A stretch of 64,000 bases of DNA from Membranipora membranacea (Eukaryota > Bryozoa > Gymnolaemata > Cheilostomatida > Membraniporidae): the NCBI GenBank assembly GCA_914767715.1, contig OU612066.1, positions 26,324,283 through 26,388,282 on the forward strand, in the 5' to 3' direction. Below the pieces are notes generated by a model. That model saw only the letters and a list, made by a program, of their open reading frames with translations. It searched no databases and was not told the DNA's origin. A program made the position numbers and the translations under genes. This document shows, piece after piece, positions 1-64,000 of this stretch (position 1 is the first letter of the stretch; each line of letters opens with the position of its first letter).

Positions 1-149
1 TATTTTTTTGATTCTGAACTGTCCAACTATTTACACGATGACTGCAACGAGGTGCCTGCTAGGAAGAAGTCATAAATGCCACTTTTCAACCACTTACAGC
101 CTTTACCCAGCGTGAAGCTTAGAGCTACAAGGCCGGAGCTGCAGTGGTT

Positions 150-368
150 GGTGAAAGCGTTCTCCTGTATAGAGCGATACCATACAGGAGGGTTCTTTCA
201 CCTGCATGCACAATGTTGTTGTGCATACAGAAAACCTTCATTATTTTGAGGCCCGATCCGAAGGGACTATGTGATCATTCAAAGTAGAAACGACTTTTGG
301 TACCGGACGGGATTTGAACCAACACCTGGTTGGTCAAGTGGCAGACGCGCTTACCACTGAGCAAAACT
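150..368 (-). repeat. tRNA-derived SINE-like sequence with adjoining hairpins
   Basis: Read on the minus strand, 299-368 resembles a tRNA gene: an A-box-like stretch (GCTCAGTGGTAAGCGCG), a CTGCCAC anticodon-loop-like segment and a B box (GGTTCAAATCC). I could not pair a proper acceptor stem, so a working tRNA is unlikely. Downstream on the same strand lie a long imperfect hairpin at 150-202 (arms GGTGAAAG...CTCCTGTAT) and a second hairpin at 206-226 (ATGCACAA/TTGTGCAT). A tRNA-like head followed by a structured body is typical of SINEs. No second copy was seen in the window, so the family is unproven. Positions 1-149 hold nothing I recognise. Confidence 0.45.
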
Positions 369-432
369 GACATAACATAAGGCTTAAAAAACAATGTTTT
401 ATGATCAGTTAGCATATTATAATTTTCTGTAG

Positions 433-3400
433 ATGCGATAAAAGATGTCATATTATTGGGGACTGCTGTATCGACGCTCCACCCACAGATGAGCCCGATT
501 CAGATGAGTTAAAGAGCTACACCTGTGCAGATATTGGAATAAGAGGAAACACGAGGCAGTTGGTAGTGAACAGCTGTCCCTCATCATCGACATCAGAACT
601 TAAGGAGTTATGTGCTTTGGGCAATACTGGTAAATGGGATCCACAAGGATGGCTTGTCTCCGACAGCTCCACAAACATCACGTATGTCACTCTTATTGTT
701 TCCCTTTCTCTCCCTTCTTACTCTAGCAATGAAAATACAATGCATACTTATTCTGATACTTGGCTACACTTTTGAGCATGAAAAACAAAATTACATCAGT
801 TTCAAATTCCTTACAGTTCATGTTGGACTGAGTCAAACATCCATATCAATATCTTGCAAGCATTTTTTGTATATTCATTGGCATAAATTGCATTAAATAT
901 GAATCTGGTTGAGAAAAAGGTAAAAATACTGAAACCAAGATGAAGGAAAGTTATTCGTATACAGATCCTGTGATGGTGACAAAGGGCCTTCACTTAGACA
1001 GGATCTCCCATCAAGTTCACACTCTTATGCAATCATTCCAATTCAAGTATGCAGGGTCCGTCGATCCAGTGGCCCATCTTGTCCTAGAGCCACACGATCC
1101 AGGGCTCCTAAGATCCAAGTTTCCTCAGATCAAAGGGTCCTACTATCCAAGGGTCCCAGGATGTCATTTTCATACATAACAGCAATGGATATAATGAATT
1201 TACATACCTTCATTCGCTACCTTGGACGCATTCACAGGTATTTGTCAAGATTAAAAGACCAAATACTAACACGATTGGGATCGGTTAAATGAATTTGTTA
1301 TTGGGAGGTGCAACAAAACAGCTCGCTTAGAACATGAGTAGAAATTGGAACTTTGTAACCCTGTTATTCAACAAAACAAATTGTAACTGAAAGGTTTTGT
1401 CCATCAAAATTCAAAATAATAAAACATACTTAAAAATTAGGTTAACAAATGCTATGCATATTTATTGAAGGTATAAGAACTTAGATTGTGCTGCCTGCAA
1501 TGGTGTTACAGCTGACACACTGGTTTGGTGGGATGCATTATGGACCTGCGACTATTTCCTGTGAGTAAGGTTATGGAGACGTTGAAAGACATATGCAACA
1601 CATTTTGGCCTAATTTGATGCTCCGATCAAGGTTTTGGAACAAAATTACAATGGTGTCAACTCTCAAATCGGTATTTACTTCCTGCACCACTACCAGAAC
1701 AGAAGATCAAATGTTGACAATACCAGCCAACCCGGACATTGTGTATAAGATACTTGACCATCAATATCAAACTAAGGATCAGTGGTAAATCACACAGTAT
1801 TGCTATTTTTGGAGCTCACTGATAGTATTATTAGATTAGGGGAACATAACTGTCCCTGAGCAAGCCTATGGCTATTTATATACGGTTGCTGGAACACATT
1901 TCTCACATTTGGTGGTTTGCAAGTCCGGTTGTGTACTACAGCCGACCACCGGTGAAGCTTTTTTCAATCAGCTTGCCTGAGCTTTTGAAGGTTGTTACTT
2001 GCGTGTCAATCAATGCGAAACGTAAAAGCTGCCAAATGTTTAGCTATCACACCTGTCAAGCATCTTGTAAACGTTGCCTTGCTCAAATAAAGTATGCCAT
2101 GCTTGTTTTAATTGAACTTATGATACATGCTGTTCAGAGGTTAATGATTGTTAGCGTTTTTAGTTGCCTTATTAGACTTTGTCTTTGTCTTTCTTTGTAT
2201 TTTGTTATATCACCGTCGGGCGTTGATGGTCCTCTATAGTGATTTACAGCTCGCCTGTACAGTGATAGGTAGAGCAGTAGTCAGTGGTCTTTTAAGGTCT
2301 GATAATGACATTCCTCATTCTTCACTATCTTCAAAACTAATGTTAACACTTATCAATCTCACAGGACAATATTCATTTATCAAAAATTACTTCACTGTTG
2401 TCAAAAGAATATTCAAATCCTTATTGACATAATTTATATTTGAAGAGGAAGCTGTGTGTTTGTGACGTATGCTCCTCCGAGGGATCTTGAGGATTCTCTG
2501 ATATACCCCTGTGATACAGTGAAGGATGTGTACATGTCATACATTGACCGATGCCCTGAAGGCTTTGACAATTGGCGCATAAGTTCACTTTGTGAAGATG
2601 GCCCGGTATCCATGGTTTACAGTAGAGGCACAAGTTACCGAAACTATTATTGTGCAATATGTGATCAACAGGATAATATCGAGGCCCAATACCTCACTCG
2701 TTACCAACCTGCAAGATCAACTGACATCTTTAATATCACAGATTATACAGCTGACAGGTCTACCTACATGAGACTCAAGTATAGTTCAATGCAATGTTGT
2801 AGTCAATGTCAAAATCAAGATGAATTCTGCACAGACATCGAAGCTGACAGAAATAATTGGGGAAACGTGTACAGCTCCGTGCATCAACATTGCAAGCGCA
2901 TGCCATTCAACAACACTTGTGTCTCAGACAACATTCCAAGCATATCAAGTGATTATTCAGATATACAGACAATTGAAACAATATGTACGAGAAACATTTA
3001 TGCCTCTTGCATATTATCCACTACAACTACTACTACATCTCTGATTCCTATTGGGATACCAGGAATAGCCTTTAGTATTAATGGTGATAGAAATGATCTG
3101 TTAATTGATGATATATTTGGCCCATCCCAAATGGATCCCAGAATAACGATAACACAAGTAACAGTTGTCAATATAACAGAGACTTTAACAATTGTGACTA
3201 ATAAATCTTATGTTATTTGCGGCGATGGTTCTATAAGAGAGAAGGACAGCAGTGCGGATGACATCTCTTATGAGCGAATTTTACTGTCAAACACGGGAAT
3301 AGAGGTTGGTATGCCGACTTCTTCTTTTAAGTTGTGTTCATTGGTTTGCATGTTCACAAACAAATATTGTCAGTTTGCTTTTTCACAATGTGAAACGAAT

Positions 3401-4452
3401 GAACACATTGTTATGAAGGCAATACTGCTGCCAACTTCAATATCAGAGCTGTCGACGTGAATTAATCTCTGTGAGTTTTTTCCTTTTAGGTGCAGCAAAG
3501 AAGCACTAAGCAGATCAACAAGACTGAAACATTCGGGACATATCATACGATTGAGCTGAAACTTTCCCTGCATGACTATATATTGTCTGCAATGTCCTGT
3601 TTAGTGATATTAGTCTACATCACGTATTTGGTTATCAAAAAGAGAAACATGCTTCGCCTACCCGATCAAATGATGATTTTCCTACTCCTCAGCCTACTTG
3701 GAGCTCTTCTATGTTTCACAACCATCACGGTTCCAGTTGGCAGTGATGCTATTGGATGTACCGTTGTTGCAGCAATGACACAATATTTCTTCTTATGCTC
3801 CCTGACATGGAGTAACGCCATTGCAATCAGCATACTACGCAGCATTACAATAATGAGACTAGTAAACCACACTAAATCAAAGGGGATACTATTATATGCT
3901 CTGTATGCTTTTGGCACACCTTTGGTCTTAACTTTCATTACATATGGATTGTCCAGAGCAGAGAATGTTCCAGAATTCGGTTCACCTGTCTATAGAATGA
4001 ATGGAATTTGCTTTCTGGATGAAGTTATCACTTTCTATTCGTTATTTCTAGTCCCAATCTATATTCTAACCGTTATGAATTTAATTGTAGGCATTATTGC
4101 AATGGTTAAAGTATCAAAGAGTGGTAATATAGGCTCCAGTTTGGATAAAAACCGACTTGCCAAGACTATTATTACTTGCTTCAAGATTACGATTTGCCTT
4201 GGACTTGGTTGGGTTCTTTTAATTTTTGCTAGATTTCACAATGGCCTTTGGGTCATTGTCCAAGTATTTGTTGAGTTACAGGGTGTGCTCATTGTTTTAG
4301 CTAACATCATTGGATGGAAGTGCCTAAGGCCTGCAAAGAGGATTGGTTTCCAGTCGGTCAGTAGGAAAGTTAAAATTAAAAATAGCCCCCAAAGTGGCGC
4401 TCAAAGTCATGAAAGCTCTTCTGAAAACCAAACTGTTGACTCAGAAATCTAA
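433..4452 (+). CDS. Class-B/Methuselah-like GPCR with cysteine-rich ectodomain (5' end not found)
   Basis: This spliced gene encodes a seven-pass receptor at the cell surface; its ligand is unknown. Proposed exons are 433-681, 2446-3456 and 3501-4452, all in one frame with GT-AG introns. The first exon encodes a somatomedin-B-like knot (CDKRCHIIGDCC). The second is a large ectodomain with many N-x-S/T sites and a YYCAIC motif common in invertebrate orphan receptors of this type. The third holds seven hydrophobic segments. TM1 begins near LHDYILS, a cysteine precedes TM3 (IGCTVV), another lies in extracellular loop 2 (GICFLDE), and the tail is short and polar, ending at TAA 4450-4452. No signal-peptide exon was found upstream, so the gene is 5' partial here. 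The acceptor at 3501 is inferred: the stronger-looking one at 3490 breaks frame. Confidence 0.75.
682..2445 (+). other. GPCR intron 1
   Basis: The intron begins GTATGT at 682 and ends TTTGAAG at 2445; joining the flanking exons keeps frame (phase 2). Several short open frames lie inside, one (about 1868-2239) with a local cysteine cluster, but none has convincing splice sites or family features. I see no repeat or RNA gene here. Confidence 0.6.
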
Positions 4453-6163
4453 AATGAATATAATCTGACTTATTTATACAACACATGTCAACATGGTCAA
4501 CCGGTTTTGTGGACAAGGATTATTGATGATATTTATATTTATGATAATGTTTTTTTCAATGTTCAATACACTTGTAGTCATCATCTTTATTGACAATTAT
4601 TTTCTTTACACTGTTGATCTTTTTCACAATTTCTATTGCCATAATTCTCAGTTTCATATCATGAAACAGAATGCTAATAATGATATGATAAGGGTCATAC
4701 CATACTATACCGTTTATCCTTAGTCCTAACTATATCGCACTTGTAAGAAATGATGATACCAAACAAAATATTGGTAAAAATTGCAAGGTTAAGGCACACA
4801 CCTCATTCCCAAAAATGGGTGGTGAAATAGTTTGGGCAAGGCGGCAATGTCTGCGCAAATTTGCTCTCAGCTTCACTGAAGTTCGGCTCTCTAACCAACT
4901 GAGCCACCTCCTTCTCTTACTCAACAGCTACGTCCTGTTTATTGGAGCTCAGAATTAGGGAAAGTTGGAATTTCTGAAGTCAAAAGATTGATGCCATTAG
5001 ATATAGGATATTTACTAACCCCTATATCCGAGTTTTGACAGTATCACATAATAATAAATGATACTTGGCGGCCAATTCCTGTTTACAACGGCCATTTTGG
5101 ATCTTGGGGTCGGGTGATATCAGAACTTATTTAGATGTTATAAGATTCCACATAAATCATTTCCCATGTCATTCAAGTTTTGAAAATAACTGATTTTTGG
5201 ATGCAAAATTCAATATCATTATATATTTAGGTTTATTTGAAATTTCTCATCAAAACTTATTGACTCATTACCAGATCAAATATAGATCGCACTGTCAGAG
5301 TACGATTTTCAATGCCAAGAGTGGAAATTTGTCAATGAAATGTAATCATTGCTAAATTAATTTGGAAAGTTGTCCTCTATTGCCATCTAAGAAGACAACT
5401 ACCATATCGGAGATTATTCCAATTTGATAGCTTTGATTAATTGATTTATCATATTCCACATTAAAACAAATTAAGATTAAGAGAGGGAGTTGTTCCATCA
5501 CAGTGTACAGTAGGGTTGTTCCTCTCTCTAGTCCAGTGGCAGATGGATATTGCATATGAAATCCAATTTTGGTCAAACTTTACTCAAAACTGAGGGCTCG
5601 ATAAGAAAATCTACATAAGACTGAACTGGTTGTGGAAGTTCTCAATACATTAAGTATAGGTATATCGATTCTAGGCTGCCCCAATCTCCAGCATAAGTCT
5701 TCCAAAATAAGACAAATAATTCATACCATAGTTATATTTATACTGTAAAAAGCACAGAAATTCAGACCAAACAGGTCAAAATAAACTTTCTCATAAACTT
5801 AGCCTGTGTTTCAAGGCAAATTTTAGTATACTATATGATAATTGTGTATTTCGCTGTTGATTTGTTATGGGTTGTATGGTGTAATTTGCTCATAGTACCA
5901 GTAATGAAGTGTACTGTTGAGCTGTCTTGGTTTCCGTCTCATGCATCAGGGCACACAGGGAAAGGCCATGCATGCATCTTAATGGAATTCCAGGCTAGAA
6001 AAACTGTAAAATTTCCATGAAAAGTAGTTCAATATCATGTATGTATACTCATAGAAAAAAAACAATTGTGTTTTGTCAACAAGATCATCAAAAAAATATC
6101 CGGTGTATAAAATGTCTGATAATCCATAATGTTAATATTCATTTGAGGATGTTGTCAATGGTT
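4453..6163. other. Intergenic region between GPCR and phospholipase genes
   Basis: The two flanking genes converge here. The region should hold the 3' UTR of the GPCR from the left and of the phospholipase from the right. The only recognisable element is a minus-strand SINE copy at about 4774-4925. Short open frames elsewhere show no family features. Confidence 0.55.
4774..4925 (-). repeat. tRNA-derived SINE, internally deleted copy
   Basis: Read on the minus strand it begins GGAGGTGGCTCAGTTGGTTA, a tRNA-like A box, and continues with a body containing GCGCAGACATTGC and a GGGAATGAGGTGTGTG-like segment. The same A-box head, GCGCAGACATTGC body and GGGATGTGGCGTGTG segment occur in the same order at 16836-17100 on the plus strand. 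The B-box part present there is missing here, so this copy carries an internal deletion. Two matching copies make a SINE family likely. Confidence 0.65.
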
Positions 6164-8081
6164 TTATCTCCTCATGCACTGCTTGACCCATTTATCCTCA
6201 CATACTTCTAACCCTGTTACATTTCTGTTGTAATATTCTTGTCCAAACTGCCGCACACTCCACCAATATCCCTGCTTAGCTGCCTGGTACAATGAAATAA
6301 AAAGTTAATTTAAACTAAATTAAAAACAAATGATAAATAAAATTATAGTAATAAATAATATTTCAATTTTTTCTTGCAGGGCCCAAGATGTGTTTAAAAT
6401 CAACATTGATTTTTAATTTTGTGCTGAATTTGCACTATCTTATTTCTTTCTAACAGTATGATAAAAATCAACACCAAACACAAAAGTAATAGTCTGATTT
6501 TATCAAGGAATGGTGCCCTTTCATTGCTGGCTTGATGTAACTGTGGTCCTAGCCAATATGTTGGCTTTGATAGGTGGGTGGGGAGAAGAGGAGCCGACGT
6601 TATGTCGTTTAATGACTATTAAGCAGTGATCACTTGATATGATAGTGCAATTGGTAGAGTGTCTGCTTAGATATATGAGGGATGTGGGTTCGAAACCACA
6701 TCAAGTTAAATTTTGATCTTATGCAATATCCCACATTTAGGCAATGTAAAGGTCAAAGAAACTTTCCTCCAAGCCCAACACCACCTGGCATTGGCTCTTC
6801 TTCTACCCACCCACAAATCGAAGGGACCAACCATTTCGGTTAGGCCTATTGTGGTCCCTTAGGAGCAAACTCAGGGATTAGGCCACATTCTTATTCATCC
6901 AGATTTCACCTCAGTTTGAGTCCATGAGGTGACGAAGGTAGTCCAATGACATTGCATGATTTTGTGATCGTTTAAAACTTAATAAACTTACATGACAGAA
7001 GTAACGGTCCCACCAACTAGACAACTTTCTACAGGCCTTGTTCATCTGTTTCTTAAATCTGTTGTCACATTTCCATCTGGAGAACTGATGCGTTCCATGA
7101 ACCCCCTTCAAAATAAACAAGCTTTCCTTAATACAAGACATCACATACAGTACATCAAAGAAGTGGCTGATTAATCGAAGTAGGAACACAAGATGTTCCA
7201 ACTGTACTGTACTTCGCAAATATTAACTGTCCTCAGCGTTGAATGTCTATTTTTACACTGACTCTATGAGGCCACTCATAAATTATCAGGTTATATCTTC
7301 AAGTATCAGAATGTGACTCAACTTCTAAAAAGGATCATAAATTGGATGTAAAATCAAAGCTAGGCGGTCTCGCATAACAAAAGAGTAAAAACAACAAGTT
7401 TGTTTCCTCTATCAGTGCAAAGGAATACCTAAAATGCTGTGTATCAAGCCGTTTTGTGATATCACGACTCCTACACAGAGAGAACAATATTGTTAGATAT
7501 TGTCTTGATGTGTGATTGGTCAACAGGAAACTTACACAGTGATAGCAAACATCATGTCTGGTACAGGCAGGCGTAAACACCTCCTTATAGAAAAATGGCA
7601 GATTACCCGGTATTGAACAGCCATTTGTCGCTGCAAGATAGGTAAAAGTGAGGCATTGTCAAGGTTCAATAAATTTGATTACTTAGAGGGCGGTTAACAT
7701 CTCCAAAATGCAACTTTCAGCGGGAACATGAGGCTGCTCTCATTGTGCGATGCTTTCGATTGTTGCATTGTGAGATACTCAGCACCACAATCTATAACGG
7801 TTTAACCGGCAGATAACTACCGATAGAACAAAGCAATGAATCACAAAAGCCGAGTGTAGATCATAATATTCATTCATTCATCCGACTGACACAACACAGG
7901 ATAACTAGCTCAGGAATGTTTAATCCTTACAAAAATAAAACAAAGCTACAGTGCAGCAAGATATCGATGGAGCATAACTTGACTTACAGAAACCGCTACA
8001 GTCTACAGGTGCTGCCCATAGCTGCGACCTCGCCAGTATAAAAACTAAAAGAGTCAGCACTAACATCACATTATTCAACAT
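6164..8081 (-). CDS. Secreted phospholipase A2, conodipine/fungal-type family
   Basis: This four-exon gene encodes a small enzyme expected to hydrolyse the sn-2 ester of phospholipids outside the cell. Coding exons on the minus strand are 7988-8081, 7536-7630, 6992-7105 and 6164-6283 (423 bp, about 140 residues). Donors are GTAAGT, acceptors end in AG, and every junction keeps frame. Exon 1 starts at ATG 8081 and encodes a hydrophobic signal peptide (LVLTLLVFIL). Exon 2 carries the NGCS-x-PG start of the mature enzyme and FTPACTRHDVCYHC, with the His-Asp active-site pair. Exon 3 has the downstream WKCDNRF helix and further cysteines. Exon 4 ends in a cysteine-containing tail before TAA 6164-6166. 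The F-x-PAC-x-RHD arrangement is that of the Phospholip_A2_3 family, which includes cone-snail conodipines. Nothing here shows a venom role; digestive or defensive roles are equally possible. Confidence 0.85.
6554..6836 (+). repeat. Foldback element containing a tRNA-like head
   Basis: Imperfect inverted arms lie at about 6554-6596 and 6791-6836; both contain GTGGGTGGG followed by AGAAG and GAGCC on the appropriate strand. Between them, 6640-6710 has an A box (GCAATTGGTAGAGTGTCTGC) and a B box (GGTTCGAAACC), as in a tRNA-derived SINE. The element lies in the third intron of the phospholipase gene. It could be a MITE that captured a SINE, or a SINE with a self-complementary body. Confidence 0.5.
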
Positions 8082-9202
8082 GCTGTCAGCTAAACAACTT
8101 CCTCGTAAATGGTTATACTATCCAGATATAGCGATAGCGAGTATAGGCCAACAAATGAACTTGAATGTTTGTCCGGATTAAATAAAGCAGAAAATTTGAC
8201 CAGATTGATTTTATTGTTTGAATGCCGCACACTGCATGGCACCTAATTGTATTGACAATCTGAATGAGTAAGGTATTTTTATATTCATACAAAATCGATT
8301 AATTATGTCTAATCTAGGTTACAGCAAATTCAATGCATAGAAACAAAAGGCCTGTTGCACATGGAGTAATATTGTTTAAAACCCAGCTGTCCATATAGTA
8401 TTGTGAGTCATTTCTTCATAGTGATTCATTATTTTTCACTGTTATTTCACAATTTATTAAGTGCAATTCTAGTAACTCAGTTCCTTCACAATGTAAAAGC
8501 ATTATGTTCATCAATGAAATAAAGACATGTCAGCAATCACAAATAGTCAATTATCAACAGGGAGACTGAGGTCATAGAATGCAATTAGTTCTTTTGTGCA
8601 TACTTTATCGAATATTTAACAGCGATGTTCTGATCATTTGTATGGTATTTATTAAAGTAAAAAGAAAAAACGATTGAAAATATTGTTACAAGTTATATTA
8701 GCAGAAGTTTTGATAAAATATTGTGAGGGTGTAAAGTAAATTTATTGTAGAAATGAGTTGCGTTTTTCTGGAGTCATCTTTTCATGTGAGCAAAGCCGGA
8801 AAATAGAAATAGATATAGAAATAGATTGTTCTAAGCACAATATCAAATATGGCACAAATATAGAAGGTATAGTTGAGTAGTTTCTCATGAGCTATACTGT
8901 TGACACCAATATTTTAGTGGTAAGTTATTTATCATAAAGGTTTAAAAGTCAAATTGACTATAACTTTGTTTTTCATTACATTATCATAACAAATTTCTCA
9001 TTCTCATAACAAATATAGCTATTTATGACGCGCACTTATCAAAGTGCCAGTTCTTCTGATAAGGGGTTCCGGTGGGTACGGTGGTGTAAGGAAGGGGATC
9101 CAATCACAAATGCTCCTGATTGACATCAGGACAAATTATGTAGCTGGAAAAATCCATCCCTGGGTTTCTCACAGGGTATCATTACTGCGTTTGATGTGAA
9201 AT
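8082..9202. other. Intergenic region: phospholipase promoter side and RNF213 3' UTR
   Basis: Both neighbours are on the minus strand, so this stretch should contain the RNF213 3' UTR at the high end and the phospholipase promoter and 5' UTR at the low end. A possible RNF213 polyadenylation hexamer (AATAAA on the minus strand) is at 8741-8746. I recognise no gene, RNA or repeat. Confidence 0.45.
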
Positions 9203-12200
9203 CTACTGATCTTGTAACCAAAAGTGACATCGCTGCCATAAATGTGACCAGGTTTTAGCAGCATGCTGTACTTGTATCTCTTCTGGTAGCTTTGGTAGCT
9301 CCATAGTTATCTCCTCTGCTCTGATCTCATCATGTTCATTGGCTTGCTTGTGTATAAAACCATTCAGAGCATCCCTCAAACTGTAAAGCACAAGTCACAA
9401 TCATTTCTATGGAGCAACGGAACCTGAGCTTTCAGAATAAGGTTTTAAAAATGTTTTAAATAAAACAGAGTGTTTTGATCATTTCAAATAATTACTTGAA
9501 AGCCACAATGTTAATAACTACGAGTTGAGTGGTACATAATTGCCATAATTCAATTATTGAATTTTATTTGGATGTTGTACCTCATGGTCTTTTCCTCCTG
9601 GTCCTGTTTGATAGCTGCCTTGTTCAGCCTCAGGATAATATACTTGAAGAGCTCATGCAGTAGTAACTTGGTACTTGGGCTATTCAACATTATTACATCA
9701 TCCAAACTACAGATGAGGTCTTTGGTGAGAGGCTCGCGACAATCAGCGACTATATCATCGAACGTCTCCTACAAGTGGAGAAATATCAATATTTTATTAG
9801 AGATGAGGTGCAATTGTTTGATGCCCGGCTGTCAAAAGAGGCTCAGATCCATCAATCATGAAGAAAACTCTAGCTATAATCCGTCTGTTATCTAAATAAG
9901 TTTATACAAAAAAACAGCAGCGGATATTTATGATTATCCACTTGAAAAAGTACCGATTATTTCCTCCGGAGATAACTAGACTACCCACACCCCCTTCCAG
10001 AAATAAAAGATCACCTACCTTTGCACATGAAACTGGCTTAACTCTCTTAAAATTAGGTGTCTCCCCTCATCTTCCTCTCATAATAAGAAGACCACCCACC
10101 GTATCCCCTTACAATGTAAAGACCACCCACCTCTTTGCGATTGATGAGTTGCTCCACTTGAGCATATTTGATGACAAGCCACACATCTCTGACATGTTTG
10201 AGCTTTATGTCATCTGACAGGTAGGTAGGTGAGTGCCCCAGGGTGGTCCTCATATACTGATACAGTGACACCTCACGCTCTATGTGTGGCAGAGTCGACA
10301 GGAAGTTGATAGTGACAGTCAGGCTTTTCAGATAATCTGTCAGAGTGGCTATAGGGGCATTAACTAGAGAGCCAGTAATGGCTTTCTGTAGTTTTTCAGT
10401 CAGTCTCTCCTGCCAAATAAGATATTGATTTGATAGTTAAAACTATGACACAGGTTACAACCAACTTTATCTGAAATAAGGACATTTATATTGAATCAAA
10501 AAAGAGAAAATATTTTGATTATCACACTAAACCGGATATAAATATGCAAAATTTGGGACATTTCATAACAAAAACAGAAGGGAAGGAGATATTCAGTTGT
10601 CACTCATATAGCCTAAACAGACAATCATAACCATGATAATAGTAAATGTGACAAACCTGAGACTCCTTTATGGCCTGAATTTGGTTGTGCAGGTTGAAAT
10701 CTTCTTGGTACACATAGTGAGCCATCTCCTCTCTGTTGAATGCAATCCTGGGCTTATTGTTGATATACCTGAGTATGACTTGTCTCTCTATAGAAGGCCA
10801 GTCATAGTCCTTACTAGTCTCACCACTCAGTTCATACTCAGAGTGAGAGGTTATAAGGTTTAGTAGCTCATCTTCTCTTGTGAGGTGGATTACATTGGCT
10901 GGTCTCACAGCCGACAGGGCAACCCTCTCACTGGAAAAAAGACTGAATAAATGATTCTTCCTTATAAATTATTAAAAACTCAGCTGGGTTGTTGAGAGTC
11001 TGACAACTGTCAAGACGTATTGTCTCAAAACAGAGGGCCAAATTTCTACGTAATATGTATGTGAACATTTAGAGGTAATTCAGTGAGTATAGCTAACTAA
11101 TCCTGACCTCAACATGAGTTTAAATAGAAATAATAATAGTACCACACTTTTATTCAATGTTGACCAAGCGATGCATACCTATCTTCTTCTGGTATCATAG
11201 AGTTTTGTATGGTTACGAGGCACTCTGCCAGTAGATAAGGTTTCCTGCCCAGGTCTGTGTCAGGGGCAGCATGTTGGTCATACAGGAAATCAAAGAGAGG
11301 CGACTCATCCGATATTACCTTCAGATTAGCTACAATTGAAATTGTGATAATTTTGGCTGATTCTGCTTAGAACAAATAACAAACTATGTTGCTCCAAACA
11401 TGCAAGTCTTACAATCGATGAAGAGTTTGGTTGATCCAAGTCTTAGAAAAGCAATCGATTTTCCGCTGCTATAGTATCTGTTGGTCATGAAATTGATCGA
11501 ATCTATCATGTTTGAATATACAAGTAGCACACTTGTTGAATGCAATGCCATTGGCAAACATTGTACTCCAATTTGTCTGCGAACCTCTAACAAACATACA
11601 TAAGTATTACTTACTAAAGGTGGTTGTCCTGTTCCAAGCTTGTATGAAGCTGTCCACTAGTCTTCTTATGTTCGTTAGCTCAGTTCCATGCATTCTACAG
11701 AACTCAGAGATGGGAACATTCTGGGCCTCCTCCCTAGTGTATTTACTGTGGAACCTGTCATTGAGCAGGTTATTCAGCTGTATTATATCTGGTAGATACC
11801 GTACTGTCACTAACTTCTCACACTGCTCTGCTACTATCTTTAGGTATGGCTGTTTCTGTGATCAGACAAAAAGACAAGAATGTAATACAGAAAGAGCAAC
11901 GCCAATTGACCTGAATAGGTTTGTAATAAAGGAAGCAAGTACTAAACTTATTTGCTTACATTATTCAGAGTCTGGACTGCCTGCTACATATAACACAAGC
12001 AATAGAAATGAAACGAAACAGTAAAATATTTCCATTAGATTGTCAATCAAATGGTATGAAGGCTGAGTCGACCCACCTCGACCTGCTGCCTGTTCTGTAC
12101 TCTAGGTAGTGTAAGCGGTCTGCTATATTCCCACAGACCGGGTGATGACATCATGTTGTCAGCATCAATCGGAGTTGTTTCAGTGTCCAATATTCTCATT

Positions 12201-13270
12201 ATCTCTCCTCTATTATCTTCCATCAGAGCTTCCTTCATAGCATTGATTCTATCTGTCTGTAAAAAATTAGATTTTTTTTTCTCAACCTATTATTTTTACT
12301 AAATTTCTCCCCTTTATATGAAGCTTCAAATCGCATGATCTGTTTGAATGAAACAGAAACAGTGAGAGGTTCAAAAAGTCTAAATGAGCTAGGCATTATC
12401 AGAGTATTCATGCATTGAAATTCTTGAGAAAATTTTACGTGTGGTGATACCTTTAGATTTAGAGTAGGTCTGATGTACTTCTGATCAAAGTTCTTCTCCC
12501 ATTGTTGTCGGGTCGCAATAGTGTCCAAAATTTGGTCAGCCCTGGGATTCCCTACACCTGCAATACAAAAAAATCATCACTCTTGAATAGCAATAATGCG
12601 CATATTTTTATATTTTTCTTATAAATATGATATGGACACTAAGAAGTTCTGAGGAGCCTGCTTCAGATCAGGATGTTGTAAAGAAATGCATAGAATTCCT
12701 TTTTCCAAAACACAATCACTCAACATCGATTTAAGAAAACAATGAAACAACTCCAAGCCATTTAAGTGAAAATCAGGGGTAGGCCTGCTCAGGTGTGATG
12801 CAGTACAAGCCAGAAAAACTGCCATTTCTAATTATTATCTAACAGGGATCCATTCATTAGTAAGTGTGGAGAATTTCAGCCTTTACAGTGATTAAAATAT
12901 ATTTAACTAGGAGTTTATTAGGCCTCTACAGCACAGTCAATAGCATATGATTAATAACTTGAGATATCCATGGTTTCACACAGAGCAGCTTCAAATGTCG
13001 CATAATTACAGCAATACTATAGTTGCCTGACCATAAAATGAATTAGTCTGTGGGTTTGAGAAGTCCTTGCACTGACTCCCACATTAACATGAAAAAGTTA
13101 TTTGTTTTGCTAACTTACTTTTAGCCATGTTGTTGATGATATCATGTATAAGTAGAAGACAATCATCAGCATTCTCACTGCAGCACTGAGAAATATGCTT
13201 CAAGTCCATCTGTATGTGTTTATCTATAAACGATCCGACCACATTATCTCCTGGCGGAGGTGGCTGTATC
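9203..13270 (-). other. RNF213: RNF213 C-terminal domain exons
   Basis: Clear exons lie at about 13.10-13.27, 12.44-12.55, 12.07-12.25, 11.62-11.85, 11.18-11.33, 10.66-10.93, 10.13-10.41 kb, 9581-9768 and 9203-9380. They encode the conserved helical C-terminal domain with [43 protein letters not shown] and a final TWSHLWQRC before the TAG stop. Order and content match vertebrate RNF213 from end to end, so the gene is not truncated at its 3' end. Confidence 0.88.
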
Positions 13271-16200
13271 ATCTGCTCAACCTGTAAACAACGAAAATGA
13301 ACACTTGCGGTTGAAAAAGAAACATGTGATCCAAACGGTAAAATATCGTAGTGATTTCACAGCATTTAGTCACCACAGATGACTATTTATATTGGTTATC
13401 AATTTGGGCAGTGGCTAAGTCAGAGGATAAGGCATAGAGAGGCATAGCAAGAAAAACAACTAACTTGAAGTTCACCACGAAAATAAGAGTTTTTCTTTAT
13501 ACCAAAATTGGTTCTTGTAGGTGTTTTGTGTAGTTAACAAAATACTGTGTGCTATTTCTTTGCTGTGCTATTCAAATTAATCACCAATCAATTCGTTCTT
13601 GCAAATATAAAGAATGAAAAATGAATTATTTTCACTCAATAAGTATTGTCTTCTCTTACTTTATTAAACCAATCATTGTTATGAATAGTCAATCTAAAAG
13701 CATGTTACTCACTGCACACTTGTTGAAGAGGAATGATGTATACATAGCCAGGTGAGTGAGTAGTCTGAGAATAGCACATGACAGTGAGCTTAGTTCTCGT
13801 TCAGGTAGCGGTCCTTCTCTAGTAGAGTGAGCTCCTAGTATGTGGGCTTGCTTACTCTTCATTGCACTACAGATAATCAAATGGTTTTGCGGTTGGGGGA
13901 GGTGAGCAGTTGATGGCTTGAGCTCATGTATGACATAGTAAAGCGGTGGCCAGAATTGATCATAAAGAATTAGATATTAAACTATGAACTTATCCTGAAA
14001 TTATGAACTACAATATCTAGTATTTCGTTGTTGATTTGGCTTGGATTGCTTGGTTGGCATTTTTATGACCTTTCACATCATTCTTGCTACCCACTTACAA
14101 AAAATGAAATTCATATCAGGGTCTACTGCTTTGCAAACATAACAAAAAACATGATGTAAAAATGTATGGGAATAACATTACTGACCTGTCACCTTGAGTA
14201 TTTGTCTGTGCATACTGGCTGTCTTGTCCAGTGCTACTGAAATACTCATAATTATTGTCAGGCATTGTTGGAAAGAAATGAATCTGCAAAGAGAGAAAAA
14301 TTGAAATCCTAAATTGGAAGAACAATTAATGGATAATATAGACCAGGTACAGCAGAGATTAACAATTCTTTTTAGCAGGTTATACAAAGATGATATTATC
14401 ATTATAACCGATCCAAAAATTGTCATAGTTTCGAGGCTTCCACAGAGTTTGCCACCCACCTCTATCATAAAAGTGAAGCATTACATGATACTGGAATAAG
14501 AGGTATAGCCTGGTTAGTAATGTAATAACATCTTACTGCAGAATTCTGAGGGTCATTGATGATCTCAGCGAGTGGATACAGATCACCTTTTGTCTCATCC
14601 CCTGACAGACATTTGTACATGTGAAGAACTAACATAGACAGGTTCACTCCTCGTGATTGTACTAAGTTCATCTCCTCATTTAGAGTGTCTCTCAGCAGAA
14701 AATCAAGCAACTCCTGAAAAATTTGATTCAGTAAATTAAGCAGTGAATCACACCTTATAATCATTCAGGATTATTCATCTTGGGTCTAATCCATTGTTAG
14801 TATGTTGCTTGGTGCAGATAATGTTTTCTGCTTCAGCAGGCAGCCTGAGCAACGCTCAACGGTGATTGCTTTTCCATATTATTAAATTATTACGATTAGA
14901 TAATTTGGTGTATGGTTTTTCTTTTATTCTCATCAATGTCCTTTTTTGAGTGGTCAAAGTGGGGAATTTAAAAAAAACGCAGATTATTAATTGCATCTTC
15001 CTTGAAAGGAAAATGACTTACGATTTTTTGGCTACCGAGGTTTCGAATGAGGTTGCTCCTGATTGCATCCCTGATTTCTCTGTGCACGGGAGAATTAGAG
15101 ACCATTGTACGAGTTACTGTTGTAAAGACACCCCACAGTAGTATATGATCCGTAGTCTACAACATTCAGAAAGATTAACAGCAGTAAACTTAGGAATGCT
15201 GGATTATTGATGTTGTGGATTAAATTATCCCAGACCTTCTCATCCTTAAATTTCGAAAGACATGTGGAGGATGTAATCAAAGTTTAGTAATGTTTTCTGA
15301 TTCATTTGAAACTCCAAGCTAACATTGTGTTGGGTGAACCAGTGCACATACCTGTCCCTTGATCTCCTCCAGGGCTTCAGAGAACCTGTCCCTCTTTGCA
15401 AAGTGAACAAAACTGTTCTCTAGTGACTGTTTGACTTTCTTGTATGATTCCCCTCCAAAAAAGGACAATGTATCTGCGACAGCAAAGTCCTCAAGAGCTC
15501 TTGTGATGTTAGATGGTATAAGGTAGTTGTAGGGGGAGTTGATAAGGTCTTTGACATAGCAAAGACCTCCCTGAGATAGTAACTGTCTCACCACAAAGAA
15601 ACTAAAAACAAAAGGCAAATCTAGCCTATTTAAGAGAAGGCCCTAGTAATAATTGGAATCAGCGGCTATTGGACAAGCTGACGAGGCAGAATATGGTGCG
15701 AAATGAGAAACCTCTCAAACCGCAAAATTTATTTCAAAGGAAATTTGATTGAGGAGTGCATACTTGATTTGGAGAGTTCCTGATCGATTGGCTTCCAGTA
15801 GGAAGTTGCGGAATTTCTGCTCCAGTCTTTGAGACGCCATCTTACTTTGAAGTATGGCTTCAACTGTTTTGCCAATGATAACCTGAAAATCATAAGTTAG
15901 TAAAAACACTTGAGATATTAACACATTCAAGTGTTCGACACAAACAAGAAGAACATGGACTTGGTGAATTTGGGCTGATTAGAATTCACCCACTATGGTA
16001 TAGCGACCTTGTCATAGGACATAGGGGAGCTATTACTGTATGATATTTGCTGTAGGCAAAAATATTGCTCAATACTCAGGTTCAATTTTTACCTGAACAT
16101 CAGCTAGTTGAGTGAGTAACTCTACTGGTAGATCAGTGACTTCTTCAGTTATGAGCTGTAATGTGTTTGGATCTGATATCACATGGAGTAGCTGACCAGT

Positions 16201-19200
16201 AGTCTGTGAGGATGGATGTAAGTCCTGTAATTATAATATCAGTTAGGTCCCATTCCAGACTTGTGTAGGAGTTGACTGTGTTGGTTGAATAACTTGAATT
16301 CTCCAAGGTTCTGACAACTGGTCTTCATTTGATACAACTGAATGGCCTTGGAGTTTTCAACAATAGTTTAGTCTGCTTATCAACGGAGCATTCTATTAAC
16401 ATGGGATATATGACATTTGATACACAATATGGCAAATAAAGTGCAACAAATCTCATTGCGTTAAATTGACAGTGTGACATACCTTGTGACAGTTCATGAA
16501 GAGTACCATGGTCTGAACCTGAAGATTAGGCAGTTCTGTCCATGAGGTGAGCATGTCATTGAGAGTATCAATTACGGACTCACTCTGCTCACATCTTAGC
16601 AATAACTTCAGTAGGAATGACCTTCAATAACCAGACCCAGAATCAAGATTGATCAGAGTGGCCAGTGCTGGAGTCGTCCCATATACTGGTATTGTCGAGG
16701 AAATGACAGGAATGCAACAGAAATCCAGCCGCCAGTGATTCAGTTAATAGTCAATGATATATGTATTGAAACAAGAAGCATTTCAGCATCATAATTGCTT
16801 TTATCAAAATACAAAGATGGACTGGACGTTGACTAAGAGTAGGAGGTGGCTCCATTGGTTAGAGCGCCGGTCCTTCAGCATGAAAGTGATGAAGGTTGTG
16901 GGTTTGAATCCCACTGCAGTCCATCGACTAGTGGGGTTTGGTTGGCCCCCAGGTGTGCTCCGACCTGCCTGCAAGCAGAGAGCAACCTGGCGCAGACATT
17001 GCGGCCTAGCCCATAAGGCAATCAATATGTTGCTGCCCATGCTCTGGGATGTGGCGTGTGATATGATATCTGATTTTAATCATCCTTTAAATCAACCTAT
17101 TTATTCAGAGGAAAAACCTACCTAAGAACAGGGCTGGGATCTACAACTTCTTGGGAGTTGAACAGACTGAGTTGTCTTGTAGTTTTATCTGAGGTAATGC
17201 GTTTGAGTAACCAGTTCATTATCTCGTCTGCAGGCTGTGACTCTGAACTAAATACTACATCCGAGATAAAGTGCATGAAGAAGGTATTGATGCGAGCTCT
17301 GAAACTCTTGAATGAGTCCATCCTCTGTTTCCTATACAACACAGACAAATAAAAGTGTAAGAGCATGACTCATATCAGTATCGCTGTTCACATCAATATA
17401 ATGCATTTCGAATTTATTAATTAGCCTCTTTGAAGGTTGAAGCAAAGACGCTGTTAGAGTATATAATATACATATGTTTTATGAATAAAAATATATTGAT
17501 AAAAAGTCAAATATTGATAACTAGGGAAATATTGAGACGAGTGAACGAAATCTCACTCTATATGGTCAGCCGCAAGTTCTATGATAGATTCCTTGTTGAT
17601 CTCTTTACCACAGTTCTCTTGTGCGCAGAATGTTACCTCCTGTACGCAAGAGTAACACATGATGTGATCACACTTCAACCTTACAGGGGAGTCGATCACT
17701 TCCTCACAGTAGAAGCACTTCTTTGGGCATTTTCTGCAATGGTATACAAAAGTAACTGATGGCCAGACATGAGACAATGAATATTAGAAAAATCAAATAT
17801 GATTTCATAACATGCAAATATTGAAACCTAACTTCTAAGCTCATGAGATTTCGTATCAGATATCTGTCCTATTACTAGTCCTAATTTTTGTTATACGGGT
17901 TATGATGAAATGCCACTCAAGCCATTCAGGGGCATATTGTAACTTAATATACATGTAGTAGAGAAAAAAATTTTGAATTTATTTTTTTTAATATTTTACG
18001 GGAGAAGGTTTCCCTGTTCGCAGTTTTTTAGGGCTCCCTCTGGTGCAATAGACATGAGCAAGCTATAGACCTAGAGAGAAGGCTGAGTAGAGATAATTGG
18101 AAAAAAGGTTGGATGACAATATTCACGTCTAAAAACTAGTGTCATTTCCTATTTCTAGCCTTAGTGCAGCATTAAGGATTAGTTTTTGAGAGTAGAACTC
18201 ACGGGTATAGAGCTCTCAGTTCATCCGACACTGTCCTACGTAGAAACTTAACTAACTGTTCAAATGCTTCATATGTACTGAAATCAGTCTCTGTCATCTC
18301 CTGTAGAATGGAGGGATATGAATGTAATATGGAGTAGTATGTGTAGCATTGTTGAAGGGGTGTGGATGAGTAATGGTTATGTCATCATCAACATCATCAT
18401 CAACAACAGTGTTCAGGGTTACGGTTAAAATCGCTGGTGCAATAAACCTTGTGTATTTATCCACCATTTATAACCAACGTATTCAGCTCACTTTTTTAGC
18501 CATCACTGATCTCAGTCCAATCGAATATGCAAAATAAACTTTCCTTTTCAATTGACAATCTACAGTATTAAGTCGATAAACAACTGATCGTTGTGTTTAG
18601 GTTCATTTCTGTCATTACGCAGGTGAATTCGGTTGGGCACTTGCCATAATTTGATCACTTACTGTAATAAGAGTTTTGAGGTTGAAGTTCTGTTTAGTTT
18701 GCCTTTCATGGTTCATTGGTATGATCACATGTTCTACATACAGCTTCTCAACTTCTAGCTGTTCCCACATATCACTGAACATAGAAAATATGGCTGAGTT
18801 ATTTTACATGAAGTAGTCTTAAGACAGCCCAGTCCCCCCTTGACTCTATGTGATGACAGTGAAATTGCAAATTGCCTTTAAATTTGCAGGGTGCACCCTT
18901 CTTCTCAGGCTTCAAGGCTAGCTATAAGATAACATCGGAAGTGGAATCCAACAACTATACGACAGAAACATTAACTTATTGCCTCCATAACATATACAGG
19001 GATCAGAAGAGGATAGTTTAACAGTAGCAATATAAGAGTACTTTTTGCAAGAAAAATGTGTTTTGATAGTTTTCGATTTTCAGTTCAAACTCACTAGCAG
19101 TTTTCGATGATAGCAGAGTCAATATCATAATCATCAGCATCCATGATCATATCATACACAGTTTTACACCTCTCTACCAGATTGACCCATCCAGCAGGAT

Positions 19201-22200
19201 CCTTCATAACGTCAGGTATCTTAATCTCCTTCACTAGGGTCAGTAAGATGTCCAACACCACCACATCTGATCTCTGTAAAATGAAGAGGAATGAAACAGG
19301 TAAAACAATATCCAAAACAAAAGATATCAGGTATGGACAAGAGACACAATCCACAGAAATAGTAAGTACCTTAGAGGATAATAGGTAGCATTTAGCGTTA
19401 AATATTTTGATCAACATAAAAGAAACGGCCTGAAATGCAGAACGGCCTGTTGACATGATGAATCTATCTAATATCATCAAATAAATGAACACTTTAATAA
19501 TAAATCAATCATATGGCTAATCAAAGGTAGATAAAATGACAAAGTTTCTAAACGAAATTCCCATTGAATTTATGTCAGGCTCTTGCAAGGCATGCTTGAG
19601 CCTAAGCATTGTCTAACTGACCTCTTCAGATTTCTCCACCTGTCTCCTGATCCTCTCAGCGATTCCTTCACCAGGAGCTTCAGATATTAGATGATAAGCT
19701 GCAGAGAGCCTTTGCATCATTTCTCTCTGCTTCTTATAGGCTATGTGAATGTGTACCATTGATGGGTCTTCGATTTCCATCTCATTCTTGATAAATGCCA
19801 TTATGTTCATGCCAACCAGCTAAAACCGAGAGTTTTGATGTAAAAGGCGTTAGAGGTTGACAGAAAAAATTATTCATATGAATGCATTGTTGTATAATCA
19901 TAACGGGTAATCATAGCAAGTAACAAAGTACTGCTACATTGAGCCATCTTCTCCAAAAGTTAAGTGTTAACAACTGTTTCAAGTTTTCAGGTGATTCTAG
20001 TCAGTACCTGGTGTTCTGCCTTGTTAGAGCAGGGATGAGACATATAGATGAAGTCAATCAGATAAGGCTCCAGCATACGAGGTCTAAGTTTGATATAGCT
20101 TGGATCATATATCACCTTACTGATGGTAGAAAGTTTGAACTGCTCTACAAGGTTGTCTGCCAAATGAAGGGGAAAAATCTAAGGCAATGTGAAAATATGA
20201 ATCTAAAGTCAAAAAAGATCACATAGTAGATGTATTTTTTTAAATATTTGTAGTTCCATAAACCATGAGGCTCGAAATCTGTCTTCAATATAGAAGTTGT
20301 AACAAAACCATGTTTTTGGCACAATTCCAGAGTCCTCAGTCTAATTTAGAATACAGCTCTATGTTCATTAACAGCGTCTGGTCCAGATTCACCTGACTTT
20401 CTATCGAAGTTTAGATAAGCAGTTCCCTTTGAGTGACCCGGGAATGGTGGCTAAACCCTGGTTCCATCAATTTCAGCTATCAATAAAATACCCTTTAAGT
20501 TAGATCACTCACCAATGTTGAGTTCATGCTGAGGTTCGTTGACTGCTATACATCTATCTATAGTCTGCTTGACAATCCATGAAAATGGGAACTGTGTCTC
20601 AAACATCTGCCTTCCAGAACCAAATTCCTGAATCTTGTATCGGTTTGGTAGTTTCTACGATTCAATAAAGAGATGAGAATAAAGTATAATGATTTATCAT
20701 AGTGTGACTGTTAGAACCAACTTTATCAGTGACCCTCGAATAAAGCAGAAAGCAATTCTTCGACTGTCACCACTTCCCTGTGTTCAATGCTAGATATAAA
20801 CAAGTCTCATTGGTTAGGCAATATTAACGATGATTAACTAATGCACTTACATTCTTCGATAGGCCGGACAGTGGATTGCTCACTAGGGATGGGTTATCCT
20901 CCATTATGCAAATGCAGAAAACAACTTTCTGAACATTTGCAGCAGTTCACTTACCGCGCCTTGCTGTCCAGCAGTTAGCTTGCTGTACGTCAGCCCAAGT
21001 TTATCACCTTCACTAAACAGCTGTAACCAGAGTCTGTTTAATATTCCAGGAGATTTGATCATCTGTATGTTTCCTCGTACATCGATAAAGGATATGACTG
21101 CTGCCAGGCCGGGTACAAAGGCTCTCTCCAGTGAGTCCTCCAGGGCATGTCTGTAGAACAATAGTAGCTTGTTAAACTTGACAATAATTTCCAAACTGAA
21201 TGGTAAGTGATGGGTTCTATGGTAATTCGAAAGTTGTGGGAATCACTATGTCATCAGACACATTAAATGTGCATCCTCGGACAGTAGTCCTGCATAGTCT
21301 TAGATGGCCAAGTATGAGCAAAAATGTATCAAACCAAATCTAGTGATAAAACAATATTCACCTGAGTGTTTCTGACTGTTTCATGTTGCTAGCTTTGGCT
21401 GCATCAGTTTTCACCCACGATTCCAAGGAAGAATCATACTGCCTCTTAAGCAGATCTCTCACATGTATAAGGAATATCTTTGAGAAGTCTACAGTGATAC
21501 AAGAATTTGAATGAACTCAACCATCTAAAGCTGAGCTTACACAGAGGAAACTGGCAACTGGAAACTTGCAACCTGGAAACTTTGAAATACTTCTGGAAAA
21601 TCGAATCGGAAGTAAGATGCCTATGCTTGAGAATCAAATTGATTGACGGCGGCCATGTTAGAGTGAACAAATTCGTTGCTGGTTGGTGGTAAAAATCGAT
21701 TACAAATTCAAGTCTGACTCTCCAAGACACACCTTTGTTTTCGGAGAGTAGTTTCTTGAGAAGGTCCACGCGATCATAATGCTGATCAGTAGTAATAATG
21801 GACACAGCAGCAGGCAGGCATTTGATGATAAAGCTTTTGAGGCCATCAAATTCATTTCCCTCGTCAACATCCTCTTTTTCAATTGACGTTGCCGTAGCAG
21901 TAAGTTCGCCGACATCACCTTCCAGACGGGATATGAGCTTATCGATGATCTGATCTGGTTTGTATTTCATACAGGAGCTGAGTGAAGGAAGGCGGATCTC
22001 TGGTGTACGGGGATCATCTATGTGCACACAACGCCACTTGCCACCTAGAAATCAGACACACAGCAAGTCAATTGTTTTATTGTATGTGTTCCATGCATAT
22101 TTTAAGATGGAACAATAATGTCACTTAACCTAGCTGCCAAAATACTAACCTTGATATCCGGTGAACTTATGACCTCTTGGTAGGTTGAGTAGGAGTACAG

Positions 22201-25200
22201 TATGAGATTTTGTATTAGCTTCATCACTCTGGTGTTCTATTATATATCTGACTGAATCTAACAGTTCAGTATTCTCATGAGCAAGCTCACATTGTAACAG
22301 TATCATCCGTGTAACATCAGTCTGCTCGTCGTAGCAACTCCTGAATATATTAGTATTAAAATTTGAAGAACAGGAAGAACTTAATTTATGCAGGACTGCC
22401 ACCATTAAATTTGATGAGCATAAAACTGTTGGCTGTAAGGGCCAAGTTAGATCAAAAACATGCTATAACATTTCCAATTAAGTTGATAGACTTCACTCCC
22501 TTCTATCCCAATATTGCTGCAAATATTATGGCTATGATGTGACCAAGGAGTTAGAGACTTTATCTCCTTGATGTGACAATTCTTAGATTGCAATCTCAAT
22601 TGATTATCTTCTAGATAAAGTATAGAATACGAAGATCACTTCGTCACTCTGAAAAACATGACGATTTGCCGAACAGCCTTTTACAGTAGGTTTCCTTTTA
22701 AAAAAATGATTCAAATGCGTTGTCTCCTTTTCCACATGGCCTTATTTATCCCCTTACATTCGGTTGTGGCCATAAAGTAAAATATTATATATATATCTAT
22801 ATCCCAGGAAAAGAAATACGGTATCATGAAAGTCTGGTTTTGGTTACAGTGCTTAAAATCTGATTTGCATTTGTGAACAATCGCTACAGAAACATACCTG
22901 ATCTTCTCAGTAAACTGAGCCTCCTTAAGGAACTCTCTGAGATAAAGGTTCTGAATCTGAACTCTGTGTCCGCATGTCTGTCCCATCATGTCCTCAAGCT
23001 TATGTTTGTCGTGTTCTGTCATCAGTTTGGCAAAAGTTGTCACCTATGGAATATAAACATTAAACTTTTTGAGGTCGAAAAAACATATTTTACTGCATCA
23101 GTGACTTTTCTTGTGTTTTTCTTAATGATGTAGCCAGCGATGTGTCCAATTGTTTCACCTGGATATATAGAGGTTGGTCTGCATCACTGAGAGCGTGATG
23201 TAGGTACTCATGTAGATTCTCATGGTTCTGTTTCCTCATGTATATATCCTGTATCTTGTCTGCTTCACACTCAAGGTCAGTCTTGTCGAGACGGAGGACT
23301 GCTTCTCCTGTGGCACATTGTAGCAGTAAGAACTTAGCTTGCTCAAACACCTGTGAAAAAACGAAATGTAGCTAAACAACTTTCAGTAGGCTCTGTAAAA
23401 TGACATGAGCGATGGTTTTGGAGGCAAATACTTGCAATCACTCGGCTGACAACATGATTATAATTTCCAAGCATAGACTGAATGGCCCGAAAAGGGGAAC
23501 AGCGCTTAACTCGTTCGAAACAGGGAATTCATCGCTCTAATTTATAGAGTGGACAGGGATTACTAAATTACTAACCTGAGCCCAGAACCCCTCATCATAT
23601 TTATTCTCCATCATGTCCTCCGTAGCCTGTCTGACTGTTAGTGCTGTTGTCTCACTACTGTAACCTATGAAAGCTGTCTCTACTTTAGAGTTCTCAAAAT
23701 ACTGTCTGAAAATATCATATAAACAAAAACTAAGTCAAATAATAATGATGCATGCTTTAAAAGCAGAGACATTGAATTTTTCAAATCTTCATACAACACT
23801 GCAGTTTAAGGTTATAGTTTATATCGAGATTATCGGAAGTTATATCAAAAAGGTAGCTTTTGCAGATAATGAACTTACAACGCTGTGGTATATATTTTAA
23901 AGGTACAGTTTGCTATTTACATAGCCAAAGTGACACACAAAATTTATAGAAAAGGTTAAAACAGTTCGAATAGGATGAGTAACGTTAAATTGAATTCAAA
24001 TGTAACCTGCTAGTCTGAAAACTTTCATAAGTACTCTTTTATGCCAGTACAAAGCAAAAAACTTGTGGAGAAGAATTACATGTTACAGTATTAGGTATAA
24101 GTATCTCAACCAAGCACAAGAATAAAAAATTGTACTGATGATGTCACCTGTTTTCCAGAGCTTTTACAGCCACCTTCCATTCACGTTCCATGGGTATTTC
24201 TTCAGGGCTACAGTCTTCATCAGGACAACGTCTAGGTATATCACCTCTAAACATGGCGTCTTGGCAGCATGGCCCAATAAAGTGTGTCATACAGGGCAAC
24301 TGATATGGCTGATCGAGAGACTTTCCACATCTGTGACATTCAGATGGGCATACTTGCCTGTGATATAACCATAACATAATTTTTAGCACAGCAAATGGAG
24401 CACCAATAGCCTAGGCATGCTTTCTGGGGTGGTTGGGGGGGATATCCTTGGTCAATATGTCGTGACCCCTACAAGGTCGCACAGGATTCATAATTAAAAG
24501 CCACCTACCACGAAAAACTTGAACCGTATGAGCAAGATACAAAAGTATCTTTGCAAGTTCAACCAAAGAGTAGTCTATGGTTTGACTTTTTGATTATTGA
24601 TTAAATCGGACAACTCTCATTTTAATCCGAACACACAACTATTACAATTTCTTTGCGTGTCGTCCTCTATTGTAAAATTGATTGACCCAGCCCGTCCCCC
24701 TCCCCCAACAGACCACAGACAGCCTGCACAGGTTAGAGCACCAGCCAACAAGATATCTAAGACGTTTTAGGTTTTTATCAAACAGATTACTTATAGTTGA
24801 TATAGGATCATAAGAAAGAGATTATTTACAGTGGATCATAGGGCCAAACAATTAATAATATACATTGATCAGGCATTGGTGTATCAAAAATTAAACCGCT
24901 TCCAAACCGGACCGCAGAGTCTAGAACTTTATTGTCAAAAGTTTGGTAGGCAAGTCTTGTTAGTATTGTATCATTTATTAATCATCCATCTCCTTGGCAT
25001 TTCGTTGTAGTGTGATCAATGTGTTGTAATGTTATGGATCAATGTGAGCACTTACTTGAACTCAAACTGAGGTCTGACAAATTTCTCTGCCCAAGCTTCA
25101 AGCTTCTGTTTGATACCTTTCTGGTTGGTATCAAGTAGAGAGGTAGCTGATATGTAGTGTTTCTCCAGTCTGTTTATCAGTGGTATGGGGAACTGAGAAT

Positions 25201-28200
25201 GTACTTTGTTCTTATCTGCTATCACTACGAGCCTGACAAAGCAAAATTCATATTTGACAGAGATTCGAGAATCAGGTATCAGATTTATTGCCAGCAGATT
25301 GAAATATTCTAACTAGTTGTCTGTCTTCAGAATGTATCCTCAAGGTGCAGCTGCAGCAGGAGAAGTTTGAACTAATAGTGGTACAAACATCAATGACTCT
25401 TTGCAAAAGAGCTCAAAATTACTACGTAGATGTTGTCTCCTTACTAACCTGAATCTGTCATCAACAAATGCTTTCACTCTGTGAGTACCTAGACCAAGAT
25501 CCACAAACTTTCTGTCACCCCAGGTAGAGAAGTATTGATTCAGAGCATCATACATGCTCTCATAGAGATCATCCAGGTTCAGTAGAATCACAGGACGTCC
25601 CATGTCCATACATGTCTTTATTCTGTAGATGTTGTGGCACACCTGCACAATTGAACCATTTCAAAACAAATGTCACTGAAATTATCTGCATTGAAGATAG
25701 GGTTTATGGACATACAGTGCGCACAGTATCATCACAAACAAAATTACTAGGCCAACTTACCTTTCATCAAGGTAAAGAAGAGTGAATATAGAAAGCATTA
25801 ATTACAGGACACTAAATAAACTTTCCAGGTATTTACCTGTGTGTAGGAGTTGTCGTCTTTGAAGCGACTACCAAACACTACCATCGGTCTGTGCTTCTGT
25901 TTCCTGCCAAACTCATCTAATATGATACTAAGTACACTGAGACTTTCCACCAGGATCAACAGATACCTGCTCTCAGTTCTGCAATTTGAGATGTAACTAT
26001 TGTGAAAGCATATGAATGGTTACAGGCAAAACAGAAAATACATCCTTTAAGAGTAAGTGCTGTTTTCAATGCAAGAGCAAAAGATGAATATTATAAACAC
26101 AAATCTGAGTTTGAGTCAATCCAAGCGTAGTTGAAGGTCAGAAATGGACAGAATCTATGGTTTTTCTCAAAAAACATGACAGAAACAATTGCCACATTAT
26201 CACAGTCAAACTAACCCAGTGCCAATAGTCTGTGGTGAGTCGTCAGTCATCTCACCACCATCTGCAGCATCCATAATCTCCTGGCTTGTTGACACAGACA
26301 TCAGCTCTGTTATCTTCTGTTGTTCGGGTACATCATCCAACCTTCCCATGGTGTCTCCGGAGAGACTGGTCTTGATCAGACCCATTGAGTCAGTTGGTGG
26401 CCATTTGTCAGTACTAGGAGCCAAACGTTCAAACTTGTCCCTGCAGTGGCGAGTGAAAACTTTCATCGGGTCAAACTTCTCAGGATCGAAACCTCCGAAG
26501 TTGCGCCTGATAGAGTGCTCCAACTGATCTCTATTCAAACCTTCGTGTTCGTCTATATCAGCAAAGTTCACCACCATCTTCATCAAACTAAGGAGTAGAG
26601 ATTTTCTTGAGATACTAGTACCAGGTGATCTACGGCCTTTGAGACTGCCTCATCCGGCTAGATACTCAAAATGAGAGACTGACGAGGGAAACTTGAATAT
26701 AAACTTCGACAAGGGATTTGTGCAATGGAATGAAATTGCCATATTGTCTGTATCACATTTTAATGTTTTTATTCAAGACTTTTCACTTGATTGGCCAAAC
26801 AGCATGAAACAAAAACATCGAGATACATAGTATGATAGTTTGTGGTGTACCTGTAGAAATCACGGAGACCAAAGAACTCAGTAAGATCTCTCTCCTCTGA
26901 TTTCTGTTCTGTACAGATCTCCAGATATCCTTTGGCCAATGGGCTTATGAAGTGTTGTACATTTGATGACGACTTCTTACATATCTCACTGTAAAATGAA
27001 AATCAGCCACATGATGGGAATTTATTATTTTTTACTGCCATTGGGGAAGTGCAGTGACTTCAGAAATAACACCTCACAAATTCCCAACAGCGATTCGTTT
27101 CCTGCAAGTTTGAATGCAATCATAAGTTGAAGTGTAAAAACGAAACAACAATTGTACTATTGTAGTATGATACTGCATCATGACTTTGTTGGCCTTGACA
27201 TTGTGAAGACTTAGTGTTTAGAGTCTGCACTGAAAAACTGAGAAGTGAGGAGCTGTCCCATGACCAATGTTTTGCCAAAAGACATCCATATCTGTTATCA
27301 TAGACGGGATAAACATAATTAAATCTTCAAATCTCTTGTGAAAGGGTACTCTAAATAGAATTACAGTGCTAGTTATTCCACTGGCAGAATAGATCAGCTA
27401 ACTGTTCTTGATATCAATAAGAAATTTGATGATTGAAACATGCGCATACTAGGCTATTTGTTCCAGTTCTTTGTCTTGTGGTGTTCCTCTCTGTACAAAG
27501 ATACCACGGTTCATCTTAGCCGGATCCAGCGCCCAGTTAGAGATTCCTATGAATGCACATTTCATCCACGGCTCTGGTTTTGTGTTTCCTTCACAACCAT
27601 CCTCCAACAGTGGATGTAAAGTCTGAAATATATAGTATACCCTGGTAAACATCTAATGTTGTAAACAGTTGGGAGTGGTCTAGTGCTATGAGAAGAGAAA
27701 GATTAAGAGTATTCGCTCAACTGGTGATTTGTGTCATCAACCCTTCAGTGTTTAATAACTGTGAGAAGGCGCCCTCTGTTAGTGTGGTTGTACTCCAAAC
27801 AGGCTGCTATTACCACAGTCCCGTAAATGAAAGATTGTCCAGTCTCTAGCAGGTCCAAGAGTTTTAATTTCAAGGGGAGGAGTAAATATTTGTGGGTCAA
27901 AGATGGTTCTTCAAAAAGAATCTACATAATTTGAACATTCTTTGCCACATTTTGATATGACAAGCCTTGTTTGGCTGTTCCGTTTTGTTTTGGGTCTTTA
28001 GTTGTTTTTATCGACTTGTATGTGGTGTTAAAAAACAATCTAACAGCACCAGGATCTCAAGAGAAAGATATAAAGTAATCACAAACAAATCAGCGTATGT
28101 TTTGTGAACAAATCTGTGTACAAAATACTTGTTTTAAACACAAACCTTTAGAGGCATATTCTCAGAATCCTCAGCTAATCCGACTTCATCAAGCACTACG

Positions 28201-31200
28201 ACGGAGACAAAGGTTTCAAGGTCTAGCTTTTTCTGGAAATTTGCACACTGGTTGAACACGCCTACAATACCTGCAGGTGTAGCGTGTCGACTACACTGGA
28301 AAGACACCATGTATGTCTGCAACAGAATATTGCCTGTTATCTAAACCCTGTGACTGAAGAAATTCGAGCTGTTTCTGACTCAATATAATCTTACAAAAAT
28401 TGTTATTTATACGATCTGATTCAAATTGGAGCAATACATTGACAAGATAGAGATGCTTTTCATGCTATACCTGGGTCAAATCCCATATTTCTTTCAAACC
28501 ACTTGGAATGATGGGGTCCAAAAAGTAAAAAGATATTTCTGTTGGCAACAGTGAACACTGACCTGTTTCATTCTCTTGAAGAAATCACTCTTTGAAGCAG
28601 TTCCTTTCATAGCTTCCATGATCATTGCTTTAGACAGGGATTTAGAGCTGCCTGGTTTTCCCACAAGGAAAAGGGGAATCCTGTTCTCAATACAGACGAT
28701 CATCATGAATACGTTCTCTTTCAGAGCTCTGTTCTTAGCTATGTTCTTATGCAAATCTTCGTCTATGACCTCATTCACAAACAAATCCTGGCAGCTTCAG
28801 ATTAAAGAAGAAACAGAAATTTAGTTTCATCCCACACTTTGAATAAGAAACCTGCAGTAAAATTACAGCCATCTATTCAAAGATAATAATATGTTTGTCC
28901 TGCGCTTTGCTATTCAGTTCTGATCACATGAGGACCACATCAATACTTTGTAGTGAGCACTGGCTTTGACTCTGCATGAAATTGTTCTCACAATATAAAC
29001 AGATATTGGCGAGGAAATTCATCTGACGATGAGAGCATGCATTAATTCTGCTGCAAAGAAAACGAGTATACAGAAGGTCCTTTAGTACACTGAACACCTG
29101 AAGCACACACATTTATTGTTTCTTGTAATGCAACACTTCTAAAATGGGGCAACAAGGATCCCAGGTTGAAAAACAATGTTCTGCAAACTCTTGTGTTTGT
29201 GTTATTCTGTTCTTGTGATGACTTACAACTCAAGTTGATCGATGAGAAATTGTCTTCCATCTTTCTTGCCATCCCTTCCATACTCTGTCGAGAATATCAT
29301 CCTCTGAAGCTTACTACCAACAAATGTCAGGAAATCGTCTCTTGTCTTGTCTTCTAGCCTGGCTAGGTAACAGACTCCCATAGCAAGAGCCAAGCAACGT
29401 GCACAGTATTCTTTCTGTAAACAAAACATGAGCAGTCTGTTAGGTAGGCTATAACAGTTACTAGCCATCACCTGAATATTTTGACAGGTCAGCCAAATCG
29501 AACAAGCTGAGGCAGGAGGCAATCCAAACTTTCAATAAGGCAAGCATCAAGATTAACACTTATTCTAAATTATAGATCAACCAGTGACACGAACAAAACT
29601 GTTAGCCCGTTTTGGCAACGACATATTATTGAGAATGATGTGAGCATATTCTTCATATTGATTTCTCTGGTTGGTAAAAATAAATTGCAGCGGAAAGAGA
29701 AAATAATCACCTTATAATCTTTCTGAGGTCTGCCGTCTGTCAGAGTAGGTGTAGAGTCGTCCTTGAGTTCAGTCATTGGCTGGTAAGAATCAAGATGTTC
29801 ATTTGGGTTTTCTTTCTTTCTCTTTAGCTCATCCATGGCAGGGAACAGGTGTTCCCGTTGTGTGTAGAACCAGTTAGCTACATCCAGTAGTCTCTGAATA
29901 TCTCGGAGGCTCACAAAACTACACTCATCCTATGGATAGTACAGGCTATTGATTCAAACAATATTTCAATGAAATGGTAAAAAATGATGCACTATTATCT
30001 CGATTTGGTTGACTTTTATAAAACTGAGTCATTTTCTCATGGGAACACTCACAATCACATGTTGCAGTCCATGTAAATCAGAAGCCATTGGATCCACAAA
30101 GCAAGTTAACATGCTCTTATCTATACAAAATATAAACCACTAAAGAAATTACAATTTTTCAAAGTGTACTTTTGCCATTTGAGCGAACCCTTATCAATGC
30201 ATACAAACCGTTGCTAGAAGAGCCAGCCTCTGCATTGGCATGTCATACATATGAGAAAATGAGATACAGTGAGGCAGTTCAAATGAGAAGTATATAGCCT
30301 GCCTCGACAAGCTGTGTTGGTTAGTTGGGGATGGAGTGAAAAGGTAGCAAAGCTTGTCAAAGACTGTTTAGTGATTACCTTTTGGTTTCTCATGAAGCTT
30401 TGAGTAAGAGCAAGTATCTCAGCAACTCTAGAGGTGTGATGCGCAAAATGTATTCCTTCTGTCGCCCTATTATCTTGATTCTGTAGACAAAGAAACTGTA
30501 TGTAAACAATCTTTCAACACCGAACATGAGTTTAATTTTCTATCTGGCTAGGGACAGAAGGTCTAAAGGAACATGAGCAAATATAACAGCATTATCCTGA
30601 TATTTATCAGAGTAACTCACAGATTTGATTAGCATCTGTTTGATATAGTCACTTTCTCCTCCTGATTTGGGGATATTGTTCTCAATTTTAGTGTCGAGTG
30701 TCTTCAAGGTACCGAAATCCCAGACCAGAGGCAGTAAGCTCTGAGGTAGAGGCTGTACACGGTATACCAAGTGTCTCATCGGGATTTGCCCTATGGATAG
30801 GAGGAATGTAAAAATCTGACGTAAAATACATGGTTGCGAGCTTCGATCAACAATTTCAGGATCTCATACATCATATCTTATACAATAATTCTAAATCAAT
30901 CTAAACAAGACTTCCTCAGCAGTGAAAAGGTAGGCAGTTCAACACTTCCCATCAGTAACATTTGAAAATAACATACCGAATTTATCTTTGGTGTCTTTCT
31001 CGCTGACGTTATAACCGAGTCCAGCTTTCTTCAGTTTCTCAATCATGGCAGGAGTGTGGCTATACAGAACAATAAATATCATACATGTACACATGTACAT
31101 GAAAACAACATGGTTTGTCTTTCAAATCAGTCTCCTTTCACCTGTTGCCATAACGATTCCTTTCAAATTCTTGAGTAAACTAAGGGGTACTTTTTATTAT

Positions 31201-34200
31201 GCAATGTTCATCATTTTCCATTGGATGATCAAGGATTGAGATTTAAACTTGATTTTCCTGCAACTATATGCCTGATGCATGTGTAGAAATGTTGCTACAA
31301 GTCTTATTTTAGATGAGGCAAAAATTAACTGTTAGGATATCTGCTCTACCTTCTGTAAGGATTACAGGCGGCGATGATTTTAACTCCTGACTTTGGATCC
31401 AGAGGCTCCCCTCTCATCCTACCATCACAAAGAATCTCCTTCACTAATCCGATAGCTTCTGTTGTGTTTGCCTCATCCAAGAATAGGAGAGTGTATACAG
31501 ATGGCTCCTGAAAAAAACATTATCAAATAAAAGGAGTGTGCATTCTGTATGCCCAGTTCCTACCAATCAATAGACAGTTTTCTGAGCTCTTATTTATGCC
31601 TCAATCCGGAGTTGTCCTCTCTCCAGTTTGGTACTTTTAACCCACGCCGCATAGGAAAAACCTGCTGAAAGAGGGTTATCTTGAAAACCGCTTATGTTAG
31701 GTAAAAATGAATTTTGATTCAGAGTCTGCACCATTGAAAACCCTGTGAGAAAGTCATTGGAGGCTTAAATGTTGAAAAATCTTAATTTTAGTGACGAAAC
31801 TCATGAAAAATTCTGCCAAATTGTCCGCAAAACAGGCAGAAAATGCTATAATTGACTATCCAATTACTAAAATTATTTTCCAAACTATTGCCATATGAGT
31901 TTTCAATGCTGCAGATTCTGAATCAAAAATAATTTTTATCCTATTATAAACGGTTTTCAAGATAGCCCTCTTTTCAGAAAGTTTTTCCTATGCAGCGTGG
32001 GTTAAAAGTACCAAACTGGAGAGAGGACAACTCCGAATTGAGGCCTAAATCAGAGCTCAGAAAACTGTCTATTGCCATTACAATAATAATGGTAACCTTT
32101 GTCAAGTCTTCTAAGTAGTTTGGAAAGGGAATTCACAGGCAGGCCGCTGCAGCACTTTTGCACTCACCAACATTGATCCATGTTTTTCTGCCCATTCCTG
32201 ACAGGCAGATTTGTTTTTGACTGATTGTCTCTGAGCCTCGCGTACCATCTCTATGATATCATTCTCTGTTGTGCCACCATGGATCTGTCAAAATAGTAAT
32301 ATAATCCAGCATCATGTGAGTGAGGGACCCTGAGTGAGTTGTTGGCCAACCTTCAGAGATTTCTTAAGGTTTAATGCAAGCTGCAGCGGTTCAGGTGAAG
32401 ACAAGATATCTCTGATTGACAACTGGCCTGATATCACAATGACTTAGAAACTATGTTTGGAGTGCAATGTAAAAGGCAGGAATAACTTTGATAGGATGCT
32501 ACGGTGCAAAATTAACCATGCGAAGACTGCTGACAACAAATTGGCATTTCTTCCTCAAAAGAGAAAAGTGTCAACACTTTGGATGTCAGCTACCTTTCTT
32601 TCGATCACCAGTTTTGTGTTAAAACCAAAACCTCTGTTGGGATACCATGGGACAGTCTATACATGTGCACATATAATTTCCAGTTGGATTTCATTGCATC
32701 ATACCTTAACAATGATCATGGTAGTGAGTTCTGCTCTGAGATCTGTAGGCGTTTGTAGTTTAGACATGAACTCTATCAGCTTAGTTTTGCCACAGCCTGT
32801 CTCACCCATAATAATCACTGGAATGTTCACTCTAAAGGGAGTTCATAAGAAAAGACAGTCAACTGATTTCAAAGGAATAATTCTCTCAGGTAATTTCGAT
32901 TAATGATCCTAGACTAAGACTGAACCGAAGATACAAATGCAGCCCTTTGCCGCATTGCATCTAGTGATAGCTAGCTCCTCACTATGGCTATGGAGTTCAT
33001 TCCTAAATGCTGTTTTACTTTCAAACAAAAAACAGTACCTGTTCAAGTTTGCCAGGAGTAGAAATTTTGACAGGCTTACCTCAACCTCTGATGTATCGCT
33101 AGCAGTTTCTTAGCGTTATCCATAGTGAGTACATAGTTAGGGTCAGGATCGTCTCCCTGAGCGAACATCTGTACTTTGGTCTTATATCCGCCAAGTGATG
33201 ATGTTGTAAACAGCTGAATATCTCTCACTACTATACTACGCAACTTCTGTAACTTAGCTTGTCTGAAATACAGCCCAGGGCATAGAATGGAAATTATTAG
33301 AGAACTGGAAGGATAATGAGCTATGGAGATTTTGATAAAGTGTATGTTTGCTCCTGAATGGACATCTAAGTCACTGGTATGATGAACTCACAATCATAGC
33401 ACTTGCAATGAACTTTCACATGTGATGTCCACCTCAGATTTACTCACTGTAACATAATAATACTGTATGACTCAGCAATAGAGCTAGCTGACAATTGAGC
33501 CTAAGGCTAGGGAAGCAGTTGTTTTAGTCAGATTACACCATTTTGCTTTGCTCGACAGGCAGTGTACAACACTGATATTCGGCTCAACTAACAAACAAGG
33601 GGATCTGTCTCAATCGGATACACCTACCGTTCAAGCTTATCAAAGTTTTCTGAGAGTTTGATGTCAGTTTGATCCAGGGCTCTCCTAAGTTCTCTGCTGA
33701 TAGCTTTTGGCACTAGAACTTCATCAGTATTACAATCCACCAGGTCAGACGGCTTAGCCACTAAAAGCAAAGTTACACAGATATTACTCCCTCCTTGCTT
33801 ATGTCATACCACAGAATAACCTATTGCAAAACATTCTGGTATCTCCTTAGTGGTGAGATCAATATAAACATAGTTTGATCTATCAGAGAATTTCATGCTT
33901 GAGCTTAATGGTGGTTAGGGTGTGAAAATGAACATCAGAAAGTACTATCTATTTTTCACATTTCTCTTATCTACACTAAATAAGGTAAATAACGTAGTAG
34001 TGTTCCTTGGAATAAAAACATCTTTGCAGATTAATCACGCATTTCTTGACAATTATTCAGAGTCATTAACAATATTTGTGGGCACAGCTCCATGAGTATG
34101 GTTTTTGAAACATTATTTCAGTTGCAGTCTTATACATTGATATATCATTCATATCAATGGTCTTATATATCTATTACATACAAGAGTCAGTTTTGACAGT

Positions 34201-34982
34201 GAATCCGAGCGGTGTCACGGAAACCCCATCTTCGTTAAAGAATAGATAAGGATTGTTGACACTTTCCCAAGTTCTCTTCAACTCGAGTTGTGCTAATAGA
34301 TCACCCTCATCTCCTGTCTCAGACTGAAATTCAGAAACATGCAAGGTCATATAAAGCAAAAATTTGGTTGCAAAATTCATATGTATATGTGTGAATCAAT
34401 TTGGCACAAAATAAATTATAATCCTATGAAAGGGTTTCAGGTAGGTTACATTGGACCAAGCCTACCTCTAAATTAGCTCCTGGTGTCTCTTCAGCTATTT
34501 TCAGTGATCGGGTTGCAAAATCCTACAAAATTATTATTACTGTTATCATCAGTGTGATCCATGACTCACTGCGACTTAATGTAACAATGGATAACACAAA
34601 CGCTTATAATATCTGATAACATATTATGTGAAGTTTGATTTAACTTCCCGATTAGACCATGCAGCAATAATTTCAAACACTGTATTACTAGTGACACACA
34701 AAAGACTTAAGACTTAATCGATTTACAAACCCCAGCCATCCTGAACATGAATGTAGTGACAAATTTCCTGAATCCTGGGAGATCAACAGCGCTATCAGGC
34801 CATGTGTATGGTGAGTTCTGTATCTTAAGTAGCTGGTTACTCAGGAAGTAAACATAGTGTCTCAACTCACTCCATGAGGGTTTTTTCAATCCGCAATAAC
34901 TGTGATAACAAAGTATATCGTATACATATACGTATACGTATACACATATGTATACGTATACGTATACATATACATTTACATT

Positions 34983-35063
<81 letters not shown>

Positions 35064-38000
35064 TACATATTGTATACACGAATAGATGCAGATTAAGAAA
35101 AATGCGCTGATTTTGATGAAAGATACACAGGACAGGTAGGGAGTTCAAGTCACTGAGGCCAACACCTTCTGTAATATTTCTAAACTCACTGTCACATAGT
35201 CCTGCAAACAGGGTAGTTTGATTTAAAAGTATTTTATTGAACATAAATCGATGAATAGAGGTCGATAAAATCAAGCTATAATTTGAAAGGAAAGTCAGAA
35301 TATATTCTGCTTGATAAATGTTGACATGTGACTTGGGGTCAAACCAGATCAAGATAGATCTATTTTGCCTAAGTTCCAATTTGATCCCTTCCCACTGGGT
35401 CACGCTGCTGTGGAGGGGGAGCAACTCCAAATCTAGGCAAAACAACCAAAGTTGGTCTGGGGTCAAACATTCTTTACTAACTACTTTATACTTACTCAAT
35501 CAACAGTGTGAGGGCCTGTTCTGGATTGTCAAAATCTGGCTCTTCCCAGTTGGGCTTCCGTTCACCTTTCTCCTCTATGAAACAGCCGTGCCTTGTAGGG
35601 TACTCCAGGCTATTGCTGTCTCTATTATGGAGGAACTTGATTGCAACCTGCCATTCCAATTCATGAAGCACTCGCTGATCAAAACCAATAAACTGATCTG
35701 AAAAATACAAAGCATTTAATTATGGCATATGAATTGAATGTGACTTTCTAATTTTTCTCCAGTATGGAACAGCCAAGGCAATAGAGTCACATCAGAATCA
35801 TTTAACACATATTCATGAGATACTTAACAAACCTTCAGAGACTCCTTGTTTGTATTTTTGAAGCGCCTCCTCAGGTGTTATACAGGGGATTGTGGGTAGT
35901 AAGTCCAGCACTTCATGGGCACTACTTCTATCCTGTAAGCGAAATAATTCCATTAGATGAGTGGTGTGCATACTACTGTAGTCTTATTTAGTAACGTAAA
36001 GGCATCAATTCCTGTCTGGTGGGGATAGGCCTGTTCAATAAGCCAATTAAGATTTGATCGTTCGACAATTTGTCAGTCATGTTGCGCATCTATGTCAGAA
36101 TCATTTATGGAGTTTAAAAAAACTATGCAGCTGGAGTTCAAAAGTTTAGTCACTAATTTGAACAAGCAAGAGATCCTTGGCTCATTTCCAATGTCTAATA
36201 AAGGGTTTTACCCTGGTTTTCTTTCTGCTGACTAAACCTCGATACTCAGCGCATCATCAACCAACTCAAAGATCACCACCTCTCACAAATCACACACCCC
36301 TTACATTCAGACAACTCCCATATTCACAGCTATACTGACAAGTTGCTGTTAGGAACATCATGAAACTGACATCAAGGATGTGATCTATCAGTATTAATCA
36401 TTAATTCCAAGAGGTATTTGAGCTGAGTTGAGGAATATGGTTGATATTCACCTGTTGTAATGGTCATATACAACATCAAATACCACCTCTCCCGCAACTA
36501 AAACAAGACAGGACAACCTCCACACAATGTCGATCATTTGTAAGTCAATTTACAGCACATACCTTGCTCTTTGAGTAAGGCATACACTCGATGATATAAT
36601 ACTGTGTATGTTGAGCCTGCCACACAGCACCACCTGAGTTCACTATACTACCAAGTATGATCAGATTGAACAGAAAGTTGTCTACTCCGTGTTCTACTTC
36701 ATGGGCGATATCCAGATGTATGGTATGATGGGCATGTTCCTTATTGTAGCCATTGCCTAAAGAATAGTTTATTTAAGAGCACGCAGCATAAATTACCTTC
36801 CTACACACCTTTCTGGGATTCATTAGCCAAGGTGCAGGCTCTGATTGGTGGGTGGGGGGACAACCATCATACATATACATATTAGCTATTTATATCGGGA
36901 GATAAAAGCAAAAAACATGATGTCACCAAACCTGAAATCTCATCATGAATTTCATATCAGAGTTGTTTTCTCAGCTTTGCGAGTTGACCCCTCTTGCAAG
37001 AGAATTTCTCAAGTTTAAAACACAATGTCACACATCACCAGTACACTATCTTCATGTACATTTGGCAATAAAAAGCATTGTCAGAACAATGGGATTGCAG
37101 AGTAGTAGCAGCACACTTACCTAACTTTTTAGAGAGTATATCAATGATGGTATCAGTACTGATAGATTTGTACACAGGTATAGTGAGATCTTCGCCAGTA
37201 CGGATATTGAGATTATCTCTCAGGTTCTGTACGAGATTGTCTCTCTGCAGTGACTTGCCTACACCAGCTCTCTGAGAGCGAATCAGTCTGGCATTTGTTC
37301 TACAAGAGAAACAAGCTCACAGTTTTAACTTGTGGTTATAAAGTGAAATGAAGTATTCTGAAGTTTTTATTTTTAATTTTGACTTACCATTTAAGTGGAC
37401 AAGAAGAAGGTGATTGATACAGCTCATTAACACACGAATATGGATGCTGACTCCCGTTGTCTGCATTTAGGCAGGAGAGCCTCAATTAATGATGCTATTG
37501 GTAACTGATACCGATTTATACCTGTGAGCGGCACATAGACCAACACAGAACAAAGTGCTGCATGTTCTGTGTATGGTCATGATGCTGATTGGCTGATGTT
37601 GGTGAATTGACACTAACCTGTGAGGGTCAGTGATACAGGCTGATTCAGTGACAGTATCAGGTACTTTCAGCATCTGTAGTACATATTCTCTTATCCTTTC
37701 TTCTGCTGCTAACTCTGTATGCTTCACCAGATATTTGTCTAGATATGCTCTGATTCTAGACTCTTTAACCTCCTCCTGTACAACATAATTGTCAGTGATC
37801 AAAATTCAGTAGTCATAAGCAGGTTGGTGAAAACTGAAGGATTAAATTAGAAAGTCAAATCTTAATCAGATGCTTTCAACCAAAATACATATTATCAATC
37901 ATCGGACATCACATGTTCCCCTGATAATGCAATGTGAAGAAAACAAGCAATGGTAGCCCAATTATTACTGTTAGCATCAGACGACCATTTTTCAACTCAG

Positions 38001-41000
38001 GGTCTCAAGAATACAGAAGACTCTAAATTGTAAAAGGTTCAATTAATTTGGGTAAGCAGGGTGTTAACAAAATCATGTGAATGCAGTTGGGAGTTGTCCT
38101 CAAAAATCATGTATCAGCGAAGAGTGGACAATCCCAATACTTCTACATGTATTATTACAATATCACAATATCAATATCTATCACAAAAATATTGCAATCT
38201 TATTCCTGACTGGCATGTCATGGTCGAAGTCATAAAAAAATGCTCAATGGTTTACCTGATATATAAAGGCCAGACCGAAGTCTTTGACCCTGTTAGGCTC
38301 AACTAGTTCTGTAACTCTTTGCTGTATGTATCTACACATCTCAAACTCTAGTAGGTGGCAATCTACCATACAGTAGAATGAGTAACTGTCTGAGAGAGCT
38401 CGGCTCAGGAATATCTCAACCTGGAAGTCAGTATAATATATTGGACTGTTGTAGCAAGAACGGTAAAATAAGGCCGCGTACAAATTAATATTAGTTCATC
38501 CATTAAGCCTGCAATCACAAAATCTCTCAAAATTCAGACACATTAGATTGAACTCAGTCTAAGTGTAACATATAAATCTGGTAACAGTGTGAGAAGGGAC
38601 GACTTTGAGGGATTGATATAAATGCGCTGGGGAGTCGATAGCACAGCAGTTGTTTTTTGAAGGAAGATGGTGATAATACTGCTTTGAGGAGCGTCTTTAT
38701 TCTTATGAATAGCTCTATTGTATGAATACAAGTTTGGATAAATAAAGAATATGGTAAATACATAACAAATTGGATTTCTTCTCCCCTGACCTCGTAAGTA
38801 GAACCTGGTTGATGTACGTATATCGTACAACTTGGTGCGTCAGCCGGTCTGATGTGTAAAGTTTTCCTAGTTACAATGAAACATCTAATATTCATTTTTG
38901 TATTTCATCAATTAGTGTACACAAGTGATGAATATTATTAGAATAGAACTATAAAGTGAGCTTGCCTCTTCAAGCCTTGTGTTTCTTGTACAGATCAGTA
39001 CTTCATTCCTAGTTGGATAAACTTCCATTCTGTCAGCTTCATATACAGTCAACACCATCTGATAGGTACGCCCTGAAATAGTCAAAAAAAATTTGTAGAG
39101 CCAATCATGAAAATATTGCTCACCTCATCACTATAATGAAAATCAAGATATTTGACTACACCTACGCTACATGAATTTATTGATGAAATGGCATCATTTC
39201 AATAATTCTTAGACAAGCACATTGATGCACGGTAACTGTAAATTGCTGAACAGGCTGAACGGACTGAACAGCAGAACAGAATTTCTCAGACTACTATTTG
39301 TTTGATTATTTACATGATTGGCTAATTTTGCATAAGCGTGGACAATTCCTTATATTCTGCTCATTAATTTATTTATTTTAAGTTTGGATTTGCCTTGGTG
39401 TCTTTCGATTTTAGTGAATGGATGGAAAGAAGCTTGTCTTGGCAAGCTTCGTTGGGGAGGAACAACCACCCCCCTCCCCCCCCCCCCCCTTATAACAAAG
39501 CTTGTCAAGACTGGCTATTTGAGCTGGATAATGTTTCTGGTTTCCAGTACACCATCAGATTTTGTCAGAATTGGCAAATTGATTACGTCATTTGCTTGGC
39601 CTAAATTGGTTATAATAGGTGCCAGCAGGAACTTAGTGACTCCTTAAATCATTTGCTCAGGAGGAATGTGTTTGAGAAGTGATAGTCAGCCAGAGTAAAG
39701 AATACAAATAATAATTTTAATCTGAGAAATTTTGTTCAGCTGTTCCGTCTGTTCAGCAATTTACAGTTACCGCATTGATGCGTCCCGCCCTCATAGCTCC
39801 ATACCAAAGATTATGCTCAACAACCATAAGTAACTTACTGGCAGGTACGCCTATGAGATTAGGCCTTCCTCTTTCCAACCAATTGGGTTTCTCTCTGGGT
39901 CTAGTCACTTTCTCAATTCTTGGCTCTAGAAATTAATATAATGACATGAAGAATCGTAAATCTATTTTGCAGCAGGATAAATTATAAAGGCAGCTGGTGT
40001 TATGATTATTACATGTAACACATATTATGACATTCACTTACTGTTGAGCTCATTAAGCAGATGAACAAGGTGAGGAATACCGAGGTAATCATTGATTGTC
40101 TGTCCTGTTTTCTCTATAAAGCCTTTCCACAATCTCTCCAGTTGTAACTCAAAAGAGTCAACCCGACTGAAAAAAGCAAGAATTAATGGCTGAATGCTTT
40201 TCTTTGATGGCCATGTGGATGAACGGAACCAATAACAATCCGCAGACTGACATTGTATTCTGCATGGATTCCGGAATATATTCTTGCTGGACAAAAAAAA
40301 TTAATAACCATCATATCAGTATTCTCCACACATCCAGAGAATGATAACTCTAGGATAATGCCAATTTGAAATATAGAACCACATTAAACACATTTGGTCC
40401 GATATTAGTTTTTGTTAATACACGAGTTGGTATAACATGAATTCCAATGAATGAATATTACATTATATTATATAAATGTGTCAATTTTTGTGAAAGTTTC
40501 CTAACCCGCGCTCTAATAATATTGACTGACTCATGGAAAGACATGTGACAGCATGGAAAGACATGCTGACAAGCTGGAAAGACAGCTAAACCTACTACAA
40601 GGGGTCCCAGCAATGGGCCATGTAAGGCCAATAACCCTAACACGTACGCTGTGTTTCATAGGGTGGCAATGGTGGATCGGAATGTGCTGTGGGATGAGAG
40701 TACACAACTCCAAGTAGTGAATTAGCGCCATCGACCCATTCTTTTTTTGGGGATGGTGAGATGGCGCAATCGGTTAGCGCGCTTGCTATTCACTGCCAGG
40801 CGATTAGTGCCGCAGGAGTTGTGGGTTCGAGTCCCACTGGGGGAGCTTTCATTGTTGATTGTTCCAGCCCCCAGCACCCTCGGGTGTATACCTCTCCTAA
40901 CATATTGACAAACTTAGAGTGAACAATCAGTTTAACGGCCACCAGCCACAGTGTCGTCATACTAGCTAAATTATCTCCGAAGATAAAACATCTAAAACAT

Positions 41001-44000
41001 ACTTGTGGCTTTCCAGTAGGCTACGCCTGAGGTCATCGGCTGTTTGTATTGTTCTAGAAGTAGCTTGGGCTCTTTCTGGCTCTGATTTGGGCTCCGAAGG
41101 AGTGTAATTTACCATCCACTCTTTGTACTCTCCTTCATAACAAAACAATTGTCACAATTTAATTGTGTCATTGTAAACAAGTAGCTAGTAGCTCATACAA
41201 AGGGTAATATGACCTGTTGAACTGTTGAATCCGATTCTACATATGAAAACCTCTTTTTTTTTGTCACTCAAAATACATTATGTAAAACTACCCGAATAAC
41301 AATCTCTTTTTTCAATTGCTCGAAAGATTAAATGAGACTAATGGCAAACTAAATTGCCTGTGGTCAACTAGCAAAACAAAAATAATATTGTCAACTGTTC
41401 CGGATGGAAATAAATACGCCATGTATACCAAAAATTTTGGAATCTCCAAGTTCATTGATTGCTAACACTGTGATCTCCTCAGAACACTCCAAATCATCCA
41501 TTAGCTCATAGGCAGTGTCTTGCTGGGCAGGAGTCAACTTGTCCATTTCCTCAGCAAGCATGTCTATTTCTTCAGTCTCCAGGGACTGTTCCTGGTAATC
41601 TTTAAGAATTGCCAGGATCCTTTCTGGGGTTTCAGTGTGTATCATTGCCAGCAGAGGTAAGGTCTTTTAAAAGAGACACACGGATGGTGCTTTCAATGAT
41701 TTTCATAATATGTAATGCACATGAGATGCTTTGCAGCTTTTGGCTCCTGTTTAGAGTGTTTGCTGATGTAGGGTCAAACAATAATGTGAATGTTATGCGA
41801 ATGCTGTCACTCTGAAACCCACAAGCTGTGCTACAAACAAGTGGCTGCACTTTGCAGACAACCATCACTAGCTAATCTTGTTACCTCTATGACTAATACG
41901 GCATACAAACCTTTGCACAGGCTGTGATATTTTCTTATCAAGAACTACAGATCAATACACATGATAGATGTCATCTCGAAAAATTAATAACACAAGATCA
42001 AGGTCCCATATTTACCTGATTCAGGTGGTGTGCCTCTTCTGTGTCATTATATCTTCCCAACTCCTTTCTAAGAACAACCAACTGCTCGGTTGTGAAGAAA
42101 TTTAGAGTGGGGTTCGCACTACAGTTTAAAAACATAATTAATAAGAATATATGTCATTATTGTAATGAGTAAAGGAAACAACTTGTAGTTTTAGATTCAT
42201 TAATAAAATCCTTACCATCTCAGATCAGCCATTTTTTTCATCCACTCAGCAATGCACTGATTGAAGAAGCGATATAGGTCCCTGCAATGTCCATCCGAAG
42301 AACTGTATTCCATTGGTTTGGCTATGATGTATTTGTCTATTGATTGAAGCTTGAGCTCCACACTGACTTCCTCAGGGTTACAGTGAATCTTTATCAGCAG
42401 GTCATCAAACTGTATACAGCCTTCACGTCTTATCTCTAAATAAGCTCGAGCAAGGTTCTCAATATCATCTCTCATCTACAGATCATAACAAAGAACTTTG
42501 ACCTTAATATTTGGTTCTGAAAATTATCGTGGCAGGTTTAAACTCTTGGTGACATTCTAAACAAAAATATGCAGAATTTGTTAGTTGTTTTAGCAGATAC
42601 CCTGAGTCTATCTTTCAAAAAATGTAAAACATGAAAATCCTTACTGCATCAAATTTTTGGATGATATCCTTGTTTTCCTTTTGTTTCTCTCCAGCCACCA
42701 ATGTCAGTCTGCTTTGAAGGTCCTTCAGGTCAGTGTGCTTGTAGCTTTTGGATATCCTTGCTCCGGTCTTCACTTCCAAGGCTTTCCCATCTACCTTCCT
42801 TTCCTCAAGCTCACAGGTTAGGCGAATAACATCATCGAATGTCTACAAAAATGGTAAATTTGCCTTTACACCACTCTAGAGCTTCAGAGTTAACTGTAAT
42901 ATTTTGTGAGGTAATGTATATATATGCAGTTAAAAGTCAGTTGCAAGAAATGAAAATTATATTTCTTTTTTTATGATAAAGGTTTAAATTTGTTACTTAC
43001 TAATATTGATAAAGAAAGTACCTTGAATGCGACGCTGTTTGTAGAGTTAAAATTTATATTTCCAACTTCATACACGCCTGTTTGATTAATAGCAGTAGCC
43101 TGCGCCATGGAGGCAATCTCTACACTACCAAAGTGACTCTTCACTTTCTTCAACCAATCCAATTCAAGAGCAGATCTAGTCTACAAAATGTATAATGTCA
43201 GCCTATTCAAAGGATGTTAGCAAGGCCACATTGCAATGTACAATGACACTTCCTGCACTTAGTTGCAGTATCATTGCTTGCATTGCTCAAATTTCATGAA
43301 TACTCATTGCAAGCATCGCATACACAAGGCTATACTTCCAAATATAGAATTATTCATTGACTATATTGGCTATATTTTAGATAACCAATAAAACCATAAT
43401 ATAAGACCAGACTCAATGCTCTGATCAGACAAACGTTTCACTAGAACAGCTTGTTAAAGTTAAACTTTGAATATGTCATTAAGGCATCGCATCAAACAGA
43501 ACCCACTGGTTTGCTCACACCCTTTGAGTTTTTATTTACTGTATCCATTGTATGCTATGTTTTGTTTTCAAGCTAACTGGATCAGAGCTTTCGGTAAGGT
43601 TGAAAGCTATCAATCCTATTAAAAAGTTTGGTTCAATTGGATTTCATCAGGTCACTCACTAGAAAAGTTGAAACGCCTTATAAAGTTAGATTTTGATACT
43701 TACTAGATTTTCAGGTAGCTCCTTGTTTTTCTCCATGCTCGCCCAAATTCTCTTGCATTTCTCGATGAACTGATCAAAGTTGAGTTTTGTCTCATCAAAC
43801 TCATACAGTAAAGGTGTGTAACCGGTGAGGGCATTTCTCAGATATCTGATCTTCTGAACATCGAGGTCATCTTCTCCCAGAGTTGTGTTAGCCAGATCCA
43901 CAAAGTTACTGATATCCTTTTCTGTAGAAAGTAGAACCAAAAGTTGCTATGTCATTATGGCGGCCCATAGTCACATCTCGAGATGAGACAACTCAAGTTG

Positions 44001-47000
44001 TTGGCAGTCAACTTGAGATGTTAATGGTATAATTTGAGTTCAGATTTTTATCTCGAGTTGAGGGCAGTTTCATGCATGTAAACTAAATTTACACATAATT
44101 GGAAAACTTGATAGCACCGCTTGACAATTTATACTATTGAATCGTAAATATCATAGAAGGGCAAACCAACTGAAAGTCAATTCCTCCTGGATGATTCACT
44201 AAACATATCATGTAATTCGTACTTCAATTTACCAAAATGAGCACAGCTGACCATTGAATATCTCATAGGCATGACACTTACTTGGTACTTCCTTTCGCAC
44301 CCACTCTATAAGCTCTGGACATTGGGTGAAGGCTTTCAAACATTGAATTTGTGGTTGTGTGATTTCTTTCAGAGAGGAAGCACTTCTGACTATTACAGGA
44401 CTGATAGCCTTGATTTCCAAGTCATCTGTGGCCTGTCAGAAATGTCAAAAATGGGATTAAGGCAGTAAGATACCCTGGTGACAGGTCTATTGAATGAATT
44501 TAGCGAAGCCTTCAGGAAAATTTTGCATTCAGCCTGCACAAGTTTGCAATTTGTTAATTTGCAAATCAAAGCCTCAAAGATTTTCTGCCTGATGTCATAA
44601 TGATCACCACCTGCATGCTACTCTTATTCAATTTTCCATTTAATATCATTCTTACCGATTCCTGGATTTGTTCCATGTCAGTAAAATCTCCCTGAAGATT
44701 GAAAAGGTCTTTCAAATCAAGCATGACTTTAGCTCCTTGACGATATTCCTGCAGATTTATACAGATTTCAGCCTGTTCTTGTCTCCGCAGACATGTTTGC
44801 TGGTCTTGGATCATGTGTTGAAACTCTTGCAACAATGACTGCTTTACCCCACCAAATGAGCTGTCTTTGAGGTCGTGCAGCTGTACAATAGTGATTGTTC
44901 CTTGGAGATAAAAAAAAACTTTGGATGAAATATAGTACAAGAGGTTCTCTCATATATTGAGGAGTAAACAACGTGTCTAAGGACAGTAAGGACAAAAGAG
45001 TAATAAATATGTTTATAATTTGGGTCAGCTTAGCATGAGTTAAAAACTTCACAAACTAAGAAAGAACCCAGCGTCTGCTCTTTGAGACAGTATTTGTAAG
45101 GATGCAGGAATCGTCATTTTAAAAGCTGACTGCCTTCATACTATGAAAGTACACCCTACCTTCCGCTAAAGTTCTGGTAATTTCCTCATATGCTGCCACG
45201 GACTTTTTGTGAATCCCAGCAACTGCAGCCAGCTCTTTCTCATCAACATTCACTATTTCCCTGTCAAACAGCTGTTTGAAGAGACGCCGTCTGATGAGTC
45301 TAAGAAACTCAGGAAGTATTCCTCTGATTTGAGGTGGAATCAATGGCCCGATCACTTCCTTGGTCTTATGGTGAACCAGCCCCTGTAGCTGCAAAGTATC
45401 TAGGTCTCGTCCAATCCATGAATCGATAATGTCTCTGTCTAAAAAACAATAATTTTTCTAGTGAAATCAAAGTAATAATGCCAATAGACAGTTTTCTGAG
45501 CTCTGATTTAGGCCTCAATCCGAAGTTGTCCTCTCTCCAGTTTGGTACTTTTAACCCACTCCGCATAGAAAAAACGTGCTGAAAAGAGGGTTATGTTGAA
45601 AACTGCTTATAATAGGAAAAAAATTACTTCTTGATTCAGAATCATGCGGCGTGGGTTAAAAGTACCAAACTGGGGAGAGGACAACTCCAAATTGAGGCAT
45701 GAATAAGAGCTCAGAAAACTGTCTATTGAATGTAGCAGGGGCGTATATTCTAAAAAATTTTACTCACTGACTTTTTAGAGATGAGCATAATGATCGGGCA
45801 CAGCCCGATTTACACGCCGTAGGCGTGGCGGGGAGGGTGTGGGAGGGGCGCTTAAGCGCCCTCCCACACGGAAATTTTTGCATATCGGTAGCAAAATAGT
45901 GCAAGCAGAGAGGTATTTCAATAGCTCACTGAGCTGTTGGGTACTTTCAGAAAACAACTCAATAGCAGTAGAAGATTACGGTAAAACTGCTCCAGTTATA
46001 AAGCATTAATTTGAAAAAAACTGACCTCAATGGGATTCGAACCCACAACAATCTTATTATTAGTGATTATTAGGCAGACGCTCTACACACTGAGCTATTC
46101 AGCCACTCACGGATTTCCGCGGGCCGTGAGTGCTAATATACGCCACTGGAATGTAGTCATTGGAGAGTATCAACATCTATAATTGTGTTGGAGGAATCAG
46201 GAAGGTAAGCAGTAGTTATTACAAATGAAATATACCAAAAACTCTGATGGGCTGTTCATGGATAATAAAATCAATTTGAAGCTGTGTCGAATTTGGAAGA
46301 CATCATAAATTGTTGAAAGGCCAAACTTAGACTCCACTAGAATTGATATAGATCATTATGATGCTTTTTTTGTAACATTCTCATGTTAACTAGTACTTCC
46401 CCATTCAGATTTTTTACCTTGTATGATAACCCTGTATCTGAATTGGCTCAACAGCGTGTTTGTGTCATCAACAAACTTCCTGTAGATTTCCAACTCCTCT
46501 GTTCTCTCCCTGAATAGTTTCTCTACTCCATTTCTGCTATACTTTTTTGATATCTGACAAAGATCTAACACAGCAGGTTGTTGTTCCTGCAAGTATTTCA
46601 GCACTCCAACAGTAACTTCACCATTCTCCAGCTCCAAAAATATAGTTTCAATAGCATTCACAGTCTGTTCTAGTCTATCCAAGTTTTGTTCCTGTACCAT
46701 TTTCCTCTGCTTTTCGTTGAGATTCTCTACAAATAAATTCCTAATAGTTGAGAGGGTCAAACTGGTAGCTCAGCTAGTATAGCCTGTGTGCCCGAGCTGG
46801 TCTTATAGCAAGCAGAGTTGTAGCTACCGAGTTTATCAACTATACCGACCCCATAGTTAAAGTATCAAGCTAAGAACATAGCTGTAAAATTTGTTAATCA
46901 ATTGTAAAAGTTAGCTCCCCTTCCATACTGCAGACAAATATTGAATATAATACAGTGGCAGACAGTAATACAATTAAATGATAGTCGATGGTCAAAATGT

Positions 47001-50000
47001 TTCAACTAATTTCTGTGATTGCCCATCGTTAGGGACATAAAGCCCATCAAAACAGCAATGATCGCCTGCAGAAAATGCTTCAAGCAGATGGACCCCCTTA
47101 CTGCACAGAATCTAGATAATTGGCACAGGAACTGTTTAATTTGTTATTGCAGACAGGGCTTTACTTTGAAAAGTTAAACAGCATCGAACAACTTACGGAA
47201 GAACTGCCAGATAAAAAGGAAGTTGTCCCACTTGATGATGTTTTCGATAATTCCAAGTGGGCTCTGTTCTTTCATGTCCTTTACCCATGCTCTGGAGAAG
47301 GCCGTGTCTAGCAACTTTCCTATCTTTGGTGGCAGGTTGTTATCTTTTATTTTCGACAAGTCACTCTGTACAAGGAATATAAAGGAGTAAATACATGGAC
47401 ATAATTAAGATCTTTTTGCATATCCTATGGCGATATTCTTCATCACATTTTCCTAAAACATCATTTGAATCATCACCAATACAGCAGGGAATAGAGGGGC
47501 ATACAGGGAAACAGCATTAACATATAAGTGAAAAACCTAATCATCACGTACTGAGTTTTTGAGAAGATTCTCAGCGACATTGAGAGCAGCATCAGCTACA
47601 GCTTGGTCCATTACAGGTATTGGGAAGTCATTCTCCACATACAGGTTCACAACTATCATCGGAGAATGACCTGATACCTGGAAAATCAGACATAATAGAA
47701 GTCTATGAAAACGTCTTTGAATTAATAATTAGGATCTCAGACAAGATATATTAGGAAGCTTTTCAACTTTCAACAGATGATTTAATCGTCCCAATTGTTT
47801 ATCTGATTAAGTGGTTAGTTTGTTTATCAGTAATGTGAAAAGAAATACTGATACAAACCGAAACCAATCGTTTCTTGAAGCCAGCTTCACACAAAACTCG
47901 CCACATCTTTGCTGTTCCTGCATCTCTTAATCCTTTTGTGCAGTCAAATATCGCCAGCCAGTGCTAATAATTTAGAAACAAGTTACATTTACATGTGACA
48001 ATACTATCATGAGTATATAATAGGAAATATCTGATTATAAAAGTTGGCAAGGGATGCAATGGGAACTGCTCAATAAACATGATAAAGCCTAAAATTTACC
48101 TTCATTTCATCCTCCCCGAGACATTTTCTCCCAGTTATCTCTGATGTCATCAGACCTTCATGATTATTAGCAAACTGTGTGAGGTATTTTTCAAGGCCAT
48201 CTAGATTTAGATCTATTGATTTGGCATGAATGAAGTCTAGTATGAGCAAGTTGAGGTTGATTGCCTCATAAGCCCACATTGGTGCTTTGCTTCGTTTCTT
48301 TGGGAATGATTTCCGCATTATCTCCTGTATTAAAGCGACAGTCTTCCCATCGACACAGAGGGTCCTGTAATAATTGACATGAAGGGTGAGAGGGTAGAGA
48401 ACAGAATGAGCTTGAGACAATTATCTGGATATTTTTATCCAAATAAAAAACATTGGAATCAGTTCGCCATAAAGCATGTTCATCTGCCACAGGCCCTGAA
48501 CCACATTAAGTATTTGCAACTGCAGGGGATTGCCACAAAAGGTAAGGATTGCAGCCCATAGCAGGTTAATCGAAACCCATCATCTCTTGTACCTTGTCCT
48601 GCAGTAGTTGTCGGGTGCTCAGCATCGTAAAGGATTCAATATTGTACTCAGATATAGGCCATTGAAATGTCATGTTTGTCAAGGTTTTCAATCTCACCAA
48701 ATTTCCACATGTAGTTTGCGCCTTCAGACTTGGATTTGGTCTTCTAACCCGGTCTCTTTTGTCACCAAATCATACTGAGAAATTCTTTTGGTAAAATTAT
48801 ATTCTGTTTCACTGGAATGATCAGTTATCAACGGCATGCTTTATGGAGTTGCCTCAGGCATTTTACCAGGGTGGTTATTGTTAAGTTAGAAATATTTACT
48901 GCCTATATGCGAATTGCTAGCAAATACTTCTGTCTTAACTTTTGAGAAATTTTTTTTTACCTCATTTTCATGTAGACCTTCAGTCTAATTTTTCTTTTCA
49001 ATTTATTTCTATATTGTACCACATTTTTTACAATCACTTTTTTACTCCAGGGAATCAAGCTTTCTTATATATATGGAGGAAAAATAAAGCCTATCCTATC
49101 CTAATATAAACAGTACACATCTCTAAGCTCTGCGGGTGTGGGTGTGATGATATTACAGGGTGGACATTCAAAGGGTCAGAAAGTAGAACAATATATCTAA
49201 CAGTGCAGACTTTTCACCTTTTGCCATGAATATAACAACAAAATCTCAGAATGAATCCAAACTGGGAGAAAAATTAAAATAGGGCAGGTGCTGTACATAG
49301 CTTGGTGAGGTTGCGGTGGTTGCCGCTGGCATAGGAGGGGGAATTTTGCTGTTTGCTCTCTGCAACCGAGCCTGAATCAAGTCTAAACATTAAGAAGACA
49401 CCAACAGAGAATAACATTATATATTCCAAAGTAAATCACATCATTTTTCCATAGGATAAAGCTGTGGCTATACAGAGCGATGTTATCACAGGCCGATGGC
49501 GTGTCTAGACATGCTCAGCCGATCTCACACTGCTATACAGGCCTATGAGTTAGTACACGATGGTCTAGTGAGTCATAGTGGGGTCATAAATCAGGTGCCT
49601 AGATTGACCAATGAACTCCCTCAGTTCAATCGATTGACCAATGATATTTAATGGGCGTGTTAACAAATGACCGGATATAGATGTCATATTAAATCCGGGT
49701 CTTTGTCACTTTGAATCTTCACCAAATAAAATTTCAGTCTTCTGTAAAATTGATTTTCCTATGCTATACTATGGATGTCATGTCAGGACAGCTTCCATTT
49801 CCAACTGATACAGCTATTACCTTCCATATTTTCACTACAGCACCACTCCTATCTTTGTAGTTATGGTCTTTTTTACAACAGATATTATCAACTCCTCCAT
49901 TTTTGATAGCCTGTCACGATTTGATAGATGACGTGTTTAACCGCGTAATTATTGAAGCAAGCAATCAACAACCAATCAGCATAGAGGATCGTCCAGATCA

Positions 50001-53000
50001 CTCGGGCAAAAGGCCAACAAGTTCGATGTCCATTTAACACGAGTAATCACTCGTGCAGATCCACCGATTAACCACTCGTGACCCCAAATCGATGTAAAAA
50101 TCGTCTCGTGTAGCTACAGCTTAAGGGGAACTTGTAGATAGGCTACAGCTTGGCCAGGTGCGACTGTAACAGAGGCCTATTCATAGCTAGGCATATTCCT
50201 TTCAATAACAGTACAATTTGGGTCTGGTTTGCCTTCCTATTGTTCAACTTGAATAAACTGAACCATACACTATATAGTAATTTAATAAAGCCACGCCAGT
50301 CATCCGGACCATGAAGTTGGCAGCCACGGATTTCTTCACAGATGGACACAGCAGGACTACCAGCCCTAAAAAGCTGACAGACCTGGGATGCAGGAAAATC
50401 ACCATCGGAAACAATATGAGGAGGAGGATAAATCATCTACATATTGGAACACTAAACTGCAGAGGAATGAAGGGTAGAGGTGGAGAGACCAAGCGGCACC
50501 ACATAGCAGACGATATGCCCACATACCAACTGGATGTACTCACCCTACAGGAGACCCATATTGGAGGAGACGGACCGGAAGAGATAACAACGATGGATGG
50601 AAAAATCAAATATAATATGATATACCACTCATCAGCAGGACAAAATGGAAACCACGCAGGCACAGCCATAGTGGTGAGAAAGGGTACCAATGTGATCTTC
50701 AGACCGCTCAATGACAGAATTTGCCTTATGAAGGTGAAAGCCAGCCACAACTTTGCCATCACAGTGATCAACGCCTACGCACCAACACTGCCAGTCAGTG
50801 AAAAGTGTCCAAGTGTAAGACCAGAATTCTATGATGAGCTAGAGACTATAACAAGGTCAGTAAGCAGAAGAGACACCTTAGTGATTGCTGGGGACTTTAA
50901 TGCTAAGACCTGAAGAACATGGATGGAGTACCCTGGAACTATCGGTAGATACGGAAAAGGAGAAGCCAATAGTAATGGAGTGGAACTGCTTGAGTTTTGC
51001 GACCGGCAGAATCTCATTCTTACTAACACACTATTCAGACACAAGATGACCCACAGAACAACATGGGAAAGTCCAGCAAGCTACTCTGATAAAGAAAGGA
51101 GAAACCCATACAGAAACATGATCGACTACATCATCATCTGGAGAACAGATCGAAGATTAGTCGAAAATGCAAGATCTCACAATGGATTGAAGACCTACAC
51201 AGACTATAATAGACTGGTTAGAGCAAGGTTCGATCTTGAGAGACTGCACATAACTAGAAAGAAGATAGCACAGAAGATCAACTTGGCTAATCTAAATGAC
51301 CCAACAATAAGAAGCAAGTACCAAACAAATATAGAGATGAGGATAATGGACTCAGAAGATAACTGGAACGAAGATAGACACATGAATGCAGAGGAGAGAT
51401 GGAACATCATAGTGAATGCCAGCCACAAAGCAGCGGAGCAAGAGCTAGGCAAGACAACAGTACATAAGGATCACAACCCAGTAGAACAAGAACTCTCAGA
51501 CAAGTAGAAAGAGCTAGGTATGGAGATAAACATATCTAAGGACGAAGAGAAAAGGAGAACACTCAAACGGAAAAGAAATAGTCTGATGACGGAACTACAT
51601 GAAGAGCTAGGTAAAGCTAAACATAGAAAGATAGAGAGGCAGATAAGAGAAATTGAGGAAGCGAAAGATGATAAACTTCCGTCTGGTCGATACAGAGCAA
51701 TCAAAGCGAGGGTAAACATACGAACTGACTGTTTCCGATCCCTCTGTGTGCGGAAGTTAAATAGTATACTTTTTTAGCCAACTAGTGATAATTCTTACTG
51801 TTTATTTATTTTTTTTCAATTTTTAAAACCAACCAGACCAAAGCTTTTTAATGTTTACACCATAACTTTATTGCTCAGCGAAAACAAAATATTTCTCAAA
51901 CATGAGACTGTAATAAACGATGAATGAATGAATGAATGAAAGCAGTTAAAAGTATCCAACGGATGAAAAAGAAAGAGCCGCTAGTTTTGAACTGTGAAGA
52001 CGGAATCACCACCGACCCAGAGAAACAGGCAGAAATAGTGACAGACTTCTTTAGAGATATGTTTCAATCCATGAATACACAAAAGATTGAGGAAATACCA
52101 CCATCAAAAATGCGAGAAGAATTCACGGAGACAGAGGTAAAGAATGCCATTAAAAGCCTGAAAAATAACCGAAGCCCAGGTATCGATAATATCAAAGCTG
52201 TACACCTCAAATGCAGCCCAGACCTGGTGTGTGAAAAAATAGCTGAACTCCTAAATCACATAGCAGATACCGGAGACTTCCCTAAAGAACTGAACTCTGG
52301 CATACTCATTCTACTACAGAAGCCAGGCAAGAAGAAAGGACCGGCCGCCAACTTGTGACCAGTAATACTGCTATCGATGCTAAGAAAAATTCTTGCTGTA
52401 TGCTTGATAAGAAGGATAGGAGACTGAATAGATAGGGAGATACCAAAGAGTCAAGCAGCATACAGGACAGGAAGAGGCACAACGGAGCAGCTACTTACGA
52501 TCAAACTGCTGGCGGAGAAATCAGCTACGACACCAAATTACCAAACTACAATACTCCTAATGGGCATGAGCAAGGCATTCGATAGAGTAGAGAGAAACAC
52601 AATACTTCAAGATCTGAAGAAAATATTGGAGGTAGACGAACTACACCTAGTAAAGATACTCATCAAAGATGTCAAGCTGGCTGTCAAAATAGACAACCAA
52701 ATCGGAGATGAGTTCAAAACAAACATAGGAGTACCGCAAGGTGACTGCCTATCCCCAATACTTTTTACTCTCTACTTAGCTAAAGCCATGGACCAGGAAA
52801 GGAATGATGACGACAAACAGGAAAATCACAAAGAACTAGCACCACACATGAGAGATCATTGCTACAGCAAACAAGTAAGAACAGGATCGATCATACCACT
52901 ACAGTATGCAGATGATATATGCTGGGTTGGGACAAACTGTGAACACAGCATCAGCAACGTGAAAACAGAGATCAAACACAGCTTGCTCAAAAGAAACCTT

Positions 53001-56000
53001 TTAATAAATGAAGAAAAAACAGAAGAATATAATGTCAGAAAAGATGGAGAACAAGCATGGAGGAAGTGCAAACATCTAGGTACGATGCTTGGTACGAGTG
53101 AAGACATTATCGGAAGGAAGATACTAGCTAACAACACGCAGAAGAAAATACACCACATATCAACTGACAGAAGACTAAACACAGACATCAAAACCAGAGC
53201 TTTCAATGCATATATATCCAGCGTATTTCTCTATAACAGTGAAACATGGACGCTGACCAAAGGAATGGCTGATTCAATAGATAGCTACCATCGGAGAGCC
53301 ATGAGAAACGCGCTGACTGTGAGATGGCCTGAGAAGATGACTTCTGCGAGGGTGTATGAGATAACTGGAGCAAAGCCGTGGAGTGAAACAATAGCTCAGA
53401 GACGTCTGCGACTAATGGGACATGTCATGGGACTGCCAGAAGATACCCGCATCCGCCAAGCCCTAGATGAGTATGAACGACCCTTAAAAATGTCCAGAAG
53501 AGCACATGGGGCAAAAACATAAAAAATGATCTATGCAAAATTAATGTTGACAGGAAGGTACTGACTGAGGTTACACGGGACAGGAACAAGTGGAGATCTC
53601 TTATTGGCTCAATGTATGCTGGCTGAAAGACGGAAGTCTACCAGACGAAACCGTTCCAGATGATGACGCCAGTTTCACAAATAACAAAGGAATAATTGGC
53701 CGTACTACGGCTGAAGAAGAACATGCTGGTTAGCCTATCTAGGGCATCTGGCGGATCTAACCTAGCTAACCTATGCCACTGGCCGTACTAAAAGTGCCCC
53801 AATCCTCAACCTGGTTAACTCAAATGCTCATTGACTAGATATGATGATGTGGGGCCACAATGCCAGCACAAAGGCTGGAAAAGCGACTTATTCATAGCGG
53901 AAGTAGGCTGCCGTTGTTTGGCAGCTAGGCGAGCTACCAAATTACTAAAATTTTGTCAGTCAAGTAGAGAGTTCAAACAAAATACATAGTGCATGAGACA
54001 GTAAATGCATCTGCATGGAATAGACGAAAAACATTTAGAGGAAGCAAAAAGCGATGTAATACTATAGCTTGTAAGCTAGGGGATTCAACTAAGCGTAACA
54101 ACAATGCAGGCAAGCAGAGTATGGACTAAGGATTATGCCTTTAATCTCATGCATCTCAAATTAAAGGTAAAATACTCACAATCCTTCTGTGTGATAGGTC
54201 TTATCAACCTGACCTCGGATTGATGATATGATTTTACCTTTCGCCTGCAACAAAACAAATGAATTACTGCTACCGTAAAACCTCACTGACCAGACTTACT
54301 AGTGAATTGCTGTGTAATCAAAAATAATTTGTTTCACATATAGAAGTGACCACACGTAAAGACATAAACTCTGCAATCAATCTTTACAATCGCAAGCCAC
54401 TATTTATGCATTTATGGCCAAAAAAATAGGAAAACATGGTTCAGATGTAAGCCGCGTCTACATACATGTATCATTTTAACAGTCTCCTTCATTTATGATT
54501 CTGGTGACTTTATCACAAGGTTTCGCAGTATATATCAGCTATGCTATCTATGCTATGCTAACAGACTATTAGAGACAGCGAACAAAAAGCAATTTTGGAG
54601 CAAGAAGTAACAGGGGGGTTACTGTTACTCCTTGTTTGGAGCTTGAGATCCTCTATTTAAACAACACCTGGAATCCGTCGCCAACCTACTAACATTTATT
54701 GATGATGGAATGCCACTATCACTGGCCCGGCAAAGTTTGAGAACCTAGCGACTCAAATTTTTTGAGACAGTAATGACTAAGCAACTGAAGGTAAGTTGGA
54801 TGTAAATCTGAAATTCTATTATCAAATAGGAACTCTCAAGATTTGAACAGCAAACTGACCTGTTGATCTTTGGCATGTTGCAGTAGGTACACAACAAAAG
54901 CAAGCAAGGCATTCAGCGGAAACTTGAGAGAAAGTTCTGAAGTCATGTTCTTCATCATGGACAAGAACTGGGATTCATCAAGTAAGACCAGGAATGTGTA
55001 CGAGAGCACCTTGTCTATACAGAAGAAAGGGCTCAGCCATTGAAGCCACAGTTCCCACATTTTCCTGCAGAATAAATCAGCAAATGATGAAAATTCTTAA
55101 ATTTCAGGAAAGATTTTATAAGCCTGTGTGTATTCTAACAAGGGAGGTGCTTTTAATACTTTGTGTCCTATCATTGATGTCAAACTGAGTGACAAAAGTG
55201 ACAACATTTGATTCTTACGGATCAGAGTTTTTCTCATCCTCTTGCATCTCATAAAAAGGATGAGTTATCTGGTCTAGTCCCCACCAGGAGTCCTGATTGT
55301 GATCTCCCTGACGAGAGATTGTTATGGGAGAAAGGCAGCGGAGTAAGGGAATAAGACGTAACCATATGCTGCTTGAGACTAGAGTTTTATCACTCATCAC
55401 TGTGCAGATACTGACAGACAAACGCCTAAAATGAAACAAAGGAGTTGACTTCTTGCTCATATACACCCTCTAATTTATTCAATTTGCACAATCCACAGCA
55501 ACGATAACAGTCTGAGAAGTTGAGTCAAACACAAAAGTTTCTTTGTCAAAGCACAATGATAGTTGTGAATTTATTTCCTGAATGAAATAAAGAAGAATCG
55601 ACCATGCTGTAAAATCATACTACTCACTCTTTGAAGGCTTTGTCACCCCCTAGGATCTCTTCAAACTTTTTGAAGAAATCCGTTGAATGCTGAGCTACAA
55701 CCTCAGCCATGTTATCCATGGTGACTTCTATCAGCTGCATGTATTTATGTGACTGGCTAGTGAGTAGGTTTGCATTGTGATATGATATAAGTGATATATC
55801 AAATAACCCAATAATGGAGGCAAAGCACATAGCAGGACATAGATCAGAGCTCATTGTGTTGGTCATGTGATCTAGAATGCTGCCCACGTAATCAGACAGC
55901 AGCTAAAACAAGAATCAGTACAGGTTTGTGGTCGTTGTAAAAATAGTTACATCTGATATGGAAACTGAGCAGTGCAACAAAACTGTTTCTATATCCATTA

Positions 56001-59000
56001 TCAAGTCTACAGATTGTAACTTAGGGTAGAAAAATGCCTGTGAGCGTGAGGTCTCCGATCTATTGATTCTATCATTCACCACCGTCCTAAAACCTATCAC
56101 GGAGAGCAGGCAGAACACATTAATTAATTCTCATTCATCTTTGGTCAAACGCATAATTTTGAACCATCTGCTATCTGGTTAATGGCTGCAATGTTCTGCA
56201 CATGCATGGATCTGAAGCATAATCTGATGGGCAAACTGACCTTGACAATTTGTTTCTCTACTTGGATTCGTTTGCCTCCATCTTTATCTCCTAGGCCGAG
56301 TGTGTGTACAAACAGGTACCTCTTCTCAACATCATTTATATGGCGGATTAGATCACAGACTGTCGTCCCAGCTTTTATAGACTGTGTCCAGTTTGGTAGC
56401 ATTGCCATGAATCCTGATTCATGCTCTTGCGGTTCGATCGTGCTGCTTTCTCTACTCTCCTCAAACATGACCAGTCCATCATAAAGCACTACATCATCAC
56501 TCTTGTCTGTAGCACACCAAGAAAAAACTTTGACAAATTTGATGACTATTCATCTCCCTGTAAATTGTCTTCAATCGTTTGGGATGCATAAATGTAAAAA
56601 AAAAGAGGTAACATTAGAACTTCTGTACCAGCTGTTATGCATTTTGTTGACAATTTTAACACAACAATATTTGGCCTCCTAGTCTGGCAGGATAGGGGAA
56701 GTAGCTGCATTGGATGTAAGTCCTAATGCTATGAGTTAATTGTTCAGTTTAGGACAAATGATTTTTATATGTTTTGATTTTTTTGGGGCGAAAAAATGAT
56801 AAAAGTTGTCGTTCATGGGCTATCCAGTAGCTAGCCAATCAGGTAACCATGTTATGAAAGAACCACAATGGTTTCGTTGACCAAGGCTTTTATTGTTCAG
56901 TTTCACTAAAAATGCCTAAGGGTGTATATATATATATATCAATTTAAATGTTCAGGAATTTGTCGAGAAATATGAGAAGTTTGCGGACCCATATATTGAC
57001 TGTCTGGTCACTGTTGAAAAGCTGCTGAGCTTCTAAATGTGAAAGCTCAAAAAAGTTTACTTCAATGATAATGGAGAGTTTATACGAAGAAATGATGCAG
57101 AAAAGTTATTTTAATAACTGAAGTTGGCTTGCACATTCGAATGGAGCGGGTAAATTTAAAAACAGACCAAAATTATTATTAAGGACTGAGTTCATCGTAT
57201 ATTATGGTATGGATGATTTTCGTCATTGAATGATATAGCGGGGTGAAATTTTAAGCAATGATTTTGAATGCATCAAAAGTGTCAAAAAATGTATATGCGC
57301 TTTCCCCTATTATATAAAACCAACAGAAGAATGGTATGCAGCCAAGTTGATAAGAAGACGAGGGCAAAAGTTTTTTATTTTTCCTGGTGAAGTACACTTC
57401 AAAATACATATCTGTCGAAAAGTTTGTTTACCATTATGTACACAGGAAATGCCAAGAGAATTCAGGGCCACATATTCAGTTTTCCTGAATTTGACCCTTA
57501 GATAATGCCAAAAACTGCTAGGTCTTAGGGGCTTTTCAGGCAGCATGTGATGTAAATACTGTATTTTCAATAAAACTCGACCTGCTCAAGATAATATCAA
57601 ATGTTTTTCATGCGTCAGAAACCAATTACATATTCACTCAAATAGCATCCAATATTCTCATATGGCACTCAAAACTTTATCTCATCAGGTGTCATGTGAC
57701 CTGCAGTAAACTAGCACAAAAAGAATATAAACCGAATATCTAGCTTTACCTCAGCAAGTTTTATACTGCAAGTTCCATAGAAAGATAGTTTGAAGGTGAT
57801 GGCAAAAGTAGCCTTAGATGTTTGTCGGGAAAAGCAATGAGGTCAAAGCACTGATATTATGACTCTTGAAAATGAATGAAGTTCTTTGAAATCCACATAC
57901 CATTTTGAAACGTCTTCCTGGGTTTATCTATCGCTTCGAAGCCATATTTAGAATTGTAGTAAGAGTACTGGATATCTTTACCGTTGAAGTTCACGGGTGC
58001 TGTTGCAGAGAGCACACCGTCATTGCTAAAATACAACACCCATGAATAAATAGGATGTGAAAGAAAAATCTTTGCAAAATAAACATAACGGAATAACAGA
58101 ACTAAAATAATATTGGATATATCTTATTCAAATTTTGTAAGAAAATACAATAAAAATCAGGCCTATTTGGAACAAATAAACATTCACTGTGTTTCCGTGG
58201 GGTTGCGCTGAGCAAACTTTAGAGTTGTGCGAACCATGGAATGCGTCCCGGTCCGCGCTGAGCTCAAAGATCCATTTGAGTTAAGTAGCTTAAACCATGG
58301 CGAGCCCAAGTGGTAAGCATCCAAGACTACAGATAGACAGATCCAAGTACAATATCTGACCATGTAAAATGTTTTTAAAGTTTGAGGTTCATGGGAATAT
58401 TTTGAGGGCGAGCCAAAAGTAACATTCACCTCGATTTGGGTTGACCTCAATTACCATGGAAACATGGTGATTGCTCAATAAATATCTTTTATCTATCCCT
58501 GAATTGATTGAGTGAGCGTAAATAGGTAAATTAGCGCCCTTGGTATCTATATTAAATAATCATTAATCATAATCATTTTCATGGGGAAATCCAACTGAAT
58601 CCAACTTGAATTCAAGTTGTCTCCCTATTACCAATGAGGAGATAATTCTAAGTTTCGTCTCAATATTATTGAAAAACCGTATACCTAATCATAAAATCTA
58701 TTCAGTTGGATTTCCCAATGAAAATGATTATGATTAATGATTATTTAATATAGATACCAAGGGCGTGAATTTACCTAATGAGGCTTTTTTCATCAGATTA
58801 CTAATATATTTCATGTGAAATACTTGCCCTTCTTTGAGTGTGACGAGTGTGTAGCCAAATGAGTACATGACAGTCACGATAGGAGTCTCATTAACTGTTG
58901 CAAAATGCTGTCTGACAAAGTTTGGTAAGACACATCTAAATTCGACATTTCTGGCTTTACCACTGAAACAGTATTAGGAAAATAAGCAAACAGGGTAATG

Positions 59001-62000
59001 AAAATTAACATAGTATTATTCTTGGTTCGCCAAAATAAGGTCCCCCTTATTTTACAGACGCCTTCATTGTGGTCTCAAACAAATGGTGGAGAGGTCGGCA
59101 CTAATAATTCCCCATTATTTTACAGACGCCTTCATTGTGGTCTCAAACAAATGTTGGAGAGGTCGGCACTAACAATTGTTAGTTTGCAGGGTGACAATAG
59201 GTAATCATCAACAAAAAATTCATCAATTCAGGTTTACTGAACATTGCAAGAGGACAACTACAACAAAAGTTATTAATTCCCTTATGTTTGATGTGGAATT
59301 GGTGGGTTTACCTCGTACTGGTGACATTAGCTTTACTTGAGACCTTTTGCTTGTTTTTCACAGAGCTTGTGTGTCCAGGGATGACAGATGTCTTCACTGA
59401 TGTGATCTGAATACAAATGAAATAACAGTATATATATATTCATTACATGAAGGATGGATTGAATCAAAGCTCTGCAGCATCTGATGCACAAATTACGCAA
59501 GTATAGTCTGAGAAAGGGAAGTTGGCAACCATATAATACGGTCAATTTCTATAGATATTCGACGGCATTGTGATAATCTATCGTCAAATGTCAAGACAAT
59601 TCACGTCGAAAGATACTAGCCTAAACATTCACAGTATTTCGCGACTCATTTTTTCTTTTAATAATGCTGTCAGTGATAGTAATAAAATCCATCCATCCAA
59701 TAGCTTGCGTATTCAAATCAATAACCATCATAGACATCAATAAAAATAGATGCCTAAACCTGTTTTGTGTTTTTTATTATCGTTAGTCAACCATCATCGG
59801 AGGTAGCCTTTTAGTTGAGCCATTAATTTTGTCTACAAATTCTTGATCATTATTTGGAGTAAGTCATCCTCATCAAGTAAGTATATTATGTAAGAGTATA
59901 TATTTTAGGTCACATATTTCTATCTGACATTACCTTACAAATCAGTACCGGAACGATAGCAGTTTAGTTGATAACTTAGATTTTGATGAGAGTGTTCTGG
60001 ATCAAACTACAGGCTATACAGAAGTGAGTTGATATAAGTTTGGGTAATTTGGCAAGACTTTCAGTTTTATATAAGCTGATTTCTTCCTCGGTATGGAATG
60101 GGCCTGGAATACTGATAGTGGTATACAGGTAATCGGCAAAAAAATATTGACTCCCTTGAGCGGTTTGGGTTTCTATGGATCCTGTGGTTTCTATGATGAC
60201 AATTCATATATTTTGCTATAGCAGGATGAAAATAGCTAAAATTATAGCTGCGGGCTGACAGTCTTGGTAACTTATGTTTTAGGCGTGGGTATGTTATACA
60301 CATCCTGTGTGGCCCATTTAAAAATGCAATCATGATGTACCTGATGATAGGAATGTTTAGTTTTACCTTGATCTTAGCTTTCCTGAATATATTGCCCATT
60401 TTTGGCTCATTTGTCTTTGTGACTATGAATTTCCTCATCCCATTCTCAATCTCCATGAGCTGCTGATCAGAGCCTCCTTTTTTGCCTCCAGCTTTGTCCT
60501 TGCGTGTCAAGTACGAGTGGTAAGCTTTTTTCTTCCCATTTGCTTGTTTCAACGCTTTATCTATCTGCTTCTTATCATCGGGTGAGAATGGTGATCGCTT
60601 GTCTGCGTTAGTGTACAGTTCTTTGACCTTTTGCAAATTGTTCAATAACTCTTCAAATTCTCTGTGTAGCTCCTCACCTTCCAAAATTTGTGCTGTGACG
60701 ATAAGAATTGAGCGTATTCACCTCAGAGCTGACTAAAGGCATGCATAGTAGACATGGCTTTACAATACATATAAAGGGCTATATATCATGATGTATAACA
60801 TGCTACTCAATACTAGTTCAAGTCTCAGACTAATATAACTTCAGCAGCATCGAATGATTGTATATCACAAACCGGTTTCAGGACTAGCATTACTTGTTTC
60901 AGCCACAGCATCAGTTGTGTGATCAGCAGAGGAAGGCTCAGGGGCAGAGACATCACCAGTTGAGGCAACAGGTAGCATTTTAGCTGCAACAAAATAATCA
61001 GATATACTTATTTTATTCGAGCCATGATTTCATTTCACTGAGAGGGGGCACAAGTGAATTCGGATACAATTAATTCCCGTTATGTTAAGGAGATACTGTG
61101 TGTTGGAGACTACACACAAAGCCTGAATACCAAACCTAATCTAGTAGGGTAGCGCTATATTAACCGCTATAATGCCAATAAGTAAACAATTATACAGTAA
61201 AGGATTGATATGGGATGGAAAAATGATATATATTTTAGCCTAAATCCATTTGAATAATTGAGGTTTTTTGCCTAGTTGTGTATAATAGAGTACCCGACTC
61301 ACTCATACGCCATTCACTTTTGTATCTGCATCATAAAAAACATACCAGGCTCCGGCTGACCAGCACTGCTTTCGGCAGACGACGTTGGTGATGGGTCAAT
61401 TGCCACAATTTCGTGATTTGTCTCCCTGCAAGATAACAAAATTGAGTTTGTGAGTCTGCAATAACCTATAGGCTAAACAATTTGCTGGATAGGTACGTGC
61501 CAGGTATTTCCTATTGAGGTACTTTCTACGTTTTTTATCATTTTGGAAAACCCATAAATAAAATTCCCCTATACTCTAGGCAAAAGCGCAACCTGTTCCA
61601 CTGTAATTAAATTGATTATTAATTATCAGTGTAAAAAAACTCCCATAGCAGTAGCTCTCAACTGGTATGGGATGTTACATTGATTATTAATAATCAATTT
61701 TATTGCAGTGGAGCAGGTCGCTTTTGCCTACTGTACATGTGTTGATTAATTGACTAACCAGACATCACAATACAACACAATAGGTATATAGAGTCTTTCA
61801 TCTAATGCACATTCCATAGTCTATCCATGAGTTATTTCGTTACTCTAAAGAAATAGAAACTTTCGTGAACTGCATACATCTTGGATGAACACATGTCCTT
61901 GTTCCCCTCGCCTCCAGTATCACCTTGGCCATTATCCTCTCGCACTGTATCCTGTAACTTCTCTCTCACTCCACTTTCCAGAGGCTTGTCATTCATCGAT

Positions 62001-62696
62001 TTTGCATCAGAGGCATTCATAGATTTGTCCTGATTAAGTTGATGTGTGTCGCCATGTAAGCTGGCTTGATGTGATGCATTTGGTGTTGGTGCCGACTCTA
62101 TGACCTGACTGTCACTCTGAGATTGTAGTATTGAGCTTGATGTCTGCAGTGTGTGAGCCTGGCTGGCTTCACTGAGCCCCTCTTGGATTGCAGGCTGACT
62201 AGTGGAACCTGCTGCTTGATTAGAAGCATCTTCAGATAAATGAATGCGTGTAGTTGATTGGCTTTGAAGGGTACTTGGTTCTGAGGTTGAATCAGGAGAT
62301 GTTGATGACTCTGAGGTTGTCATCATGTTTTGAGCTGTCGCTGATAATTGTCCTCTTGAAAGCTGCGGTATACTCTGTGGTTCTTCTTCTACAAAACAAG
62401 TACACAAAACTCCAGATTAGAAATAGGCCCTTAGAACCTTTTCTGCACTACTTGACTCAAACAAGTAAAAAAGGTATACATGAACAAATCAATAATCACA
62501 TATAAGAGGTACTATAAAGCTATTGTTTGTCTGTCTACAGAAGGCTCACTTCAGGCTAAACATTTAAAGCTCGACCTACAAAATAAATGTCTGGTAGCAG
62601 ACTGATTGACTTACTTTGATTGAATTCACCATCCTTCATTTCATTCCCATCCCCGCGACCTGGGTCGGAACATTTAAACTCAGTGTCATCTGCCAT
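9203..62696 (-). CDS. RNF213: RNF213-like giant AAA+ ATPase / E3 ubiquitin ligase
   Basis: This is a homologue of vertebrate RNF213 (mysterin), a roughly 5,000-residue cytosolic dynein-like AAA+ ATPase fused to an E3 module. In vertebrates it acts in lipid-droplet biology and antimicrobial ubiquitylation. The gene runs from ATG 62694-62696 to TAG 9203-9205 through dozens of exons. The order matches the family: low-complexity N-terminus, N-arm, stalk, AAA core with GETGCGKT (32.8 kb) and GKPGSSKS (28.7 kb) P-loops and the Walker B motifs [10 protein letters not shown] and [11 protein letters not shown], then hinge, RING (17.6 kb) and conserved C-terminal domain. Both active ATPase sites look intact. 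Two features are odd: an extra RING-like exon at 24.15-24.36 kb, and no RZ finger. A CAG|TGAAG acceptor just upstream of the ATG suggests an untranslated first exon. Introns carry many transposons; all those found lie outside the exons I identified. Not every exon boundary was checked. Confidence 0.92.
13689..14283 (-). other. RNF213: RNF213 exons at the site where the RZ finger is missing
   Basis: Exon 14186-14283 encodes FPTMPDNN, matching the LPTMP segment that precedes the RZ finger in vertebrates. The next exon, ending at 13866 on its high side, encodes [20 protein letters not shown] and then RLLTHLAMY, matching the segment that follows it. Joining the two keeps frame (AG|T). Only about 30 residues separate FPTMP from HILG, and none forms the C-x3-H...C-x2-C ligand set of the RZ domain. 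No such motif was found in the intron between them either. Confidence 0.8.
16836..17100 (+). repeat. tRNA-derived SINE, fuller copy
   Basis: It starts GGAGGTGGCTCCATTGGTTA (A box), has a B box GGTTTGAATCCCACT at about 16910, and a body with GGCGCAGACATTGCGGCC and GGGATGTGGCGTGTG. The copy at 4774-4925 shares the head and body in the same order. It sits in an RNF213 intron on the opposite strand to the gene. Confidence 0.7.
17557..17733 (-). other. RNF213: RNF213 RING exon
   Basis: It encodes CPKKCFYC-x10[11 protein letters not shown], then FCAQENC, a C3HC4-type RING with the last pair spaced C-x4-C instead of C-x2-C. Flanking joins were checked: the exon before ends RALY plus a split codon, the exon after begins [10 protein letters not shown], and both match the RNF213 sequence around its RING. 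The exon is phase 2-2. It starts with the same CP-x2-C-x2-C pattern as the exon at 24148-24357. Confidence 0.88.
24148..24357 (-). other. RNF213: Extra RING-like zinc-finger exon in the RNF213 hinge
   Basis: This single exon has phase-2 introns on both sides; joins to the exons ending at 25056 and starting at 23705 keep frame. It encodes [20 protein letters not shown] and then CMTH, PCC and CPDEDC, so eight possible Cys/His zinc ligands are present. Spacing of the middle ligands (H-x4-C-C) is not that of a standard RING. Vertebrate RNF213 has no zinc finger here: its sequence runs from the LINRLEKHY helix almost directly to the FIGYHSD segment, which this gene resumes in the next exon (FIGYSSET). 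It probably folds as a RING-like domain; ligase activity is uncertain. Confidence 0.75.
27450..28316 (-). other. RNF213: RNF213 AAA4 Walker B and arginine-finger-side exons
   Basis: Exon 28146-28316 encodes [19 protein letters not shown], the AAA4 Walker B motif with its acidic pair. Exon 27450-27622 continues with LHPLLEDG and [15 protein letters not shown], the conserved sensor region of RNF213. The intron between them has no recognisable element. Confidence 0.9.
28563..28794 (-). other. RNF213: RNF213 AAA4 Walker A exon
   Basis: It encodes [19 protein letters not shown], the characteristic RNF213 AAA4 P-loop. The acceptor is CTGAAG and the donor GTCAGT. Upstream helices ([14 protein letters not shown]) also match the family. 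Confidence 0.92.
31350..31507 (-). other. RNF213: RNF213 AAA3 Walker B and sensor exon
   Basis: It encodes [20 protein letters not shown] followed by [12 protein letters not shown]. The DE pair is the Walker B catalytic acid and the ACN is the sensor 1 Asn. Boundaries are a TTTTCAG acceptor and a GTAGAG donor. The next exons carry [20 protein letters not shown], a signature found only in RNF213 relatives. Confidence 0.92.
31568..32074. mobile_element. Foldback MITE, copy 1
   Basis: The outer ends are exact inverted repeats (CAATAGACAG at 31568 and CTGTCTATTG ending at 32074). The long imperfect arms, about 180 bp each, cover roughly 31568-31745 and 31897-32074, with about 150 bp of unrelated sequence between. 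A shorter copy with the same ends lies at 45482-45728. It encodes nothing, so it is non-autonomous. No clear target-site duplication was found. It lies within an RNF213 intron. Confidence 0.85.
32705..32831 (-). other. RNF213: RNF213 AAA3 Walker A exon
   Basis: The exon encodes [17 protein letters not shown], the RNF213 AAA3 P-loop with the catalytic Lys-Thr pair intact. It runs from a CTTTAG acceptor to a GTATGA donor. Family knowledge places this as one of the two ATP sites carrying full Walker A and B motifs. Confidence 0.92.
34917..35067. repeat. Alternating purine-pyrimidine microsatellite (TACATA)n
   Basis: About 150 bp of TACATA units with interspersed TACG and TGTA variants. Nearly every step alternates pyrimidine and purine apart from two ATTTAC interruptions near 34975-34985. 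It lies in an RNF213 intron and produces long artificial open frames on both strands. Confidence 0.95.
37121..37299 (-). other. RNF213: RNF213 exon with P-loop-like motif (AAA2)
   Basis: This exon encodes [10 protein letters not shown], a GxxxxGKS-like nucleotide-binding loop placed before the strong AAA3 and AAA4 sites. In vertebrate RNF213 a comparable motif belongs to AAA2. The exon is bounded by a CTTGTAG acceptor and a GTAAGT donor. Whether this unit hydrolyses ATP cannot be told from sequence. Confidence 0.6.
39230..39772. mobile_element. TIR element with 9-10-bp target duplication (Mutator-like)
   Basis: Terminal inverted repeats begin CGGTAACTGTAAATTGCTGA and are imperfect over about 70 bp. 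The flanks repeat CATTGATGC at 39220-39228 and 39773-39781; a tenth base differs (A versus G). A 9-10-bp duplication is typical of Mutator-like elements. The 543-bp interior holds a long C tract and a short AAGCTTG palindrome but no coding frame with family features, so the element is non-autonomous. Confidence 0.75.
40757..40850 (+). repeat. tRNA-like sequence / SINE head
   Basis: It has an A box (GGCGCAATCGGTTAGCGCG) and a B box (GGTTCGAGTCCCAC) at tRNA-like spacing. I could not form a good acceptor stem, so a SINE head or tRNA pseudogene is likelier than a working tRNA. Just before it, 40530-40595 holds three degenerate tandem copies of a CATGGAAAGACATG unit. Confidence 0.5.
45482..45728. 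mobile_element. Foldback MITE, copy 2
   Basis: It has the same termini and inverted arms as the element at 31568-32074 (GTTGTCCTCTC, TTTGGTACTTTTAACCC), but the central part is shortened to about 30 bp. Its right end abuts the target duplication of the hAT-like element that follows. Confidence 0.85.
45736..46148. mobile_element. Non-autonomous hAT-like element carrying a tRNA-like sequence
   Basis: The ends CAGGGGCGTATATT and (reverse complement of the right end) CAGTGGCGTATATT are inverted repeats of hAT type. The 8-bp target GAATGTAG is duplicated exactly at 45728-45735 and 46149-46156. Inside are a GC-rich near-perfect palindrome at 45837-45869, smaller palindromes at 45792-45809 and 45813-45828, another hairpin near the right end (ACTCACGG/CCGTGAGT), and a minus-strand tRNA-like segment at 46020-46108. 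No transposase is present. Confidence 0.88.
46020..46108 (-). repeat. tRNA-like segment inside the hAT-like element
   Basis: On the minus strand it reads TAGCTCAGTGTGTAGAGCG (A box) and, after a longer than usual variable region, GGTTCGAATCCCATT (B box). This would be an internal Pol III promoter. It is probably a SINE head carried by the transposon; a functional tRNA is unlikely because no matching acceptor stem is seen. Confidence 0.6.
48893..49103 (+). mobile_element. Truncated non-LTR retrotransposon 3' end
   Basis: The stretch ends in AATAAAGCCTATCCTATCCTA, a short tandem tail of the kind that terminates non-LTR retrotransposons. The T-rich sequence before it resembles a LINE 3' UTR. 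No coding sequence remains. The left boundary is a guess. It lies in the largest RNF213 intron. Confidence 0.45.
49104..50310. other. RNF213 intron before the LINE reading frame
   Basis: Part of this may be the 5' UTR of the LINE that follows, but no boundary or target duplication was found. CACTCGTG-type motifs recur around 50036-50110. No gene is recognisable. Confidence 0.35.
50311..53720 (+). pseudogene. Decayed LINE retrotransposon (endonuclease and reverse transcriptase)
   Basis: A non-LTR retrotransposon sits antisense in an RNF213 intron. One reading frame runs from about 50311 and encodes an APE-type endonuclease ([24 protein letters not shown]), then a reverse transcriptase ([34 protein letters not shown]) and a C-terminal region ([20 protein letters not shown]). 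It is broken by TGA 50911-50913, TAG 51505-51507, a nested insertion at 51708-51938, TGA 52356-52358, TGA 52425-52427 and a one-base loss near 53487. The shifted frame ends at TGA near 53626. Two catalytic sites also look lost: motif A reads MGMSKAFD where an Asp is expected before MSKAFD, and the endonuclease SDH triad reads TDY. It is a dead copy. The repeat-like GGCTGAAGAAGAA near 53710 may mark the 3' end. Confidence 0.9.
51708..51938 (+). mobile_element. Nested retrotransposon 3' fragment with (ATGA)n tail
   Basis: It interrupts the LINE frame. Five bases (AAAGC) are duplicated at 51703-51707 and 51939-51943, and the insertion ends in a TGAATGAATGAATGAATG tail. Without the insertion and one AAAGC copy, the LINE frame continues unbroken across the site (RAIKA then VKSIQ). 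The tail and 5'-truncated look indicate a LINE or SINE inserted by target-primed reverse transcription. Confidence 0.88.
53721..54179. other. RNF213 intron after the LINE
   Basis: No gene or clear repeat boundary was recognised. The sequence may include further LINE 3' UTR or another old insertion. Confidence 0.4.
58525..58775. mobile_element. Palindromic MITE flanked by TA
   Basis: Arms of about 75 bp are near-perfect inverted repeats (GGTAAATT-x2-CGCCCTTGGT, then TATTAAATAATCATTAATCA), with about 100 bp between. TA dinucleotides flank both ends (58523-58524 and 58776-58777), as expected for Tc1/mariner-type target sites. It encodes nothing and lies in an RNF213 intron. Confidence 0.85.
59043..59178. 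repeat. 68-bp unit in two tandem copies
   Basis: Units 59043-59110 and 59111-59178 share TTATTTTACAGACGCC and TTCATTGTGGTCTCAAAC with few differences. It lies in an RNF213 intron. Each unit contains a TTTTACAG, which looks like a splice acceptor on the plus strand; this is probably without meaning. Confidence 0.9.
61579..61728. mobile_element. 150-bp palindromic MITE flanked by TA
   Basis: The ends GGCAAAAGCG and CGCTTTTGCC begin arms of about 48 bp that pair with few mismatches (CACTG, AATTGATTATTAAT). TA flanks both sides (61577-61578 and 61729-61730). The central 50 bp are unrelated. It differs in sequence from the MITE at 58525-58775 but has the same architecture. Confidence 0.82.
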
Positions 62697-64000
62697 CAGA
62701 CTTCACTGAAAATAAAAAATGACAGGAGAGTTGATCTTCTTTATTTTCGGAAAGTACCCAATTGGAAAGACTGAGAATCTGGAGTAGCAACTGGATAACT
62801 TTTTCCTGTGACTTGTTGAATTCGATGTACAAGGAGTACAGTTTCCATTTATCTTACAATGAGAAAAATGTGTGTCCTCCTGCCTCGTAATAAGTCCGAG
62901 GATCCTAGTAGGTAAGTTTTAGTTTTCAGGTCATGCGCAAAGCCTGGTTTTTAACACTCTGCTTGCCTGCATAAATACAGATATTTGATGAAATATGCCA
63001 TGCATGCTAGTGCAAGGTCCCTGAACCTAGAACCTTTTAATGCAATTATCTAGCATCCTAAATTCATGCTGCTCTGTATTGCCACTGACCACTAGCACTG
63101 GCAGGTTTGTCGTGATATTACATGGCACAGCTTTTGTATGGAGGTGATGGGTCTTGTAAACTTGCAGTCACACATACTGCATGTGCCTCTTGCTTCTGCT
63201 CTGAATCTTTCTTGTGATTACCTCACAATGAAGTGTGAGTCTTGCATCAGTTGAGAATCAAAATGGTCATGCCATTGGGTACAAGTGACTATAGATGTAG
63301 GCCTTTGAACTATTACATTGCATGTCTTCAAAGCAACAAAACAAGAAAAAAAGTTCTTGCCACAAAGTGGGCCTATTTGCCTCATACAGTTCTAAGAAGT
63401 ACTCCTGTTATGAAGTTGATTTCTGCCTTGTCCTGAGGCTTTGATTGAGACCACATTAGGCTAACAAATGCTGCCCTGGAGCTCTTCCCTGCATACTACC
63501 GTGACTAGTAGGTAGTAATTGTTTTGTATACTAGTATTACTGTGAATTTCTTGACCACCAGTTCACAGATATCAGAATCAAGTACCCTACACTGGATTAT
63601 GCATTATTGAATAACAATAACAACAATTGTCAAGCATAATTGAGTCATTTATTATCATCCTACCTTCATTTCCCACATCCACAAAGTGCCAGTCTAATTT
63701 AGATGTATGAGTGCTGAATTGTGGGTGCAATGAACTAAACCTTAGTTCATTGGTGGGTGTCTAGTCTGTTATTGCAGATTTGAGACACAATATAGACGAT
63801 GGTGATTTATTGCTTCAGGTAGGTAGATAACTGATTAAATGTCCAACTCAGCACTAGCAGTACTGGCTTGCTGAGTGTTGTATCACAATTCAGTTATGTG
63901 ACCTGAGGTTTCATATCGACAACGACAAAGTGATGAAGCTGCTCTCAGTCAGTACCAAAAGGGGATTTCCCGAATGGTTGTGTTTTGTTACTTTTAACAC
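62697..64000. other. Upstream region of RNF213
   Basis: A splice acceptor on the minus strand (TTTTCAG|TGAAGTCTG) lies just before the start codon, so the promoter and an untranslated exon are probably further up in this stretch. A short palindrome (CAATGAACTAA...TTAGTTCATTG) lies near 63730-63755. I see no coding exon, RNA gene or known promoter motif. Confidence 0.4.

What the first reader, a model, noticed from the sequence alone, without database searches (positions are those of the whole stretch)
24148..24357. RING-encoding exon apparently duplicated within RNF213, giving a second RING-like domain in the hinge
The exon at 24148-24357 and the true RING exon at 17557-17733 are both single, phase 2-2 exons, and both joins of each keep frame. 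Each begins with CP-x2-C-x2-C and continues D-x-P-x2-L-x-C before a histidine and a final C-x4-C pair. In vertebrate RNF213 no zinc finger occurs between the LINRLEKHY helix and the FIGYHSD segment. A symmetric exon can be copied into an intron of the same phase without breaking the frame, so exon duplication is the simplest account. The result would be an E3 with a zinc domain at the junction of the AAA motor and the E3 shell.
Basis: partly seen in the sequence, partly recalled or inferred. Interest (0 to 1): 0.82.

Follow-up and report, generated by a model that had tools for sequence, protein, structure and literature searches.

The report
Bryozoan RNF213 with extra RING-like domain
In the moss animals (bryozoans) sampled here, the giant immune protein RNF213 carries an extra zinc-finger-like domain in its motor part, probably an old and much-changed copy of its own RING domain, which offers a natural experiment on how this protein works.

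Summary
Exon 24357-24148 (minus strand, 210 nt, phase 2-2) lies in an RNF213 gene that groups with bryozoan genes and encodes a Cys/His-rich insert. All 5 bryozoan homologues found (Bugula 2, Watersipora 3) have it; none of 187 other RNF213 proteins does. Its profile matches RINGs in the PDB and, of five RNF213 RING sets tried, bryozoan RINGs best: score 57.0, others 33-46, at most 41.2 in 200 shuffles keeping Cys/His/Pro columns. A low-to-middling model from finger rows alone gives RING/U-box hits. Fingers and bryozoan RINGs share a CP-x2-C start (6 of 6, 4 of 4), found in 0 of 146 other RNF213 RINGs. RING origin is well supported. Copying from RNF213's own RING is likely but unproven; trees do not settle it. 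Two corrections: the insert lies in AAA5 of the motor core, not the hinge domain (inferred from published landmarks), and it is no standard RING, lacking ligand C5 and the hydrophobic E2-contact residue. In passing: this gene seems to lack the catalytic RZ finger.

The parts
24148..24357 (-). Exon coding the RING-like finger inserted in AAA5 (69 aa)
17557..17733 (-). Canonical RNF213 RING exon, phase 2-2
25056..25232 (-). Preceding exon: ...[13 protein letters not shown]... to FEFK, ends phase 2
23576..23705 (-). Following exon: [20 protein letters not shown]..., helix after the insert
24358..25055 (-). Intron before the finger exon (phase 2)
23706..24147 (-). Intron after the finger exon (phase 2)
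9254..62416 (-). RNF213 gene, approximate extent of the ab initio model; the 5' half and small exons are uncertain
   Evidence: 101 predicted exons, 2 stops; many exons between about 33.8 and 9.2 kb supported by tblastn
13713..14283 (-). Place where the RZ finger should be: exon 14283-14186 and an exon beginning at 13866 join in phase 2 without it

Best explanation
The exon encodes a divergent RING-fold zinc domain that entered RNF213 once, before the split of the bryozoan genes sampled here, most likely as a copy of the gene's own symmetric RING exon placed in a phase-2 intron. It sits in a loop between two helices of AAA5, directly after the regulatory insert IR5. It has kept most of the cross-brace core and lost features with which RINGs hold E2 enzymes, so it most likely works as a zinc-stabilised structural or docking surface on the motor ring that helps AAA state, partner or substrate binding communicate with the E3 part, not as a second ubiquitin-transferring RING. 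Shown: the exon, its presence in all 5 bryozoan homologues found, and its relatedness to RINGs. Inferred: source, zinc binding, exact location (by homology), function.
Confidence: 0.65

Rival explanations
1. The finger was captured from the RING exon of another gene by exon shuffling, not copied from RNF213's own RING.
For: Tree with fingers plus RNF168/RNF146 RINGs is 9.0 log units worse but p-AU is 0.17. The profile's best PDB hit is RNF168, ahead of RNF213 (E 0.003 against 0.007).
Against: CP-x2-C start shared with bryozoan RNF213 RINGs only; bryozoan RING is the best-scoring of five RNF213 RING sets; the best tree holding fingers and bryozoan RINGs together is 0.8 log units better than the free tree. 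Only two outside RINGs were used.
Confidence: 0.2
2. The finger is a working second RING that recruits E2, giving RNF213 two RING stations.
For: C7-P and most ligands are kept; Arg/Lys follows the last Cys in P0001 and P0003; RING fold predicted. The window gene appears to lack the catalytic RZ finger, so a RING route would matter more.
Against: C1+2 is polar or Gly in 6 of 6 fingers, C5 is replaced by Gly, the window has Ser after C8; even the canonical RING is not needed for transfer in mouse.
Confidence: 0.1
3. A zinc finger unrelated to RING that converged on a similar Cys/His spacing.
For: No Pfam RING cut-off reached; fold scores are modest.
Against: Similarity exceeds 200 of 200 and 1000 of 1000 shuffles that keep Cys/His/Pro columns; PDB profile search gives RINGs.
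Confidence: 0.03
4. The exon is optional: a frame-neutral cassette spliced in only under some conditions.
For: Phase 2-2, so skipping keeps the frame.
Against: All 5 annotated bryozoan proteins found include it, though two of the three searches used a finger-bearing query; donor and acceptor are not weak.
Confidence: 0.12

Closest known systems
RNF213 / mysterin (vertebrate)
   Same: AAA core with the [13 protein letters not shown] segment, E3 module with a RING at the same place, same order
   Different: Extra RING-like domain in AAA5; RZ finger not found in the window gene
RNF213 E3-RING
   Same: Cys/His order, LPC core, single symmetric exon in this gene; RING fold predicted
   Different: Finger has G for C5, adjacent CC at C6, C-x2-H in 3 of 6, a conserved W and AL-x-N tail
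RING domains with altered or missing E2 contacts (recalled, no call)
   Same: RING fold kept while E2-contact residues change
   Different: Those known to me lie in other proteins; none is recalled inside an AAA unit
IR3 and IR5 inserts of the RNF213 AAA core (PMC7311170, section 7)
   Same: Inserted elements in AAA units with proposed regulatory role; IR5 precedes this segment
   Different: IR3 and IR5 are called amongst the most conserved RNF213 stretches and no zinc is described in them; the finger was found in bryozoans only

Membership tests
RNF213 family | AAA core segment LVVIADK...[13 protein letters not shown] | tested here: met
RNF213 family | E3-RING several hundred residues after LINRLEK | tested here: met
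   841 residues in the window model; 634-892 in 146 other proteins
RNF213 family | RZ zinc finger (PF20173) | tested here: not met
   no six-frame match in the window (best E 2.1), while left-out controls P0002, P0188 and P0010 score 4e-27, 1e-25 and 6e-21. My RZ pattern found it in 129 of 192 proteins, so it is not universal in these (some partial) records. Filed as an RZ-less RNF213 homologue, by this window
RING domain (C3HC4) | Eight zinc ligands in RING order | tested here: not met
   C5 replaced by Gly in 6 of 6, C8 missing in P0002; extra CP Cys and CC could substitute (inferred)
RING domain (C3HC4) | Matches a curated RING profile above its cut-off | tested here: not met
   best RING E 0.062; each RING model matched one of six members
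RING domain (C3HC4) | Profile similarity to RINGs beyond the Cys/His/Pro pattern | tested here: met
RING domain (C3HC4) | RING fold | tested here: inconclusive
RING domain (C3HC4) | Binds zinc and E2 | not testable with these tools
   needs protein; E2-contact residue C1+2 is not hydrophobic
Copy of RNF213's own RING exon | Closer to bryozoan RNF213 RINGs than to other RINGs | tested here: inconclusive
   best profile score and shared CP start, but individual scores are mixed and trees unresolved

The most novel reading that the evidence does not exclude
In this bryozoan RNF213 the ubiquitin machinery has been rebuilt: the catalytic RZ finger is gone, while the RING exon was copied into the AAA5 unit, making a two-RING, RZ-less AAA machine whose motor carries its own RING-derived sensor or docking head. 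Whatever ligase or coat-forming activity it has must then run without the RZ cysteine, through RINGs or as a non-catalytic coat protein.
Probability: 0.3. Interest if true: 0.75.

Novelty: new variant of a known kind. Interest (0 to 1): 0.55.

Why it matters
RNF213 is a giant antimicrobial E3 whose RING has no known substrate (PMC11549300, passages) and an unknown role (PMC12440826, passages). A lineage that kept a RING-derived domain in the motor core, and whose members seem to vary in RING and RZ, is a natural experiment on what these parts do and how AAA state is coupled to ubiquitin transfer. It is also a likely case of a frame-neutral RING exon becoming a new domain elsewhere in the same gene.

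Tried and rejected
Hinge-domain location: rejected from the mouse landmarks in PMC7311170 (find passages and sections 6-8). Positions by homology are approximate: PDB numbering was not read directly, and the structural aligner leaves out chains over 3,000 residues. Phase coincidence as evidence for copying: weak (8 of 18 introns are phase 2, 4 of 19 exons are 2-2; read). Shared DNA between the two exons and 600 bases either side: nothing beyond chance (best E 0.24), so not recent. C-x4-C last pair as a bryozoan mark: dropped, two mussel RINGs share it. My first count of an upstream Cys (1 of 146) missed P0027 through a pattern shift; the recount is 2 of 146 with any Cys within four residues and 0 of 146 with CP. 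Tree of RING domains: too short to settle the source. Pfam and NCBIfam scans of the fingers: no useful family. tRNA scan: none. Literature: seven searches gave no report of this insert; I saw listings only, except PMC7311170 (sections 6, 7, 8 and passages), PMC11549300, PMC12440826 and PMC12075652 (passages) and one passage of PMC7534450 (RNF213 is among genes up in autozooid tissue of Bugulina). The library holds open-licence papers only. Two of three searches used a finger-bearing query, and lengths were limited, so bryozoan copies without the finger could have been missed.

Full report
What is there. The minus strand of the window holds an RNF213 gene. A splice model of 19 exons from 25978 to 17122 is open and has AG/GT at every border. 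Solved RNF213 chains match residues 1 to 52-55 of the query and stop before the insert, which begins at residue 60. The window gene groups at 100/100 with five proteins of named bryozoans: P0001 and P0188 of Bugula neritina, P0002, P0003 and P0189 of Watersipora subatra. That the window is bryozoan is inferred from this; the species is not known. Identity of the window protein to P0001 and P0002 is 51-52%, lower than the 59% between those two, which fits a lineage outside the two named species, or a paralogue.

The exon. It codes 69 residues. Six finger sequences align with 19 invariant columns, among them C3, P4, C7, C10, P17, L20, P21, C22, H25, G28, C30, C31, C44, P45 and W60. Of the 192 proteins collected, 5 are bryozoan and all 5 have it. 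Of the 187 proteins are not bryozoan and lack it: the spacing from [11 protein letters not shown] to the FIGY helix is 51-64 residues in 183 of them, against 124-127 in the three bryozoan ones; for the remaining one, P0012, the pattern failed and absence was read by eye. P0190-P0192 also lack it (read). No brachiopod or phoronid name was listed.

Where did it come from? All 6 fingers and all 4 bryozoan RINGs begin CP-x2-C-x2-C. Among the 146 other RNF213 RINGs that my pattern could find (of 187 proteins; the other 41 were not counted), 0 have CP at that place and 2 have any Cys within four residues before C1 (correcting). That points to the gene's own RING. Against it, fingers keep Pro after C7, which the bryozoan RINGs lack, so the RING would have changed after the copying. 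The RING tree leaves it open: fingers are one clade (100/99). The free tree puts them beside molluscan RNF213 RINGs with support 11/0, and bryozoan RINGs are not one clade in it. A tree with fingers and bryozoan RINGs together is 0.8 log units better than that free tree (p-AU 0.52). One with two outside RINGs is 9.0 worse but not rejected (p-AU 0.17). P0003's finger scores up to 93 with fish RNF213 RINGs against 61-80 with bryozoan ones, and P0002's up to 68 against 50-67.

Where does it sit? Mouse RNF213 has its AAA core at 1775-3405, IR5 of AAA5 at 3063-3103, the hinge domain at 3406-3588 and the RING at 3940-3999 (PMC7311170). In human chains the matched segment lies 849 residues before the RING match (3188 and 4037 in one numbering), so LINRLEK falls near mouse 3110 and the insert near 3150-3165 (inference). 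That is AAA5, roughly 250 residues before the hinge. The AF2 model of P0189 (pLDDT 67.6 overall, about 80 at the finger) places the finger between two helices.

How it may work. RINGs hold E2 through a hydrophobic residue two after C1 (recalled from the RING literature). Fingers have R, G, G, S, G, S there, while 95 of 146 other RNF213 RINGs have V or I. C5 is Gly in all six by this alignment. A Lys/Arg follows the last Cys in P0001 and P0003 but not in the window. Even the canonical RING of mouse RNF213 has Leu for the linchpin and is not needed for autoubiquitylation. I therefore favour a structural or docking domain. ATP binding in the AAA core activates the E3 (PMC12075652, start of abstract and passages), so a domain in AAA5 next to IR5 is well placed to tune that coupling (inference).

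The missing RZ finger. Exon 14283-14186 and the exon that begins at 13866 join in phase 2 ([14 protein letters not shown], compared with NDSAARSRKGHILG in P0002), and the 319 bases between them hold no RZ-like reading in any frame. An RZ profile finds nothing in six frames of the window. P0002 and P0188 keep the RZ finger, so RZ loss and finger gain are separate. P0003 lacks the canonical RING in its annotated model and scores only E 0.17 for RZ; P0001 and P0189 end before the RZ. In mouse and human the RZ cysteine is the catalytic one (PMC12075652, passages), so the window's protein may be inactive in RZ-type transfer.

Verdict. A real, conserved RING-derived insert in RNF213's AAA5, found only in bryozoans among the animals sampled; likely an own-RING copy; likely not a working RING. 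It is a new variant of a known kind.

Noticed in passing
window 13713-14283 (-): The RZ zinc finger, the catalytic part of vertebrate RNF213, appears to be absent from this gene; flanking exons are present and join in frame.
   Followed up: partly
protein P0003 (Watersipora subatra), C-terminal half: The annotated protein keeps the AAA5 finger but lacks the canonical RING and shows no clear RZ; this could be real loss or a gene-model error.
   Followed up: partly
window 50281-53519 (+): Open reading frames that look like a non-LTR retrotransposon (endonuclease and reverse transcriptase) inside the modelled gene, on the opposite strand; read by eye only.
   Followed up: no
window 2444-4449 (+): Two long open reading frames that look like a Cys-rich extracellular part and a seven-helix receptor; read by eye only.
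   Followed up: no
P0115 and P0149 (Mytilus), RING: Mussel RNF213 RINGs with a C-x4-C last pair like the bryozoan ones.
   Followed up: no
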